Shown here: piece by piece, positions 1 through 64,000 of the stretch
How the letters are laid out: every line of letters starts with the position of its first letter
Numbering within the stretch: position 1 is the stretch's first letter
NCBI RefSeq assembly: GCF_002813425.1
Contig: NZ_PHUL01000001.1
Span: 2,301,001 to 2,365,000, forward strand
Origin: Cellulophaga sp. RHA19
Lineage (GTDB): Bacteria; Bacteroidota; Bacteroidia; Flavobacteriales; Flavobacteriaceae
DNA: 64,000 nt
Reading direction: 5' to 3'
Made by a program: the position numbers and the translations under genes
Notes under the pieces: generated by a model
The model's input: the letters and a program-made list of their open reading frames with translations, nothing else
Databases searched by the model: none
What the model was told of the DNA's origin: nothing

Positions 1-2
1 TA

Positions 3-887
3 TCTGCGCGTTTTCAGTTAAAGGGCCTAGAACTAGTAAGTATATCTACAACAAATGTTACTTGTGGTTCTGCTACAGATGGTACTGCTACAGTAGCTAT
101 AGAAGGTGGTGCAAAACCATATTCATATGACTGGAGTAATGGTGACACTACTGAAGTAGCAACAAACTTAGAAGCTGGTACGCACAGTGTAATTGTTACA
201 GATGCTTTAGGAAATGAGGTTACTGAAGAATTTAGTGTTACAGCACCAGAGGCAATAACGGTTTCTGTTTCTGACGACACTAAAGTTTACTTAGGTTTTG
301 ACTCTTGTACTACACTAAGTGTTAATAATATTAAAGGTGGTGTAGCTCCTTACAGTTACGAATGGAGTAACGGAGAAACAACACAAGACATAAAAGCGTG
401 TCCTGAGGCTACAACAACATATATTGTAACTGTTACAGATGCTAATGGATGTTCTGCTACTGCAGATGTTACAGTAGAAGTAGAAGATGTAAGGTGTGGT
501 AATGCGTACAGGCCAGGAGTTGAGGTTTGCTACAGAGGAAAATCGTACTGTATGTCTAAATGGGCAGCAGCAGTTTTTATAAAGTATTATGGAGCAACCC
601 TAGGTGCTTGTGATGCAGTAGAGCAGGTGTCTATTACAAATTTAAGATTGTATCCAAATCCGTTCAGAAACTATTTAAATATTCAATTAAATAGTAATAT
701 AGAAACTAGAGCAGACTTTGTTATCTATAACTTTTATGGTAGAAAAGTCTTTAGTTCACAAGAAAAGCTTAGAGCAGGAAAATCTAACTTAACGTACAAC
801 TTAAGTTATTTAAGACGCGGAAAATACTTTTTAAAAGTAAGAGTAAATGGTATAACGCAAAAAGCAAGGTTGCTTATTAAGCGTTAA
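3..887 (+). CDS. 3' end of a T9SS-secreted protein with SprB repeats (partial, runs off the left edge)
   Basis: The frame is open from the window edge, so only about the last 294 codons are present. Two SprB-type repeats are visible (around residues 15-80 and 95-165 of the fragment), each with a PYSYxWSNGxTT core followed by VTVTDAxG. A Cys-rich stretch follows (VCYRGKSYC and LGAC), resembling a degenerate form of the HLnHGD/LGxC segment often placed before the sorting domain of Bacteroidota adhesins. The last ~80 residues are a type A T9SS C-terminal domain, starting LYPNPFRNYLNIQL and ending in a basic tail. Expected fate: export by Sec, crossing of the outer membrane by T9SS, then surface attachment or release. 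The internal ATG at 552 is not the start, because the frame runs through it without a break. Function beyond surface adhesion or structure cannot be told. Confidence 0.85.
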   Translation, partial: SARFQLKGLELVSISTTNVTCGSATDGTATVAIEGGAKPYSYDWSNGDTTEVATNLEAGTHSVIVTDALGNEVTEEFSVTAPEAITVSVSDDTKVYLGFDSCTTLSVNNIKGGVAPYSYEWSNGETTQDIKACPEATTTYIVTVTDANGCSATADVTVEVEDVRCGNAYRPGVEVCYRGKSYCMSKWAAAVFIKYYGATLGACDAVEQVSITNLRLYPNPFRNYLNIQLNSNIETRADFVIYNFYGRKVFSSQEKLRAGKSNLTYNLSYLRRGKYFLKVRVNGITQKARLLIKR

Positions 888-906
888 GCAAATAGTTAAG
901 AAATAT

Positions 907-940
907 AAAAACCCATCAATTTAAATATTGATGGGTTTTT
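907..940. terminator. Bidirectional intrinsic terminator
   Basis: A 13-bp perfect inverted repeat (AAAACCCATCAAT and its complement) around a short AT loop, with A and T runs on both sides. It lies between two convergent genes and can serve both strands. Confidence 0.85.
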
Positions 941-970
941 GCTTTATATAAGTTATTAAATAAGCGGCTA

Positions 971-2314
971 TTAAATACCAGTATAGTTACTTGGTGTAAT
1001 AGCTTTTAATTCAGTTTTAATAGCATCAGAAACTTCTAAAGTATCTATAAAGTTAGCTATAGATTTCTGATTAATTTTTTCGTTTGTCCTAGTTAAACCT
1101 TTTAATGCTTCATAAGGGTTAGGGTAAGCCTCACGACGTAAAATAGTTTGTATAGCCTCTGCAACTACAGCCCAATTGTTTTCTAAATCTTGCTCAAACT
1201 TTTCTTTGTTTAACAATAATTTATTTAATCCTTTTAGAGTAGAACCAAAAGCAATTATAGTGTGTGCAAAAGGTACACCAGCGTTTCTAAGTACAGTACT
1301 GTCTGTTAAATCTCTTTGTAATCTAGAGATAGGTAATTTGGCAGATAAGTGCTCAAAAATGGCGTTAGCTATACCTAAGTTTCCTTCAGAGTTTTCAAAA
1401 TCTATAGGGTTAACTTTGTGTGGCATGGCAGAAGAACCAACTTCACCAGCTTTAATTTTTTGTTTAAAGTAATCCATAGACACATATGTCCAAAAATCTC
1501 TGTCTAAATCTATAATAATAGTATTTATACGCTTAAGCGTATCAAACAAAGCCGCCATATGGTCATAATGCTCTATTTGTGTAGTTGGGAAAGAGTGTTG
1601 TAAGTCTAACTTTTCTTGTACAAACTGTTGTCCAAATGCTCTCCAATCAATATTAGGGTAGGCAACTTTATGTGCATTAAAATTACCAGTAGCACCACCA
1701 AATTTAGCCGCACTTGGTACATCATTTAATAAATTAAATTGTTCTTTTAAACGAACCACAAAAACCTCTATTTCTTTTCCTAAACGAGTTGGAGAAGCTG
1801 GCTGTCCGTGGGTTCTTGCAAGCATAGAAACCTCTGCCCATTCTGTAACTAATTCTTCTAATTTTTCTACAACATCAAAATACATAGGAACGTAAACCTC
1901 GTTCATTGCCTCTTTTATAGAAAGCGGTATAGCAGTGTTGTTAATGTCTTGCGATGTTAAACCAAAGTGTATAAACTCTTTGTATTCTTCTAAACCTAAC
2001 TTGTCAAATTCTTTTTTAATAAAGTACTCAACAGCCTTTACATCATGGTTGGTAACCTTTTCTATTTCTTTAATAGCTTGTGCATCTTCAGTAGAAAAGT
2101 TTTTGTAAATAGAACGTAAGTTTTCAAACAAAGCAGTATCAAAAGATTCTAATTGCGGTAACGGAATTTCGCATAAAGCAATAAAATATTCAATTTCTAC
2201 TCTAACTCTGTATTTTATCAATGCTTCTTCAGAGAAAAAAGGACCTAGAGCATCAACTTTGTTTCTGTATCTTCCGTCTATAGGAGAAATAGCATTTAAT
2301 TGGTTTAAAGACAT
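971..2314 (-). CDS. purB: Adenylosuccinate lyase
   Basis: 447 aa, the usual length of the family. It performs two beta-eliminations releasing fumarate: SAICAR to AICAR in purine synthesis, and adenylosuccinate to AMP. The fumarase/aspartase superfamily signature SSAMPHKVNP lies at residues 294-303 and contains the flexible-loop catalytic serine. TSQDINNTA (120-128) and the RTHGQ histidine near 169 are the other active-site segments. Cytoplasmic homotetramer in known members. It is 122 bp downstream of the HEAT-like gene on the same strand, and convergent with the T9SS protein gene across a shared terminator. guaB at 30.5 kb acts in the other branch from IMP. Confidence 0.97.
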   Translation of the reverse strand: MSLNQLNAISPIDGRYRNKVDALGPFFSEEALIKYRVRVEIEYFIALCEIPLPQLESFDTALFENLRSIYKNFSTEDAQAIKEIEKVTNHDVKAVEYFIKKEFDKLGLEEYKEFIHFGLTSQDINNTAIPLSIKEAMNEVYVPMYFDVVEKLEELVTEWAEVSMLARTHGQPASPTRLGKEIEVFVVRLKEQFNLLNDVPSAAKFGGATGNFNAHKVAYPNIDWRAFGQQFVQEKLDLQHSFPTTQIEHYDHMAALFDTLKRINTIIIDLDRDFWTYVSMDYFKQKIKAGEVGSSAMPHKVNPIDFENSEGNLGIANAIFEHLSAKLPISRLQRDLTDSTVLRNAGVPFAHTIIAFGSTLKGLNKLLLNKEKFEQDLENNWAVVAEAIQTILRREAYPNPYEALKGLTRTNEKINQKSIANFIDTLEVSDAIKTELKAITPSNYTGI

Positions 2315-2436
2315 CTGTTTTTGTATTGATTTTTTAAAAGCAGCAAAGGTAATTAAAAGTTGACTTATATGCCTATTAGTTAAGCTGTTTTATGTATCAG
2401 TTTTAAAACCAAAATAACATCAAACTAAAAAAGGGA

Positions 2437-3000
2437 TTATTTAATTTTTGCCAACGTTAAACGGGCTCTAGCTTTGTATGCTGCAGTTCCTGTATTGTAA
2501 TTTTTTTCTAATACACTACGTAAATCTGGGTGTATCCAGGCATACTTTTTTCCTAGTAGAAATAGGCTTGTCATTGAGTAGGCTTGTGTAGCAACTTTAT
2601 GGTCGCCAATTAACCAGTCAAAACAAGCAGAAGTAATTAGTTCTAGATGTTTAGTTTTGAGTGTTTGTTGAATGGAGTTTTCTTTTTTTGAGAAATATTG
2701 TAACATCAAAATTTCACAAATTTTAGCACAAGGTCTAATACTAGATTCTAATTTTAAAGATTTTAATCCGTTTAAAAATGTAGTAATTACCGGAAAAATA
2801 ATGCTATTATTCTCTTTAAAAGCAAACTCTAATACCCAGGCAGCTTTACAAGAAATAGGATCGTTTACGTTTAAAACAATACTAAGTAAATCTGTAACCA
2901 AACTAGGCTCTTTTAAAATAACACCAGAAATTTGTTGTCTTTTTTCTCTAGAGTGATTTACACTACTTTTTAACCACAAATATAATTCTGTTTTAGTCAC
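2437..3000 (-). CDS. Conserved hypothetical, HEAT-repeat-like helical protein
   Basis: 187 aa, no signal peptide or membrane segment. The sequence looks all-helical with paired amphipathic helices; the segment CKAAWVLEFAFKE near residue 53 is typical of a HEAT/armadillo unit. It may be a small scaffold. No catalytic motif is visible and I do not recognise a characterised homologue. It lies upstream of purB on the same strand, with a 122-bp gap, so co-transcription is possible. Its start is 37 bp from that of the divergent heme-binding protein gene, so the two promoters must overlap. Confidence 0.75.
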   Translation of the reverse strand: MTKTELYLWLKSSVNHSREKRQQISGVILKEPSLVTDLLSIVLNVNDPISCKAAWVLEFAFKENNSIIFPVITTFLNGLKSLKLESSIRPCAKICEILMLQYFSKKENSIQQTLKTKHLELITSACFDWLIGDHKVATQAYSMTSLFLLGKKYAWIHPDLRSVLEKNYNTGTAAYKARARLTLAKIK

Positions 3001-3037
3001 AAAAAATTGTATTTTGCTTGTTATAAATTTTAGATTG

Positions 3038-3511
3038 ATGAAATTACTAAAAAAAATATTACTTGCCTTACTAGTTATTTTAATTGCAATGCAATTTTAC
3101 AGACCAGAAAAAAATAGCTCAGAAACAGATTTAAAAACTGCCTTTTTAACAGAAACAAACCCGTCTAAAGAAGTACAAAAAATACTAGCAACTAGTTGTT
3201 ATGACTGTCATAGTAACACCACAGCATATCCTTGGTATAATAATATTGCGCCAGTTTCTTATTGGTTGTCAGACCACGTAAAAGACGGTAAAAAACATTT
3301 AAATTTCTCTGAATGGGAAAATTACTCCATAAAGAAAAAAGACCATAAACTTGATGAGGTATTAGAAACTGTAGAGAGCGGAGAAATGCCTTTAAAAGAG
3401 TATACTTGGACGCATACCGAAGCTAATTTAACAGAAGCACAAAAACAAGCTTTAATTAATTGGGTTAAAAATACTAGAGCTCTGTATCAATTAAAGTTGA
3501 AACAAGAGTAG
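3038..3511 (+). CDS. Heme-binding domain-containing protein, membrane-anchored (Haem_bd type)
   Basis: 157 aa. One N-terminal hydrophobic segment (residues 5-19) anchors or exports the protein. A c-type heme attachment motif CYDCH is at residues 54-58, followed by WYNNIAPVSYWLSDH. The conserved EMPLKEYTWTH segment may supply the distal methionine. This layout matches the Haem_bd family common in Bacteroidota, whose role is unknown but presumably redox or heme sensing in the periplasm. I chose the ATG at 3038 over the TTG at 3014, because it gives a clean signal sequence (MKLLKKILLALL). The 3' end overlaps the convergent sirtuin gene by 38 bp. Confidence 0.85.
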   Translation: MKLLKKILLALLVILIAMQFYRPEKNSSETDLKTAFLTETNPSKEVQKILATSCYDCHSNTTAYPWYNNIAPVSYWLSDHVKDGKKHLNFSEWENYSIKKKDHKLDEVLETVESGEMPLKEYTWTHTEANLTEAQKQALINWVKNTRALYQLKLKQE

Positions 3512-4166
3512 GTAAGCCATTAACGGCAGTTTTATTTATAATTGTAAGGCTGTCAAAATCACTCTGTTTAATACTTGGGTTGGGATCTATAAAATAAATA
3601 GGAGTACCATTATTTGCATAATGTAATAAACTAGCAGCCGGATATACTTGCATAGACGTACCAATTATAATAAGTATGTCTGCGGTTTTTGTTATTTCTG
3701 CTGCTTTTTGTAATAAAGGAACCTCTTCTCCAAACCAAACAATATGTGGTCTTAATTGCTTGTTTGTTGACGATAAGTTACCTAAAACCAAATCTTTTTT
3801 CCATTCTAGTACCTCATTTTCATTTTTTGTGCAACGTACTTTTAATAATTCGCCATGTAAGTGAACCACGTTTTTGTTGCCTGCACGCTCGTGTAAATCA
3901 TCTACATTTTGGGTAACTACAGTTACATTAAAGTGCTCTTGTAACTTTGTAATAGCTAAATGTGCTTTATTAGGTTTTACGGTTAATAATTGCTTTCTTC
4001 TTTGGTTATAAAAATCTAAAACTAACTCAGGATTTGCAGCAAACCCCTGCGGAGAAGCTACTTGCATAACATTGTGGCCTTCCCACAGACCATCAGCATC
4101 TCTAAATGTTTTAATACCACTTTCTGCGCTAATTCCGGCTCCAGTAAGTAAAACAATGTTTTTCAT
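3474..4166 (-). CDS. cobB: NAD-dependent protein deacylase, sirtuin (class III-like)
   Basis: 230 aa. Sir2 motifs are clear: the NAD-binding GAGISAESGIKTFR at 9-22, TQNVDDLHERAG at 85-96, and the catalytic His in HLHGE at 102-106. Y53 and R56 form the YxxR pair that marks class III sirtuins, which favour succinyl- and malonyl-lysine over acetyl-lysine. The segment that normally holds four zinc-binding Cys contains only one (C112), so the zinc ribbon appears lost. It probably regulates metabolic enzymes by deacylation. The last 38 bp overlap the convergent heme-protein gene. The symbol is by homology only. Confidence 0.9.
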   Translation of the reverse strand: MKNIVLLTGAGISAESGIKTFRDADGLWEGHNVMQVASPQGFAANPELVLDFYNQRRKQLLTVKPNKAHLAITKLQEHFNVTVVTQNVDDLHERAGNKNVVHLHGELLKVRCTKNENEVLEWKKDLVLGNLSSTNKQLRPHIVWFGEEVPLLQKAAEITKTADILIIIGTSMQVYPAASLLHYANNGTPIYFIDPNPSIKQSDFDSLTIINKTAVNGLPTLVSTLIDTEL

Positions 4167-4215
4167 TTGTAATAGTTTTTTATAAAATTAAACTTTTCTT
4201 TTTATATTGGTCTTT

Positions 4216-4878
4216 ATGACAGACACTAAACTATTAACTTATTTAGAAAACATAATAAGCGAAGAACGTAAAGAACGCTTTTTAGACATTTTAAAAGACA
4301 GAACAAATTACATAACAGTAGCTATAGAAGACGTTTTTCAAATGCATAATACCAGTGCAGTTATTAGAAGTTGTGATGCTTTTGGTGTACAAACGGCACA
4401 TTTAATAGAAAGTAAATACAGTGAGCCTTTAGATAAAAATATAGCTATGGGAGCCCAACAATGGGTTAGCACACCAAGATATAATACTACTACAGAGTGT
4501 ATAGATACGCTGCGTAAAGATGGCTACAAAATTATAGCAACTTCTCCGCATACAGACTCTCACTTATTAGACGATTTTAAGATTGATGATAAAATTGCTT
4601 TGTTTTTTGGTACAGAAAGAAGTGGTTTAAGTCAAGAAGTATTAGACAAGGCAGATGGTTATGTAAAAATACCAATGGTTGGTTTTAGTGAGAGTTTAAA
4701 TATATCTGTATCTGCTGCCATAATCTTGCAGCATATGACTACCGAGTTAAAAAAAGAGGTTAAAGATTGGGAGCTTACACCAGAAGAAAAAGTAGCAATT
4801 AGGTTAGACTGGACAAAAAAATCTATAAAAAGTATAGATGATATTTTAGAACGTTATTATAAAGAAAATACACAGTAA
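4216..4878 (+). CDS. TrmH-family 2'-O-ribose RNA methyltransferase (SPOUT)
   Basis: 220 aa. The three SpoU motifs appear in order: NTSAVIRSCDAFGV with the catalytic Arg, then IALFFGTERSGLSQE, then IPMVGFSESLNISVSAAI. The last two form the trefoil-knot AdoMet site. Size and sequence fit TrmH, which methylates the ribose of G18 in tRNA, but an rRNA target cannot be excluded from sequence alone. The ATG at 4216 is chosen over an in-frame TTG at 4207, as family members begin close to MTDxKLLxYL. Divergent from the sirtuin gene with a 49-bp gap. Confidence 0.9.
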   Translation: MTDTKLLTYLENIISEERKERFLDILKDRTNYITVAIEDVFQMHNTSAVIRSCDAFGVQTAHLIESKYSEPLDKNIAMGAQQWVSTPRYNTTTECIDTLRKDGYKIIATSPHTDSHLLDDFKIDDKIALFFGTERSGLSQEVLDKADGYVKIPMVGFSESLNISVSAAIILQHMTTELKKEVKDWELTPEEKVAIRLDWTKKSIKSIDDILERYYKENTQ

Positions 4879-4952
4879 AGCTCTAAAGTATTACCTACAG
4901 TAAGTTATGCTATTTTTTTGTATATTTAATTGCCAACCAAACCTTTAGCAAA

Positions 4953-5480
4953 ATGATGATAGCTGTTTATGTACTAGCCGGTTTAGTAACACTTATAATA
5001 ATTTTAGCAGTAATAGCACCTAAAACATTTAATGTTTATAGGTCTATAGATATACTAAAGCCTAAAGAAGAAGTTTTTAATTATATTTTATTACTAAAAA
5101 ACCAAGAAATATGGTCTCCTTGGGCTAAAAAAGACCCTAATATGGCACGTAAGTACACAGGCACAGATGGTCAAATTGGTTTTGTGAGTTACTGGAACGG
5201 AAATAAAGAAGTAGGAGAAGGTGAACAGGAAATTACCAATATTATTGATGGTGAGCGTATAGAAGGCGAGTTGCGTTTTTTTAAACCATTTAGGACCACC
5301 TCTGATTGTTATTTTAATGTCTATAATTTAGAGGACACAAAAACCAAAGTTACTTGGGGTTTTTCAGGTAAAAATGCATTTCCTATAAGTATTGTTATGC
5401 TTTTTATAAATATGGATAAAGAAGTAGGTAAAGATTTTGAAGAAGGATTATCTGCTTTAAAAACAAAGTTAGAGAGTTAG
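4953..5480 (+). CDS. SRPBCC-family protein (polyketide cyclase-like) with N-terminal membrane anchor
   Basis: 175 aa. One hydrophobic helix (residues 3-22) is followed by a START/Bet v1-like domain: FNVYRSIDILKPKEEVFNYI, then the W-rich stretch IWSPWAKKDPNM and the W-G-F-S-G segment near 133-138. Such domains bind hydrophobic ligands; the ligand here is unknown. The gene starts 74 bp after the methyltransferase and may be in the same transcript. It ends 4 bp from the convergent gene at 5485, leaving no room for a classical terminator. Confidence 0.8.
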   Translation: MMIAVYVLAGLVTLIIILAVIAPKTFNVYRSIDILKPKEEVFNYILLLKNQEIWSPWAKKDPNMARKYTGTDGQIGFVSYWNGNKEVGEGEQEITNIIDGERIEGELRFFKPFRTTSDCYFNVYNLEDTKTKVTWGFSGKNAFPISIVMLFINMDKEVGKDFEEGLSALKTKLES

Positions 5481-5484
5481 TCTA

Positions 5485-6138
5485 TTACTTATTTTTGGCA
5501 CAATCTTCAAGCTTTTTCATTGTTTTTTTAGCAATTTCTATACTTCTTAAGTGGTAGTATTTTTTTGCTTCAGTTAAAGACTCATCTAAAAGTTTAAGCT
5601 CATTTTTTTCATATATAGCTAAGGCTGTAGCATAAGCTTGTTTGCAGTTATCTTTTTCTACCGTCATTGCCATCATAGATTTTTCTACAGGAATTAAAAT
5701 ACTATCTACGGCAGCATAAATTTTAGCATTTTCATTTGCTTTGGTAGTGTTATTAGAGATAGTTTTTTTACTGTAATCTGCTATCTTTTTTATACTAGAA
5801 TTAATGTTTTCTGTAGCACTTTCTAATATTGCTTTTGCCGCAGATAAAGAGGTAGTGTGGGTAACATCTTTTAGTAAATTTAAGCCTTCAGTAATTTCTT
5901 TAGTAGCAGTAGTACACCCACAATCTTTTAATTGTTTGTCTAACTTTTGTAAAGTTTTAATGGCTTTGTAAGTATGAAATTTAACAGTGTTTATATCTTG
6001 AGATTTCTCTGCGTCACTTGTTTGTTTTAATGCAAATCCTAAATTAGAATTTACCAAATCACAAGCAGTATTTGTAACAAAAGAAAACAACAATAAAGCT
6101 GTTAATAGTAGGAATGTATTTTTTACTTTTCGTCTCAT
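5485..6138 (-). CDS. Exported helical protein of unknown function
   Basis: 217 aa with a clear N-terminal signal peptide (RRKVKNTFLLLTALLLFSF, then TNTAC). The Cys after TNTA may be a weak lipobox or simply follow a signal peptidase I site. The rest is helical and lysine-rich, with a CGC pair near 73-75 and further Cys near 166 and 213 that could form disulfides. No catalytic motif is visible and I do not recognise the family. Convergent with the SRPBCC gene, 4 bp apart. Confidence 0.7.
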   Translation of the reverse strand: MRRKVKNTFLLLTALLLFSFVTNTACDLVNSNLGFALKQTSDAEKSQDINTVKFHTYKAIKTLQKLDKQLKDCGCTTATKEITEGLNLLKDVTHTTSLSAAKAILESATENINSSIKKIADYSKKTISNNTTKANENAKIYAAVDSILIPVEKSMMAMTVEKDNCKQAYATALAIYEKNELKLLDESLTEAKKYYHLRSIEIAKKTMKKLEDCAKNK

Positions 6139-6314
6139 TTTTAAGGTTTTGGGGCACCCTTAAGTACAGATTCAGTTGCAAGATAACACCTAATGTATTG
6201 ATAACCTTTTATTATCGTTAAAGAGACAAAAAAACCTATTCATGTGTTATAAAGCAGGAAAACATCAATAAAATATAGTATATTCAGTCTCTTAAAATAC
6301 TAAACCTTACACAA

Positions 6315-7193
6315 GTGCGCAACGTAGATATAAAAAATTACAAGGTAACAGAAGAGGTAAAACTTTCTAATAAACCTACATTAGAAACCTTTGGAAAATC
6401 TGATAAAAAACTAAAGAAAGAGTTAGAAGATATTAGAGAAGAATTAGGCGATTTTCAAGACACATTGTACGCCCACGGTAAATACAGTGTTTTAATTTGC
6501 TTACAAGGAATGGATACTGCTGGGAAGGATAGCTTAATTCGTGAAATTTTTAAAGATTTTAATGCCCGTGGTGTTGTGGTGCATAGTTTTAAAGTACCAA
6601 CAGAATTAGAGCGTAAGCATGACTATTTGTGGAGGCATTACATAGCATTGCCTGCAAAGGGTAAATTTGGGGTTTTTAATAGAACACATTATGAAAATGT
6701 TTTGGTAACGCGCGTACACCCAGAGTATATTATGGGAGAGCATATACCAGGTATACATAGTGTAGATGATATTGATGATGCTTTTTGGGCAAAAAGATTT
6801 GAGCAAATAAATAATTTTGAAAAGCATATAGCAGAAAACGGGACGTTAATTTATAAGTTTTACTTGCATTTATCTAAAGAAGAACAGCGCCAAAGGTTAA
6901 TACGTAGGTTAGATTTAAAAGAAAAAAACTGGAAATTTTCACCTGGAGATTTAAAGGAACGTAAACTTTGGGATACCTACCAACATTGTTATGAGGATGC
7001 AATAAATAAGACTTCTAAAACACACGCGCCTTGGTATGTTGTACCTGCAGATAATAAAAAAGGAGCTAGAGTAGTTGTGGCATCAATATTATTACAAGAA
7101 TTAAAAAAGTATAAAGATATTAAGGAGCCAGAATTAGACGATGAAATTAAGGCTAATCTAGAAATGTATAAAACACAATTAGAATCTGAATAG
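6315..7193 (+). CDS. ppk2: Polyphosphate kinase 2 family protein (polyP:nucleotide phosphotransferase)
   Basis: 292 aa, the normal single-domain PPK2 length. Walker A is QGMDTAGKDSLI (64-75), the lid region has SFKVPTELERKHDYLWR (91-107), and the Walker B region is GVFNRTHYENVLVTRVHPE (119-137). PPK2 enzymes transfer phosphate between polyphosphate and nucleoside mono- or diphosphates; the SFKVP...DYLWR form resembles class III enzymes acting on AMP and ADP. The start is GTG at 6315: an in-frame stop lies at 6276 and no ATG occurs between. The next gene begins 1 bp after its stop, so the two are probably co-transcribed. Confidence 0.92.
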   Translation: MRNVDIKNYKVTEEVKLSNKPTLETFGKSDKKLKKELEDIREELGDFQDTLYAHGKYSVLICLQGMDTAGKDSLIREIFKDFNARGVVVHSFKVPTELERKHDYLWRHYIALPAKGKFGVFNRTHYENVLVTRVHPEYIMGEHIPGIHSVDDIDDAFWAKRFEQINNFEKHIAENGTLIYKFYLHLSKEEQRQRLIRRLDLKEKNWKFSPGDLKERKLWDTYQHCYEDAINKTSKTHAPWYVVPADNKKGARVVVASILLQELKKYKDIKEPELDDEIKANLEMYKTQLESE

Positions 7194-7194
7194 A

Positions 7195-8589
7195 ATGAAA
7201 AAGATAACCTTATTATTCCTTTTTGTTTGTACCACAATTTTAGCACAAACAGAAGATGAAAAACAACTAAGATCTATATATGACGCAGCATTAACAGATG
7301 GTATGGCTTATAATTGGCTAGATCATTTATCTAATCAAATTGGAGGTCGTTTGTCTGGTTCTGTAGAAGCGCAACAAGCTGTAGATTACACTAAAAAAGA
7401 ATTAGAAAGCCTAGGTATAGACCGTGTGTATTTACAGCCAGTTATGGTTCCTAAATGGGTGCGTGGTTTGCCAGAGTATGCAAACATACTGTCTGAAGAT
7501 GGTAGAAGTACAAATGTACCAATTTGTGCCTTAGGAGGTTCTGTTGCAACATCTGCTTTAGGTTTAAAAGCAGATGTGATAGAAGTAAAGGGTATTGAAG
7601 AATTACAAGATTTAGGAAAGGATAAAATAGAAGGGAAGATTGTGTTTTTTAATAGACCAATGAACCCAAAGGATATTGTGACTTTTACCGCATATGGAGG
7701 TTGCGTAGACCAACGTTATTCTGGAGCAGCAGAGGCAGGTAAGTATGGAGCAGTGGGAGTAATTGTTAGGTCTGTTAACTTACGTTTAGATGATTATCCC
7801 CATACAGGTTCTATGAGTTATGGAGATACACCTGTAAAAAACAGAATTCCTGCAGCAGCAATTAGCACCAATGGAGCAGAGCTATTGTCTACAGCCTTAA
7901 AACTAAATCCAAAGACAAAGTTCTTTTTTAAGCAAAATTGTAAACAGTATAATGATGTACAATCTTATAATGTTATAGGAGAAATAAAAGGCAGTACTTA
8001 TCCTAATGAAATTATTGTAGTAGGCGGACATTTAGATTCTTGGGATTTGGGTGATGGTTCTCATGATGATGGTGCAGGAGTGGTACAAAGTATGGATGTA
8101 CTTCGTTTAATAAAGGCATCTGGTTACAAACCAAAACGTACCATAAGAGCTGTATTGTTTATGAATGAAGAAAATGGTTTGCGAGGAGGTAATAAATATG
8201 CAGAAGTAGCTAAAAGTAAAAGAGAAAATCACATTTTTGCTTTAGAAAGTGATGCTGGTGGGTTTTCGCCAAGAGGATTTTCTTTTGACTGTTCCACAGA
8301 GAATTATGAGCAGATAAATAGCTGGAGGAACTTATTTAAACCTTATTTAATTCACTTGTTTGAAAAAGGTGGTAGCGGAGCAGATGTTGGTCCGTTAAAA
8401 AAAGACAATATTGTTTTAGCAGGTTTGCGCCCAGATTCTCAACGTTATTTTGACCATCACCACGCAGCTAATGATACATTTGAGCACGTAAATAAGAGGG
8501 AGTTAGAATTAGGAGCAGCTACAATGACAAGCTTGGTGTATTTGTTTGATAAATACGGTATTGTATCATCAAAAAAGATAAAAGGATAA
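7195..8589 (+). CDS. Secreted M28-family zinc peptidase (carboxypeptidase Q-like)
   Basis: 464 aa with a signal peptide (KKITLLFLFVCTTILAQ). A PA-like insert occupies roughly residues 120-260. The zinc site is GGHLDSWDLGDGSHDDGAG (near 280-298) with its His and Asp ligands, then the NEENG glutamates (near 325), ESDAGG, and a late histidine in FDHHHAANDTFEH. M28 enzymes are di-zinc amino- or carboxypeptidases; this form resembles plasma glutamate carboxypeptidase, which cleaves dipeptides. Located in the periplasm or on the surface. Probably co-transcribed with ppk2 (1-bp gap), although no functional link is obvious. Confidence 0.92.
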   Translation: MKKITLLFLFVCTTILAQTEDEKQLRSIYDAALTDGMAYNWLDHLSNQIGGRLSGSVEAQQAVDYTKKELESLGIDRVYLQPVMVPKWVRGLPEYANILSEDGRSTNVPICALGGSVATSALGLKADVIEVKGIEELQDLGKDKIEGKIVFFNRPMNPKDIVTFTAYGGCVDQRYSGAAEAGKYGAVGVIVRSVNLRLDDYPHTGSMSYGDTPVKNRIPAAAISTNGAELLSTALKLNPKTKFFFKQNCKQYNDVQSYNVIGEIKGSTYPNEIIVVGGHLDSWDLGDGSHDDGAGVVQSMDVLRLIKASGYKPKRTIRAVLFMNEENGLRGGNKYAEVAKSKRENHIFALESDAGGFSPRGFSFDCSTENYEQINSWRNLFKPYLIHLFEKGGSGADVGPLKKDNIVLAGLRPDSQRYFDHHHAANDTFEHVNKRELELGAATMTSLVYLFDKYGIVSSKKIKG

Positions 8590-8614
8590 TAACAAATTCT
8601 TAAACGTCTGGGCT

Positions 8615-8644
8615 TTTGTTAACAAAAAACAATGACTATCTTTG
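8615..8644 (+). promoter_or_regulatory. Promoter of the cyclophilin-FKBP gene
   Basis: TTTG at 8615-8618 and TATCTTTG at 8637-8644, separated by 18 bp. This is a very close match to the Bacteroidota housekeeping promoter TTTG-N19-TAnnTTTG. The gene's ATG lies 22 bp downstream. Confidence 0.75.
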
Positions 8645-8666
8645 CGGCTCATAAAAAATAAGCGAT

Positions 8667-9599
8667 ATGCAAGACGGAATTTACGCAAAATTCAATACTA
8701 CTAAAGGAGAAATTTTAGTAAAATTAACGCACGATAAAACACCAGGTACAGTTGGTAACTTTGTAGCCTTAGCAGAAGGTAACTTAGAGAACTCTGTAAA
8801 GCCTCAAGGAACACCATATTATAACGGATTAAAATTTCATAGAGTTATACCAGATTTTATGATACAAGGTGGTTGCCCATTAGGAACAGGTACTGGAGAT
8901 GCAGGTTATAAGTTTGATGATGAGTTTCACCCAGATTTAACACATTCTGGTCCTGGAGTATTATCTATGGCTAATGCAGGTCCTGGTACAAACGGTAGTC
9001 AGTTTTTTATAACTCACATTGCTACACCTTGGTTAGATAACAAACACACAGTTTTTGGAAACGTAGAGAGCGGACAAGATGTTGTAGATGCTATTGCACA
9101 AGATGATACTATTGAAAGTTTAGAAATAGTTAGAGTTGGTGCAGAAGCAGAAAAATGGAATGCTGTTGAAGCTTTTAGAACTTTTGAAGGTTCTAGAGAA
9201 AAAAGATTAGCTGAAGAAAAAGCTAATGCAGAAGCTGAAATGGAAAAATTAGCAGCAGGTTTTGAGTCAACAGATTCTGGACTACGTTACAAAATTATTC
9301 AAACAGGTAGTGGAGCACAAGCAGAAAGTGGTAAAACAGTATCTGTACATTATGAAGGTTCTTTAACTAGTGGTCAAGTTTTTGACTCATCATACAAAAG
9401 AAACCAACCAATAGATTTTCAATTAGGAGTAGGACAAGTAATTCCAGGTTGGGATGAAGGTATTGCTTTATTAAAAGTAGGAGACAAAGCGCGTTTTGTT
9501 ATACCATCTAATTTAGCATACGGTAGTGCAGGAGCAGGCGGAGTTATACCTCCAAATGCATCACTAATTTTTGATGTAGAATTAATGGATGTAAAATAG
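8667..9599 (+). CDS. Dual-domain peptidyl-prolyl isomerase: cyclophilin fused to FKBP
   Basis: 310 aa without a signal peptide. Residues 1-170 are a cyclophilin: FHRVIPDFMIQGG with the catalytic Arg, GSQFFITH, and WLDNKHTVFG. A charged helical linker (about 170-200, rich in E, K and A) leads to an FKBP domain at 205-310: VSVHYEGSL, GQVFDSSY, VIPGWDEGIALLKVGDKARFVIPS, and AYGSAGAGGVIPPNASLIFDVEL. Both domains catalyse cis-trans isomerisation of X-Pro bonds and often act as chaperones. Fusions of the two unrelated families (dual-family immunophilins) are known but uncommon. It has its own strong promoter and terminator, so it is a single-gene unit. Confidence 0.95.
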   Translation: MQDGIYAKFNTTKGEILVKLTHDKTPGTVGNFVALAEGNLENSVKPQGTPYYNGLKFHRVIPDFMIQGGCPLGTGTGDAGYKFDDEFHPDLTHSGPGVLSMANAGPGTNGSQFFITHIATPWLDNKHTVFGNVESGQDVVDAIAQDDTIESLEIVRVGAEAEKWNAVEAFRTFEGSREKRLAEEKANAEAEMEKLAAGFESTDSGLRYKIIQTGSGAQAESGKTVSVHYEGSLTSGQVFDSSYKRNQPIDFQLGVGQVIPGWDEGIALLKVGDKARFVIPSNLAYGSAGAGGVIPPNASLIFDVELMDVK

Positions 9600-9632
9600 T
9601 TTTAAAAACTACTACGCATAATTTTTTTTAAG

Positions 9633-9660
9633 GCCTCTCTTTTCTAAAGAGAGGTTTTTT
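9633..9660 (+). terminator. Intrinsic terminator of the PPIase gene
   Basis: GCCTCTCTT pairs with AAGAGAGG around a 4-base loop, followed by a run of T. It lies 34 bp after the stop codon. Confidence 0.85.
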
Positions 9661-9985
9661 CGTTTATATAAAAAACTACCATTTACACTTACAGTAAGTA
9701 AAATAATATTTACAACAATTAGTACAGATAAAATAAGAAAAAAAGTAATCATACTTATATAGGTTAATTTGTTCAAATTAAGGTTTATACTTACATAACA
9801 ATTATGTTAACAAAAACCCTACCAACTTTCTTCATATAACTTAGGGGGTGTTAATTATATGTACTTCTTTAGGTAGATTCACATTTGTTAAAAGGGTTGC
9901 GTAAAAAGTTAATTTAATTGTAATTTTTGCGTAATTTTGCATCTAATTATAAGCAAATTAGGTGTTTAATAAAGTATTTGTTGGT
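9661..9985. other. Non-coding interval upstream of the YfiT-like gene
   Basis: About 325 bp of AT-rich DNA without a convincing ORF. A TAATTTTG box at 9931-9938, preceded by TTAATTTAATTG-type sequence, is a plausible -7 element for the gene at 9986, but its -33 element is weak. I see no tRNA fold or repeat here. Confidence 0.4.
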
Positions 9986-10531
9986 ATGAAAAGTAGTACG
10001 CTAGAATCATTAAAATATCCAATAGGACATTTTTCGTGTCCTACTGAAATTTCTATTCAGGAAATAAATAAATGGATAACTGTTTTAGAATCTTTTCCAG
10101 TTAAGCTTACAAATATTGTATTAAATTTAAATGAAGAACAATTAAATACACCTTACAGACCAAACGGATGGACGGTTATACAATTAGTGCACCATATAGC
10201 AGATAGTCATCACAATAGTTATACGCGTTTTAAATGGGCACTTACAGAAGATGCACCTGTTATAAAAGCATATGAAGAAAAAGATTGGGCTAATTTGGTA
10301 GATGCTTCTACATCACCAGTAATATTGTCTTTAAATTACATAACTGCACTACACGCAAAATTGGTTTATTTATTAAAAGGGTTAACTGATGATCAACTAA
10401 ATAGATCTTTTATTCACCCTTATGGCAAAACAAAAGTTACAGTAGCAGAAAATATTGGTAGTTATGCTTGGCATAGCAATCACCACTATGCACATATAAA
10501 AAATCTATGTGAAAGAGAGGAATGGTTTTAA
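9986..10531 (+). CDS. DinB/YfiT-like putative metal-dependent hydrolase
   Basis: 181 aa, four-helix DinB-like fold. It begins after a short leader with LKYPIGHFSCP, the conserved opening of the YfiT subfamily. Metal-ligand histidines are visible in HHIADSHHNSY (about 63-73 from this start) and WHSNHHYAHI near the C-terminus, giving the three-His site of the family. Members include thiol-dependent S-transferases such as BstA. I place the start at the ATG 9986 rather than the in-frame GTG at 9962, since homologues begin a few residues before the YPIG motif. Its stop is 1 bp from the stop of the convergent thioredoxin-like gene. Confidence 0.85.
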   Translation: MKSSTLESLKYPIGHFSCPTEISIQEINKWITVLESFPVKLTNIVLNLNEEQLNTPYRPNGWTVIQLVHHIADSHHNSYTRFKWALTEDAPVIKAYEEKDWANLVDASTSPVILSLNYITALHAKLVYLLKGLTDDQLNRSFIHPYGKTKVTVAENIGSYAWHSNHHYAHIKNLCEREEWF

Positions 10532-10532
10532 G

Positions 10533-11087
10533 TTACTTCCATTTAATATTACAACCTATACTTGGTTTTTGTTCTGGATTAATAAGCTCTCCTTTGTATA
10601 AAGCATCTAAAGCATTTCTTAAGTCTCTTCCGTTTAGTGGTATTCCGTTTCCTGGTCTAGAATCATCTAATTGTCCGCGATACACTAATTTTAAATCAGA
10701 ATTAAAAAGATAAAAATCTGGAGTACAAGCAGCATCATAAGCTTTTGCTATTTCTTGGCTTTCATCATACAAATAAGGAAAACTGTACTTATTTTCTATA
10801 GCAACCTTTGCCATTAGGTTTGGAGCATCTTGCGGGTAGTTTATGACATCGTTACTTGAAATTGCAACAAAATTAAAACCTTTACTTTTATAATCATTAG
10901 CAATTTTTACAAGCTCTGGATTTACGTGAATTACAAAAGGGCAATGATTACAAATAAAGGCAATTACAGTGCCTTTTTCTCCTTTACAGCTATCTAAAGC
11001 AATAAATGTATCTGTTGTAGTGTCTAAAAGATTAAAATTAGGAGCAACCGTTCCTAAAGCTAACATATTACTTGGTGTACGAGCCAT
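10533..11087 (-). CDS. Thioredoxin-fold redoxin (AhpC/TSA-like)
   Basis: 184 aa, cytoplasmic (no signal peptide). A thioredoxin fold carries the active-site CNHCPF at about residues 46-51, in the place of the classical CxxC. Other family features are GTVAPNFNLLDT, ISSNDVINYPQD, a second Cys in DAACTPDFYLF, and YRGQLDDSRPGN. This is the small redoxin group often found in Bacteroidota and cyanobacteria, probably a thiol peroxidase or disulfide reductase; the substrate is unknown. The intergenic space to the convergent YfiT gene is a single base. Confidence 0.85.
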   Translation of the reverse strand: MARTPSNMLALGTVAPNFNLLDTTTDTFIALDSCKGEKGTVIAFICNHCPFVIHVNPELVKIANDYKSKGFNFVAISSNDVINYPQDAPNLMAKVAIENKYSFPYLYDESQEIAKAYDAACTPDFYLFNSDLKLVYRGQLDDSRPGNGIPLNGRDLRNALDALYKGELINPEQKPSIGCNIKWK

Positions 11088-11153
11088 TTTGTTTTATTTA
11101 AATGTAGCTGTTAAAATAACTATATTTGAATGGTAAAGGTAAAAATAATAGAT

Positions 11154-11492
11154 ATGAAAGAGCAAATTACGTGGTCAGATTTTTCTAAAATTGATATGCG
11201 TGTAGGAACTATTATTGATGTTAATGATTTTCCTGAAGCACGTAACCCAGCGTATCAATTAAAAATAGATTTTGGTGAAGAAATTGGTGTTTTAAAAACA
11301 TCTGCACAAATAACATTGCGTTATACTAAAGAACAGTTGCTAAACAGGCAAATTATGGCAGTTGTAAACTTCCCTAAAAAACAGATAGCTAATTTTATGA
11401 GTGAATGTTTAGTTATGGGAGCAGTAGAGGGTAAAGATGTAATATTATTAAGCCCTGATGCTAAAGTGCCAAACGGATTAAAAATAGGATAG
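11154..11492 (+). CDS. csaA: CsaA-like tRNA-binding domain protein
   Basis: 112 aa, consisting of one OB-fold tRNA-binding domain as in CsaA and the C-termini of MetRS and Arc1p/EMAPII. Motifs: FSKIDMRVGTIIDV, ARNPAYQLKIDFGEEIG, and VNFPKKQIANFMSECLVMGA. CsaA was described as an export-related chaperone and binds tRNA. I choose the ATG at 11154 over 11130, because homologues begin close to the TWSDFxKIDMRVG motif. Divergent from the redoxin gene. Confidence 0.9.
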   Translation: MKEQITWSDFSKIDMRVGTIIDVNDFPEARNPAYQLKIDFGEEIGVLKTSAQITLRYTKEQLLNRQIMAVVNFPKKQIANFMSECLVMGAVEGKDVILLSPDAKVPNGLKIG

Positions 11493-11503
11493 TTGCTTAA
11501 CAA

Positions 11504-11536
11504 AAAAATCTCGAGTTGTTAGCCCGAGATTTTTAT
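11504..11536. terminator. Intrinsic terminator between convergent genes
   Basis: AAAAATCTCG pairs with CGAGATTTTT across a loop of about 10 bases. It sits between the CsaA-like gene and the M14 peptidase gene and can serve both. Confidence 0.75.
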
Positions 11537-11551
11537 AGTTGATTAGAACTT

Positions 11552-14068
11552 TTACATCATTTTACCAAAATAAATGGCATTCATTAAAAGTTTGTTAGTG
11601 CCAAACCAAAAGGCTCTAAAATTAGTGTTATCTGTAAATAAAATAACTTGTCCTTTACCATAACCACTTGTCTTAAACGGAACACTATTTTTTAGCACAG
11701 CTAAATTTTCTTTAGAAATATAACCACTTAATAAGGGGTTGTTAGTGTATTGTATAGGGTTGTTATAACTATTCTTATCTGGAGTAATGTAAATGTTAGT
11801 ATTCCTAAATAGTGGTAGTTTATCATTTTTATACCCGTAATTTATAGGATGAGAACGGTCTAGCTTTGCTTCAAAAATTGCACCACCGGTTACTTGTGCG
11901 CCTCTAAAATCTCTACGTTTATCAAAAGGAATATTTTTGGCTACAATAGCAGAATCCCTTTTAAAATCTATTTTTAAAAGCTCGTTAGAATTTAACCAGT
12001 ATGCAGCATTTCTGTATCCAATTAAAGTGCCGCCAGCTTTAACCCAATCTTTAATTTTAGCAACAGAACTTTTGTCTAAAGCACTACCATAAACACTAGG
12101 TATAATAAGAGCTGTATATCTACTTAAATCTACTCTAGAAAAATAATCTGTATCTAGTTTGGTAATTTTCATATTGTAACGCTGGTCAAACAAATGCCAT
12201 ATTTCTCCTGCATCTGCATAGGTTACACCACTACCAACTAGTAAGCCTACTTGTTGTTTTTTAATAGGATCAAACTCATTACTACCTAAATCTATTCCTT
12301 TAGTTAGACCTGTACCCACAGCAGTCACTTTTAAATTGTTTTCTTCTGCTATTTGAAGCATAAACTGTTGCATCTCTGCTTTATTAAGACGTTGGTTTTG
12401 TACAGGAACCATAATAGTACCATAATCATAGCTTTTACCCTCTACAGTAAAGGGCTCTTTACCAACTTTTACTCTAAGGCCAGCCTCTAAAATAGTATTT
12501 AATGCTCTAGGGCTGTAATACTCATTCCACTCAAATAAATAAGCGTAATTACTATTTCCTGTTAAGCTACCAATTAAAGGCTTAAGTTCTTTTATTTCCT
12601 CACCCAAATTACTAAGACTTGTAGTTTCTGTGTAATCTAAATTAAAAGCTAATGGGAATGTCCAGGCAGAAATATCATAAAATAGACTATCTGTAAATGT
12701 TGTTCTTTTTTCGAACATTGCATTTATAAGCCTGTAGTTTTTCTGATTCATAGGAACAACATAACTAGCTCCTTTTTTATAGTTTTTACCGTTAAGAACA
12801 ACATCTGTTTTTAAGTGGTTAAATTTAATGTTATGTCTTTTTAATATGTCTGCTAAGTGCCAAGTTTTAGAGGCGTCTTTATTGTCTCCAAAAATAATAG
12901 CTTTTGTTTTACTTTTTGCTGCTTGTGATTTAGCATTTTTATAAAATTGCTGCTGGTACCCTAATATTTTAGAACGCATATTATATGCAGCTTCTATTGT
13001 AGATAAAGCTGCTGTAAACTGGTTTCTAATTGTAAAAGGGAAAGTAAGTATACCATTTTCACTTTCTTGTACGTGGCCACGAGAACTACCTTGCTCAAAT
13101 AAAATACCAATGCTACCGTTAACGTCAGGAAAAGTAGATCCTTTACCATAATAATAGTCATCATAATTTTCTTCAGAATAATATAAAGAACCAATTTTGT
13201 CAAAAGCTTTGGCGTGATATGTTCCAATTTCTGCTGTTAGCTCTTGATTTATTTTTGGAGTTAATGGGTGTACTCTTGTAGGTTCTCCTGGTTGAAAAAA
13301 GAATGTTGAGTTTGTACCCATTTCATGATGGTCTGTTAAAATATTAGGCAACCATTTATGAAATGTGGTAATCCTTGCTTGACTTTCTGGTAATTGTACA
13401 GGTAACCAGTCACGGTTCATATCAAACCAATAGTGATTAGTACGTCCGTTTGGCCAAGTTTCATGATATTCTCTATCATTACCATCTGGATTCAAATTTT
13501 TGCTTTTGTTGCTGTTTGCCCAATGTGCAAAACGTTGTATACCGTCTGGGTTAAAAGCCGGATCCATTAGAATAACTAAGTTATTTAGTTGTTCTTCAAT
13601 TTCTTTGCCTTGTGCAGCTGCTAAATAGTAAGCATATGCTAAACCAGCATTTGCACCACTTGGCTCATTACCATGAATAGAAAAACCTTGGTAAACAACA
13701 ATAGGTTGGTTGCTGGTATCTGCACTGCTATTTGTATTAGCAATGTGAGCTTGTCTTATGTTTTCTAAATTAGCTTGATTTTTAGCAGAAGTTATAGTTA
13801 ATAATAATATAGGTCTGCCTTCATAAGTTTCACCTCTATTTTCTATAGTAATACGATCACTAGCCTTTGCTAATGCTTTCATATAAAACTGCAATTTATC
13901 ATGAGATACGTGCCACTCACCAACTTCATGACCTATAATATCTATTGGTTTAGGAATGTCTGGGTTGTATGTTACGTTTTGTGGCAGGTAATAATTTAAG
14001 TCTAGTTTTTCTTGTGCTTGGTTTAGTTGAAACACTAGAAAGGCTAGTAAAAAAAGTCTTTTTTTCAT
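11552..14068 (-). CDS. Secreted M14-family zinc carboxypeptidase with C-terminal GATase-like domain
   Basis: 838 aa. A signal peptide (KKRLFLLAFLVFQLNQAQ) is followed by an M14 catalytic domain (about 45-380). The first zinc ligands are in QGFSIHGNEPSGANAG (HxxE), the third in LTDHHEMG; FEQGSSRGH lies in the later catalytic region. The second half has alternating beta/alpha segments (VGLLVGSGVTYADAG, RYTALIIPSVYG, WVKAGGTLIGY), like the glutamine-amidotransferase-like domain found in large Bacteroidota M14 peptidases. It probably digests peptides outside the cell or in the periplasm. No T9SS sorting domain is evident at the C-terminus. Confidence 0.9.
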   Translation of the reverse strand: MKKRLFLLAFLVFQLNQAQEKLDLNYYLPQNVTYNPDIPKPIDIIGHEVGEWHVSHDKLQFYMKALAKASDRITIENRGETYEGRPILLLTITSAKNQANLENIRQAHIANTNSSADTSNQPIVVYQGFSIHGNEPSGANAGLAYAYYLAAAQGKEIEEQLNNLVILMDPAFNPDGIQRFAHWANSNKSKNLNPDGNDREYHETWPNGRTNHYWFDMNRDWLPVQLPESQARITTFHKWLPNILTDHHEMGTNSTFFFQPGEPTRVHPLTPKINQELTAEIGTYHAKAFDKIGSLYYSEENYDDYYYGKGSTFPDVNGSIGILFEQGSSRGHVQESENGILTFPFTIRNQFTAALSTIEAAYNMRSKILGYQQQFYKNAKSQAAKSKTKAIIFGDNKDASKTWHLADILKRHNIKFNHLKTDVVLNGKNYKKGASYVVPMNQKNYRLINAMFEKRTTFTDSLFYDISAWTFPLAFNLDYTETTSLSNLGEEIKELKPLIGSLTGNSNYAYLFEWNEYYSPRALNTILEAGLRVKVGKEPFTVEGKSYDYGTIMVPVQNQRLNKAEMQQFMLQIAEENNLKVTAVGTGLTKGIDLGSNEFDPIKKQQVGLLVGSGVTYADAGEIWHLFDQRYNMKITKLDTDYFSRVDLSRYTALIIPSVYGSALDKSSVAKIKDWVKAGGTLIGYRNAAYWLNSNELLKIDFKRDSAIVAKNIPFDKRRDFRGAQVTGGAIFEAKLDRSHPINYGYKNDKLPLFRNTNIYITPDKNSYNNPIQYTNNPLLSGYISKENLAVLKNSVPFKTSGYGKGQVILFTDNTNFRAFWFGTNKLLMNAIYFGKMM

Positions 14069-14090
14069 AGGTGAGTTAGTTTTTGAAAAT

Positions 14091-14120
14091 AAAAAAAGCG
14101 ACCCTTTTAAAGGGTCGCTT
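14091..14120 (-). terminator. Intrinsic terminator after the DUF3276 gene
   Basis: A 10-bp stem (AAGCGACCCT / AGGGTCGCTT), followed on the minus strand by a run of T. It ends the DUF3276 transcript 22 bp after its stop, so the downstream M14 gene probably has its own promoter. Confidence 0.85.
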
Positions 14121-14142
14121 AAAGATACATTTTTTTTAGAAT

Positions 14143-14517
14143 TTAAATGTCGTCAAAGCTTACGTTTGTAAAGCTACTTGCTGTTGCAGTTTCTTCAACT
14201 ACGTTAGAATGTTCTTCTTTTTTAAAATCTTTTTGGTGTCTGTCAGAAATTACTTCCTCGCCTTTTTCTTCAATAATGTAGTCCATCATTTCATTTAAAA
14301 TCTCTTTAAACGGAGTAAAATCTTCTTTATACAAGTAGATTTTATGTTTTTTATAATGGAAAGACCCATCATCATGTGTAAATTTTTTACTCTCAGTAAC
14401 CGTTAAATAATAATCTCCAGCCTTAGTACTCCTCACATCAAAAAAATAAGTCCGTCTACCGGCTCTTAATACTTTTGAATAAATCTCTTCCTGATCCATT
14501 AGTTCTTTTTCACTCAT
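14143..14517 (-). CDS. DUF3276 / PUR-alpha-like nucleic-acid-binding protein
   Basis: 124 aa. The core IYSKVLRAGRRTYFFDVRSTKAGDYYLTVTESKK, followed by YKKHKIYLYKEDFTPFKEIL, is the PUR repeat fold of the DUF3276 family, restricted mainly to Bacteroidota. Crystal structures of relatives resemble eukaryotic PUR-alpha and suggest single-stranded nucleic-acid binding. The C-terminal 25 residues are acidic and probably disordered. Single-gene unit with its own terminator. Confidence 0.88.
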   Translation of the reverse strand: MSEKELMDQEEIYSKVLRAGRRTYFFDVRSTKAGDYYLTVTESKKFTHDDGSFHYKKHKIYLYKEDFTPFKEILNEMMDYIIEEKGEEVISDRHQKDFKKEEHSNVVEETATASSFTNVSFDDI

Positions 14518-14598
14518 TGTTATAGTTATCTTGTTAGTGTAATGTTATCATAGTATTCCTCAAAAATGGAAAAAAAATAACTAATTGACAACATTTTT

Positions 14599-16356
14599 CT
14601 AACTTTCTTTCTCAGAGAGTTGACTATTATAAAGAGCTTTGTAATAGCCGTCTATCTCATACAATGAGTTATGAGTTCCTTCTTGAACTACTTTTCCGTG
14701 ATCTAAAATTATAATTTTGTCTGCATTTTTTGCAGAAGATACTCTATGACTTACTATTAGAGTAGTTTTGTTTTTAGACGCTGTTTTAAGATTGTTTAAT
14801 ATTTTTTCTTCAGTTTCTGTATCTACAGCAGAAAGGCAGTCATCAAAAAGGTAAATTTTAGGATCCTTTAGTAGTGCTCTGGCAATAGATACACGTTGTT
14901 TTTGGCCACCACTTAGGGTAATACCTCTTTCACCCAATACAGTGTCGTACTTTTCTTTAAAGTTCATAATATTTTTATGAACAACAGCTTTTTTGGCTAC
15001 AGCAATTATCTCATCATCTGTAGCATTCTCTTTACCAAATTTAATATTATCTTTTATAGAGTCAGAAAATAAGAATGCATCTTGTGGTACAGCACCAATA
15101 TTTTGCCTTAAACAATCTAGGTTTACATTTTTAATAGGAGTATCATCTATAAGTATATTACCAGAAGAAACATCGTACAGCCTAGCAATAAGGTCTAATA
15201 TTGTAGATTTTCCGCTACCTGTTTTACCAATAATAGCTACAGTTTCTCCAGAATTTATAGTAAAAGAAACATTGTTTAAAGCTGTAATATTAGTATCGTC
15301 ATAAGTAAAACTTACATTTTTAAACTCTATTTTACCATTAATCTCCATAAGATTAGTAACGGTATTTTTAATCTCAGGCTCTTCTTGTAAAAACTCGTTT
15401 ATACGTTCTTGTGATGCTTCTGCTCTTTGTATTATAGATGTTAACCAACCAACAATAGCAACAGGCCACGTAAGCATATTTACATAAATAATAAATTCAG
15501 CAATAAGGCCAATACTTTCTATTTCTCCATTTAAATATTGTTTACCACCAACATAAATAACAATAATATTACTAATACCAATTAGTAAAACCATCAGTGG
15601 AAAAAACCAAGCATTTATTTTAACCAAAGACATACTTTTATCTTTGCCCTCATTAGCTAAAGACACAAGTTCTTTATTGGTACGATTTTCTATACCATAT
15701 GCTTTAATAACAGATATACCAGAGAAAGATTCTTGTGCAAACGTAGAAAGTTTACTTAAAAACTGCTGTACAACTGTACTACGTTTGTGTATAAGCTTAC
15801 TAATTTTATAAATTAGAACTGATAAAATAGGTAATGGTATAAGCGTGTAAATTGCTAGTGTAGGAGCTTTAGAATACATTATGGGTATTATGCAGGCAAA
15901 CAATGTAATGGTGTTCATTCCGTACATTAATGCAGGTCCGCAATACATTCTAACCTGACTAACATCTTCGCTAATCCTGTTCATTAAATCTCCAGTTCTA
16001 TTCTTTTTGTAAAAATTAAGACTTAGTTTTTGGTAGTGGTCATACACTTCATTTTTTAAATCGTACTCTATATGTCTAGATACGTTTATAATGGTTTGTC
16101 TCATTAAAAAAGTAAAAAAACCAGATAAAAGTGCAGCACCTAAAATTATAAGGATATAGTCTAGTAAATGCCCTTTAACTAATTCTATAGATATATTATC
16201 TTGATTAATAAACTCTTTTACTACGTTTATAGATTTGTTTACGTAAGGAGGCATTACTAATGAAAATACACGTGCAATTACAGTAATAATAATACCAATA
16301 GTAAGTTTAAGCCAATATTTTTTAAAGTACTTATTTATATGTTTTAACTCTTTCAT
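14599..16356 (-). CDS. ABC exporter half-transporter (fused permease and ATPase)
   Basis: 585 aa. Residues 1-320 form a six-helix type I exporter domain; residues 335-580 form the ATPase. Walker A is IIGKTGSGKST, the signature is LSGGQKQRVSIARAL, Walker B is IYLFDDCLSAVD, and the switch histidine is in IVSHR. It resembles the MdlB/lipid A-multidrug exporter group and probably works as a homodimer, since no partner gene is adjacent. Substrate unknown. The divergent neighbour is nusB, with a 169-bp interval. Confidence 0.92.
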   Translation of the reverse strand: MKELKHINKYFKKYWLKLTIGIIITVIARVFSLVMPPYVNKSINVVKEFINQDNISIELVKGHLLDYILIILGAALLSGFFTFLMRQTIINVSRHIEYDLKNEVYDHYQKLSLNFYKKNRTGDLMNRISEDVSQVRMYCGPALMYGMNTITLFACIIPIMYSKAPTLAIYTLIPLPILSVLIYKISKLIHKRSTVVQQFLSKLSTFAQESFSGISVIKAYGIENRTNKELVSLANEGKDKSMSLVKINAWFFPLMVLLIGISNIIVIYVGGKQYLNGEIESIGLIAEFIIYVNMLTWPVAIVGWLTSIIQRAEASQERINEFLQEEPEIKNTVTNLMEINGKIEFKNVSFTYDDTNITALNNVSFTINSGETVAIIGKTGSGKSTILDLIARLYDVSSGNILIDDTPIKNVNLDCLRQNIGAVPQDAFLFSDSIKDNIKFGKENATDDEIIAVAKKAVVHKNIMNFKEKYDTVLGERGITLSGGQKQRVSIARALLKDPKIYLFDDCLSAVDTETEEKILNNLKTASKNKTTLIVSHRVSSAKNADKIIILDHGKVVQEGTHNSLYEIDGYYKALYNSQLSEKES

Positions 16357-16525
16357 TTACTTTTAAGGATAGTGGTGTTGTACTAAGTTGGCAAAGATAG
16401 GTTTTTGAAGTATAACCTTATGTTATCATTATCATAAGATAAAAACTTACTACAATTGGTACATTTGAAAAATATAATAGTACTTTTGCAAAATATAATT
16501 TTTAACAAATTAAAGTTCTTTTTCA

Positions 16526-17473
16526 ATGCTAACAAGAAGGCATATTAGGGTTAAAGTAATGCAATGCATCTACGCCCTCACTCATTCACAAGATGACACA
16601 CTAGAAAAACAAGTAAAGTTTTTAAAGTACAGTGTAGATAGTATGTATACATTATACTTACTAATGTTAAGTTTGTTGGTAGAACTGCAAAAAAGAGCAG
16701 AAGAGCAAGCAGATATTACGGCCAAAAGTTATTTGGGTAACGTTTCTGATGCTTATCCAGACCGCAAAAAATTTGTAAACAATAAAGTGTTGTTGCAAAT
16801 AGCAGACAACAAGTTACTACTTGAAGAATTGTCTAGCAGAAAATTAAATGACTGGTACTTAAACGAGGAGTACATTAGGTTAATTTACAAAGAGGTAATA
16901 GAAAGTGAATATTATACAACTTATATGACTAGTAAAACTAGTAGCTATGAGGAAGATAAAAATTTACTTGCAGATCTTTTTAAAAATGTAATAGCGCCTA
17001 ACGAAAAAATTTACGACTATTTTGAAGACGATAAATTAACGTGGGTAGATGATATTCCTATTGTAAATACTTTTGTTTTAAAGCTAATAAAAAAAGCTAA
17101 ACCGGAAGCTATAGAATCTTACTTTTTGCCAGAGCTTTTAAAAGAAGACGATGATATGGTGTATGCAAAGCAATTGCTTACTAAAACACTATTAAATGAT
17201 GCGGAATATGTTAAAGAAATTGTAGGTAAAACTCCAAATTGGGATAAAGATCGTATTGCAGATATAGATGGTATTTTACTTAAAATGGCAATTTGTGAGC
17301 TTTTAAATTTCCCTTCTATTCCAGAGAAAGTAACTATAAATGAGTTCTTAGAGATTGCTAAAGAATACTCTACACCTAAAAGTAGCATTTTTATAAATGG
17401 TATTTTAGATAAGCTTGTACGTGAGTATAAAAGTGAAGGAAAGTTAAAAAAAATAGGTAGAGGTTTATTATAA
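16526..17473 (+). CDS. nusB: Transcription antitermination factor NusB, long Bacteroidota form
   Basis: 315 aa, about twice the usual 130-150. The start MLTRRHIRVKVMQCIYAL and the C-terminal half (NWDKDRIADIDGILLKMAICELLNFPSIPEKVTINEFLEIAKEYS, in pieces) are typical NusB. About 150 extra residues are inserted in the N-terminal half. NusB with NusE (S10) binds boxA RNA and supports rRNA transcription. The next genes are the DUF1573 protein and yajC, closely spaced, as commonly seen in this family of bacteria. Confidence 0.93.
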   Translation: MLTRRHIRVKVMQCIYALTHSQDDTLEKQVKFLKYSVDSMYTLYLLMLSLLVELQKRAEEQADITAKSYLGNVSDAYPDRKKFVNNKVLLQIADNKLLLEELSSRKLNDWYLNEEYIRLIYKEVIESEYYTTYMTSKTSSYEEDKNLLADLFKNVIAPNEKIYDYFEDDKLTWVDDIPIVNTFVLKLIKKAKPEAIESYFLPELLKEDDDMVYAKQLLTKTLLNDAEYVKEIVGKTPNWDKDRIADIDGILLKMAICELLNFPSIPEKVTINEFLEIAKEYSTPKSSIFINGILDKLVREYKSEGKLKKIGRGLL

Positions 17474-17517
17474 AAAATATTCATTAATTTTGTGTAAACA
17501 AAATAAAAACTAGAATT

Positions 17518-17997
17518 ATGAAAAAAATTATTTTACTATTTGGAGTAGCTGTGTTTGCTATGTCATTTACAGCTTGTAAAGACAATGCTTCTAATAAAAT
17601 AATTATGGCGAATGTAGATAATGCTGCAGAGAGAGATAGCAATGCTAAAAACTTGCCAGAAATGAGTTTTGATAGAACTGAGTTTGATTTTGGTACTATA
17701 ACACAAGGAACTCCACAGCAAACAGTTTTTACATTTACTAATACTGGTACAGCACCTTTAATTATTACAGATGCAAAAAGTACTTGTGGATGTACTATTC
17801 CAGAATATCCAAAAAACAAAGCAATTGCTCCAGGAGAATCTGGTGAGTTGTTAGTTAAGTTTAACGGATCTGGTCAAAACCAAGTAACTAAAGCAGTAAC
17901 AGTAACTGCAAATACAGCAAAAGGAAGAGAAACTTTACGTATCAAAGCTTTTGTTAACCCTAAAAATGGTGCAGCAGCGTCTATACCAACAAAATAA
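17518..17997 (+). CDS. DUF1573 lipoprotein (Ig-like)
   Basis: 159 aa. The signal peptide ends in a lipobox (SFTAC, Cys20). Residues 55-150 form a DUF1573 Ig-like domain: FDFGTITQGTPQQTVFTFTN, then STCGCTIPEYP. The conserved CxC may form a redox or metal site. Role unknown; probably anchored in the cell envelope. It lies between nusB (44-bp gap) and yajC (3-bp gap), which suggests one transcript. Confidence 0.88.
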   Translation: MKKIILLFGVAVFAMSFTACKDNASNKIIMANVDNAAERDSNAKNLPEMSFDRTEFDFGTITQGTPQQTVFTFTNTGTAPLIITDAKSTCGCTIPEYPKNKAIAPGESGELLVKFNGSGQNQVTKAVTVTANTAKGRETLRIKAFVNPKNGAAASIPTK

Positions 17998-18000
17998 AGA

Positions 18001-18303
18001 ATGGATCAAATATTAGAGCAATACCCATTTCTACCAATGGTAGGAATATTTATAGTAGCATATTTTTTTATGATACGTCCGCAAATGAAGCGTTCTAAAG
18101 ACGAGAAAAAATTTGCTACAGAATTAAAAAAAGGAGATAAAGTTATTACCAAAAGCGGAATGCACGGTAAAATTTTTGATTTAAATGATAAAGATATGTC
18201 ATGTATAATTGAGACTATGTCTGGTAAAATTAAGTTTTCTAGATCAGCAATTTCTATGGAAATGAGCAGAAAATTAAATGAACCAGTAGCAGAAAAAAAG
18301 TAG
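18001..18303 (+). CDS. yajC: Preprotein translocase accessory subunit YajC
   Basis: 100 aa: one membrane helix (LPMVGIFIVAYFFMIRPQMKR), then a basic cytoplasmic tail with the family pattern LKKGDKVITKSGMHGKI. YajC associates with SecDF and the Sec translocon. It starts 3 bp after the DUF1573 gene and is followed by a terminator, ending the nusB-DUF1573-yajC unit. Confidence 0.95.
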   Translation: MDQILEQYPFLPMVGIFIVAYFFMIRPQMKRSKDEKKFATELKKGDKVITKSGMHGKIFDLNDKDMSCIIETMSGKIKFSRSAISMEMSRKLNEPVAEKK

Positions 18304-18323
18304 TACTTCAATTAGTATAAATT

Positions 18324-18356
18324 AAAAAGCATCGATTTTATATCGATGCTTTTTTT
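18324..18356. terminator. Bidirectional intrinsic terminator
   Basis: AAAAAGCATCGAT and its complement form a 13-bp stem, with T runs on either strand. Lies between convergent yajC and pepT. Confidence 0.88.
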
Positions 18357-18379
18357 GTTTATTTAAGTTGCTAATACTA

Positions 18380-19603
18380 CTATTTAGTAGCTGTAAGCTC
18401 GCATATTTTTACTATAACCTCTACAGCTTTTTCCATACTTTCTACAGGAACATACTCGTATTTACCATGGAAATTATGTCCGCCAGCAAATATATTTGGG
18501 CACGGTAGTCCCATATAACTTAGTTGTGAGCCATCAGTACCACCACGTATAGGCTTTATAATTGGTGTAATATTTAAGGCTTCCATAGCTTCTTTTGCAG
18601 TTTCTACAATATGGTATACAGGCATTACTTTTTCTTTCATATTAAAGTACTGGTCTTTAATAGATAGTTTTATACAGTTGTTGTATTTTTCATTTAATCT
18701 AAAAACTATAGTTTCTAGTGCTTTTTTACGGTCTTCAAAAGAGTTTCTGTCATGGTCTCTAATAATTAGTCCTAATTCAGCATTTTCAATCTCTCCTTTA
18801 ATAGTATGTATATGATAAAAACCTTCTCTACCGGAGGTATGTTCAGGAACCTCTTTATTAGGTAAGGCAGCCATAATTTCTTGGGCAATACCAATGGCGT
18901 TTATCATTTTTCCTTTAGCATAACCTGGGTGTACGCTTTTACCTTGTATTGTAATGTTAGCACCAGCAGCATTAAAGTTTTCATACTCTAACTCGCCAAT
19001 TTGGCTACCATCTATAGTATATGCCCATTCTGCACCAAATTTTTCAACATCAAATTTATGTGCACCACGACCAATTTCTTCGTCAGGAGTAAAACCAACT
19101 CTAATTTTACCGTGCTTAATTTCTGGGTGAGCAATTAAAAATTCCATTGCTGTAACAATTTCTGTAATTCCTGCTTTATCATCTGCACCTAAAAGCGTAG
19201 TACCATCTGTAGTCACAAGGGTCTGACCTTTGTATTGTAATAAATCTTCAAAATAATCTGGAGATAACACAATGTTTTTATCAGCATTTAAAACAATGTC
19301 TTTACCGTCATAATCCCTAATTATTTGCGGATTAACGTTTGTTCCAGAAAAATCTGGAGTAGTATCAAAATGTGCAACAAAACCAATTGTAGGCACTTCT
19401 TTATCTATATTACTAGGTAGTGTTGCCATAATGTACGCATTGTCATCAATAGTAACATCTTCCATTCCTATTTCTTTAAGTTCTGTAACCAACTTATTTG
19501 CTAAATCCCACTGCTTTGCAGTACTAGGAGTTGTGTTAGAACTGGCATCGCTTTGCGTATCAATTTTTACATAACCTAAAAATCTATCTAAAATATCTTG
19601 CAT
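18380..19603 (-). CDS. pepT: Peptidase T (tripeptide aminopeptidase)
   Basis: 407 aa, standard length. M20B metal ligands and catalytic residues: [12 protein letters not shown] (about 81-92), [22 protein letters not shown] with the base and ligand glutamates, and the C-terminal [12 protein letters not shown] and [11 protein letters not shown]. It removes the N-terminal residue from tripeptides in the cytoplasm using two zinc ions. Single gene; its upstream region faces pyrD divergently. Confidence 0.96.
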
Positions 19604-19763
19604 AAGTATTTAATTTACTCAAAAGTACAGCTTATTTAGATTTTTAAAGATAATTAGGCCAGTGTATTTAGTTATAAAAATTGTAAAAACTGTTAATAAA
19701 AACCAATTGTAAAATAGTTCTACATCTTGGTAGTTTGTATTTTTGCCAAAATTTTAAAATTCT

Positions 19764-20801
19764 ATGTACAAAGCTATTATTAGGCCGTTGTTTTTTTTGA
19801 TGGATCCAGAAAAGGTGCATCATTTATCATTTTCATTAATCAAGTTTTTTTCTAAAATAGGTTTTGGAGGTTTATTTAGAGCAATGTACGTAGTTGAAGA
19901 CAAGCGTTTAGAAAAAGAGGTCTTTGGTATTAAATTTAAAAATCCTGTTGGTTTAGCTGCTGGTTTTGATAAAGATGCCAAATTGTATAAAGAGCTATCT
20001 AATTTTGGTTTTGGCTTTATAGAAATAGGAACTTTAACTCCTAAACCACAGTCTGGAAATCCTAAAAAACGCTTGTTTAGGTTAAAAGCAGACAAAGCTA
20101 TTGTAAACCGTATGGGATTTAATAATGGTGGGGTTTTAGAGGCTGTAGAGCGCTTAAAAGAACAGCATAATGTATTAATTGGTGGTAATATTGGTAAAAA
20201 CAAAATTACTCCTAATGATGGTGCAGTAGAGGATTATTTAATTTGTTTTGAAGCGCTGTATCCGCACGTAGATTATTTTGTTGTAAACGTAAGTTCTCCT
20301 AATACACCAGGGTTAAGAGAGTTGCAAGATAAAGAGCCTTTAACAAATTTATTAAATGCATTAGTTACAGAGAATAAAAAGTATGTGACACAAAAAGGAG
20401 TAAAGGCTAAGCCTATTTTGCTTAAAATTGCTCCAGACTTAACAGATGAGCAGTTGTTGGATATTATAGATATTGTAGCAATTACTAAAATTAACGGTGT
20501 TATAGCAACCAATACAACCATAGAGCGTAACAACTTAAAATCGCCAGAAAGTATTACTAAAGAAAATGGAGGTTTAAGTGGTAAGCCATTAACTAGTAGA
20601 AGTACAGAGGTTATTAAGTTTTTAGCAGATAAAAGCAACAAAGCCTTTCCTATTATTGGAGTAGGAGGTATACACTCTGAGAAAGATGCTTTAGAAAAAT
20701 TAGATGCAGGAGCAGACTTAATACAAATATGGACAGGTTTTATTTATGAAGGTCCAGGTCTTGTAAAAAGAATAAATAGAGCAATTTTAGCTAAAAGTTA
20801 G
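19764..20801 (+). CDS. pyrD: Dihydroorotate dehydrogenase (quinone), class 2
   Basis: 345 aa. The N-terminal amphipathic region ([22 protein letters not shown]) for membrane association marks class 2. FMN-site segments are [34 protein letters not shown] and [19 protein letters not shown]. The catalytic-serine segment is [14 protein letters not shown]. It oxidises dihydroorotate to orotate and passes electrons to menaquinone. A TATTTTTG box at 19738-19745 is a candidate -7 element. The last 4 bp overlap the convergent Dabb gene. Confidence 0.97.
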
Positions 20802-21208
20802 TTGGTCCAATAGTCTAACACAAAAACATCGTCTAAAATAGGAGTAAGTTGGGTTACAAAAGCCTTGTGGTCTGGGTGAGGTAAGTAAATAGCGCGGTCT
20901 TCTTCGCTTTTAAAAGTAACAAAAAAGCAGTGTGTAAATCCTTTGCTTAAGCCTTCAGGACTATTATTTAGTCCCCATTCATAATCTTTTATTTGTGATA
21001 TTTTAGATGGTAGCGCACTAAAAGCTTCTTCAATAGCAGTAATTTGTTGCTTTGTGGCATCAGCTTTAAATTTAAAAATTACCACGTGTCTTAATACGCT
21101 ATCTTTAGGTGTAGTCATCATTTTGTTTATGCTTTTATTGTTAGTACTAGTGCTTGCATAGTTGGTGATACTTAGACTAAAGAAAAGTAGTAGAATTATA
21201 TTTTTCAT
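20798..21208 (-). CDS. Exported Dabb-domain (stress-responsive A/B barrel) protein
   Basis: 136 aa. A signal peptide ([19 protein letters not shown]) is followed by a dimeric alpha/beta-barrel domain: [18 protein letters not shown], then [21 protein letters not shown] and [11 protein letters not shown]. The cytoplasmic members have varied or unknown roles; this one is exported. Overlaps the end of pyrD by 4 bp, tail to tail. Confidence 0.85.
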
Positions 21209-21292
21209 TGTTTAGTATTTTCTATAAAGATAAATATATAGAATGTATACTATTATAAAATTTGTACTTTTCATTTTTAAATAACTAAGATT

Positions 21293-21919
21293 TTGAATTA
21301 CGATATACTTATTGCCTTTATGTCTGCCACCGCAGTGTTAGCTTTTTTTCCTGGGCCAGATAATATATACGTGTTAACACAGAGTTTGGTAAACGGTAAA
21401 AAATCTGGTTTAGCAACTGTTGCTGGCCTAATTTCTGGATGTTTAGTACATACAACCTTGTTAGCTTTTGGTGTATCTGCAATAATTAAAGACAATGATA
21501 ATCTATTTTTAGTAATTAAAATATTTGGCGCATGTTACCTGTTTTATATTGCTTTTAAAGTTTTTAAGAGTGATGCTCATCTTATTTTAGGAACCGGTAA
21601 TGCACCCAGAAAAAGTGCATTCTCTTTGTTTAAGCAAGGTTTTGTAATGAATGTGCTAAACCCTAAAGTTGCATTGTTCTTTTTGGCTTTTTTTCCTGGC
21701 TTTTTGTTTAGTGATACTTTAAGTTCAGTAATTCAATTTTATATTTTAGGATTGATTTTTATGTTGGTCTCTTTTTTGATTTTTGCATTAATAGCTGTTT
21801 TAGCTGGTTCAATTTCTAGTTATATAGCTAAGAATGATAAAGTTGGATTGTTTTTTAAATGGATACAAATTGTAGTTTTTATAGGCTTAGGAATTTATAT
21901 TCTTTTATCGGATAAATAA
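21293..21919 (+). CDS. LysE/RhtB-family amino-acid exporter
   Basis: 208 aa, about six membrane helices. The family opening AxxxFFPGPDNIYVLTQSLVNGKKSGLATVAG is split around residues 14-46; further on NVLNPKVALFFLAFFPGF is conserved. It exports amino acids or homoserine lactone-type compounds; substrate unknown. The start appears to be TTG at 21293 (NYDILIAFMSATAVLAFFPGPDN), because beginning at the ATG of 21320 would cut the first membrane helix. It precedes the HMG-CoA lyase gene by 31 bp. Confidence 0.88.
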   Translation: MNYDILIAFMSATAVLAFFPGPDNIYVLTQSLVNGKKSGLATVAGLISGCLVHTTLLAFGVSAIIKDNDNLFLVIKIFGACYLFYIAFKVFKSDAHLILGTGNAPRKSAFSLFKQGFVMNVLNPKVALFFLAFFPGFLFSDTLSSVIQFYILGLIFMLVSFLIFALIAVLAGSISSYIAKNDKVGLFFKWIQIVVFIGLGIYILLSDK

Positions 21920-21950
21920 TAGTAATTTTGAAGAAGTCAACAATTAATTT

Positions 21951-22817
21951 ATGTCTGCTACAGTTAAAATAACAGAATGCCCAAGAGATGCAATGCAAGG
22001 AATAAAAGATTTTATTCCAACAGAGTTAAAGGTAAAATACATACAGTCTTTGCTAGACTGTGGTTTTGATACTATAGACTTTGGTAGTTTTGTGTCTCCA
22101 AAAGCAATTCCGCAAATGGCAGACACCGCAGAGGTTTTAGCAAGCTTGGACTTATCTAGAACTCAGAGTAAACTATTGTCTATAGTAGCCAACGTGCGTG
22201 GAGCACAAGATGCTACTAAACATAAAGAAATAAACTATTTAGGTTATCCTTTTTCTATTTCAGAAAACTTTCAGATGCGTAATACGCATAAAACAATTGC
22301 ACAATCTGTAGAAACACTAAAAGAGATTTTAGACATTGCTAATACTGCAAATAAAGAGGTTGTTACTTATATTTCTATGGGCTTTGGTAACCCTTATGGT
22401 GATCCTTGGAATGTAGAAATTGTTGGTGAATGGACAGAGAAATTAGCAAATATGGGAGTTAATATCATCTCATTATCAGATACAGTTGGTTCTTCTACTC
22501 CGGACGTCATAGATTATTTATTCTCTAATTTAATACCTAAATATCCAGACATTAAATTTGGTGCTCATTTGCATACTACACCAACCAAATGGAAAGAAAA
22601 AGTAGCAGCAGCTTATAATGCTGGCTGCGTTAGATTTGATGGTGCAGTACAAGGTTTTGGTGGTTGCCCTATGGCAAAAGACGATTTAACTGGTAATATG
22701 CCTACCGAAAAAATGCTATCTTATTTTACGGCAGAAAAAGTAAATACCAATGTTAATTGGATGGTCTTTGAGGCTGCATATAATAAGGCAACAGAGCTGT
22801 TTTCTAAGTTTCATTAA
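21951..22817 (+). CDS. mvaB: Hydroxymethylglutaryl-CoA lyase
   Basis: 288 aa, TIM barrel of the DRE-TIM family. Visible segments: ITECPRDAMQGIKDFIP in the place of the DRE-type opening (usually PRDGxQ), FGSFVSPKAIPQMADT, SLSDTVGSSTP, FGAHLHTTP with metal-binding histidines, and FGGCPMAKDDLTGNMPTE with the catalytic Cys. It cleaves HMG-CoA to acetoacetate and acetyl-CoA in leucine breakdown. TAATTTTG at 21923-21930 is a possible -7 box, so it may be transcribed separately from the LysE-type gene. Confidence 0.92.
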   Translation: MSATVKITECPRDAMQGIKDFIPTELKVKYIQSLLDCGFDTIDFGSFVSPKAIPQMADTAEVLASLDLSRTQSKLLSIVANVRGAQDATKHKEINYLGYPFSISENFQMRNTHKTIAQSVETLKEILDIANTANKEVVTYISMGFGNPYGDPWNVEIVGEWTEKLANMGVNIISLSDTVGSSTPDVIDYLFSNLIPKYPDIKFGAHLHTTPTKWKEKVAAAYNAGCVRFDGAVQGFGGCPMAKDDLTGNMPTEKMLSYFTAEKVNTNVNWMVFEAAYNKATELFSKFH

Positions 22818-22873
22818 TTTTCTTTTTTTATTGGTTTTATCTCTATTAATTTTCTAGCGAAAAACACTTTGTT

Positions 22874-22892
22874 TTTATTTATTCTAAATAAA
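22874..22892. promoter_or_regulatory. 19-bp palindromic operator candidate, copy 1 (iron-locus site)
   Basis: TTTATTTATTCTAAATAAA: perfect 8-bp half-sites around TTC. It lies 62 bp before the DUF4856 start, just upstream of a possible promoter (TTG at 22895-22897 and GATATTTG at 22918-22925). The same sequence on the opposite strand occurs at 24248-24266 before the imelysin gene. Fur-like in size and AT content; the identity of the regulator is inference. Confidence 0.6.
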
Positions 22893-22953
22893 CATTGTTT
22901 TGTAATGATCTATTAAAGATATTTGCAAAAAAAAATAATTAAACACTTTTAGT

Positions 22954-24165
22954 ATGAGGTTAAATAAAGTTTTCGTTGGTTTATTTGTAGCAAGTGCAAT
23001 TTTTACTTCTTGTTCTTCAGATGATAATGGAGATGATACATCAGGAGGAAAAAATGTAGTAGCTCCTGCTACTTATGTTTTTGAAAATAATGGAGAGAGT
23101 TCTGTAGATTTTGGTGGTCAAACTACTAGAATTAAAATGGGACAAGAGTTTATCTCTGCTCTTAAAGACAATAGTAAAACAGAAGCAGAATTAGATGCAA
23201 TGTTTACTCATCAAGAGGGAGCTGCAGATTTTTCTGATGAAGATTTAAATAGCTCAGGAAAAAGTATTCGTAGTAAAGTAGCTGCATCTGCAGACTATTT
23301 TTCAGCTAACACAACAGCTTCTATGGCTATAAAAGAGCAATTAGATTTATGGATTAGTGAGCAAGTTACAGATGTTTTTCCTAATTGGGATGTTGATGCT
23401 GTTGCAGGTAGTGCAGGTAAAATACAACAAGCAGGTGGTGGTTCTACAAGATATGTTAACGGTAAAGGTTTAGAGTATAACCAAGCAATTGCAAAATCTA
23501 TTATTGGTGGTTTAATGGTAGACCAAATGCTAAATAATTACTTAAGTACTGCTGTTTTAGACGAAGCAACAAATATTGAAGATAATGATGCAGGTACATT
23601 GGTAGATGGTAAAAACTACACTAATATGGAGCATAAGTGGGATGAAGCTTATGGATATTTATATGGTAATGAAGATACTCCTGCAACACCAGAATTAGGA
23701 AAGGATAGTTTTTTAAATGAATATTTAGGGAAAGTTGAAGAAGATGCAGATTTTGCAGGAATAGCTAATGATGTTTACGAAGCTCTTAAATTAGGTAGGG
23801 CTGCAATTGTGGCTAAAAATTACGTTGTTAGAGATGAGCAGGTAGAAATTATTAGAGAAAAAATATCTAAAGTAATTGCAGTACGTGCTGTACATTACCT
23901 ACAGTCAGGAAAAAATAATTTAACGAGTGATAAAGCTTCTGCTTTTCACGGTTTATCTGAAGCTTTTGGATTTATTAATAGCTTACGTTTTACAAGAGAT
24001 AACCTAACAGGTTCTCCTGTTTTGTCTTCTACAAAAATTGATGGGTATATGGATACGTTAATGGCTGATAATGGCTTTTGGGATGTTACACCAGCTACAT
24101 TGGATATGATTTCTGATGAGATTTCTGCTGCATATGGTTTTACTAAAGAACAAGCCGCAAATTAG
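22954..24165 (+). CDS. DUF4856 surface lipoprotein (metal-uptake locus)
   Basis: 403 aa. The lipobox IFTSC places the lipidated Cys at residue 20; SSDDNGDD follows, matching the Ser-Asp-Asp surface-export signal of Bacteroidota lipoproteins. The rest is a helical domain of the DUF4856 type: PATYVFENNGESSVDFGGQTTRIKMG, then YNQAIAKSIIGGLMVDQMLN and EHKWDEAYGYLYG. DUF4856 proteins usually sit near imelysin genes, as here, and are of unknown function. Rich in Asp and Glu. First gene of the locus; a palindrome lies upstream and a terminator-like hairpin downstream. Confidence 0.85.
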   Translation: MRLNKVFVGLFVASAIFTSCSSDDNGDDTSGGKNVVAPATYVFENNGESSVDFGGQTTRIKMGQEFISALKDNSKTEAELDAMFTHQEGAADFSDEDLNSSGKSIRSKVAASADYFSANTTASMAIKEQLDLWISEQVTDVFPNWDVDAVAGSAGKIQQAGGGSTRYVNGKGLEYNQAIAKSIIGGLMVDQMLNNYLSTAVLDEATNIEDNDAGTLVDGKNYTNMEHKWDEAYGYLYGNEDTPATPELGKDSFLNEYLGKVEEDADFAGIANDVYEALKLGRAAIVAKNYVVRDEQVEIIREKISKVIAVRAVHYLQSGKNNLTSDKASAFHGLSEAFGFINSLRFTRDNLTGSPVLSSTKIDGYMDTLMADNGFWDVTPATLDMISDEISAAYGFTKEQAAN

Positions 24166-24193
24166 AAGTACATATAGTTAAATAGCTGATTTT

Positions 24194-24237
24194 AAAAAAG
24201 TAGTCATATAATAGTTATTTTATGACTACTTTTTTTT
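24194..24237 (+). terminator. Terminator or attenuator between the DUF4856 and imelysin genes
   Basis: A 15-bp perfect stem (AAAAAAGTAGTCATA and its complement) with a 12-base loop and a T run. It lies 28 bp after the DUF4856 stop, so the imelysin gene needs its own promoter or read-through. Confidence 0.8.
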
Positions 24238-24266
24238 ATTTTTGCCTTTTATTTAGAATAAATAAA
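24237..24266 (+). promoter_or_regulatory. Imelysin promoter (-7 box) with palindromic operator, copy 2
   Basis: TATTTTTG at 24237-24244 fits the -7 consensus TAnnTTTG. TTTATTTAGAATAAATAAA at 24248-24266 is the reverse complement of the 22874 site (20 of 21 positions including one flanking base each side) and covers the expected transcription start, a good place for a repressor. No clear -33 element. Confidence 0.6.
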
Positions 24267-24276
24267 ATTAAGGAGA

Positions 24277-25401
24277 ATGAAGAGAGTAGGTTTTATTTTA
24301 TTGATAGCATTAGTGTTTAATGCTTGTAGTAGTTCATCAGATGATGGATCTGATTTGCCAACAGGAGGAAAAGATGATTTTAATAGAGGCGAGTTATTAG
24401 TTAATGTTGCAGATAATATTATTATTCCTGCTTATGAAGATTTATCTACTAAACTTAATGATTTAGAGGATGAAAAAGATAATTTTATAACTACGCCTTC
24501 AGAAGCTAACTTAGTTACTTTAAGAGAAAAATGGTTGTCTGCATACAAGGTTTGGCAATCTGTAGAATTATTTAATATAGGTAAAGCCGAAGAAATTAAC
24601 TACGGTTTTCAAATGAACATATACCCAACTACGGTAGAGGATATAGAAAGTAATGTTAGTTCTGGAACTTACGATTTAACGCATCCTAATAATAATGATG
24701 CAGTTGGTTTCCCAGCTTTAGATTATTTATTAAATGGTTTAGCAGACACAGACGCAGAGATTTTAGAAAAATATACAAATGCTACTTCTGGATCTGGATA
24801 TAAAACTTATTTGTCTGACTTGGTAATCCAAATGAATACATTAACCGATACTGTGTTAAACGATTGGAAAAATGGGTTTAGAGATACTTTTGTTGCAAGC
24901 ACAGAAAATACAGCAACAAGCTCATTTAACAAGTTAGCAAACGATTTTGTTTTCTATTTTGAAAAAGGGTTAAGAGCTAATAAAGTAGGTATTCCTGCAG
25001 GTGTTTTTTCTACAGATCCGTTACCAACTAAGGTAGAGGCGTTTTATAATAATGAAGTTTCAAAAGAATTATTGGTAGAGGCTTTAAGTAGTGTAAAAGA
25101 CTTTTTTAATGGTAACACATATAATGCAACTACATCTGGTATAGGTTTTTCAGATTACCTAGATTATTTAAATAATATTACTGAGGGAGAAGATTTAAAA
25201 ACCATTATTAATAGTGGTATAGATACGGCAAATGCTGCTATTCTAAATTTAAATGCAAGTTTATCTGAACAAGTAGAGACAGATAATAAAAAAATGACAG
25301 AAGCTTATGATGCTTTACAAAGAGTTGTTGTTTTAATAAAAGTAGATATGTTGCAAGCTTTTAGTGTAAGTGTAGACTATACTGATGCTGACGGAGATTA
25401 A
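24277..25401 (+). CDS. Imelysin-family lipoprotein (IrpA/EfeO-related)
   Basis: 374 aa. The lipobox FNAC gives Cys17, followed by SSSSDDGSD, a surface-export-type signal. The imelysin (M75-like) fold is seen in FNRGELLVNVADNIIIPAYEDL, LREKWLSAYKVWQSVELFNIG, FPALDYLLNG and YFEKGLRANKVGIPAG. Imelysins are helical-bundle proteins tied to iron uptake; peptidase activity is doubtful. The family's GxHxxE motif is replaced here by GFPALDYLL. It probably binds iron or an iron carrier and hands it to the TonB receptor encoded downstream. Confidence 0.9.
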   Translation: MKRVGFILLIALVFNACSSSSDDGSDLPTGGKDDFNRGELLVNVADNIIIPAYEDLSTKLNDLEDEKDNFITTPSEANLVTLREKWLSAYKVWQSVELFNIGKAEEINYGFQMNIYPTTVEDIESNVSSGTYDLTHPNNNDAVGFPALDYLLNGLADTDAEILEKYTNATSGSGYKTYLSDLVIQMNTLTDTVLNDWKNGFRDTFVASTENTATSSFNKLANDFVFYFEKGLRANKVGIPAGVFSTDPLPTKVEAFYNNEVSKELLVEALSSVKDFFNGNTYNATTSGIGFSDYLDYLNNITEGEDLKTIINSGIDTANAAILNLNASLSEQVETDNKKMTEAYDALQRVVVLIKVDMLQAFSVSVDYTDADGD

Positions 25402-25422
25402 TGCAATAAAAAATTAGTAATT

Positions 25423-25457
25423 AAAGATTCTCTAAGATGTTTAGAGAATCTTTTTTT
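25423..25457 (+). terminator. Terminator or attenuator between imelysin and the carboxylase-like gene
   Basis: A 13-bp perfect stem (AAAGATTCTCTAA / TTAGAGAATCTTT) with a 5-base loop and T run. The next ATG is only 9 bp after the T run, so an mRNA that reads through would carry the hairpin right at the ribosome site. Confidence 0.8.
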
Positions 25458-25465
25458 GTGTTTAT

Positions 25466-26845
25466 ATGGTAAGTAATTTTAAAACATATTTAAATAAGAC
25501 TAGTCACGCTGCTCCTTTGGTAGTGTTTAGGATATGTTTTGGTTTATTAATGCTGCAAAGCATAGTTAGGTTTTGGGCTAAAGGGTGGATTTATGACCTT
25601 TACATTCAGCCTAAATTTCATTTTACATATTATAATTTTGAGTGGGTTAAACCTATAGGTAATTACACATATCTTCTTTTTATTATTTGTGCCGTTGCAG
25701 CAATTTTAATAGCTATAGGATATAAATATAGGCTTGCTGTTTTTTTATTCTTTATAAGCTTTACATACATAGAGTTAATGGATAAAACTAGCTACTTAAA
25801 TCATTATTATTTTGTTAGTGTTTTAAGTTTTTTAATGTTTTTTATACCTGCAAATGCATATTTTTCTGTAGATGCTTTGGTAAGGAAAAAGGCATTTAAA
25901 TACGTTCCTAGTTATACTATAGACAGTATTAAACTTTTGTTATCAGTAGTGTATTTTTATGCAGGTTTAGCAAAAATAAATTCAGATTGGCTTTTTAGAG
26001 CTATGCCGCTAAAAATATGGCTGCCCTCTAAGTATGATATTCCTTTTATAGGTAATTCTTTGTTGCAACAAGAGTGGATGCACTATTTCATGAGTTGGTC
26101 AGGAATGTTGTATGATCTTTTTATTCCCTTTTTACTGCTTTACAAAAGAACAAGAATCCTAGCCTTTGTTGCAGTGGTAGTTTTTCATTTGTTTACAAGA
26201 ATATTGTTTCCAATTGGGATGTTCCCGTATATAATGATTGTAAGTAGTCTTATCTTTTTTAGTGACAACTTTCACATAAAAATCATCAATTACATAAGAA
26301 AAATTATTTCTAAGTTACCTGTTGCTATAAATAAAAATATAGCTGTTGTAATGGATAAAAATATATTCTCTATCAATAAAAAGAGATTAACATTAGGTGT
26401 TTTAGCTGTGTTTTTTACCATCCAGTTATTACTGCCATTTAGATATTTACTATATCCTGGAGAACTTTTTTGGACCGAAGAAGGATACCGTTTTTCTTGG
26501 CGTGTAATGTTAGTGGAAAAAATGGGTTACGCTAATTTTAAAATTGTAGATAGTAAAACTAAAAAGCAGTTTTACGTAGACAATGCAGACTTTTTAACCC
26601 CTTTTCAAGAAAAACAAATGAGTACTCAGCCAGATTTTATTGTGCAATACGCGCATTATTTAGGAGATCATTTTAAAAAACAAAACCATAAAAATATTCA
26701 GGTTTTTGTAGAGAGTTATGTTGCATTTAATGGCAGGTTAAGCAGGCCGTATATAAATCCTAAGGTAGATTTATATAAAGAAAAAGATTTATTAAAACAC
26801 AAAACGTGGATTTTACCATTTAACGATGAAATTAAAGGATTTTAA
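25466..26845 (+). CDS. Vitamin K-dependent gamma-carboxylase (GGCX) homologue, HTTM membrane protein
   Basis: 459 aa, several membrane helices in the first 330 residues, then a soluble C-terminal part. By recall it aligns with human gamma-glutamyl carboxylase over most of its length: MDKTSYLNH (105-113) corresponds to the segment with human His160, and VYFYAGLAKINSDW (162-175) to that with the catalytic base Lys218, here K170. IGMFPYIM and the late WILP also match. GGCX oxidises vitamin K hydroquinone to drive carboxylation of Glu to Gla. Flavobacteria make menaquinone, so a quinol cofactor exists. The bacterial function is unproven. The 3' end overlaps the TonB receptor start by 20 bp, so the two are translationally coupled. 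Confidence 0.85.
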   Translation: MVSNFKTYLNKTSHAAPLVVFRICFGLLMLQSIVRFWAKGWIYDLYIQPKFHFTYYNFEWVKPIGNYTYLLFIICAVAAILIAIGYKYRLAVFLFFISFTYIELMDKTSYLNHYYFVSVLSFLMFFIPANAYFSVDALVRKKAFKYVPSYTIDSIKLLLSVVYFYAGLAKINSDWLFRAMPLKIWLPSKYDIPFIGNSLLQQEWMHYFMSWSGMLYDLFIPFLLLYKRTRILAFVAVVVFHLFTRILFPIGMFPYIMIVSSLIFFSDNFHIKIINYIRKIISKLPVAINKNIAVVMDKNIFSINKKRLTLGVLAVFFTIQLLLPFRYLLYPGELFWTEEGYRFSWRVMLVEKMGYANFKIVDSKTKKQFYVDNADFLTPFQEKQMSTQPDFIVQYAHYLGDHFKKQNHKNIQVFVESYVAFNGRLSRPYINPKVDLYKEKDLLKHKTWILPFNDEIKGF

Positions 26846-29249
26846 AATAGTAGTACTACTTATATTTTGTAACGCATCTCTTTATGCCCAGTATAAAGTT
26901 TCTGGAACCGTTACATCTAAAGAAAATAATTTACCTATAAATGGTGTAGAAATTTTTAATAAAGCCAAGGGTAAGCTTTCTGTTACCAATAACAAAGGTT
27001 ATTATGAGTTTACTACAGATGATAAACAATTAGAAATTGTGTTTTTTTCTTATGAGTATAACATAGAAGAAGAAATAGTAAATGTGGTAGGTAATACTGT
27101 ATTAAACAAACAACTATCTGCTGTAGAAATAGAATTAACGGAAGTTGAAGTTGTAGCAAGAAAGGCTCAAATTTTTAACTTAAAGCGGTTACAGGATGTT
27201 GTGGGTACATCTATATATGCAGGTAAAAAAACAGAGGTTGTTTTGGTAGGCGAGTCTGTAGCAAATTTAGCATCTAATAATGCTAGGCAAATATATAGTC
27301 AGGTTGTTGGTTTAAATATTTTTCAGAATGATGACGCTGGTTTGCAATTAAATATTGGAGGTAGAGGATTAGATCCTAATAGAACATCTAACTTTAATAC
27401 AAGACAAAATGGGTATGATATTAGTGCAGATGTTTTAGGGTATCCAGAGAGTTATTATACACCACCAGCAGAAGCTTTAGAAGAAATCCAGATAATTAGA
27501 GGTGCTGCTTCTTTACAGTACGGAACTCAGTTTGGTGGACTGGTTAATTTTATTACAAAAAAACCAAATCCGACTAAAGAAATAGAAGTTTTAACAAGGA
27601 ATACTATTGGTAGTAACAATTTATACACAAACTACACTAGTGTAAACGGAACTAAAAATAAGGTTAGTTATTACGCAAGTTTTAACTTTAAAGAAGGAGA
27701 TGGTTTTAGGCCAAATTCATACTTTAACTCTAAAAACGCTTTTTTACATTTAGGGTATCAATTAAATACTAAAACTAAGTTAGAGGCAGAAATAACGTAC
27801 TTAGACTATTTAGCTCAGCAAGCAGGTGGTTTAACAGATGCTATGTTTGCAGAAAACCCATACCAAAGTAATAGAGCAAGAAACTGGTTTGCTGTAAATT
27901 GGTTATTATATAGCATAAAACTAAAACATAAGTTTACAGAAAATGCAAGTTTGTCGTTTAACTTTTTTGGATTAAATGCATCTAGAAACGCTTTGGGTTT
28001 TAGAACCAATAGAGTAGACCAAGTAGACACAAATGAAGAAAGAGATTTAATAACTGGTGACTTTAATAATTTTGGGTTTGAAACTAAGTTTTTAAACAAA
28101 TACAGCTTATTTGGTAAAAAGGCAACTTACTTGGTAGGTGCTAAATTTTACAAAGCAAATAATACATCTGTACAAGGACCTGGAACAAATGGTAGTGATG
28201 CTAATTTTTCTTCAGCAATAATAGATTATCCAAATTACGCAGCACAGTCTAATTATAAAAACCCAAATTTAAATGTTGCTTTTTTTGCAGAAAATATACT
28301 TTATATAAAAGATAATTGGTCTGTTACACCAGGCTTACGTGTAGAGTATATAAAAACGGAAAGTGATGGTTTCTTTAAAAATATAAATACAGATGCTGCA
28401 GGTAACGTTATTTTAAATGAGACAGTAGAAAGCAGTGATAGCAACACTCGTTCTTTTGTGTTGTTTGGTTTAGGGTCTAGTTACAAATTAAATGACTACG
28501 TAGAAATTTATGGTAATGCATCTCAAAACTATAGATCGGTAACGTTTTCAGACTTAAATATTGTTAATCCTTCTTTTATAATAGGAGATTTATCAGACGA
28601 AAAAGGATATACTTTAGATCTTGGTTTTAGGGGTAACTATAAAAATTACATCTCTTACGATGCTGGTATTTTTGGTCTTTTTTATAATGATAGAATAGGT
28701 TTATTAACAAAGGAATTAGATGATGGTAGCGTAAAGCAAGAAAGAACCAATGTGGGTGATGCACGTATTGTAGGAGTAGAGTCTTTAGTAGATTTTAATT
28801 TTAAAAAGATATTAAAAATGAATAGTAATTATAGCTTTAACTATTTTATTAATTCATCCATAATAAAATCTGAATACACAAAGTCACAACAAAACGGAAT
28901 TATAGGAAAAAGTGTAGAATTTGTACCAGATTTTAATTTTAAAACAGGTGTAAAATTTGGATATAAAAATTTATTATCTAGCATACAATACACAAGCTTA
29001 ACAGAGCAATTTACAGATGCTAGTAACTCCAGGGAAGCTAGTTTAAGTGGTGTTAATGGTGTATTGCCAAAGTATAGTGTTTTAGATGTTTCTTTATCAT
29101 ATACCTACAAGTTTTTAAAGTTAGAAACAGGAATTAATAATGTATTAGATAAAAAATACTTTACAAGAAGGGCAACTGGGTATCCAGGACCAGGTATTAT
29201 ACCTTCATCAAACAGAAACTATTACGCTACATTACAAATGAAATTTTAA
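26826..29249 (+). CDS. TonB-dependent outer-membrane receptor (FecA-like)
   Basis: 807 aa. Signal peptide (KIVVLLIFCNASLYAQ), CarboxypepD_reg-like domain at about 22-110 (YKVSGTVTSKENNLPINGVEIFN), plug at about 125-250 (VGTSIYAGKKTEVV, LNIGGRGLDPNRTSNF, IQIIRGAASLQYGTQFGG), then a beta-barrel ending in FYATLQMKF-type aromatic residue (actual end NYYATLQMKF). The plug resembles FecA/ferric-siderophore receptors. With imelysin beside it, iron or an iron chelate is the likely cargo. It starts inside the carboxylase-like gene (20-bp overlap). Confidence 0.93.
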   Translation: MKLKDFKIVVLLIFCNASLYAQYKVSGTVTSKENNLPINGVEIFNKAKGKLSVTNNKGYYEFTTDDKQLEIVFFSYEYNIEEEIVNVVGNTVLNKQLSAVEIELTEVEVVARKAQIFNLKRLQDVVGTSIYAGKKTEVVLVGESVANLASNNARQIYSQVVGLNIFQNDDAGLQLNIGGRGLDPNRTSNFNTRQNGYDISADVLGYPESYYTPPAEALEEIQIIRGAASLQYGTQFGGLVNFITKKPNPTKEIEVLTRNTIGSNNLYTNYTSVNGTKNKVSYYASFNFKEGDGFRPNSYFNSKNAFLHLGYQLNTKTKLEAEITYLDYLAQQAGGLTDAMFAENPYQSNRARNWFAVNWLLYSIKLKHKFTENASLSFNFFGLNASRNALGFRTNRVDQVDTNEERDLITGDFNNFGFETKFLNKYSLFGKKATYLVGAKFYKANNTSVQGPGTNGSDANFSSAIIDYPNYAAQSNYKNPNLNVAFFAENILYIKDNWSVTPGLRVEYIKTESDGFFKNINTDAAGNVILNETVESSDSNTRSFVLFGLGSSYKLNDYVEIYGNASQNYRSVTFSDLNIVNPSFIIGDLSDEKGYTLDLGFRGNYKNYISYDAGIFGLFYNDRIGLLTKELDDGSVKQERTNVGDARIVGVESLVDFNFKKILKMNSNYSFNYFINSSIIKSEYTKSQQNGIIGKSVEFVPDFNFKTGVKFGYKNLLSSIQYTSLTEQFTDASNSREASLSGVNGVLPKYSVLDVSLSYTYKFLKLETGINNVLDKKYFTRRATGYPGPGIIPSSNRNYYATLQMKF

Positions 29250-29257
29250 TTTTTATA

Positions 29258-29755
29258 ATGACCTACAACGGACTACTAAGTACTTTTCCATCAGAAGTTA
29301 AGCTGTTTATAGGAGCTTTTGTGGTAATCTTATCTATTGGTTTTTATACAGGTCTTTTATTTATTAATGAAACCACAGAAGCAAAACCAGCAGCCATTAC
29401 AGAAAACTATTTAGGTAATGAAGAAGATGAAAATGCAGATGTGATGAAGTTTAAGAAAAGTAAGCGAGAAATGCTTACCACTGTGCATACACATATATTG
29501 TCTATGTCTTTTATCTTCTTTTTGTTAGGAGTTTTGGTATGGCTTACAAAACTTCCTAAAAAGCTAAAGCTGTTTTTAACAATGGAGCCATTTTTATCTG
29601 TATTACTAACATTTGGTGGTATTTATGTGCTTTGGTGTGGCATACTTTGGATGAAATATGTTATTATGATATCTGGTATATTAATGACCACTACTTTTAC
29701 AGCTTCTGTAATGCTTGTTTTGTATCAATTGTGTAAAAAGCAAACTACAGCCTAA
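29258..29755 (+). CDS. Small four-helix membrane protein of the metal-uptake locus
   Basis: 165 aa. Predicted helices near 14-35, 80-97, 107-127 and 132-156. Between helices 1 and 2 is an acidic loop (YLGNEEDENADV, 51-62), then VHTHILSM with His77 and His79 at the membrane edge. Loop acidity and His pair suggest metal or heme contact; no enzyme motif. It starts 8 bp after the TonB receptor stop, clearly the same transcript. Possible roles are a quinone or heme membrane partner, or a substrate of the carboxylase-like protein. I do not recognise the family. Confidence 0.78.
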   Translation: MTYNGLLSTFPSEVKLFIGAFVVILSIGFYTGLLFINETTEAKPAAITENYLGNEEDENADVMKFKKSKREMLTTVHTHILSMSFIFFLLGVLVWLTKLPKKLKLFLTMEPFLSVLLTFGGIYVLWCGILWMKYVIMISGILMTTTFTASVMLVLYQLCKKQTTA

Positions 29756-29789
29756 TTTTTGACGTATAGTTTATTAGATTTATACTACT

Positions 29790-30494
29790 ATGCGTTACTT
29801 TTTAATTCTATTTTTTTTCTTTTTTTATATTGATAGCTCCGCTGCAGAATGGAAGAGTCTTAAACAATATGAAAAATTAACCGGAAGAAGTACACTTTTA
29901 CATAAAGATTGGCTTAAAAAAGACCGATTAAAAAATACGGTTACTTGGCAACAGGCAAACAGCTTCAACCTAAAAAATAATTTATTTTTAGAATATCAAA
30001 CTATAAAACAAAGAAGAGATTTTTATAAGTGGTATGCATTGTCTGTAGAAGAAAAAGGGCATAAAGTTGTGTGGCCAAGAATGGCTCATTTTATATCTTC
30101 CAAGTTAAATTTAGCAACTAGTTTTCCCTATAAGTTATTTATAAAAAAGGAAGTTTTAGTTTCATCAGAAAAAGGAAGTGAAAAAGTATTTAATTCGGCT
30201 TTTAAAAGTATGTATAGTTTGTATGCTATGCCCAACGCTTTAAGTGTAGCAGAAAGTCTTGCTTGGGATAAAGCTATTTTACACGAGGAGCAGTACTTAT
30301 GGATAGATCCTATTTATATAGAAATGAGTGCTAAAACCTTAAAAAGAATAGAGCGTATAGCTAAAGGAAAATCTGTTTATGCTTTGGTTGTGTCTAAAAA
30401 AATACGCTTTAAAGGAGACTTGTTAAAACCAATAGAGAGGTATACCTATGCTATGCAAACGTTAAGAAAACATTGTGAAAACTCTTATTGGTAA
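29790..30494 (+). CDS. Exported protein of unknown function
   Basis: 234 aa. Signal peptide RYFLILFFFFFYIDSSAAEW, then a helical, basic, Trp- and Lys-rich sequence: LTGRSTLLHKDWLKKDR, WQQANSFNL, FYKWYALSVEEKGHKVVWP, LKRIERIAKGKSVYALVV. Similar proteins occur in flavobacteria, sometimes labelled as insecticidal toxin complex proteins; I see nothing here that supports a toxin role. It begins 34 bp after the metal-uptake locus and could be its last gene, but the link is positional only. Confidence 0.65.
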   Translation: MRYFLILFFFFFYIDSSAAEWKSLKQYEKLTGRSTLLHKDWLKKDRLKNTVTWQQANSFNLKNNLFLEYQTIKQRRDFYKWYALSVEEKGHKVVWPRMAHFISSKLNLATSFPYKLFIKKEVLVSSEKGSEKVFNSAFKSMYSLYAMPNALSVAESLAWDKAILHEEQYLWIDPIYIEMSAKTLKRIERIAKGKSVYALVVSKKIRFKGDLLKPIERYTYAMQTLRKHCENSYW

Positions 30495-30502
30495 ATATGT
30501 GG

Positions 30503-30530
30503 TTGTTTACATATATAAATTGTATATTTG
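30503..30530 (+). promoter_or_regulatory. guaB promoter
   Basis: TTG at 30503-30505 and TATATTTG at 30523-30530 with 17 bp between. The -7 element fits TAnnTTTG exactly; the spacing is slightly short. Confidence 0.5.
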
Positions 30531-30533
30531 CAC

Positions 30534-30552
30534 GCAATTAATCCTTAATTGC
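30534..30552 (+). promoter_or_regulatory. Inverted repeat in the guaB leader, 1 bp before the ATG
   Basis: GCAATTAA-TCC-TTAATTGC: a perfect 8-bp inverted repeat with a 3-base spacer, ending at 30552; the ATG is at 30554. In RNA it would form a hairpin across the ribosome-landing area; in DNA it lies just after the predicted transcription start, where an operator would work. Confidence 0.5.
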
Positions 30553-30553
30553 T

Positions 30554-32026
30554 ATGCAAGCTCACCTAAATAAAATTGTTGGAGAAGGTCTTACTTATGA
30601 CGACGTACTCCTAGTTCCTGCTTTTTCAGAAGTGCTTCCTAGAGAAGTAAGTATAAAAGCAAAATTCACTAAAAACATAACTATTAATGTACCAATTGTC
30701 TCTGCGGCAATGGATACCGTTACAGAATCTCGTATGGCCATTGCTATGGCGCAAGAAGGCGGTATTGGTGTGTTACATAAAAATATGACTATTGCAGAGC
30801 AAGCTGCAAAGGTGCGTAAGGTTAAGCGTGCAGAGAGTGGTATGATTATAGATCCGGTTACTTTACCGTTAGATTCTGTTGTACGCGATGCAAAAGCTAA
30901 TATGAAAGAGTTTAGTATTGGTGGTATTCCAATAGTAGATAAAGAAGGAAAGTTAATTGGTATTGTTACCAATAGAGATCTTCGTTTTGAAAAAAATAAT
31001 GACAGACCAATTTCTGAAGTTATGACTTCTAAAAATTTGGTAACTGTTAGTGAAGGTACTTCTTTGGCACAAGCAGAAGATATATTACAAGAAAATAAAA
31101 TTGAAAAGCTACCAGTTGTAGATAAAGACAACAAATTGGTAGGTTTAATTACGTTTAGAGATATTACAAAGCTTACGTTAAAACCAATAGCAAATAAAGA
31201 TACATATGGTAGGCTTAGGGTTGCTGCTGCTTTAGGTGTTACTGCAGATGCAGTAGAGCGTGCAGAAGCATTAGTAAATGCAGGCGTAGATGCAGTAATT
31301 ATAGATACGGCTCACGGACATACTAAAGGTGTGGTGGCTGTGTTAAAAGAGGTTAAAAAGAAATTTCCAGACTTAGATGTTATTGTGGGTAACATAGCAA
31401 CTGCAGAGGCTGCTAAATACTTAGTAGAAGCAGGTGCAGATGCTGTAAAAGTTGGTATTGGACCAGGATCTATTTGTACAACAAGGGTTGTTGCTGGTGT
31501 TGGTTTTCCTCAGTTTTCTGCTGTATTAGAGGTTGCTGCAGCTATTAAAGGTAGTGGAGTTCCTGTAATTGCAGATGGCGGAATCAGATATACTGGTGAT
31601 ATACCTAAAGCTATTGCAGCTGGTGCAGATACTGTAATGTTAGGCTCTTTATTGGCTGGTACAAAAGAATCTCCAGGAGAAACTATTATTTATGAAGGAA
31701 GAAAGTTTAAATCTTACCGTGGTATGGGTTCTGTAGAAGCTATGAAACAAGGTAGTAAAGATCGTTACTTCCAAGATGTTGAAGATGATATTAAAAAATT
31801 AGTACCAGAAGGTATTGTAGGTCGTGTACCTTACAAAGGTGAGTTATACGAGAGTATTCATCAATTTGTTGGTGGTTTACGTGCAGGTATGGGCTACTGT
31901 GGTGCAAAAGATATAGAAACGCTAAAAGAAACAGGTAAATTTGTTAAAATTACCGCTAGTGGTATTAATGAAAGTCACCCTCATGATGTTACAATTACTA
32001 AAGAGTCTCCTAATTATAGCAGATAA
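30554..32026 (+). CDS. guaB: IMP dehydrogenase
   Basis: 490 aa. TIM barrel interrupted by a pair of CBS domains (about 95-205: [20 protein letters not shown], then [22 protein letters not shown]). The active loop [17 protein letters not shown] contains the catalytic Cys. NAD- and IMP-binding segments [19 protein letters not shown] and [10 protein letters not shown] follow, with the mobile flap around 395-430. Converts IMP to XMP, the first committed step to GMP. The leader carries a hairpin and the gene is followed by a terminator, so it is probably monocistronic. Confidence 0.98.
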
Positions 32027-32045
32027 ACTTTATTTTTTATAATAC

Positions 32046-32087
32046 AAATGCAGTATAGCTTTTTTAGTTATGCTGCATTTTTTTTTG
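32046..32087 (+). terminator. Intrinsic terminator of guaB
   Basis: AAATGCAGTATA pairs with TATGCTGCATTT (one G-U wobble), followed by a long T run. Confidence 0.82.
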
Positions 32088-32114
32088 ATCAAATTTTCTT
32101 ATTTGCACATATTA

Positions 32115-32130
32115 ATCGTAATATTGCAAT
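32115..32130. promoter_or_regulatory. Putative ArsR operator
   Basis: ATCGTAATATTGCAAT, a 16-bp near-palindrome (12 of 16 symmetric positions, form ATyGyAATATTrCrAT). It lies 15 bp before the arsR start and includes a TAATATTG sequence that resembles a -7 box, so a bound repressor would block RNA polymerase. Confidence 0.6.
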
Positions 32131-32144
32131 AAACAAATTAAGTT

Positions 32145-32477
32145 ATGGGTTTAGCCAAAACAGAAATATTTACAGAGGACCAAAATCAGATAGCAATTTA
32201 TGCTAAAGCCTTTAGTCACCCAGCACGTGTAGCTATACTTCAACATTTATTTAAAATTAATGCCTGTATCTGCGGAGATTTAGTTGGAGTAATTGGTTTG
32301 GCGCAACCAACAATTTCTCAGCATTTAAAAGAATTAAAATTATTAGGATTAATAAAAGGAAATGTAGAAGGAACTAGTGTTTGTTATTGCATACATCCAG
32401 AGAATTGGAAAAAAATGAAAGCTGTAATGAATCAGTTTTTAGATCAAGATTTAGAAGTAGACAATGGTTGTTGTTAA
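32145..32477 (+). CDS. arsR: ArsR-family arsenic-responsive repressor
   Basis: 110 aa. Winged helix-turn-helix of the ArsR/SmtB type: FSHPARVAILQHL, then VIGLAQPTISQHLKELKLLGLI as recognition region. C41 and C43 (ACICGDL) stand where ArsR binds arsenite at the DNA-binding helix. The protein ends in NGCC, two vicinal cysteines that may add a third thiol ligand. First gene of the arsenic operon; it should repress its own promoter and release on As(III). Confidence 0.92.
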   Translation: MGLAKTEIFTEDQNQIAIYAKAFSHPARVAILQHLFKINACICGDLVGVIGLAQPTISQHLKELKLLGLIKGNVEGTSVCYCIHPENWKKMKAVMNQFLDQDLEVDNGCC

Positions 32478-32499
32478 GTATAATTTAAAATAGAATAAT

Positions 32500-32970
32500 A
32501 TGAAATTATCAGAAGTTAAAGCAAATTTAAAGAGTTTAGATAAAATTGCATTTCAATTACCTAATGGTGATTTAGTACCTAGTCATTTTCATGTAACAGA
32601 AGTGGGTAAGGTTACAAAAAACTTTATAGACTGTGGAGGTACAGTTAGGAATGAGGAAGCTGTAAGTTTTCAATTATGGAATGAGCAAGACTACGACCAT
32701 AGATTGCACCCAGAAAAATTGGTTAGTATTATAGAATTATCTGAAAAAGTTTTAGGAATTGAAGATTTAGATGTAGAAGTAGAATACCAAGGAGATACTA
32801 TTGGTAGGTACGGATTAGATTTTGACGGAACTAACTTTTTGCTAATATCAAAATTAACAGACTGTTTAGCTAAAGATAAATGTGGCATTCCAGAAAAGAA
32901 AGAAAAAGTAAAATTGGCTAGTATACAAGCGTCAGGTAATAGTTGCGAACCAAATTCTGGTTGTTGCTAG
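32500..32970 (+). CDS. DUF6428 family protein of the arsenic operon
   Basis: 156 aa, cytoplasmic. Opens MKLSEVKANLKSLDKIAFQLPNGDLVPSHFHVTEVG, the pattern of the DUF6428 family, found in Bacteroidota arsenic operons. Cys residues occur in DCGG, DCLAKDKCG and the C-terminal SCEPNSGCC. The vicinal Cys pair at the end parallels that of ArsR next door, so it may bind arsenite as a metallochaperone (inference). 22 bp after arsR and 24 bp before the arsenate-reductase-like gene. Confidence 0.85.
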   Translation: MKLSEVKANLKSLDKIAFQLPNGDLVPSHFHVTEVGKVTKNFIDCGGTVRNEEAVSFQLWNEQDYDHRLHPEKLVSIIELSEKVLGIEDLDVEVEYQGDTIGRYGLDFDGTNFLLISKLTDCLAKDKCGIPEKKEKVKLASIQASGNSCEPNSGCC

Positions 32971-32994
32971 AGTTAAATAATTAAATATTTTAAA

Positions 32995-33609
32995 ATGATT
33001 TTTGAAGAAATTAATTCCTTTATCAGTAATTTAAAAGATGTAGCTGTTAGTGACGAGCGAAAAGTAGTATTGCAACCATTGGCTGACTTTGTGCAAGATA
33101 AAGTAGAAAAGGACCAAGAGGTACGCCTAAATTTTATATGCACACATAACTCTAGAAGAAGTCATTTATCTCAGGTTTGGGCACAAACAATGGCGGCATA
33201 TTTTAATATTAAAAATGTTACGTGCTATTCTGGTGGTACAGAAGCTACTGCGCTTTTTCCTATGGTGGCAAAAACGCTAAGTAATACAGGTTTTAAAATT
33301 GAAAAGTTAGCAGAAACAGACAATCCTATCTATAGTATTAAGTATGATGTAAATGCAGTGCCAATTATTGGTTTCTCTAAAAAGTATGATGATGATTTTA
33401 ATCCTGATTCAGAATTTGCAGCAATAATGACTTGTTCACAAGCAGATGGTGGTTGCCCTTTTATTGCAGGAGCAGAAAAACGTATTCCTATAACTTTTGA
33501 AGATCCAAAAGCTTTTGATGGTACTCCACAACAAGCAGAAAAATACCAAGAGAGAAGTCAACAAATAGCTTCAGAAATGTTTTATTTATTTTCAAATATT
33601 AAAAAATAA
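32995..33609 (+). CDS. arsC: Arsenate-reductase-like low-molecular-weight phosphatase-fold protein
   Basis: 204 aa. A C-x5-R loop is seen in [19 protein letters not shown] (nucleophile Cys near residue 47), as in thioredoxin-coupled ArsC and LMW tyrosine phosphatases. The C-terminal Cys pair in [13 protein letters not shown] may act as resolving thiols, and [12 protein letters not shown] holds the general acid Asp-Pro. It likely reduces arsenate to arsenite for export by the next gene's product. Longer than typical ArsC (130-140 aa) because of an N-terminal helical extension. Overlaps acr3 by 1 bp. Confidence 0.88.
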
Positions 33610-34649
33610 TGGCGGGTAAAAAATTAAGTTTTTTAGATAGTTATCTAACATTGTGGATTTTTATAGCAATGGTTTTAGGTGTTGGTATTGGTTATTTTGT
33701 ACCTGCTTTTCCTAATATTATAGATTCTTTTAGCGTAGGTACAACTAACATTCCTATTGCTATAGGATTAATTATAATGATGTATCCACCTTTAGCAAAA
33801 GTAAACTATGCATTGCTCCCTAAGGTGTTTAAAAACACAAAAATACTATCAATTTCATTAATTCTTAACTGGATTATTGGTCCTGTATTAATGTTTTTTT
33901 TAGCTATTATTTTTTTACAGGATTATCCAGAGTATATGGTTGGACTTATTTTAATAGGTTTAGCGCGTTGTATAGCAATGGTTCTTGTTTGGAACGATTT
34001 AGCAGAGGGTAGTAGCGAGTATGGAGCTGGTTTGGTAGCTTTAAACAGTATTTTTCAGGTATTTGCGTATAGTTTTTATGCTTGGTTGTTTATTACTGTT
34101 TTACCTCCTTATTTTGGTTTTGAAGGTGCCATTGTAGATATTTCTGTTGGTGCAATTGCAGAAAGTGTTGCGGTTTATTTAGGTTTACCTTTTCTATTAG
34201 GAATTTTAAGTAGGTTAATACTAGTAAACTTAAAAGGAGAGGAGTGGTACAATACTAAGTTTATACCAACAATTTCACCACTTACATTAATAGCTTTATT
34301 GTTTACAATAGTACTAATGTTTTCTTTAAAAGGAGAGTTGATTGTAGAAATACCTATGGATGTGGTAATTATTGCAATACCATTATTAATATACTTTACT
34401 CTAATGTTTATTATTGGCTTTTTCTTTACTAAAGCAACTGGTGCTAGTTATGATAAAACTACGGCTGTAGCATTTACGGCAGCTGGTAATAATTTTGAGC
34501 TGGCTATAGCTGTTGCCATTGCTGTATTTGGCTTAAATTCTGGTCAGGCTTTTACAGGTGTAATAGGGCCATTGGTAGAAGTGCCAGCTTTGATACTGCT
34601 GGTTAGAGTGTCATTTTGGTTAAGAAAAAAGTATTTTGCTAAAGCATAA
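33609..34649 (+). CDS. acr3: ACR3-family arsenite efflux permease
   Basis: 346 aa, about ten membrane helices. Family landmarks: [55 protein letters not shown] with the essential Cys, and the late [20 protein letters not shown] followed by [12 protein letters not shown]. It exports As(OH)3 using the proton gradient. The start ATGG overlaps the stop of the reductase gene (TAATG), showing translational coupling. Last core gene of the arsenic operon. Confidence 0.95.
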
Positions 34650-34701
34650 AATATATGGTAAAACTATATTTTGTGTAACTTAGTCTTAAAATTAGATGTA
34701 G

Positions 34702-35211
34702 ATGAAAAACGCTGTTTTAATATTGTTTTTGGTTATAACTTTTGGTTCTTGTAAAGAGCAAAAAGAAACTACTACTGCAAGTACAGTAAACTGGAATAAA
34801 AGAAGCGTAGATTATAAAATTTCAGATTCTTTAAAAGCAGGAAAAACATATTTGTCGGTCTATTCACAAGTTTATAGTCAATCAGAGCATACTACTCATG
34901 ATTTAACGGCAACAGTAAATATGCGTAATACAAGTAGTACAGATACGTTATATATTTTGCAAGCGGAATATTATAATACAGCGGGTAAATTAATACGTAA
35001 TTATAACAAAAAATCAATATATATTGCTCCTATGGAGAGTGTTGCAATTGTTATAGATGAACACGATAAAGAAGGAGGAACAGGAGGTAACTTTATTTTT
35101 GATTGGAAAATAAATAAATTGACTAGTAAGCCGCTTTTTGAAGGTGTTTTTATATCTACAAAAGGTCAGCAAGGGTTATCCTTTATAACTCAAGGTAAAA
35201 CTATAAAATAG
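34702..35211 (+). CDS. DUF3124 lipoprotein
   Basis: 169 aa. Lipobox TFGSC (Cys17) after a signal peptide. The remainder is a beta-rich DUF3124 domain: KTYLSVYSQVYSQSEHTTHDLTATVNMRNTS (in parts), then APMESVAIVIDEHDKEGGTGGNFIFDW. Function unknown. It follows acr3 by 52 bp and is ended by a strong terminator; it may be part of the arsenic transcript or an independent neighbour. Confidence 0.85.
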   Translation: MKNAVLILFLVITFGSCKEQKETTTASTVNWNKRSVDYKISDSLKAGKTYLSVYSQVYSQSEHTTHDLTATVNMRNTSSTDTLYILQAEYYNTAGKLIRNYNKKSIYIAPMESVAIVIDEHDKEGGTGGNFIFDWKINKLTSKPLFEGVFISTKGQQGLSFITQGKTIK

Positions 35212-35227
35212 TAAAAATACAGCATAA

Positions 35228-35261
35228 AAAAAGCGCTCTAAATTAATTTAGAGCGCTTTTT
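35228..35261. terminator. Bidirectional intrinsic terminator
   Basis: A perfect 16-bp stem (AAAAAGCGCTCTAAAT and complement) with a 2-base centre. Lies between the convergent DUF3124 and thioredoxin-like genes. Confidence 0.88.
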
Positions 35262-35278
35262 AGTATTTATAAAGATTG

Positions 35279-35812
35279 TTATTCGGCTTTAGTATCGTAC
35301 TCTACCCATTTCTTAGTTTTGTGTATATCTTCTCCAAAATATTTTGCTATTTTTAAAAACGGTTTAGGTTTTTGGTAACCAGGAACAGGAGAAAGCATTT
35401 GTTGTTTTTCGTCTAAAAAAATTGTTGTTGGGTAGCTCATCTTACCTTGCATTAAAGCAGCTGCAAACTCGTGGTAACCACTTCTTCCAGAGGCAACAAA
35501 TTTATATGTATTTCCTTTGTACTCTAATGGTTCTTTACGTTCACCATCTAGCTTTACCATGTAATAGTTTTTAGCCATATATTTGGCTACTTCTGGATTT
35601 TGAAACGTATCAGCATCCATTTTTTTACACCATCCACACCAATCTGTGTAAACATCTATAAACATTTTTTTTGGCTCTTTATCTGTTTTAGCAAGTTCTA
35701 CAGCTTCTTCCCAGCTCAACCACTTTACTTCTTGCGCATTTGTGGTAAAAGATGTAAATGCTAAAAATAATATAGCACAAATTTGTATGGTGTTTATAGA
35801 TTTAAATTTCAT
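35279..35812 (-). CDS. Exported thioredoxin-family protein
   Basis: 177 aa. Signal peptide (NTIQICAILFLAFTSFTTNAQ), then a thioredoxin-like domain: KMFIDVYTDWCGWCKKMDADTFQNPEVAKYM with the CGWC active site near residues 60-63, and SYPTTIFLDEKQQMLSPVPGY containing the cis-Pro. Close to thioredoxin_7/DUF255-like proteins. Probably a periplasmic thiol-disulfide reductase. Single gene. Confidence 0.9.
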   Translation of the reverse strand: MKFKSINTIQICAILFLAFTSFTTNAQEVKWLSWEEAVELAKTDKEPKKMFIDVYTDWCGWCKKMDADTFQNPEVAKYMAKNYYMVKLDGERKEPLEYKGNTYKFVASGRSGYHEFAAALMQGKMSYPTTIFLDEKQQMLSPVPGYQKPKPFLKIAKYFGEDIHKTKKWVEYDTKAE

Positions 35813-35984
35813 AGTATGTATTTTGTTTTTAGTCTGGTAACCTTAAAAAAGCTAACGAAAAATATAAAAAATTATTTTACAAAGATAGTATACTCCCTGT
35901 TTACCGTGATGTAATTTAACAGAAACAAGGGTAATGTAGGTCTTATATGCGTCATAAATTTGCAATATAATTAGCAAAGTTAAA

Positions 35985-36656
35985 ATGAATATACAAAATA
36001 TTTTTCCGTCATTATTGGTAGAAACACCTAAAGTTATTTTAGATAAGATTATAGCTCATAATGCTATAGATAATCAGCAAAACAAAGCTACAGTATCTTT
36101 AAATTTAAGTTCTGGTGTTTATATAGAAGGTACTCCAATTAAAATAAATACAGAAAATAATATTTTGGTAATTATTTCTGGTGAAGAAATTAGCTATGTG
36201 CAAATGGCGCAAATAGATTGTATACGTATTAATAATTTTACTCGTTTTGTAGATCTTTTAACAGATGATACATATTTTGAAGTAAAAGATGAATTGGTGC
36301 CTACACCATTAGAATTAAAAAGGAAACAAAGAGAAATTGAAGAATATTTAGAAACTGCATTTGGTGTTAAATTAGTAAATACAGCTTTAGAAGAAGCAAA
36401 AGAATCTAAGATTGAAAAATATCAAATGCAAGAATTTTTTTCTAGTTTAATGCAAAGTATAAAAAACATTGGTGGGTACAAAGAAGGAAAAGAGGCTTTA
36501 GAAACAGTAAGTGTATTAACAATAGCGTCTACCAGTAATAAATTAAATGTAAAGAAAAATACAGAAGGTAATTTAGAATTAGAAGTAAATTTTAAAGAAA
36601 AATTTGAAGCTAATTTTAGAGAACAATTAGAAAATAAAATAGAAGATAGTTTGTAA
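35985..36656 (+). CDS. Conserved hypothetical protein
   Basis: 223 aa, no signal peptide. The first ~95 residues look like a beta-rich barrel (ATVSLNLSSGVYIEGTPIKI, NNILVIISGEEISYVQMAQID), resembling an Sm-like or RNA-binding fold in pattern only. The rest is helical and very rich in Glu and Lys, with a possible coiled coil (LELKRKQREIEEYLETAFG). I do not recognise the family. Followed by a terminator that reaches into the end of lysA. Confidence 0.65.
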   Translation: MNIQNIFPSLLVETPKVILDKIIAHNAIDNQQNKATVSLNLSSGVYIEGTPIKINTENNILVIISGEEISYVQMAQIDCIRINNFTRFVDLLTDDTYFEVKDELVPTPLELKRKQREIEEYLETAFGVKLVNTALEEAKESKIEKYQMQEFFSSLMQSIKNIGGYKEGKEALETVSVLTIASTSNKLNVKKNTEGNLELEVNFKEKFEANFREQLENKIEDSL

Positions 36657-36679
36657 GTTTAGTTGATGCTTTAAAAGGC

Positions 36680-36710
36680 AAAAGCCACTGTTTATTTAAC
36701 AGTGGCTTTT
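36680..36710. terminator. Intrinsic terminator overlapping the 3' end of lysA
   Basis: AAAAGCCACTGTT pairs with AACAGTGGCTTTT (13 bp, 5-base loop). The right arm is the coding sequence for the last residues of LysA (KKEKATVK) and the lysA stop lies in the loop. Confidence 0.82.
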
Positions 36711-37930
36711 TCTTTTTTAGTAAATAAATTTTTTACATCTACTTGGTTTTTTATAAGGTCATCTAGTGTTTCTCTTTCTCGTATTAAAATAGCTTCACCC
36801 TTGTGCCATAACACTTCTGGTGGTCTAAATCTAGAGTTGTAATTACTGGCCATTGTAAAACAATATGCTCCTGCATTACGAAAACATAGAATATCCCCTT
36901 CAGATATTTCATTAATTCTACGGTTACTGGCAAAGGTATCGGTCTCGCAAATATACCCCACAACAGAGTAGTAACGTTCTCTGCCTTTTGGGTTAGATAT
37001 ATTTTCAATCTCGTGTGAAGATCCGTAAAGCATTGGTCTAATTAAGTGGTTAAAGCCAGAATCTATACTAGCAAATACAGTAGAAGTAGTCTGTTTAACT
37101 ACGTTTACTTTAGCTAAAAAGAAACCAGACTCACTCACTAAAAATTTACCAGGTTCAAAAGCTAAGGTTAACTCTTTACCATATTCTTTACAAAAGGCAT
37201 TAAATTTTGCACTTAATTTTTGTCCTAACTCTTCAACATTAGTTTCTATATCACCAGTTTTGTAAGGTACTTTAAAGCCGCTACCAAAATCTATAAAATC
37301 TAAGTTTTTAAAGTTTTTAGCAGTTTCAAAAAGTATTTCAGATGCGTATAAGAAAACATCAATATCTAAAATATCACTACCAGTATGCATATGTATACCG
37401 TTAATATTCATTTTAGTTAGGTCTACAATACGTAACAAATGAGGAATCTGGTGAATACTAATTCCAAATTTAGAATCTATATGACCTACAGATATGTTAG
37501 AGTTACCACCAGCCATAACGTGCGGGTTAATTCTAATACACACAGGTATGTTTGGGTGTTTGCTTCCAAACTGTTCTAATACAGACAAGTTGTCTATGTT
37601 AATACGTACGCCTAATGCTGCAGCTCTTTCAATTTCTTCTAAAGAAACTCCGTTTGGTGTGTATATAATAGACTCTGGCTTAAAACCAGCCAAAAGTCCA
37701 AGTTCTACCTCTTGTATAGAAACAGTATCTAAACCGCTACCTAAAGAATTCATTAAGCGTAAAATAGATATGTTAGACAATGCTTTAGCAGCATAGTTAA
37801 GTTTTAATTTTTTAACACCCTTAAAAGCATTTGTTAGTCTTTGATATTGGGAAATAATTTTTTCCGAATCATAAACATAAACGGGATCTCCGTATGTTTT
37901 TGCAATTTTTAATAAATCGGATGCTTGCAT
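36692..37930 (-). CDS. lysA: Diaminopimelate decarboxylase
   Basis: 412 aa, fold type III PLP enzyme. LNYAAKALSN carries the PLP lysine (about residue 49); HTGSDI, FGSGFKVPYKTG and EPGKFLV form the phosphate and substrate sites; CETDTFASNR and GAYCFTMASNYNSR belong to the C-terminal domain, including the Cys of the partner subunit. Converts meso-DAP to lysine. The 3' end is embedded in a terminator shared with the convergent gene. Confidence 0.95.
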   Translation of the reverse strand: MQASDLLKIAKTYGDPVYVYDSEKIISQYQRLTNAFKGVKKLKLNYAAKALSNISILRLMNSLGSGLDTVSIQEVELGLLAGFKPESIIYTPNGVSLEEIERAAALGVRINIDNLSVLEQFGSKHPNIPVCIRINPHVMAGGNSNISVGHIDSKFGISIHQIPHLLRIVDLTKMNINGIHMHTGSDILDIDVFLYASEILFETAKNFKNLDFIDFGSGFKVPYKTGDIETNVEELGQKLSAKFNAFCKEYGKELTLAFEPGKFLVSESGFFLAKVNVVKQTTSTVFASIDSGFNHLIRPMLYGSSHEIENISNPKGRERYYSVVGYICETDTFASNRRINEISEGDILCFRNAGAYCFTMASNYNSRFRPPEVLWHKGEAILIRERETLDDLIKNQVDVKNLFTKKEKATVK

Positions 37931-38154
37931 AACTGTAATTGTTTATTTTTATAAGACAAAACTAAGATAGTTATTTCTAGGTTCAAAAAATATAGTTGCA
38001 TTATTATTAAAAAATAACAATTTGTTACATATGTAACATTATTATGTTTTATTTCGATGTATCACTATAATAATAGGAAGCTAACCTAAAATTAATTAGA
38101 GAAATTGACCTTGGTTTCTTATTTTTGTACCAGAACAAAATATACCTAATATAT

Positions 38155-39345
38155 ATGAACCTTCACGAATATCAAGGAAAAGAGATTTTAGCAAGCTTTG
38201 GCGTACGTATACAACGCGGAATAGTTGCACATAATGCACAAGAAGCTGTTGCTGCTGCAAAGCAACTTACACAAGAAACTGGTACTGGATGGCATGTTAT
38301 AAAAGCACAAGTGCACGCTGGTGGTAGAGGTAAAGGTGGGGGAGTTAAACTTGCCAAAAATTTAAACGAAGTAGAAGAAATTGCAGGTAACATTATTGGG
38401 ATGAACCTAATTACACCACAAACTTCTGCAGAGGGTAAAAAAGTTCACCAAGTATTAGTAGCAGAAGATGTTTACTATCCAGGCGAAACTGAAACATCAG
38501 AATTCTATATGTCTGTATTGTTAAACAGAGCTACTGGTAGAAATATGATTATGTATTCTACAGAAGGTGGTATGGATATAGAAGAAGTTGCAGAAAGTAC
38601 TCCGCACTTAATTTTCACAGAAGAAATAGATCCAGCAACAGGTTTACTAGGTTTTCAGGCACGTAAAATTGCTTTTAACTTAGGATTATCTGGTTTAGCA
38701 TTTAAAGAAATGACAAAATTTGTTGCTTCTTTATATAAGGCTTATGTAGAGAGTGATTCTAGTATGTTTGAAATTAACCCAGTTTTAAAAACATCAGACA
38801 ATAAAATTATGGCTGTAGATGCTAAAGTATCTATAGACGATAATGCATTATACAGAAGAAAGCAATACGCAGAAATGAGAGATTTGCGTGAAGAAAACCC
38901 TATAGAGGTTGAAGCTGGAGCATTAGGATTAAACTATGTAGATTTAGACGGTAACGTTGGTTGTATGGTTAATGGTGCTGGTTTAGCAATGGCTACTATG
39001 GATTTAATAAAGCAAGCAGGTGGTGAGCCAGCTAACTTTTTAGATGTTGGTGGTACTGCAGATGCTGCACGTGTAGAGGCTGCTTTTAAAATTATATTAA
39101 AAGATCCTGCTGTAAAAGCAATCTTAATTAATATTTTTGGTGGTATTGTACGTTGTGACCGTGTTGCACAAGGTGTTATAGATGCTTATAAAAATATGGG
39201 AACTATAAATGTACCAATTATTGTACGTTTACAAGGTACTAATGCAGATATAGCTAAAGAATTAATAGACAATTCTGGTTTAGATGTACAGTCTGCAGTA
39301 CAGTTCCAAGAAGCTGCAGATAAAGTAAAAGAAGTTTTAGCTTAA
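38155..39345 (+). CDS. sucC: Succinate-CoA ligase, ADP-forming, beta subunit
   Basis: 396 aa. ATP-grasp N-terminal domain (MNLHEYQGKEILASFGV, VIKAQVHAGGRGKGGGVK) and a C-terminal CoA-ligase domain with LNIFGGIVRCDRVA-type loop (actual NIFGGIVRCDRVAQG) and GTNADIAKEL. A TCA-cycle enzyme making ATP and succinate. The ATG at 38155 is chosen over the upstream TTG because it gives the invariant opening MNLHEYQGKE. The sucD partner is not adjacent, as usual in this group. TATTTTTG at 38120-38127 is a possible -7 box. Confidence 0.97.
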   Translation: MNLHEYQGKEILASFGVRIQRGIVAHNAQEAVAAAKQLTQETGTGWHVIKAQVHAGGRGKGGGVKLAKNLNEVEEIAGNIIGMNLITPQTSAEGKKVHQVLVAEDVYYPGETETSEFYMSVLLNRATGRNMIMYSTEGGMDIEEVAESTPHLIFTEEIDPATGLLGFQARKIAFNLGLSGLAFKEMTKFVASLYKAYVESDSSMFEINPVLKTSDNKIMAVDAKVSIDDNALYRRKQYAEMRDLREENPIEVEAGALGLNYVDLDGNVGCMVNGAGLAMATMDLIKQAGGEPANFLDVGGTADAARVEAAFKIILKDPAVKAILINIFGGIVRCDRVAQGVIDAYKNMGTINVPIIVRLQGTNADIAKELIDNSGLDVQSAVQFQEAADKVKEVLA

Positions 39346-39363
39346 GCTAAAAAAAGTTATACT

Positions 39364-39397
39364 AAAAAAGGGACAATCTTTAGATTGTCCCTTTTTT
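39364..39397. terminator. Intrinsic terminator of sucC
   Basis: A 16-bp stem AAAAAAGGGACAATCT and its complement, 2-base centre, T run after it. Also oriented to serve the convergent gene at 39416. Confidence 0.88.
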
Positions 39398-39415
39398 TAT
39401 GCTTTAAAAAAAATA

Positions 39416-39802
39416 TTATTTTTTCTTATTCTTATATTTTACGCTGCTTAAATCCTGAGACTTGTTTTTTTCTCTAACCTTATCTTTATAAATAGGTTTA
39501 GGTTTATTGTTTGCGTATATTTTTTTCTTTGGCAAGCTAGTTTTTCCTTTTTTAGCTAAAGCTTCAGCGGGTGTAGTAGGGTTATCCTTAGAACCACGTA
39601 AATATATAACCAGTCCGTTTAAAAAGTTACGTAGTATTTGATCTCCGCACTCCATATATTTAGGATGATCTTCTTTTCTAAAAAAAGCACCAAGTTCACT
39701 TGTAGTAATTTTAAAATCTACTAATTTTAATATTTCTACAATATCATCATCACGTAACATAAGCGCGACTCTTAATTTTTTTAGAGTATCATTATTCGTC
39801 AT
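39416..39802 (-). CDS. DUF1456 protein (YehS-like)
   Basis: 128 aa. Two copies of the DUF1456 unit are condensed in MTNNDTLKKLRVALMLRDDDIVEILKL and FRKEDHPKYMECGDQILRNFLNGLVIYLRG. The C-terminal 40 residues are Lys-rich and probably bind nucleic acid. Function unknown. The ATG at 39802 is the correct start: upstream in-frame codons to 39883 give a sequence unlike homologues. Confidence 0.88.
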   Translation of the reverse strand: MTNNDTLKKLRVALMLRDDDIVEILKLVDFKITTSELGAFFRKEDHPKYMECGDQILRNFLNGLVIYLRGSKDNPTTPAEALAKKGKTSLPKKKIYANNKPKPIYKDKVREKNKSQDLSSVKYKNKKK

Positions 39803-39936
39803 AAAAAATATTATTTTGCACAAAGTTACATTAAATATACCATTGATACATAATTGAGTATCAGTTATACATTTTCTATGCATTTTCTTGTCTGTTTTTT
39901 ATAAAATGCACTATATTGCTGTCCAGAAATTTTGCT

Positions 39937-40344
39937 ATGTCTATAGAAACCAATTATTTAAAAAAACTAAGTGTATTGCTAGATTTAATTGATTTAGCAA
40001 AGGTAGACGGATTAGTACAGTCTGAGTACGACTTTTTACTAGAAGTAGCAGAGGATTTAGGTGTAGACGCAGTTGTTTTAGATTCTCTTTTTGAAGCAAA
40101 AATAGAGCGAATTAAGCCAGGTACAGAAGCAGAAAAGGTTAGTCATTTTTTTAACTTAGTTAAATTAATGAATGTAGATGAAAAACAATCTATACTAGAA
40201 ATTAATAAATTACACAAATTAGGATTAGGTATGGGCTTATCTCCAATGGCCATACAACAAGTGCTATCTATTATGCACAATTACCCTAATAAGGAAGTAC
40301 CATTAAGTATAATAGAAGAAGCTTTTAAAGCACAACAGAACTAA
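39937..40344 (+). CDS. TerB-like protein
   Basis: 135 aa, helical. LSVLLDLIDLAKVDGLVQSEYDFLLEVAEDLGV resembles the metal-binding helix pair of TerB (tellurite resistance) folds, with Asp and Glu in the expected places. Relatives are sometimes mislabelled excinuclease B because of the nearby uvrB. Real role unknown. Start at ATG 39937; the upstream TTG extension is not supported by homologues. Confidence 0.78.
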   Translation: MSIETNYLKKLSVLLDLIDLAKVDGLVQSEYDFLLEVAEDLGVDAVVLDSLFEAKIERIKPGTEAEKVSHFFNLVKLMNVDEKQSILEINKLHKLGLGMGLSPMAIQQVLSIMHNYPNKEVPLSIIEEAFKAQQN

Positions 40345-40554
40345 AAATCACCCTATTTTAAATAGTAATAACAGTGGCTATACCATTCTTTATTGTTTGG
40401 TTTGGCTTATTTTGACGTGTTTACACTAAAAAAACAAGCCATTTTGTCATTACTACACAGTGTTTAAGTGTCAAAAAGTCACTATTTATGTGTTGGTATA
40501 ACATTTGAAAAGTAACATAACAAGAATAAATATTAAAATTTAAAATTGTTAGTT

Positions 40555-40977
40555 ATGAGTTTAGTTAAAAGAAATACAGTTTTTCCTTCATTATTAAATG
40601 AAATATTAAATACAGATTGGTATGGTGGTTTAGAGAGTAATTCACCTAATACAGCACCAGTTAACATTAAAGAAAACGAAAAAGATTATACCATAGAGTT
40701 ACTAGCTCCAGGTAGAGAAAAAGAAGACTTTAATATAGAAGTAGATAAAAATATTTTATCTGTGTCTGTAGTAGATGAAAAAGTAAATACAGATGTAAAA
40801 GAGAAGTTTTCTTTAAAAGAATTTAGCTTAAAAAGTTTTAAAAGAACCTTTAGCTTACCAGATACTATTAATGAAGATAGTATTAATGTAACCTATAACA
40901 ATGGAATTTTAAAATTTACATTACCTAAAAAAGAAGAAGCATTACCTAAGCCAAAAAGGCTAATAGATATTGCATAA
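40555..40977 (+). CDS. Small heat-shock protein, Hsp20/alpha-crystallin
   Basis: 140 aa. The alpha-crystallin domain spans about 35-130: APVNIKENEKDYTIELLAPGREKEDFNIEVDKNILSV in parts, FKRTFSLPDTI, and the closing NGILKFTLPKKEE. A C-terminal IxI-like LIDIA may mediate oligomers. An ATP-independent holdase for unfolded proteins. The ATG at 40555 gives the normal opening MSLVKRN. The 210-bp upstream region has no clear heat-shock element. Confidence 0.95.
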   Translation: MSLVKRNTVFPSLLNEILNTDWYGGLESNSPNTAPVNIKENEKDYTIELLAPGREKEDFNIEVDKNILSVSVVDEKVNTDVKEKFSLKEFSLKSFKRTFSLPDTINEDSINVTYNNGILKFTLPKKEEALPKPKRLIDIA

Positions 40978-41043
40978 TAAGTTTTAAATATTGTTTTACA
41001 CGCTAGGTAAAACAATATTAGATTTGGTTGGTTAGTTTTTGTA

Positions 41044-41079
41044 AAATGCCCCAAGCTTGATTGCTTAGGGCATTTTTTT
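41044..41079. terminator. Intrinsic terminator between hsp20 and uvrB
   Basis: AAATGCCCCAAGC pairs with GCTTAGGGCATTT with one mismatch. The T tract runs into the uvrB stop codon at 41078-41080. Confidence 0.78.
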
Positions 41080-43063
41080 ATTTTTCTTGTAATGCTTTTA
41101 TTTCATCTCTTAATTTAGCAGCTTGCATAAAATCTAATTCTTTAGCAGCTTTTTCCATAGCCTTACGTTTTTCACGAACCATTTTTTCTTTTTGGTCTGT
41201 AGTTAAGTAAGCCATATCTGGTTCTGCAGCTCTTGCTTCTTCTTTTTCAAAATGATAAGTAGAAACAGAATTTTGAGACAAAGCACTATCCAAACTTTTA
41301 TTTAAGGCCATAGGCTTTTTATTATGTTTGGTATTGTATGCAATTTGGCGTTCTCTTCTATAGTTGGTCTCATCAATAGTTTTTTGCATACTAGCAGTAA
41401 TTTTATCAGCATACATAATAGCTTTACCATTTACATTTCTTGCAGCTCTACCAACAGTTTGTGTTAAAGAACGTGCACTACGTAGAAAACCTTCTTTATC
41501 AGCATCTAAAATAGCAACAAAAGACACCTCAGGTAAATCTAACCCTTCTCTTAAAAGGTTTACACCAATAAGCACATCAAATAAACCTTTACGTAAATCT
41601 TGCATAATTTCTACTCGCTCTAGAGTGTCTACATCACTGTGTATATAACGGCAACGTACACTAATACGGTCTAAATATTTAGCCAATTCTTCCGCCATAC
41701 GCTTGGTAAGTGTAGTAACTAAAGTGCGCTCATCTTTTTCTATACGCAAGTGTATTTCCTCTACCAAATCATCAATTTGGTTTAAACTAGGTCTTATTTC
41801 TATTATAGGGTCTAGTAAACCTGTAGGTCTAATTACTTGCTCTACATACACACCACCACTTAGTTGTAATTCATAATCTGCTGGTGTAGCACTTACGTGT
41901 ATTACCTGGTTTTGTATCATTTCAAACTCTTCAAACTTTAATGGTCTGTTATCCATTGCAGCAGGTAATCTAAAACCATATTCTACTAAGTTTTCTTTTC
42001 TACTTCTGTCACCACCATACATAGCGTGTACTTGTGGTACAGTAACGTGACTCTCGTCTATCACCATTAAATAATCATCCGGAAAATAATCTAATAAACA
42101 AAAGGGTCTAGTTCCCGGTAGTCTACCATCTAAATATCTAGAGTAGTTTTCTATACCAGAACAATAGCCAAGTTCACGTATCATTTCTAAATCAAACGTA
42201 GTACGTTCCTCTAAACGTTTCGCTTCTAAATGTTTACCAATTTCCTTAAAATAATCAACCTGTTTAACCATATCTGCTTGTATAGCGTGTATGGCATTTT
42301 GTAAAATATCTGGCGATGTTACAAACATATTAGCAGGGTAAATTGTCAAGTTTTCATACACCTCTAGAACCTTATTATGCAAAGGGTCAAAAGCTTCAAT
42401 TTCTTCAACTTCATCACCAAAAAAATGAATTCTAAATGCGTGGTCTGCATAACTAGGAAAAACATCTACCACATCTCCCTTAACTCTAAAATTACCATTT
42501 CTAAAATCTTCTGTAGTTCTAGAGTATAAACTTTGTACTAATTGATGTAAAAATTTAGTTCTAGAAATAACCTGATCTTTTTTTATAGAAATTACATTTT
42601 TCTGAAACTCCACAGGGTTACCAATACCATATAAACAAGACACAGACGCAATAACAATAACATCTCTACGACCAGAGAGTAGGGAAGATGTTGCACTTAA
42701 ACGCAATTTTTCTATATCCTCGTTTATAGACAAATCTTTCTCTATAAAAGTACCTGTAGTTGGTATGTATGCCTCTGGCTGGTAATAATCATAGTAAGAC
42801 ACAAAATACTCTACAGCATTTTCAGGAAAAAACTGTTTAAACTCAGAGTACAACTGTGCTGCCAGCGTTTTATTGTGTGCTAAAACCAAGGTGGGTTTTT
42901 GTACCTTTTCTACCACATTTGCCACCGTAAACGTTTTTCCAGAGCCTGTAACTCCTAATAGAGTTTGGTGTTTTTCTCCTTCATTTACCCCTTTAACCAA
43001 CTCCTTAATTGCTTGTGGTTGGTCACCAGTAGGTTCAAATTTTGATACAACTTTAAATTTCAT
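41078..43063 (-). CDS. uvrB: Excinuclease ABC subunit B
   Basis: 661 aa, normal length. Walker A GVTGSGKT near residue 39, beta-hairpin region YYDYYQPEAYIP (about 92-103), DEExH-like DESHVTVPQ, helicase motif TQTVGRAARN, and a C-terminal UVR domain (KLRDEIKALQE) that binds UvrA or UvrC. Damage verification in nucleotide-excision repair. Upstream (43064-43197) lies a GC-rich palindromic element. Confidence 0.98.
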   Translation of the reverse strand: MKFKVVSKFEPTGDQPQAIKELVKGVNEGEKHQTLLGVTGSGKTFTVANVVEKVQKPTLVLAHNKTLAAQLYSEFKQFFPENAVEYFVSYYDYYQPEAYIPTTGTFIEKDLSINEDIEKLRLSATSSLLSGRRDVIVIASVSCLYGIGNPVEFQKNVISIKKDQVISRTKFLHQLVQSLYSRTTEDFRNGNFRVKGDVVDVFPSYADHAFRIHFFGDEVEEIEAFDPLHNKVLEVYENLTIYPANMFVTSPDILQNAIHAIQADMVKQVDYFKEIGKHLEAKRLEERTTFDLEMIRELGYCSGIENYSRYLDGRLPGTRPFCLLDYFPDDYLMVIDESHVTVPQVHAMYGGDRSRKENLVEYGFRLPAAMDNRPLKFEEFEMIQNQVIHVSATPADYELQLSGGVYVEQVIRPTGLLDPIIEIRPSLNQIDDLVEEIHLRIEKDERTLVTTLTKRMAEELAKYLDRISVRCRYIHSDVDTLERVEIMQDLRKGLFDVLIGVNLLREGLDLPEVSFVAILDADKEGFLRSARSLTQTVGRAARNVNGKAIMYADKITASMQKTIDETNYRRERQIAYNTKHNKKPMALNKSLDSALSQNSVSTYHFEKEEARAAEPDMAYLTTDQKEKMVREKRKAMEKAAKELDFMQAAKLRDEIKALQEK

Positions 43064-43117
43064 AGATTAAAAGTAACAAATACCGCAATAAAAGCATACA
43101 AATAAGTAATGTATTTT

Positions 43118-43196
43118 GGGCGCTCGGGCGGGCTTTACGCTATACTCCGTTTTGCCTATCGGCAAATACGTGGTGCCGCTTCAATCCCTAGCGCAG
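43118..43196. repeat. GC-rich palindromic intergenic element
   Basis: About 79 bp of unusually GC-rich sequence in an AT-rich genome. Its ends pair: GCGCTCGGG (43120-43128) with CCCTAGCGC (43186-43194), one mismatch. An inner hairpin TTTGCC-TATC-GGCAAA occupies 43151-43166. The right end, CTTCAATCCCTAGCGC, resembles intergenic elements seen repeatedly in flavobacterial genomes (recalled, not searched). It directly abuts the stop of the following T9SS gene and may be a REP-like element or a terminator. Confidence 0.6.
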
Positions 43197-43197
43197 C

Positions 43198-45924
43198 TTA
43201 TCGTTTTAAAGAAAAATGACCGTTAAAGTCTCTGCCATTTTCAAGTTTAGCTCTAAACCAATAGTCAGACTCAGGAACCGGAATCCCTTTGCTATCGCCA
43301 TCCCAACCGCTAGAACTGGGGTCTATTTTAGCAACAAGCACACCGTATCTATCAAAAATATAAATATCACTTTTAGCTAAAAAAGTAGAACTAATACCAC
43401 TAATTTGCCAAGTATCATTAATAGCATCACCGTTAGGTGTAAACGTTTTAGGGTAGCCAATTACAGAAACTTCAAAAGGAGCTGTAGTTCCGCATCCTTT
43501 TTTATCTCTAACAAAAACCTCTAAAATACCTGTAGGCACATTAGTAAAAGTGTTGCTATCTTGGTATGGACCAAGTGGATTTAGAATTGCATATTCGTAA
43601 TCACCATCACCAGTAACAATAATACTAATACTATTGTTGTTACTTAAATCCTTAACCTCTACATTAGTAATTACAGCTATGTTAGACGGCGTAACTTTAA
43701 ACTCTTTACTATTAACACAATTTAGTGTACCACCATTGTAACTGTAACCAACCTCTAACCTGTAGTTTCCAACAGCAGTAATAGTTGCGTTTGCTGTATT
43801 AGAAATTAAATTTTCAGTGCCATTAGCTTCAATTTTTAACCATTGGTACATATCAAACCCAACTTCTGCATTTAGTTCTAAAACAGGATTGTCTGTACAT
43901 AAAAAATACTCGTCATTAATAACAACTTCTGGGGTTGGTTGTACAATTAAAGTAATTTCTTCCACGCCTTGGCATTGATTACTAGCTTCTAGTCTGGCAT
44001 ATAAAGTTGCCGAAGTAGAAATATAATCCTCACCAGAAATAGGATTAAACTCTAAAGAAGCATCTTGAATAGAAGCATAAAAACTAACTTCCAGTCCAGG
44101 GTAATCTTTAGTTTTTATAGCGTCTAGGTTAAAAGAGCCTGTTTTTTCTGTATCTAAAGCATTAACATCACACGCATAATATGGTAATCTAGTTGGTAAA
44201 CTGCTTGTGGTAGGTTGTACTTCTAAAATTAACTCTGCGTAAACAACACAGTTGTTTTCGTTAGTAACACTGGTATATATGGTTTGCTTAGTAGCCGTTG
44301 TGTTTCTGTAACCAATTGGGTTTGTAATTGGATTGTTAGCATCACGATCTGTTATTGATGCGTAAAAATTGACCGTATTTTCTGCAATACCATTGGAAAT
44401 ATCAAAACTAGCTTGCTCTAGATTAAAACTAGCAAAACCATCTGTAGAATTGCTATCTAAATCGCACTGTGTTAAAGTAGTGTTTAAGGCAATAGGTAAT
44501 GTGTTAATATTTACTTGTGCTTCTCCAATTATAGGACATTCTGATGGGTCTGCTGGAGTAACTTCTAATGCATATTTTCCGGCATCTGCTAAAGTTGCGT
44601 TAGTAATGTTTAATATATTACTATTATTTATTATTGGTACTCCGTTTAAAGACCATGCGTAAGTTGCTCCAGGAAAATTATCTACTTCTAGTGTAAAATT
44701 ATCTGTTTCACAAATAGTTAAAGATGGACTAGTACTTCCGTCTGTATTTTTAACTAAATCTTCTTTAGCAAAAAAAGACTGTATAAAAGGAGGTAATCCC
44801 TGTGTAGCTAATTTTCCTTGTAAGTTTACAGCATTGTGCTGGTAACCAGCTGCAGTGCCTAATTGATTGGGGTTGTTAATAACACCTAAATACTGTGTTC
44901 CTTGGTCATAAGAGTTTGCAATGGTTCTGTAAATTTTACCATTTTCGGCCAATTGTAAAGCGCCACGGTAAATGTTTCTATTGTCTAAAATAACTTCACT
45001 AGAAGAGATGTTTGCGGCTGTTAAATTGTATTGTAAAAGGTTAGATGTTTCTGTGACTAAACCTTGTTGGGCATTGTAAGTGTGTACGTAAAGCAACTTG
45101 TTGTTAGGCGAAAATTCTAGACCGTATGGATCTTTATTTGGAGCATTAATGTTTATACGTTGTTCATTACTCAGTACACCAGTATCTGCATTAAAATCGT
45201 ATAAATATAAACCTTGACTAACGTTAGCTGATGCCATTTTGGTACCATCTGCAGATAGTTTTAAATAACCTCTTTTGTCTGTTATAAAACTATTTACTTT
45301 AGATTTTACAGAGGTCGTCACAACACCAGTGTCATTTACTTCAAAAGCGTGAAAAGTATCAAAAACCCCCTCGCTACCATCATTGGTTGCATAGGTAATT
45401 ACCCAAACAGATTTATTAAAACAATCTTTAAGAACCGCTGTAATTTTCTCAGAGCAATAATCTAAAAGTCGAACGTTTTTAGACGTAACAGCTCCTTTTC
45501 CTCCATCTAAAGACATATCTACAGTAGAATAATTAAGGCCATAATCTGGATCTGTTTCAATAACACTAGTATCTACAGTAAAAATGTAAAAAATATTAGT
45601 GTCTTTTTGGTTGGGAACAATTAATGCCGACTGAGAACTAGATGGGTCTCCGTACAAGCCAGTACCATTTTGCATAAGAACATGGTCTTTGGTATATACT
45701 CGTATGCCATCTGTGTAAAATAATAAATTACCAGTGTCATCAGATATTGTAGCACAACCTTCAGTAGTATTTAATTTACCATCTGTAACAGCGGTAACGC
45801 TACCATCATTATTAAAACGCAAACCAGCACCTTCTCCAAAATACCAGTTAGAAGCCTGAGTTTGGCCAAAAGAAAGTAAGGGCAACAGCAGAGCCATTGC
45901 AAGGAGTTTTGTGGTTGGTTTCAT
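43198..45924 (-). CDS. Secreted T9SS type B protein with PKD/Ig-like domains
   Basis: 908 aa. Signal peptide (KPTTKLLAMALLLPLLSFGQ), then a 350-residue segment with WD40-like repeats (LKLSADGTKMASANV, LEFSPNNKLLYVHTYN), followed by Ig/PKD-like units (FTLEVDNFPGATYAWSLNG, LADAGKYALEV, and so on). The C-terminal 85 residues are a gliding-motility-type (CHU_C, type B) sorting domain: FTPNGDAINDTWQISGI, IYIFDRYGVLVAKID, and SDYWFRAKLENG. Probably surface-exposed. A short hairpin (45927-45946) lies 2 bp before its start. Confidence 0.9.
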   Translation of the reverse strand: MKPTTKLLAMALLLPLLSFGQTQASNWYFGEGAGLRFNNDGSVTAVTDGKLNTTEGCATISDDTGNLLFYTDGIRVYTKDHVLMQNGTGLYGDPSSSQSALIVPNQKDTNIFYIFTVDTSVIETDPDYGLNYSTVDMSLDGGKGAVTSKNVRLLDYCSEKITAVLKDCFNKSVWVITYATNDGSEGVFDTFHAFEVNDTGVVTTSVKSKVNSFITDKRGYLKLSADGTKMASANVSQGLYLYDFNADTGVLSNEQRININAPNKDPYGLEFSPNNKLLYVHTYNAQQGLVTETSNLLQYNLTAANISSSEVILDNRNIYRGALQLAENGKIYRTIANSYDQGTQYLGVINNPNQLGTAAGYQHNAVNLQGKLATQGLPPFIQSFFAKEDLVKNTDGSTSPSLTICETDNFTLEVDNFPGATYAWSLNGVPIINNSNILNITNATLADAGKYALEVTPADPSECPIIGEAQVNINTLPIALNTTLTQCDLDSNSTDGFASFNLEQASFDISNGIAENTVNFYASITDRDANNPITNPIGYRNTTATKQTIYTSVTNENNCVVYAELILEVQPTTSSLPTRLPYYACDVNALDTEKTGSFNLDAIKTKDYPGLEVSFYASIQDASLEFNPISGEDYISTSATLYARLEASNQCQGVEEITLIVQPTPEVVINDEYFLCTDNPVLELNAEVGFDMYQWLKIEANGTENLISNTANATITAVGNYRLEVGYSYNGGTLNCVNSKEFKVTPSNIAVITNVEVKDLSNNNSISIIVTGDGDYEYAILNPLGPYQDSNTFTNVPTGILEVFVRDKKGCGTTAPFEVSVIGYPKTFTPNGDAINDTWQISGISSTFLAKSDIYIFDRYGVLVAKIDPSSSGWDGDSKGIPVPESDYWFRAKLENGRDFNGHFSLKR

Positions 45925-45926
45925 AA

Positions 45927-45946
45927 AAGCGTTCTCTAAAACGCTT
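45927..45946 (-). promoter_or_regulatory. Hairpin in the leader of the T9SS type B gene
   Basis: AAGCGTT and AACGCTT with a 6-base loop, 2 bp before the ATG (at 45922-45924). Could limit ribosome access; a chance palindrome is possible. Confidence 0.35.
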
Positions 45947-46059
45947 AAATATACTTATAAATCTCTTTTTTTTAACATAAAATTATACATTAATTATACT
46001 ATTGGGTTGATTTTTGTAAGAAATTTATATTGTAGTTTAAATTATTAAAAATAGTTATT

Positions 46060-46749
46060 ATGAGAAAATCAATAATCAAATCAACCAAATTAAAAACACT
46101 ATTTATAGTATTGTTTGTAGGTGTTTTACATTTAGAAGCTCAAGTTTCTGATGTTAATTTAACAAACTTGTATAGTAGAATGACAGTGACATCTTTTGAT
46201 AGCTCTTCTTCAGGCGATATTAAAGGAGATAGTTATATAATAGATGACTTTAGACCAGCTAAATTAGCAAAGGATAAAAAAACATTTTTTGTAAGGTACA
46301 ATGCTTATAAAGATGAAATGGAAATTCAACGAGGTAAAGATGCTTATTATTTATCTCGTTTTTATGATTTACCTATTATTTTCGTTAACACAAATGAAGT
46401 ATACAAGATGTTTGATTATGATAAAGGAAAAAAAACGGGTTATTTTCTTTTACTAAAAGAAGGAGAAAAAATTTCTTTATTACTAAAACAAACAATTAAA
46501 TATTATGAAGCTCATAAAGCAAAAACTGGTTATGGTAAATCAGAACCTAAAAGATTAGAGAGAGAGGATGATGTTTTATATTATTCTAACAAGGAAAATA
46601 TTGCTGTTAAGATGCCAAAGAAGAAAAAAGATATTATTGGTTTATTTGACAGCAAAGAAAAAGATCTGGAAAGTTTTATAAAACAGAATAATTTGAATTT
46701 GAAGAAAAAAGAAGACTTAATTAAACTTTTTTCTTTTTATAACTCATAA
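46060..46749 (+). CDS. Exported protein of unknown function
   Basis: 229 aa with a signal peptide (KLKTLFIVLFVGVLHLEAQ). The mature part is rich in Lys, Asp, Glu and Tyr: DFRPAKLAKDKKTFFVRYNAYKDEMEI, YYLSRFYDLPIIFVNTNEVYKMF, FLLLKEGEKISLLLKQTIKYYE. The pattern is common among uncharacterised secreted flavobacterial proteins. No enzyme motif. Its terminator overlaps the end of the ABC permease gene. Confidence 0.7.
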   Translation: MRKSIIKSTKLKTLFIVLFVGVLHLEAQVSDVNLTNLYSRMTVTSFDSSSSGDIKGDSYIIDDFRPAKLAKDKKTFFVRYNAYKDEMEIQRGKDAYYLSRFYDLPIIFVNTNEVYKMFDYDKGKKTGYFLLLKEGEKISLLLKQTIKYYEAHKAKTGYGKSEPKRLEREDDVLYYSNKENIAVKMPKKKKDIIGLFDSKEKDLESFIKQNNLNLKKKEDLIKLFSFYNS

Positions 46750-46756
46750 ATTGAAA

Positions 46757-46788
46757 AAAAAAGCGAGACTTACAAGTCTCGCTTTTTT
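46757..46788. terminator. Bidirectional terminator overlapping the ABC permease 3' end
   Basis: AAAAAAGCGAGACTT pairs with AAGTCTCGCTTTTTT, a 15-bp stem. The right arm codes for the last residues of the permease (LLKKRDL) and its stop codon (46770-46772) is in the centre. Confidence 0.85.
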
Positions 46789-47603
46789 AGTAATACGTAT
46801 GATAAATATATAAAAATAGCGGTCCAGCATAATACAATTACCAATTGTAAAGGTTGCACACTATAATCTCTAGATATATCTTCACCAACTTGCTGCGCTG
46901 CAGACTTAATAACATTTAACCTACTAAAAGGTTCTGTAATGGTACTCCACATAGATCCAAAAGGGAAAAAGCTAGTTACATTATCTGCTAATTCTTTAGA
47001 GTATTTAGATGCTAAGTATGTGTAAGGGATAATTTCTGCTCCAATAAACCAGATAAATAAAAAGCCTAATGCAAAAGCAGAACGTTTTACCAATACAGCA
47101 ACAAAAAAGCAGAAAGAGAAAAAACCAATAAGTTTTACAAAGTATGCTACCAAATATTCTAAATCAGAAAAAATAATTGAAGCTTCATTAAAATCTGAAT
47201 AAATTAAACCCAGAAATAATGAAATAAGGAATATAAAAATAGTAGATGCTAAAGAGAATACACCTATTGTTAAAAATTTTGAGAGTATTAATTCCTTTTT
47301 AGATAAGCCGTCTATTAGGTTTTGTTTTATTGTTTTGTTGCTATATTCATTAGCAATCATAGAGACTATAACAATGGCTAAAAAGAGTTTTAAAAAGGCG
47401 GCCATAAACGTGTTAAAGTGCCATATGTATGGAAAATTGAAAATACCAACATCTGCAATATGAAATTTTAAAGGACCAAAATCTACCTTTATCATAGATA
47501 TACCAGCTATAAGTATCATTAATATAAAGTAAGCAAGTATTAAAACTTTACTAGCTCTATTATTCCATAATTTTATAAATTCTATTTGTAGTAAACGTAA
47601 CAT
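46770..47603 (-). CDS. ABC transporter permease (ABC-2 type)
   Basis: 277 aa, about six membrane helices. Starts MLRLLQIEFIKLWNNRASKVLILAYF, the usual opening of ABC-2 permeases of the NatB/BcrB kind, followed by NEYSNKTIKQNLIDGLSKKELILSK. It pairs with the ATPase gene upstream (28-bp gap). Substrate unknown. Confidence 0.88.
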   Translation of the reverse strand: MLRLLQIEFIKLWNNRASKVLILAYFILMILIAGISMIKVDFGPLKFHIADVGIFNFPYIWHFNTFMAAFLKLFLAIVIVSMIANEYSNKTIKQNLIDGLSKKELILSKFLTIGVFSLASTIFIFLISLFLGLIYSDFNEASIIFSDLEYLVAYFVKLIGFFSFCFFVAVLVKRSAFALGFLFIWFIGAEIIPYTYLASKYSKELADNVTSFFPFGSMWSTITEPFSRLNVIKSAAQQVGEDISRDYSVQPLQLVIVLCWTAIFIYLSYVLLKKRDL

Positions 47604-47630
47604 ATTTTTTAGTTTTTTTGATTGGAGTGA

Positions 47631-48533
47631 TTAGTTAGATTGATTTTTAGTAAGCTCTAAGAATTGTTCTTCTAAGCTTTCTTTACGTTTAACTAAGTGT
47701 GATAAATTTATTCCGGCAGTAAAAAGCTCTTTATTTAATTGTGAAGCACTTAATTCTGTTTTTAAATTTGCAGTTATAAGTCCGTTTTCTTCAGTAATAG
47801 AGCTAAAATTTGAATTTGTTTTTAAAAATGATAACAGTGCTTCATTATCTTCAGCTTTTAGTTCAAAAAAGCCATAACTAGCAATCATTTCATCTACACG
47901 ACCCGAATATAATTTTTCTCCTTTTCTTAAAATAACAACGTGGCTACATACTTTTTCTACTTCATCTAAAAGGTGTGAAGCAAGTAAAATTGTAGTTCCT
48001 TGCGCAGCAATAACCTTTATGATTTCTCTAATTTGATGAATTCCTTGTGGGTCTAAACCATTTGTAGGTTCGTCTAAAATAAGTATTTCAGGATCATTAA
48101 GAAGGGCAGAGGCAATAGCTAATCTCTGTTTCATACCCAATGAGTAGGTTTTAAACTTACTATTTTTACGGTCTAAAAGTCCAACCAACTCTAGTTTTTC
48201 TTCGATTTTAGCTTCATCTACCTCCTTAATTTTACAAACTAATTTTAGGTTTTGAACGGCCGTCATATATGGATAAAAATTTGGTCGCTCTATAATAGCG
48301 CCAACTCTTTTTAATGCTTGGTGTGTATTTATGCTCCCATCAAACCAACTAAAATCTCCAGAAGTTTTGTTAACTACATTTAGTACAATACCAAGTGTTG
48401 TAGATTTACCACTACCATTAGGACCTAAAATACCATAAACATTTCCTTTTTCTATAGTAAAAGATAAATCTTTTACTGCGGTTAAATAACCGAATTTTTT
48501 TGTGAGATTTTTTACTGTAAGTATTGTTTCCAA
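47631..48533 (-). CDS. ABC transporter ATP-binding protein
   Basis: 300 aa. Walker A GPNGSGKSTTLGIVLN near 38, signature YSLGMKQRLAIASALL, Walker B EILILDEPTNGLDPQG, H-loop in LLASHLLDEVEK. The C-terminal 80 residues form the regulatory tail of BcrA/CcmA-type ATPases. Drives the permease encoded 28 bp downstream. Cargo unknown: peptide antibiotic resistance and membrane export are both possible. Confidence 0.93.
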   Translation of the reverse strand: METILTVKNLTKKFGYLTAVKDLSFTIEKGNVYGILGPNGSGKSTTLGIVLNVVNKTSGDFSWFDGSINTHQALKRVGAIIERPNFYPYMTAVQNLKLVCKIKEVDEAKIEEKLELVGLLDRKNSKFKTYSLGMKQRLAIASALLNDPEILILDEPTNGLDPQGIHQIREIIKVIAAQGTTILLASHLLDEVEKVCSHVVILRKGEKLYSGRVDEMIASYGFFELKAEDNEALLSFLKTNSNFSSITEENGLITANLKTELSASQLNKELFTAGINLSHLVKRKESLEEQFLELTKNQSN

Positions 48534-48633
48534 GAGTAGCTGGTTTTAATGATTGTTACGGTCATAAGACGAGCTACCTAAGAATTTGTTACAAAACCTT
48601 ACAAATTGTTTTTTATAATATATTATTTATGAA

Positions 48634-51084
48634 TTAATTTAACTTAACTCTATGTGTAATTCTACGGTTTGTAATAACAGTTTTAGGCCTCCCAAGCATT
48701 ACAATAGTTGGGTCGTCTGGTTCTCCATCTCCATTATTGTCTACGTTGGCACTTTCGTTAGGATCATCAGAAGTATCAGAAATAACAAAACCATTTGGCA
48801 GTTCTCCTTGCGCAGTTGCGGTATTAGTAACTAAAAGAGACATTAGCTCTGTATTATTTATAGCGTGTGTTAAAGTAAAGCTAGTAGATTCTGAGGGTGC
48901 TAACGTAGCTACAGCTGCCGGACTAATACTTCCAGGATCAGCAATAGGATCTGTAATAGTTACATTGGTTAGTGTGCTTGGTCCGTTATTAGTTACAGTT
49001 AGCAAATACGTAATTTGTTCGTTTAAAGAATCATAAGATCCGTCTGGAGCAGGTAAAGCAACTTTTGTTATTGTGATTTCATTATTATTAATGGTAACAG
49101 TTTCTGTCATATCATCAGTAGTTGTATTACTATCTGTCTGATCTTGAGAGTTTGTAACTGTGTTTGTGTAAGATGAAACAGTTGTGTTAAAAGGTAATTC
49201 ACCTGCTTGTACTTCTAATGTTATAGAAACTAATTCACCTTTGGTTAGTGTACCTATTGTCCATTCTGGAGCAGACCAAGAACCAACAGTTGGATTAGCT
49301 GATAACAGGGTTAAACCAGCAGGAATAACATCTGTTATTTTTAAGTTGGTAACATCGTTAATACCAAGACTTTCAACAGTTATTTTATATTCAAAAATAT
49401 CTCCTTCTAATATAGAGCTTACATTAGCTGTTTTTTTAACAACTATATCTGGTAAGCAATAATAAGCCGCTGTTGGTTGTGAGTCATATGTACAACCTCC
49501 TTTGGTTACTCTTACAAAATAGTCTCCAGCTTCATTAGGCGTATAGCTAGAAAATATTGCTCCAGGTACAGCAACACCATTCTGGTACCATTGGTATGCA
49601 TCAAAATTCGCATCTACAACTTGTATTATAGAGCCCGGCAAACAGCCACCACCAGTCACTTGTAAGTCTACTTCTGGGACAGTATCAAATCCAGAAAAAT
49701 AGCCTGCAATACCTCTTGCGCCATTAAACCCTAAAAAACCTACGGCAATAGGTCCTGTAGATTGTACAGAAACATTACCTTTTAAGTTAGGAACATAAAA
49801 TGTTTTCCAATCAGGTGAACCAGCTACGGCAGATGATGCTGGTAATGTAACATTACCATTACCATCTGTTACGCTAATGTTACCATCCGGAGTAGAGGTA
49901 GAGGCTATAATGGTTACACCACCATTCATTTTAACACCAGCGGCATCTTTAATATCTGGAATATTATTTAAATTATCTGGTAATAAACAGTTTACTGGCG
50001 CAACAAAGTTTAAGCCTACTGTTACTATAGAGCTGTCTCCAGCTAAGGATTGATAAGCATATGCATCTTTAGATGTTGTTACAAACATATTTCCACCAGC
50101 AGCATTACTAGAATAATAACTATCTGGAATTTCAAAATAATCTCCGTTGTTTATGGTAGCAATAGGTGTTGTAGAGCCATTTACAAATATATCAGTACTA
50201 TTTTGTGTACCAATAATTATTGGTTTTTCTGTTTCACTATTACCATTACCCCTTATAAAAACATATTCTTTTCCTATTTTATTTTGTGGTACAGGTTGGT
50301 CTATTGCAGCATCTCTACTAGAACTATTGTTTCTTACAGCAATGTTAAGTCCGCCATTACTAATAACAATATCTTTTGTAGATTGTATTGTAGCTCCTAA
50401 CCATCCATCTACATTTGCTGTAGTTTGCTTAACGTATGCTTCAAAAACAAATGACTCGTTTTCATTTAATGTAATTTGGTAGGTGTCATCTGTAATACCA
50501 CCTGCGTTACCACCAAGTCTAAACTCACTATTAGGGTCATACCCAGATAAGGTAACTACGGTATTATCTTCTGTAGCCATTATACCTAGTGCATTAGTTA
50601 AGCTATTATGCTTTCCTCTGTTAGGTATACCTCCCCACTTAAAAATTTGTCCCATTGCTTGCCTACCTTTACTAGTAAGTGATGTGGATTGAGAACTAGA
50701 ACTACCTCTATAATTTATATAAAACTTTTCTCCACCAGGGGACTCAAAGCGTAAGCCACTTTGTGTTAATACAACCCCAGTGTTAGCATTTTTTACTAAT
50801 GTAATATTATTATCTCCATTTGGTAAATTATAAGTTGCAGGAGCTGTATTAGAAACTGTTAAAGTTGCTATTGGAGCGGCAATAGTACCTTGGTAAACGT
50901 TTACAGTAAAAGCTGTAGTTTCTGGAGTAGATAAATATACAACCTGCTCTCTAACAGCTTGATTATTTCCTCCTTGTTTTAAAGGTGGCAGATAATGTAA
51001 ATCACTTAATTGAGCGTAACCAAAATAGTTAAATATTAAAAATAGCAGTATGCTAAATTTTTTTATAGATTTAATGTTGTTCAT
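48634..51084 (-). CDS. Secreted DUF11-repeat protein, no recognisable sorting domain
   Basis: 816 aa. Signal peptide (KKFSILLFLIFNYFGYAQ), an IgGFc-binding-like N-terminal region (~30-470: LPPLKQGGNNQAVREQVVYLSTPE in parts, GRQAMGQIFKWGG, PVPQNKIGKEYVFIRG), one Ig-like domain (YQWYQNGVAVPGA), then two DUF11 units (DIVVKKTANVSSILEGD, ITITKVALPAPDG). It ends in a basic tail (PKTVITNRRITHRVKLN) rather than a type A or B T9SS domain. Surface or matrix protein. The missing sorting domain may be real or the result of truncation. Confidence 0.82.
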   Translation of the reverse strand: MNNIKSIKKFSILLFLIFNYFGYAQLSDLHYLPPLKQGGNNQAVREQVVYLSTPETTAFTVNVYQGTIAAPIATLTVSNTAPATYNLPNGDNNITLVKNANTGVVLTQSGLRFESPGGEKFYINYRGSSSSQSTSLTSKGRQAMGQIFKWGGIPNRGKHNSLTNALGIMATEDNTVVTLSGYDPNSEFRLGGNAGGITDDTYQITLNENESFVFEAYVKQTTANVDGWLGATIQSTKDIVISNGGLNIAVRNNSSSRDAAIDQPVPQNKIGKEYVFIRGNGNSETEKPIIIGTQNSTDIFVNGSTTPIATINNGDYFEIPDSYYSSNAAGGNMFVTTSKDAYAYQSLAGDSSIVTVGLNFVAPVNCLLPDNLNNIPDIKDAAGVKMNGGVTIIASTSTPDGNISVTDGNGNVTLPASSAVAGSPDWKTFYVPNLKGNVSVQSTGPIAVGFLGFNGARGIAGYFSGFDTVPEVDLQVTGGGCLPGSIIQVVDANFDAYQWYQNGVAVPGAIFSSYTPNEAGDYFVRVTKGGCTYDSQPTAAYYCLPDIVVKKTANVSSILEGDIFEYKITVESLGINDVTNLKITDVIPAGLTLLSANPTVGSWSAPEWTIGTLTKGELVSITLEVQAGELPFNTTVSSYTNTVTNSQDQTDSNTTTDDMTETVTINNNEITITKVALPAPDGSYDSLNEQITYLLTVTNNGPSTLTNVTITDPIADPGSISPAAVATLAPSESTSFTLTHAINNTELMSLLVTNTATAQGELPNGFVISDTSDDPNESANVDNNGDGEPDDPTIVMLGRPKTVITNRRITHRVKLN

Positions 51085-51256
51085 TTTTATTTTTATAGAA
51101 TATTGTAAAAGAACAAATACTACAATGATTATCTAAATTTATGTTGTATAGCTACAACTTATTGTTGTAATATGTTAAAATTGGTAGTTAATAAATATAT
51201 TTTTTTCCTTTTTTATCTCAACTATTTACTTATTTTTATTAAAAACGAAATATAAA

Positions 51257-52342
51257 ATGTCGGAAGAGAAATTAATGTCTAAAAAGAAACCTGCATATCC
51301 GGTTAATAGCCAGTTAGATGCCTATTTGGAACATTATAATAGAAAAATGGAGATTCCTATTTTTTATGAAGATTTATTACGTTTTTCTGGTTCTGTAGTT
51401 GTCTATGATTCAGATGATAACGATACCTTATGGGTACGTGTTTACTACTCTGAGTTTGATAGAGCAGAGATAGATTTAAGCTTAAAAAAAGTATATTCGA
51501 TATTACTTTCTGATGGAGGAGATAATATAATACAGTACTTAAATGTGGATGCTGTGGATTTTTGCACCTTTGGAAACTCTAAGCCTTTTAGAATAAAAGT
51601 GCGTAATATTTTGAATGATAACTTTACATATTTTTATATTAAAAAAACTGATGCATCTAGAATTTATGGATTAGAACTAGAGCATATGTTATCACCTTAT
51701 AATCTTAACTTTTTAGTATATAAAGATACTTTAATAGAAGAGCATATATCTGGCATTCCAGGAGATGTTTTTATAAAAGATATGTTACCAAACTGTAGTG
51801 AGTCTGAAAAAGCGCAGCTAGCAAAAGAGTTTGTAAAGTTTAATGAGCGTTGTATGATTAGACTTTTAGGAGATATGAGGTCTTACAACTATGTAATTGT
51901 ACCTGTACATGATTTTGACCAAGTTGTTTATCGTATTAGAGCAATAGATTTTGATCAGCAATGTTTTGAAGGGAAATTAAAAGTTTACAGACCACAGTTC
52001 TTTAAAGAAAACTTTCAGATGGTAGAGTTGGTGCGTAAAAAACTATTAATAAGTTCTGTAGATCAGTATAAATTAGAAGAACGTTCTATAGTAGCAAAAC
52101 GAATAAAAAGTTCTGGTAATAGAATAAAAAAACTTAGAAATATTTGTAAAAAGGACACAATTTCTACTCCAGAAAACATAAAACTTTTACGAAAAGAAAT
52201 TTATGAATTGACATTAGATATGCAATTTAAAAAATGCAGAAAGATGGGAAGAGTTTTAGATTTGGCATTGGATTTTGTTAAGCGAAATTACGAAGATGTG
52301 AGTATGAAACAAATAATGGAGAATAGGATTAAAATAGATTAA
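51257..52342 (+). CDS. Conserved hypothetical with kinase-like motifs
   Basis: 361 aa, no signal peptide. I do not recognise a named family. The middle has the motif order of the protein-kinase-like fold: FYIKK (126-130) as the ATP-binding Lys strand, LELEH (139-143) as the helix-C Glu, EEHISG (161-166) as a hinge, then LLGDMRSYNYVIV (203-215) and RAIDFDQQ (228-235), matching a catalytic GD-x4-N loop and DFD metal site of aminoglycoside- or fructosamine-type kinases. The C-terminal 90 residues are a basic helical tail (KRIKSSGNRIKKLR). Substrate unknown. Confidence 0.65.
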   Translation: MSEEKLMSKKKPAYPVNSQLDAYLEHYNRKMEIPIFYEDLLRFSGSVVVYDSDDNDTLWVRVYYSEFDRAEIDLSLKKVYSILLSDGGDNIIQYLNVDAVDFCTFGNSKPFRIKVRNILNDNFTYFYIKKTDASRIYGLELEHMLSPYNLNFLVYKDTLIEEHISGIPGDVFIKDMLPNCSESEKAQLAKEFVKFNERCMIRLLGDMRSYNYVIVPVHDFDQVVYRIRAIDFDQQCFEGKLKVYRPQFFKENFQMVELVRKKLLISSVDQYKLEERSIVAKRIKSSGNRIKKLRNICKKDTISTPENIKLLRKEIYELTLDMQFKKCRKMGRVLDLALDFVKRNYEDVSMKQIMENRIKID

Positions 52343-52395
52343 TCTTATGCTCCATTAGATATAAATAATAAGCTAAAACTACTTATTTGCTAGTT

Positions 52396-53454
52396 TTAGT
52401 TTTTTTCTTCTTTATTAAAATAAACTAAGTAATAGTACATTTGACGCTCTTCATCCCAACCTTTTTCTACAAATTTTTCTGCAGACTCAGGGTTTATAAA
52501 GTCCATTTTTATCTGAATATTTGTGTCTAAATTAATAACATTTTTAATTTTTTTACGAACATCAGAAACGGCTTTGTTAGCTATATTAAAGTTAGATACG
52601 TCTTCTACGCTAAATTTAGGTCCTTTTTCTTCCTTGTAATGTTTAAACTCTGGTATTAACTCAGGGTTTTCCATTACCTCATTCAGGAATTCAGTTTCTT
52701 CAAAGTTATCGTTTTTTGCAAAGTGGTTTACAGCTTTATTCATAAATAAAACTTCTTGCTGCTTGTCTTCAGCAGGTAAAACAACATCCTTTGCAAAGTT
52801 TTGACAAAATTTTAAATAATTTTTAGTGTAAAATGTTTCATCAGCAAGAGCATCAACCCCTAAAAAGTTTTCTAACCAATACTTTGTATCATAACGGTTA
52901 CTATCTACAGACAAAACTTTGTAACCTTCTTCTTTATGAGAATTAAAAACAATACAACCTTTATCTAGCTTGTTAATGTTTATTCCTTGTAAAATATTAA
53001 TATCTATATTTTCACCATCTTCTATTAGCTGTAGAAAATCGTGCTTAAGCTCGCTTTTAAATATACCAATAGCATCTATTTTTTTATTATCTAGTAATAC
53101 ATCTGTTAGGTGAGTTACATAAAGCTCTCCACTTTTAATATGCGGATGATTGGACTGCTCAAAAAGGTGTGTAGCTATTTTTTTAGAAACAGAATGACAG
53201 CTTTCTGGAGCTTCAAAAATTTCTACGGCTAATTTATATATTTCATTAAACTCTACATCTACCTCGTTTGTAAACTTAAAATAGTTTTCTTCTTTTTCTC
53301 TAAATGGTTTAAAAAAGTACTCTTTTAAAAGACCAGTAGTCTCATCATTTAAAGAAAATGGTTGGTTAGATAAAAACGCGCCTTCGCCTTTATTTTTATT
53401 ACCAACACGGTGTATAGAAATACTTTCTATTTGAGTAGAATATAAATTTATCAA
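52396..53454 (-). CDS. Nucleoid-associated protein, NdpA-like
   Basis: 352 aa. Pattern of the 37-kDa nucleoid-associated family: IESISIHRVGNKNKGEGAFLS at the start, GELYVTHLTDVLLDNKKIDAIGIFKSE, then FLGVDALADETFYTKNYLKF. YejK/NdpA of enterobacteria binds DNA and is of uncertain function. Convergent with the kinase-like gene and 55 bp from the pRiA4b-like gene on the same strand. Confidence 0.85.
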   Translation of the reverse strand: MINLYSTQIESISIHRVGNKNKGEGAFLSNQPFSLNDETTGLLKEYFFKPFREKEENYFKFTNEVDVEFNEIYKLAVEIFEAPESCHSVSKKIATHLFEQSNHPHIKSGELYVTHLTDVLLDNKKIDAIGIFKSELKHDFLQLIEDGENIDINILQGININKLDKGCIVFNSHKEEGYKVLSVDSNRYDTKYWLENFLGVDALADETFYTKNYLKFCQNFAKDVVLPAEDKQQEVLFMNKAVNHFAKNDNFEETEFLNEVMENPELIPEFKHYKEEKGPKFSVEDVSNFNIANKAVSDVRKKIKNVINLDTNIQIKMDFINPESAEKFVEKGWDEERQMYYYLVYFNKEEKN

Positions 53455-53509
53455 TGGTATATAGTTTTATAATTAGTTATAGTAAAAGTATGCTTTTTGT
53501 TTTAGAAAC

Positions 53510-54022
53510 CTAGTTCCAATTTTCGTCAAAATCTAAATCTTCGTAGCTTCCTAAGTCATCTTTATAATCTTCATCAAAATTTTCAGCTTCAGGATTTTCA
53601 GCTTCAAAATTCTTTTCAGGAGGACTGTCTGGTAATTCTCCAAAGCTAAATAAAACATTAGGGTATGTTGTGCCATCGTCACTTTCAACAATATCAGCAA
53701 GTTCAACAAAGAAAGTCCACATACTTAAAAAGTCATACACATAAATTAATTTAGGTGTTTTCTCTGTAAGTATATCTTCTAAAAAAGTTTCGTTCATTAG
53801 CTTAACTTCAGAACCGCTTTCACTCATATCAAACAGAGCTATTTCTTCATCTTGGTTCCAATCTTCATCACAAGTATAAAAAGATGCCATTTCGCTTCCT
53901 AAAAAACCAAAAGCCTGCGTAATAGCATTATGCAAATCTTCTAGTGTGTTGCTATCTTCAATTTCTAAATCTCGGAATACATCATCCTTAGCATCTAAGA
54001 TAATTCTTATTTTATAAATCAT
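53510..54022 (-). CDS. pRiA4b ORF-3 family protein
   Basis: 170 aa. YKIRIILDAKDDVFRDLEIEDSNTLEDLHNAITQAFGF is the family's ubiquitin-like opening. The later part, with LIYVYDFLSMWTFFVELADI, also matches. The C-terminal 45 residues are extremely acidic. The family is named after a plasmid gene but is chromosomal in many Bacteroidota; role unknown. Confidence 0.85.
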   Translation of the reverse strand: MIYKIRIILDAKDDVFRDLEIEDSNTLEDLHNAITQAFGFLGSEMASFYTCDEDWNQDEEIALFDMSESGSEVKLMNETFLEDILTEKTPKLIYVYDFLSMWTFFVELADIVESDDGTTYPNVLFSFGELPDSPPEKNFEAENPEAENFDEDYKDDLGSYEDLDFDENWN

Positions 54023-54047
54023 TTTTTAAATTTTGCGGGTTGCAAAG

Positions 54048-55082
54048 TTACAAAGTTTTATCTCTTTTACTTGTATTTACTAGTTCTAATACCATATAAA
54101 ATTGCACACCAAATAGGATAGAGGCTAAAACTAAGTGAAGTGTTTGACTACCAAATGGAAAATCAACATAATTCATAGCAACACCGGTAGCAATCTCTAA
54201 TACTAATAGTAGTAAAACCCACTTTATTTTAGTAAGGTTTAATTTTAATTTACTAATTCTAAAAAAAATAAAAATATTTAATAATGTTACTATTATAGAA
54301 AATGATCTGTGTACATAAAATGTAATAGTTACATTATCTAACCAAAGATTTTTAGCAGTTTCACCTACTATATCTACTTGGTCATCTACCATTTGCCTAA
54401 CTTGTGTACCTAAAACTATTTGTATTAAAGTTAACACCAAAGCAACAATAATTAATTGTTTTGTTTTTTTGTCTTTAGCAATTAAGCTCGATGTTCTTTT
54501 TACAGTATATATTAAATACAATAGCATAGCAACAATAGCCAATGCCATTACCATATGTACAGTTATTTTTACAGGGTTTAAAACTGAATACACTACAGTA
54601 GCTCCAAGCCAAGCCTGAAAACCCATAGCAAAAACTATAGCCCAAGATAATAAGGTTACTATTTTCCTTGTTTTCCAATACTTAAATGATAAAAAGGCTA
54701 AAATAAGAGTGGCTAAACCAGCCAAAGCACCAAAAAGTCTATTAATATATTCTATCCAAGTATGTGTTGCATTAAAAGTAGCATAGTTATGTTTTGTGTA
54801 AGCATCCCAATTATTTGAGCTAAACTGTGCTTTAGATGTAAAATCTTTACTAGCTATTTGTAATGTTTTATCTACAATAATAACTTCCCCTTTTTTAAAA
54901 AAAGAAAAAGGTTGCCATTGTAACTCTGCTATGTCTGTTGGAGGTATGTACTGCCCAAAACATTTTGGCCAGTCTGGACACCCCATTCCACTACCTGTCA
55001 TCCTTACTACTGCACCAGCTATAATTACAAGGTAAACGAGTATTAAAGATATTTTTGCTGTTTTTAGAAATGTTTTCTGCAT
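54048..55082 (-). CDS. ctaA: Heme A synthase (COX15/CtaA)
   Basis: 344 aa, eight membrane helices. AGAVVRMTGSGMGCPDWPKCFG carries the conserved Cys pair; THTWIEYINRLFGALAGL, VKITVHMVMALAIV, YVHRSFSI and LHLVLAS contain the heme-ligand histidines of the two halves. Converts heme O to heme A for cytochrome oxidase. The segment between helices 1 and 2 is longer than in CtaA. I start at ATG 55082, because homologues begin close to MQKTFLKTAKISL, not at the ATG 27 bp upstream. Confidence 0.93.
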   Translation of the reverse strand: MQKTFLKTAKISLILVYLVIIAGAVVRMTGSGMGCPDWPKCFGQYIPPTDIAELQWQPFSFFKKGEVIIVDKTLQIASKDFTSKAQFSSNNWDAYTKHNYATFNATHTWIEYINRLFGALAGLATLILAFLSFKYWKTRKIVTLLSWAIVFAMGFQAWLGATVVYSVLNPVKITVHMVMALAIVAMLLYLIYTVKRTSSLIAKDKKTKQLIIVALVLTLIQIVLGTQVRQMVDDQVDIVGETAKNLWLDNVTITFYVHRSFSIIVTLLNIFIFFRISKLKLNLTKIKWVLLLLVLEIATGVAMNYVDFPFGSQTLHLVLASILFGVQFYMVLELVNTSKRDKTL

Positions 55083-55384
55083 TTTTTGGAAGTCTATAAT
55101 ATACTGCAAAAATACGCCACTTTTGGCTTTTAATAAAGCTTAAAAAGCTAATAAATGTTTTGCTTATCAATCTTTAATTTTTTCACTGTACCGTTCTGTA
55201 TTTTTTTTAACCTTAACATTTTGGTTATTAGTTGTTTTTTTAATGGACTAATTTTACGGTTTTTTAAACTTTTTTTTAACATAGCAACTCTTGTTTAGTT
55301 AACGTATGTTCATATCTTTGAGCCATAATATAATTTTGTGATTATTATTAAATAATCACCCCCCATATTAACAACCTATTTACT
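55083..55384. other. Divergent intergenic region between ctaA and the TetR gene
   Basis: About 300 bp of AT-rich DNA with the two promoter regions. A good promoter for the TetR gene is at 55291-55320. Poly-T stretches occur (around 55200-55275), but no convincing gene or RNA structure. Confidence 0.4.
55291..55320 (+). promoter_or_regulatory. Promoter of the TetR-family gene
   Basis: TTG at 55291-55293 and TATCTTTG at 55313-55320, spaced by exactly 19 bp: a close match to the Bacteroidota consensus. Confidence 0.7.
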
Positions 55385-55963
55385 ATGAAAAAGATTACAA
55401 AAAAGGAATTATTTTTTGAAAAGACACTTAAGCTAATAAGTGAAAAAGGATTTAAGGCAACTACAATGCGTGATATTGCGCATGAGTTAAATTTTGAAGT
55501 TGCTAATGTGTACAATTACATAGATTCTAAAGAAGCTTTATTAGAAAATTATATTTTTGGTACTTTAGAAGAATTTACTATATACTTAAATAATATAGTA
55601 GAATCCTCGTATTCACCTATAGAGAAGTTAAAATTTGTAATTTCTAAACACTCTCAATATGCTATAGCTAAACCTTATGAGGTAGCACTTTTTGTATATG
55701 AATGGCGTAACTTAAAAGGAGAAAAGCTAGAAGAGTTTAAAGCAAAAAGAGAAAGTTATATGAATACTGTTCGTGGAATTATAAACGAGGGTATATCTGA
55801 GGGTTCTTTAAGACCTATGGATGGTGAGTTTGCTACATTTATGTTTTTTTCATCAATGCGATGGTTGTTTAGTATGATAACCAATGATGATATAAAAGTA
55901 AACCCAATAGAGATAGAAAAGCAGTTAACAGATTTTATATTTAAAGGGATAGAGAATAAATAA
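55385..55963 (+). CDS. TetR-family transcriptional regulator
   Basis: 192 aa. N-terminal helix-turn-helix: TLKLISEKGFKATTMRDIAHELNFEVANVYNYIDSKEALLENYIFG in pieces (about 14-59). C-terminal ligand domain without recognisable specificity. Its target is unknown, and no adjacent divergent gene except ctaA. A terminator follows. Confidence 0.9.
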   Translation: MKKITKKELFFEKTLKLISEKGFKATTMRDIAHELNFEVANVYNYIDSKEALLENYIFGTLEEFTIYLNNIVESSYSPIEKLKFVISKHSQYAIAKPYEVALFVYEWRNLKGEKLEEFKAKRESYMNTVRGIINEGISEGSLRPMDGEFATFMFFSSMRWLFSMITNDDIKVNPIEIEKQLTDFIFKGIENK

Positions 55964-55983
55964 ACAATAAATGTTTATTATAA

Positions 55984-56013
55984 AAAAAGAGGAAGCTTTA
56001 GCTTCCTCTTTTT
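55984..56013. terminator. Bidirectional intrinsic terminator
   Basis: AAAAAGAGGAAGC pairs with GCTTCCTCTTTTT across a 4-base loop. Ends both the TetR gene and the sprF/ompA operon. Confidence 0.88.
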
Positions 56014-56027
56014 ATTTGTTTTATGTT

Positions 56028-57971
56028 TTAGTTTTTAATTACAATAAACTCAGATCTTCTATTTTGTTGGTGTTGTTCTTCTGAGCATTTGCTATTAGAA
56101 TCGCAGTTGTTTGTTAGTTGAGATTCCCCAAAACCTTTACCTGACACACGCTCAGGCGCAATACCATTGTCTAATAAATACTTTACCGTTTCTTTGGCTC
56201 TTCTGTTAGATAATGCTTGGTTGTAAGCAGTAGTAGCTCTAGCATCAGTATGTGAGCGAACTTCAATAACCACTTCTGGATACTCTTTAAGGTATGCAAA
56301 TACTTGTTGCATTGTAATTTGCCCATCAATCCTAATAAACGATTTATCAAGGTCAAAATAAATAGGATCTAATTTTAAGTACTTAGTTAAATCTGTACCA
56401 ATAGGGGCAGCCCTTTTAATAGGATTTAATTTTACAATAACAGGATCTAGTTCTTTATTACGTTCTATAGCAAAAGAGGTAGTTCCGTTTTCAAACTCTA
56501 TTTTTTGTCCCAGTAGGGTATAGGTATCCTCCCAGCAAATATCATCAATTGTAAAGTTTCCTTTTTTATCAGTTTTAGTTTCAAAAACCAAAGTGTTTTC
56601 TTTGTCTTTTACTTGCACAGCAGCGTCTGCAATACTAGCACCTGTTTTAAGATTAACAGCAGTACCTGTAATTGTATTGTAGCAATTAAGGTTTAGTTCT
56701 TTGGTTTGAACAAAGCTATAAATATCATCATATCCTTTACCACCATCACGGTTAGAGGCAAAGAATCCTTTTTGAGAGTCTTCATCAAAAATAAAAGAGA
56801 AATCATCTTGTTTACTGTTTAGGGGTTTACCAATATTTAAGATGTAAGAATCGTTAAAGTTATCAGTAATTTGTGTAGCAAAAATATCTAACCCACCAAG
56901 TCCAGGGTGCCCATCAGAGGCAAAATACAAGATGTTATTTTTAGATACAAACGGAAACGTTTCTCTAGATTCTGTGTTAATTTTATTACCAAGATTTAGA
57001 GGAGCACTAAAGGTTCCATCAGCAATAATATCTACCACATACAAGTCAGACATTCCACGCGTACCAGGCATATCCGAAGCAAAATATAATTTAGTTTCAT
57101 TTGGCGATAGGGCAGGGTGTGCTACGGAATACTCATCACCATTAAAAGGTAATTCTGTGATTTTTTTCCATTGGTCACCAACTTTTGTAGCTCTGTATAA
57201 TTTAAGTCTACTAACGCCATCTTTATCGCGGGCAAACCTTCCGTTATCAGAGTTGTTTCTGGTAAAATACATAGTGTTACCATCTTTAGTAAAAACAGCC
57301 GAAGACTCGTGTGTTTTTTTATTTAGTTTACGGTCTAATTTATCTGCGTTAAAAGGAGTTCCTTCTTCATTAATTTGTGCAGCATACAGGTTTAAAAAGG
57401 GTTGGTTGTTCCACTGGTGAATAGAATTGCGCACAGTACCAGTATCTCTAGCTGAAGAGAATACTAGTTTATCATTATAATAAGCCGGAGAAAACTCAGA
57501 CACACTAGAGTTTATCTCTAGGTTTTTTAGATTGTAACGCCCAGAGTTTTTTTCAATTACTTGTAAGTAATTGGTGTTATTTTCAAACAAGGTAGCTCTA
57601 GAGTCGTACTGTTTAATTTGATCAAACTTACGCATCCAAGTATCAGATTTTTGATATTCACCAATAGACTTTAGTGATAATGCATATTTGTATACCTCTT
57701 CAGGATCTACGTTCGCATCTTGAAGATTTACTAGTTTTTCATACCATTTAGCAGCATTCTCATACCTAGCATTAAGGTAATTAGAGTTAGCAAGTTTTCT
57801 GTAAATAGTTTCAGAGCTGTATCCAAGATCAATTAACCTTTGGTATACATCAATAGCCTCCGCATATTGGTAGCTTTCAAACTTATCATCTGCTCTTTGT
57901 TGTTTTTTAGACTGTGCATTAGTGAGTGCACAACAAAACAAAAAGGCAAGTGTTATGTATTTAAATTTCAT
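56028..57971 (-). CDS. OmpA-family PorE-like protein of the sprB/sprF locus
   Basis: 647 aa. Signal peptide (KFKYITLAFLFCCALTNAQ), helical TPR-like region (about 25-125), WD40-like PD40 propeller (about 150-425: LSPNETKLYFASDMPG, NILYFASDGHPGLGGLDIF), CarboxypepD_reg-like domain (about 435-510), and an OmpA peptidoglycan-binding domain (540-647: IYFDLDKSFIRIDG, IEVRSHTDARATTAYN, LSNRRAKETVKYLL). This is the domain order of PorE, which ties T9SS machinery to peptidoglycan. Starts 13 bp after sprF. Confidence 0.9.
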   Translation of the reverse strand: MKFKYITLAFLFCCALTNAQSKKQQRADDKFESYQYAEAIDVYQRLIDLGYSSETIYRKLANSNYLNARYENAAKWYEKLVNLQDANVDPEEVYKYALSLKSIGEYQKSDTWMRKFDQIKQYDSRATLFENNTNYLQVIEKNSGRYNLKNLEINSSVSEFSPAYYNDKLVFSSARDTGTVRNSIHQWNNQPFLNLYAAQINEEGTPFNADKLDRKLNKKTHESSAVFTKDGNTMYFTRNNSDNGRFARDKDGVSRLKLYRATKVGDQWKKITELPFNGDEYSVAHPALSPNETKLYFASDMPGTRGMSDLYVVDIIADGTFSAPLNLGNKINTESRETFPFVSKNNILYFASDGHPGLGGLDIFATQITDNFNDSYILNIGKPLNSKQDDFSFIFDEDSQKGFFASNRDGGKGYDDIYSFVQTKELNLNCYNTITGTAVNLKTGASIADAAVQVKDKENTLVFETKTDKKGNFTIDDICWEDTYTLLGQKIEFENGTTSFAIERNKELDPVIVKLNPIKRAAPIGTDLTKYLKLDPIYFDLDKSFIRIDGQITMQQVFAYLKEYPEVVIEVRSHTDARATTAYNQALSNRRAKETVKYLLDNGIAPERVSGKGFGESQLTNNCDSNSKCSEEQHQQNRRSEFIVIKN

Positions 57972-57984
57972 TTGTTTTGTTTTT

Positions 57985-58926
57985 TTAGAAGAATCTAGGG
58001 GTAATTACTTTTTTGTATCTAGACTTAAGTTCGTATCTTAAAAATACCTCAAAAGACCCATCATTAAAAGAAGTGTTTCCAAGATCAGTAGTTTCTTTAT
58101 CGTAGGCAAGTCCTAACATAAGTTGCTCGCTAAGTTGAAATCCAACCAGGGCACTTAGGGCAGCATCCCAACGATAAGCGGCTCCAAAGCTAAACTTATC
58201 TCTAAGTAAAAAAGTAGCAGATAAATCTGCCTGTAAAGGCGCCCCTTTAACAGCTTTAATAAGCGCTGCTGGTTTAAGTTTTAAGTCTCTATTTAGCTCA
58301 AACACATAACCCGTAATTAAATACCAGTTCATACGTTCGACAGCAACAAAAGAGCTGTTTTGTCCACCAGAATTATCAAAATGTTCAGTTTCTAAAAAGT
58401 TAGGCACAGATAGTCCTGCATAGAATTTATTTGTATGATAATAAATACCCGCTCCAAAATTGGGAGAGAATTTTTTATCAATATCATTATATCCAGTAGG
58501 AGTAGACTCTTGTCTGTAGTTTGCAAGTTTAGAAAAGTCAAGGTTTAAAAAATGTCCACCCGCTTTAAGTCCAAAAGATAGTTTGCCTAGATCGCTAGTG
58601 GGAACAGTGTATGAGAAGGCAGCATCTACATAAGTATCTTGATTTGTACCATTCCCAATTTCATCGTGTACAACCGATAGTCCAAGTCCGACTCTTCTAG
58701 AAACAGGAGTGTTAAAGTTAAGGGTTTGTGTTGTGGGCGCACCGTCTAGTCCTACCCATTGCGATCTATGCAAGGCAGCAATACTAAATACGCCTCTAGA
58801 CCCTGCGTAAGCAGGGTTAATGGCAATAGTATTATACATATATTGAGTGTATTGAGCATCTTGTTGTGCAGAAGAGTTTTGCACAGCAAGAAAAACTAAA
58901 ACAATACTAACTATTAATTTTCTCAT
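57985..58926 (-). CDS. sprF: PorP/SprF family T9SS membrane protein
   Basis: 313 aa. Signal peptide (KLIVSIVLVFLAVQNSSAQ), then an outer-membrane beta-barrel of the SprF/PorP type: QDAQYTQYMYNTIAINPAYAGSRG near the mature N-terminus is diagnostic, and FLRYELKSRYKKVITPRFF closes the barrel. SprF helps export its partner SprB-type adhesin through T9SS; the partner here is the giant protein encoded 37 bp upstream. Symbol by family. Confidence 0.93.
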   Translation of the reverse strand: MRKLIVSIVLVFLAVQNSSAQQDAQYTQYMYNTIAINPAYAGSRGVFSIAALHRSQWVGLDGAPTTQTLNFNTPVSRRVGLGLSVVHDEIGNGTNQDTYVDAAFSYTVPTSDLGKLSFGLKAGGHFLNLDFSKLANYRQESTPTGYNDIDKKFSPNFGAGIYYHTNKFYAGLSVPNFLETEHFDNSGGQNSSFVAVERMNWYLITGYVFELNRDLKLKPAALIKAVKGAPLQADLSATFLLRDKFSFGAAYRWDAALSALVGFQLSEQLMLGLAYDKETTDLGNTSFNDGSFEVFLRYELKSRYKKVITPRFF

Positions 58927-58963
58927 AATTTATGATTTATGCGTTTAATGGTTGTGTTTAAAA

Positions 58964-61900
58964 TTACCTGTTTAGATATAAATATCCAGCTTTAGATTTG
59001 TTTAGACCGTTATTATTGTAGTTAATAATGTAGTAATAAACTCCAGCCGGTAGTGTTTCGTTTTTCTTCACAACCACTCTACCATTAGAAATACCTTTAA
59101 ATACATTAGTACCACGATCGTAAGATTTAGTTTCAAAAACAATAACTCCCCATCTGTTATAGATTTGTACAGTATTGTTCGGAAACTGCTCAATATTAAT
59201 AATTCTAAAGTAACCATCATCTACACCAGGACCAACAAGGTCGTTGTAGATAGAGATATCACAAGCAGCCCCAGCCGGAGGAGTACCACCGATATTATCA
59301 CAAGGATCAAGAGGGTCAGTTTCATCATCAACTTCTTTACCATCAAGAATTAAATCCCCATCAGAATCAGGATTAAAAGGATCAGTACCTAAATCAGCTT
59401 CTTGAGCATTGGTTAATCCGTCCATATCACAATCAGTATCATCAAGAGGAACTCCGTTAATAGAATCACAATCATCAAGCGGATTGGTATTGTCGGTTAC
59501 TTCTTGTCCGTCTAAAATGGTATCCCCATCAGTATCAGGGTTATTAGGATCAGTACCTAAAGTAACTTCATCACCATCTAAAAGTCCGTCATTATCCGAA
59601 TCAGGATTAAAAGGATCGGTTCCAATAGCAGCTTCTTGGGAATTAGTTAAACCATCGTTATCACAATCGCTAGTAGGTAGAGGAGTACCACCAATAGAAT
59701 CACAATCATCTAAAGGATTTGTACCATCTGTAACTTCTTGGCCGTCATTAACACCATCATTATCAGAATCAGGATTATTAGGATCAGTACCTAAAGAAAC
59801 TTCATCATTATCATTTATTCCATCACCATCAGTATCTACAGATATAGTAACTATACCAGTACTGCTGTTTCCAGCAGGATCAGTTGCAACTATATCAATA
59901 ATATCTTCATCAGATAATAGAGGTAAGGAACCATTAATTGGCGATTGCGTTTCAGTATCTAAACTCCAGTTTCCACTAGCATCTGTAGTAACAGCATATG
60001 TAACATCAAATACATTATCACCATTAGTGTCTAGTTCAATAATAAGGTCTTCATTAGGGTCTCCTTGACCTGTTAAAACAGGAGTAATATCTATTGTACT
60101 AAAGCTGTCTACGGTAGGCAATGAATTATCTAAAACAATAGGATCATTATCTGTTGCTGGGTTAAGAGCTACATCCGTAACATCAGCAGTAACAGTAATT
60201 GGTCCGTTTGTAAGTCCAGAAATATCTGCATCTGTAGCGGTCCATAGACCTCCAGAAACACTAGCCGTTGTTGTTATAGTATTTATTCCATCACTAAATG
60301 TTATAGTAACGGTTTGACCATCCTCGACACCAGTAGTAGTACCCGAAATAGTAACATCATTAGCTTCTTCTTCATTAACAACATCATCAATTTCTATAGG
60401 TGTTGTAATATCTATAGTAGGTATTGTATTATCAAGAGTAACAGGATCACTATCCGTTGCCGGATTAAGCGCTACATCGGTCACATCTGCTGTAACGGTA
60501 ACAGTACCATTGTTCAACATAGAGATGTCTGCATCTGTAGCTGTCCAAGATCCATCAGGGTTTACAGTTGCCGTAGTCGTAACAACAGGATTTGTACCGT
60601 CATCAAAAGTTACGGTTACCGTTTGTCCTGCTTCCACATCTGTGGTAGTACCGGAAATAGTAACATCACCATCCTCTGCGGCATTTACAATATCATCAAC
60701 TTCTATAGGTGTTGTAATATCTATAGTAGGTGTTGTATTATCAAGAGTAACAGGATCATTATCCGTTGCAGGGTTCAGTGCCACATCGGTCACATCTGCT
60801 GTAACGGTAATAGTACCATTATTCAACATAGAGATATCTGCATCTGTAGCTGTCCAAGACCCATCAGGATTTACAGTTGCCGTAGTTGTAACAACAGGAT
60901 TGGTACCGTCATCAAAAGTTACGGTTACCGTTTGTCCCGCTTCCACATCTGTGGTAGTACCGGAAATAGTAACATCACCATCCTCCGCAGCATTTACAAT
61001 ATCATCAACTTCTATAGGTGTAGTGATATCTATTGTCGGTATTGTATTATCAAGAGTAACAGGATCATTATCCGTTGCTGGGTTTAGCGCTACATCTGTT
61101 ACATCTGCTGTAACGGTAACAGTACCATTGTTCAACATAGAGATATCTGCATCAGTAGCCGTCCACGATCCATCAGGATTTACAGTTGCCGTAGTTGTAA
61201 CAACAGGATTGGTACCGTCATCAAAAGTTACTGTTACCGTTTGTCCTGCTTCCACATCTGTAGTTGTACCAGAAATAGTAACATCACCATCTTCTGCGGC
61301 ATTTACAATATCATCGACTTCTATAGGTGTTGTAATATCTATAGTAGGTATTGTATTATCAAGAGTAACAGGATCATTATCCGTTGCTGGGTTTTGCGCT
61401 ACGTCTGTTACATCTGCTGTAACGGTAATAGTACCATTGTTCAACATAGAGATATCTGCATCTGTAGCAGTCCAAGACCCGTCAGGATTTACAGTTGCCG
61501 TAGTTGTAACAACAGAATTGGTACCGTCATCAAAAGTTACGGTTACCGTTTGTCCCGCTTCCACATCTGTGGTAGTACCGGAAATAGTAACGTCACCATC
61601 CTCCGCGGCATTTACAATATCATCAACTTCTATAGGTGTAGTGATATCTATAGTAGGTATTGTATTATCAAGAGTAACAGGATCATTATCCGTTGCTGGG
61701 TTTAGCGCTACGTCTGTTACATCTGCTGTAACGGTAATTATTCCATTAGTTAAACTTGAAATATCTGTATCAGTAGCGGTCCAAGACCCATCAGGGTTTA
61801 CAGTTGCAGTAGTCGTAACAACAGGATTGGTACCGTCATCAAAAATTACGGTTACCGTTTGTCCCGCTTCCACATCAGTGGTAGTACCCGAAATAGTAAC

Positions 61901-64000
61901 ATCACCATCCTCCGCAGCATTTACAATATCATCAACTTCTATAGGTGTAGTAATATCTACAGTAGGTATTGTGTTATCAAGAGTAACAGGATCATTATCT
62001 GATGCCGGATTAAGTGCCACATCGGTCACATCTGCTGTTACGGTAATTGTTCCATTAGTTAAACTTGAGATGTCTGCATCAGCTGCAGTCCAAGCATTAC
62101 CTGTTACAGTAGCTGTTGTAGTGATGGTATTAGTTCCATCAGAAAAAGTTACGGTAACAGTTTGGTTGTCTTCTACACCAACAGTAGTTCCAGAAATAGT
62201 GACATCACCATCTTCAGCTGCATTTACAATATCATCTACTTCTATAGGTGTGGCTATATTTATTAATGGCAATATATTGTCTAAGGTAATTGCTTCATTA
62301 TCTGTAGCAGGATTAAGAGCTACGTCTGTTACATCTGCCGTAACGGTAATTGGTCCGTTGTTTAAGCCAGATATATCTGCATCTGCTGCTGTCCATACAT
62401 TACCAGTTACAATAGCCGTGGTAGTCACAGTATTTGATCCGTCAGATAAAGTTACTGTAACTATTTGGTTGTCCTCAACATCCGTAGTTGTACCAGAAAT
62501 AGTTACGTTTTTATCTTCAGTGGTATTTACAATATCATCTCCTTCAATAGGAGTATCAATATCTATTGTTGGCACTGTATTATCTAAAATAATAGGATCA
62601 TTATCTGTTGCTGGGTTTAGCGCTATATCGGTAACATCTGCCGTAACATTAATTGGTCCATTAATTAATCCAGAAATATCTGCGTCTGTAGCAGTCCAAG
62701 TATTACCAGTAACAGTAGCTGTTGTAGTCACGGTATTTGTACCATCATTAAAAGTTACAGTTACAGTTTGGTTGTCCTCCACACCAGTGGTAGTACCAGA
62801 AATAGTAACATCGTTATCTTCTGCTGCATTAACGATATCATCTCCTTCAATAGGAGTTGTAATATCTATAGTTGGCACAGAGTTTTCAAGTATTACAGGA
62901 TCATTATCTGTTGCAGGGTTTAAAGCTACATCAGTTACATCTGCAGTAACAGTTATTGGTCCATTATCTAACATAGAGATGTCAGCATCAATAGCAGTCC
63001 ACGTACCACCGTTTACAGAAGCTGTTGTAGTTACAGTGTTACTACCGTCATCAAAAGTTACCGTTACGGTTTGACTGTCTTCTACACCAGTAGTAGTACC
63101 GGAAATAGTAACATCGTTATCTTCTGCTGCATTAACAATATCGTCTCCTTCAATAGGAGTTGTAATATCTATAGTAGGTAATGAGTTATCTAATGTAATA
63201 GGATCATTATCGGTTGCGGGGTTACCTGCAAGGTCTTCAACATCTGCCGTAACAGTTATTAGTCCGTTAGTTAACCCAGAAATATCTGCATCTATAGCAG
63301 TCCAAGAATTACCGGTAACAGTAGCTGTAGTAGTCACTGTATTTGTACCATCACTTAAGGTAACAGTTACCGTTTGGTTGTCCTCCACATCAGTAGTAGT
63401 ACCAGAAATAGTAACATCGTTATCTTCTGCTGCATTAACAATATCATCTACTTCAATAGGAGTTGTAATATCTATAGTAGGTATTGTATTTTCTAAGGTT
63501 ATAGGATCATTATCCGTTGCAGGGTTACCGGCTAAATCTGTAACATCTGCTTTAACGGTAATAGTACCATTATTCAACATAGAAATATCTGCATCTGTAG
63601 CGGTCCAAGACCCGTCAGGGTTTACAGTTGCCGTAGTTGTAACAACAGGATTAGAACCGTCATCAAAAGTTACGATTACAGTTTGTCCTGCTTCTACATC
63701 GGTTGTGACACCTGAAATAGTAACATCACCATCTTCAGCAGCATTTACAATATTATCACCTTCAATAGGTGTAGTAATATCTATAGTTGCGTCTACATCG
63801 TGAACAATATCCCTAGTTGCTTGTGTAGCAGCATTACCTGCTAAATCTGACACATTTGCCAATATAGTCTCTAAAGGATCAAGTGCTTGAGCTTCTGCAG
63901 CACTGATATCAAATGTCCAATTACCAGAAGATACGGTAGCGGTATAGGTATTACCATTTAAATTAACAGTTACTATTTGACCATCTTCTGCATCTGTTGT
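58964..64000 (-). CDS. Giant T9SS type B adhesin with tandem Ig-like repeats (partial, runs off the right edge)
   Basis: At least 1,678 codons; the frame is open to the right edge, so its start is outside the window. From N to C: end of one preceding unit, 12 Ig-like repeats of 101 or 103 aa (coding 60113-63784), one divergent unit, thrombospondin type 3-like Ca-binding repeats (DTDGDGINDNDE, LGTDPNNPDSDNDG and similar, coding about 59280-59840), and a type B sorting domain (FPNNTVQIYNRWGVIVFE, then PAGVYYYIINY) to the stop at 58964. Genes for SprF and PorE-like follow on the same strand, as expected for SprB-like gliding adhesins. Highly acidic, Thr-rich repeats. The TTG at 63860-63862 is not a start: the reading frame continues. 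Confidence 0.9.
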   Translation of the reverse strand, partial: TTDAEDGQIVTVNLNGNTYTATVSSGNWTFDISAAEAQALDPLETILANVSDLAGNAATQATRDIVHDVDATIDITTPIEGDNIVNAAEDGDVTISGVTTDVEAGQTVIVTFDDGSNPVVTTTATVNPDGSWTATDADISMLNNGTITVKADVTDLAGNPATDNDPITLENTIPTIDITTPIEVDDIVNAAEDNDVTISGTTTDVEDNQTVTVTLSDGTNTVTTTATVTGNSWTAIDADISGLTNGLITVTADVEDLAGNPATDNDPITLDNSLPTIDITTPIEGDDIVNAAEDNDVTISGTTTGVEDSQTVTVTFDDGSNTVTTTASVNGGTWTAIDADISMLDNGPITVTADVTDVALNPATDNDPVILENSVPTIDITTPIEGDDIVNAAEDNDVTISGTTTGVEDNQTVTVTFNDGTNTVTTTATVTGNTWTATDADISGLINGPINVTADVTDIALNPATDNDPIILDNTVPTIDIDTPIEGDDIVNTTEDKNVTISGTTTDVEDNQIVTVTLSDGSNTVTTTAIVTGNVWTAADADISGLNNGPITVTADVTDVALNPATDNEAITLDNILPLINIATPIEVDDIVNAAEDGDVTISGTTVGVEDNQTVTVTFSDGTNTITTTATVTGNAWTAADADISSLTNGTITVTADVTDVALNPASDNDPVTLDNTIPTVDITTPIEVDDIVNAAEDGDVTISGTTTDVEAGQTVTVIFDDGTNPVVTTTATVNPDGSWTATDTDISSLTNGIITVTADVTDVALNPATDNDPVTLDNTIPTIDITTPIEVDDIVNAAEDGDVTISGTTTDVEAGQTVTVTFDDGTNSVVTTTATVNPDGSWTATDADISMLNNGTITVTADVTDVAQNPATDNDPVTLDNTIPTIDITTPIEVDDIVNAAEDGDVTISGTTTDVEAGQTVTVTFDDGTNPVVTTTATVNPDGSWTATDADISMLNNGTVTVTADVTDVALNPATDNDPVTLDNTIPTIDITTPIEVDDIVNAAEDGDVTISGTTTDVEAGQTVTVTFDDGTNPVVTTTATVNPDGSWTATDADISMLNNGTITVTADVTDVALNPATDNDPVTLDNTTPTIDITTPIEVDDIVNAAEDGDVTISGTTTDVEAGQTVTVTFDDGTNPVVTTTATVNPDGSWTATDADISMLNNGTVTVTADVTDVALNPATDSDPVTLDNTIPTIDITTPIEIDDVVNEEEANDVTISGTTTGVEDGQTVTITFSDGINTITTTASVSGGLWTATDADISGLTNGPITVTADVTDVALNPATDNDPIVLDNSLPTVDSFSTIDITPVLTGQGDPNEDLIIELDTNGDNVFDVTYAVTTDASGNWSLDTETQSPINGSLPLLSDEDIIDIVATDPAGNSSTGIVTISVDTDGDGINDNDEVSLGTDPNNPDSDNDGVNDGQEVTDGTNPLDDCDSIGGTPLPTSDCDNDGLTNSQEAAIGTDPFNPDSDNDGLLDGDEVTLGTDPNNPDTDGDTILDGQEVTDNTNPLDDCDSINGVPLDDTDCDMDGLTNAQEADLGTDPFNPDSDGDLILDGKEVDDETDPLDPCDNIGGTPPAGAACDISIYNDLVGPGVDDGYFRIINIEQFPNNTVQIYNRWGVIVFETKSYDRGTNVFKGISNGRVVVKKNETLPAGVYYYIINYNNNGLNKSKAGYLYLNR
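60113..63784 (-). repeat. Twelve tandem Ig-like repeats (303 and 309 bp)
   Basis: From the N-terminal side (high coordinate): unit 1 is 309 bp (63476-63784); units 2-6 are 303 bp each (61961-63475); units 7-11 are 309 bp each (60416-61960); unit 12 is 303 bp (60113-60415). The long form carries VEAGQTV and NPDGSW; the short form carries VEDxQ and lacks the two extra residues. Units 7-11 are nearly identical, differing mostly at synonymous or single sites. Confidence 0.9.

Follow-up and report, generated by a model that had tools for sequence, protein, structure and literature searches.

A conserved operon with a gamma-glutamyl carboxylase (GGCX) homologue is very likely an iron operon of Bacteroidota

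Genes of the locus

The stretch of DNA analysed here (64,000 nucleotides of Cellulophaga sp. RHA19, referred to as the window) belongs to a genome available as a single contig of 3.93 Mb. According to the ORF list of the window, five genes lie on the plus strand (Table 1) at the places named in the preliminary description, and both the 20-bp overlap of the GGCX-like and receptor genes and the 8-bp gap between the receptor and small genes are exact. Pfam, with a cut-off of 27.7 bits for the HTTM and the VKGC lumenal domains, identified four of the five protein families proposed there, while the small protein has no Pfam match. In the window, the gene of the latter is possibly co-transcribed with the receptor operon.

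Table 1. Genes and Fur-box-like sites of the locus (positions within the window)
Feature	Position	Strand	Characteristics
Fur-box-like site 1	22871..22889	+	64 bp 5' of the DUF4856 gene; 15.2 bits, best in the window
DUF4856 lipoprotein, 403 aa	22954-24165	+	PF16148, 519 bits
Fur-box-like site 2	24251..24269	+	just 5' of the imelysin gene; 15.0 bits, second best in the window
Imelysin-fold lipoprotein, 374 aa	24277-25401	+	PF09375/Peptidase_M75, 85.5 bits; GxPxxD replacing GxHxxE
GGCX-like membrane protein, 459 aa	25466-26845	+	PF05090 + PF22777 (HTTM 257.1 bits, VKGC lumenal domain 208.3 bits)
TonB-dependent receptor, 807 aa	26826-29249	+	PF00593, PF07715, PF13715 (plug + beta-barrel)
Small membrane-type protein, 165 aa	29258-29755	+	accessory; starts 8 bp past the receptor gene

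The NCBIfam models nearest to the receptor are TIGR01783 and FecA, both scoring below their cut-offs; its identification as a FecA ferric citrate receptor was rejected at 103.2 bits for NF041676, the cut-off of which is 1100. No di-haem peroxidase partner was found among the seven window proteins scanned with Pfam. Judged from its flanking genes, the locus is nearest to those of Maribacter (L096, L113) among the named ones.

The structural model of the DUF4856 lipoprotein is confident (pLDDT 92.6), and a Foldseek search of PDB with it gave no match at E<=0.001. The imelysin lipoprotein has the known imelysin fold, as judged from its model (pLDDT 91.7; Foldseek matches 3pf0, E 1.4e-9; 7xrx, 1.5e-8; and 4ecg, 2.0e-8). 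In the operon imelysins, the histidine of the GxHxxE site is replaced (by Pro in 97/116) and its glutamate is Asp in 109/116. The lipobox cysteine is fully conserved in both lipoproteins (window Cys20, 1.00 of 112 DUF4856 sequences; window Cys17, 1.00 of 118 imelysins). Where it was found by pattern (100/111 DUF4856 and 94/116 imelysin proteins), at least three Asp/Glu occur within the ten residues after it in 83/100 and 42/94 sequences, respectively. Acidic stretches in this position are like the export signal of Bacteroidota surface lipoproteins, and by this analogy such a signal would be a simpler reading of them than Gla substrates.

Gene order and iron response

The arrangement of the genes is conserved far beyond chance. 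In the scan of named genomes, the order DUF4856-imelysin-GGCX-receptor was found in 74 of the best 80 loci listed, which were picked by similarity to the operon-type enzyme; the genome samples provide less biased figures. The six exceptions include two loci ending at contig edges (L094, L118), one without DUF4856 (L078), two without imelysin and receptor (L130, L133) and one with a hydroxylase in the enzyme slot (L149). Among close relatives, a GGCX relative is present in 41/60 genomes, and two kinds are distinguished by identity to the window protein: 45 to 96% for the operon types together with L052, versus 31 to 39% for the second kind. The four-gene order is kept in 23/24 of the loci L031-L054, counting L054, in which the GGCX gene is broken by stops.

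In the 198-genome sample of the phylum, GGCX relatives were detected in 46 genomes, DUF4856 in 33 and both in 31, and the coordinates place DUF4856 next to the GGCX gene in all 31. The probability of this co-occurrence by chance is about 1e-22 under the assumption of independent genomes, which genomes are not. In the 140 pooled loci, chosen by GGCX similarity and with the broken L054 gene counted as two ORFs, 110/141 GGCX ORFs have all three partners; by the same measure, 5/141 lack DUF4856 alone, and 24/141 have no adjacent imelysin, 15 of these being of the second kind (L056-L070). The lipoprotein encoded 5' of imelysin in L159 and L161 resembles, by eye, a diverged DUF4856. The GGCX and receptor ORFs overlap in 100/115 operons, a figure that may be overstated (and promoter distances shifted) since the earliest possible start codon was taken for each ORF.

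The four-gene order holds even where the flanking genes differ. The small gene lies directly 3' of the receptor only in the window and four other loci (L031, L032, L033, L113), and in L183 it adjoins a GGCX-like gene on the opposite strand. This is why we consider the conserved unit to comprise four genes: of the five-family linkage expected across Bacteroidota, the small membrane gene has to be removed as a core part. The lack of conserved linkage elsewhere, named beforehand as an argument against such a system, was not observed, the four-gene order being widespread in the phylum.

A quick tree of 77 rows, a subset of the available ones, unites the four-gene type, the DHOR type and the lone L052 gene in a single group with an SH-aLRT of 98, and the paralogues fall outside it. 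The DHOR type, a second operon of iron type with the order imelysin-DHOR-imelysin-GGCX and a di-haem protein, occurs in seven loci (L055, L179-L184); its GGCX has an imelysin directly upstream and keeps Asn159, His160, Lys218 (human numbering) and the quinone pocket. Among the GGCX-like genes without imelysin and receptor (L052, L130, L133, L165), the active site is decayed in L052 alone.

The link with iron, which the preliminary description derived from the imelysin and receptor, is borne out by promoter sites and by the response of matching genes in Riemerella. The Fur matrix was built from 118 operon promoters, including site 1 of the window; site 2 is outside that set. The third-best site in the 64-kb window reaches 8.5 bits, and the two listed in Table 1 are themselves weaker than the operon median of 21.9 bits. 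Site 1 matches 15/19 letters of the Riemerella Fur box. With at least 16/19 letters of this box (taken from PMC5609570) and promoters shorter than 150 bases left out, Fur-box-like sites were found 5' of the DUF4856 gene in 100/118 operons (the window, 111 of the GGCX type and six with no GGCX in the slot) versus 1/134 control promoters, i.e., those of two neighbouring genes in these loci. When 24 promoters were compared with shuffles, the window gave p 0.043, and L032, L033, L047 and L054 did not stand out (p above 0.1). The host genome has four Fur-family matches. These in silico data suggest that the operon is probably under Fur control.

In the available parts of the Riemerella anatipestifer study (PMC5609570), the genes RAYM_09779-09794 rise under iron restriction. 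The WT -Fe/+Fe column of its Table 4, a list of Fur-regulated and iron-responsive genes, gives 2.11 for RAYM_09779 (receptor), 2.64 for 09784 (vitamin K-dependent gamma-carboxylase), 3.07 for 09789 (imelysin) and 2.41 for 09794 (hypothetical protein). With values of 2.70 to 3.07, the fur mutant keeps the response, and in these parts the promoter is absent from the Fur-box table and from the promoters used in gel shifts; therefore, Fur may not act alone in Riemerella. Imelysin-like products, possibly of other loci, are described in the context of iron for two further genera, according to passages of the respective papers: the vesicle fraction of low-iron Tenacibaculum maritimum cultures is rich in four imelysin-like lipoproteins and a FecA homologue (PMC10288586), and in Bizionia argentinensis, an imelysin-like transcript drops in an iron-homeostasis regulator mutant (PMC9478572). 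The absence of a metal response, also anticipated as a counter-argument, is thus contradicted by the Fur-box-like sites and the Riemerella data. We conclude that the locus is very likely an iron operon of Bacteroidota; the support for a conserved operon and for its iron link is strong.

The GGCX-like enzyme and its probable replacement

Residues 52-505 of human GGCX align to the window protein (best E 3.3e-45), and only seven residues remain after the alignment end. The median length of the operon-type GGCX is 454 aa, compared with 758 aa for the human PDB chain 13ib_A. The human residues 510, 513, 532, 558 and 591 and the arch, named in the available text of a cryo-EM study (PMC12589487), are all beyond the aligned part. 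Since the bacterial protein stops near human position 505, the later propeptide-binding domain and the arch appear to be missing, with the lobe border placed tentatively.

Conservation was counted in 117 sequences, with GGCX ORFs of <=350 aa left out (an earlier alignment took those >400 aa, excluding the broken L054 gene). The equivalents of Asn159, His160, Lys218, Trp223, Gly259, Phe286, His287, Phe294, Phe299 and Trp399 are unchanged in 117/117, and that of Tyr395 is Tyr in 89/117 and Phe in 28/117. The equivalent of Arg436 is Gln in 108, Met in 6 and Glu in 3 sequences, and all 117 have Leu for Asn158, Gly for Leu394, Val for Met401 and Thr for Asn290. Lys217 is replaced by Ala or Thr throughout (Ala in 116). 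In human GGCX, Lys218 acts as the base and the role of Lys217 is to couple domains; the available text states that the K217A substitution harms binding of the substrate protein and not catalysis (PMC12589487). In the single-contig host genome, no PF07884 match indicative of VKOR was found at E<=0.001. These sequence features suggest that the GGCX-like protein is fit for quinol oxygenation, while the apparatus handling protein-bound Glu is altered and partly missing; the protein is likely an active oxygenase. Menaquinone is the quinone of these bacteria, and we infer that the active site faces the periplasm.

In some lineages, the enzyme slot is occupied by a different protein. In L149 of Tenacibaculum dicentrarchi, the gene between imelysin and receptor encodes a PF04116 fatty-acid hydroxylase, and GGCX comes after the receptor; the order DUF4856-imelysin-FAH-TBDR is found in this locus and in L178 (from G033). 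Among 149 genomes of the family, DUF4856 is present in 45, an operon-type GGCX lies beside it in 42, and a hydroxylase orthologue (E<=1e-40) occurs in three. Operon-type GGCX is lacking in three of the DUF4856 genomes (G019, G033, G266), and it is precisely these three that have the hydroxylase; the probability of this coincidence is 1.9e-6, assuming independent genomes. In 397 genomes, where the best five candidates per genome were scored and some orthologues may hence be missed, the hydroxylase was found in at least seven genomes of four genera: none has an operon-type GGCX, two have the paralogue alone, and six have DUF4856. In the seventh (75% complete, no DUF4856), the hydroxylase precedes the receptor at a contig edge.

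Outside L149 and L178, the hydroxylase gene precedes the receptor in L195, adjoins the operon in opposite orientation in L177, L193 and L194, and has another place in the genome in L176 and L192; both genomes of genus g152 have it away from the operon. The hydroxylase has three intact His boxes in 4/4 aligned sequences and matches PF04116 with 80 bits. Among 39 genomes taken from the phylum sample, hydroxylase matches were never better than 9e-22, and distant relatives (E<=1e-10) occur in 30. Two genomes with DUF4856 (G166, G185) have neither GGCX nor hydroxylase. The replacement is seen in few lineages: seven genomes of four genera plus T. dicentrarchi (L149), where both enzymes are present.

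The lipoproteins can be compared with and without the enzyme by means of the operons that have no GGCX in the slot. There are six of them (five from genomes without operon-type GGCX, plus L149 with its GGCX after the receptor), so the test is small; in these six, none of the imelysin or DUF4856 glutamates conserved at >=90% is lost. Were the enzyme there to form Gla on these two lipoproteins, some Glu would be expected to be conserved in the presence of GGCX and to vary freely in its absence, and none of the glutamates above did so. Glutamates may also be kept for reasons other than modification. E229, E254 and K355 are present in 117/117 operon imelysins. E229 and E254 are also kept in the DHOR-type imelysins next to GGCX (7/7) and in the operons without GGCX in the slot (6/6), and the nine DHOR-linked imelysins without GGCX have Asp (8/9) and mostly Gln (6/9) at these positions. 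Since position 254 is His in 16/16 imelysins of the GxHxxE type, we read Glu229 and Glu254 as probable ligand-site residues common to both enzyme types.

Proposed role and comparison with known systems

We propose that the locus is a Fur-controlled iron operon whose GGCX-like enzyme oxygenates menaquinol in order to modify a membrane-linked partner and can be replaced by a hydroxylase; to this combination as a whole we give an even chance. Under iron scarcity, the cell would make the TonB receptor, the imelysin and DUF4856 lipoproteins and the GGCX-like enzyme. Both lipoproteins, probably located at the outer membrane, would capture the iron complex or pass it on; the direction in which iron flows is tentative. 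The enzyme, presumably in the inner membrane, most likely oxygenates menaquinol at a periplasm-facing pocket, and this chemistry may act on a partner required for uptake, which could be a lipid, the quinone itself, or a lipoprotein, either directly or at its acyl anchor. We also consider a bolder version, which is unlikely at present: the enzyme would burn menaquinol with O2 and thereby equip the uptake lipoproteins or their anchors with an iron ligand derived from oxygen (Gla, or else a hydroxylated residue or lipid); in the lineages that lost GGCX, the di-iron hydroxylase would make a ligand of equivalent function.

The preliminary description suggested that the enzyme forms Gla in the lipoproteins (imelysin, DUF4856) or the small protein; the receptor may be added to these candidates, and the modified residues would provide metal chelation during iron capture. 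The invariant equivalents of Lys218, His160 and Asn159 and the frequent Tyr395 agree with it, as do E229 and E254 of the GGCX-adjacent imelysins and the acidic loop kept in 6/6 sequences of the small protein. However, the same two glutamates persist where the slot has no GGCX, the two lipoproteins of the window have at most three Glu in any 12-residue stretch, and the protein lacks the part beyond position 505, has the changes at R436, L394, N158 and K217 and is found in a genome without a VKOR match. With a di-iron relative of fatty-acid hydroxylases standing in for it in some lineages, the enzyme is probably no propeptide-guided gamma-carboxylase. Gla formation thus did not gain support, considering the truncation, the R436 and Y395 changes, the hydroxylase stand-in and the conserved lipoprotein Glu, none of which was lost; we regard it as doubtful, and an oxygen-dependent membrane modification replaceable by hydroxylase is favoured over obligatory Gla.

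Alternatively, a periplasmic small molecule or siderophore-like ligand might be modified so that iron is released or bound. The adjacent TonB receptor, with its below-cut-off similarity to siderophore receptors and FecA, fits this, and so does an oxygen-using enzyme of another family that can fill the slot; nevertheless, inspection by eye of the ORFs of >=90 aa at 19000-34000 of the window revealed no biosynthesis genes, and PF04116 hydroxylases usually act on lipids, which makes the ligand quite improbable as a target. It is still harder to regard the protein as an electron donor (ferric reductase) or scaffold that binds menaquinol and for which oxygen chemistry is incidental: the quinone pocket is invariant and the DHOR-type operons carry a di-haem protein, yet the Lys218 base and Asn159/His160, unchanged in 117/117, are more than binding alone needs. 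The paralogue of the host genome (L060) lies between housekeeping-looking genes, ribF- and serS-like as named by eye, as might be expected if the GGCX-like gene were a passenger sharing the operon with iron genes. We find this hardly credible, because the order is kept across the phylum despite differing flanks and a non-homologous enzyme is present where GGCX is missing.

The GGCX family gains a candidate bacterial role in a conserved, probably iron-regulated operon with defined partners, and DUF4856, a family without known function, becomes tied to iron. The natural replacement of the enzyme narrows down its possible reactions. An active enzyme would bring oxygen-dependent quinol chemistry inside an iron-uptake system and may show the role of this fold outside animal blood clotting; if the bolder version is true, two unrelated oxygenases serve one tailoring step of an iron-capture complex, and vitamin K-type chemistry takes part in iron uptake of Bacteroidota. 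We did not find this gene combination described in the literature searched, apart from its appearance in the Riemerella table (PMC5609570, available parts).

The operon enzyme shares with human GGCX the HTTM and lumenal domains, the Lys218 base, Asn159/His160 and the quinone pocket; it differs in ending at about 505, in the Glu-pocket and K217 changes, in the absence of a VKOR match in the genome and in its place in a bacterial iron operon. A bacterial relative is the Leptospira GGCX homologue, which is reportedly an epoxidase without detectable carboxylase activity and for which we know of no Gla substrates; this likeness follows general descriptions of the protein rather than its sequence. 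The homologue of L. interrogans is presumed to have been gained by transfer, as stated in part of PMC4555120. The replacing hydroxylase, which is not encoded in the window, resembles the ornithine lipid hydroxylase OlsE, although two sequences score only 44.4 and 58.8 bits with the OlsE model, far below the 475-bit cut-off.

Imelysins in iron-regulated operons are likewise known from the Fur-regulated Pseudomonas genes PA4370-PA4373 and from EfeUOB, and systems in the available part of this source (PMC3143127) also include a second imelysin without the GxHxxE histidine; neither "carboxylase" nor "vitamin" occurs in that paper. Compared with them, the four-gene type has no di-haem protein and possesses the DUF4856 lipoprotein and the receptor, while the type found in seven loci has the di-haem protein and GGCX as its last gene. 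The IPPA-like imelysins (GxxxxE, same source) lack the His and keep the Glu; in the operon imelysins the His is lost and the Glu is mostly Asp. A further likeness in published data is RAYM_09779-09794 of Riemerella, where the enzyme is not discussed in the passages available (PMC5609570) and the fourth gene encodes a hypothetical protein, putatively the DUF4856 counterpart, and where the receptor, carboxylase and imelysin correspond by annotation to those of the operon described here.

Genes downstream of the operon

A gene for a 234-aa protein lies 34 bp past the small membrane gene; its product has no match in Pfam or NCBIfam, and its homologues are encoded near the operon in the compared loci L031, L032, L078, L080, L085, L086, and L116. 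Further downstream, four genes recognised by eye look like an arsenic resistance cluster. In some operons, a small haem-binding-domain protein is encoded immediately 3' of the receptor gene.

Locations of the features (L-numbers, compared loci with internal coordinates)
Feature	Location	Assignment
234-aa protein	window 29790-30494
ArsR-like regulator, small protein, arsenate reductase-like protein, ACR3-like transporter	window 32145-34649	by eye
Haem-binding-domain protein	L034:10934-11392	PF14376
Haem-binding-domain protein	L036:10891-11340	similarity or eye
Haem-binding-domain protein	L177:7495-7935	similarity or eye
Haem-binding-domain protein	L193:7500-7949	similarity or eye
Haem-binding-domain protein	L194:8376-8825	similarity or eye
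Lone GGCX-like	L052:7678-9048
DUF4856	L171:6916-8124
DUF4856	L172:6203-7501
Second GGCX-like of RHA19	L060:7890-9200

GGCX-like and DUF4856 genes in other settings

A second iron-type operon (imelysin, di-haem oxidoreductase PF06537, imelysin, GGCX) occurs in L055 and L179-L184, where the equivalents of Asn159, His160, and Lys218 (human GGCX numbering) are retained. The lone GGCX-like gene has the usual flanking genes on either side; the Lys218 equivalent is retained in its product, and those of Asn159, His160, Gly259, Phe286, and His287 are all altered. Two DUF4856 genes have neither GGCX nor imelysin genes nearby, and the one in L172 adjoins a TonB receptor gene.

The second GGCX-like gene of strain RHA19

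This gene, located outside the window, is flanked by ribF-like and serS-like genes (named by eye). Its type forms a separate subfamily, present in many Flavobacteriaceae genomes among those searched, and in the RHA19 protein the position of human Tyr395 is occupied by His.
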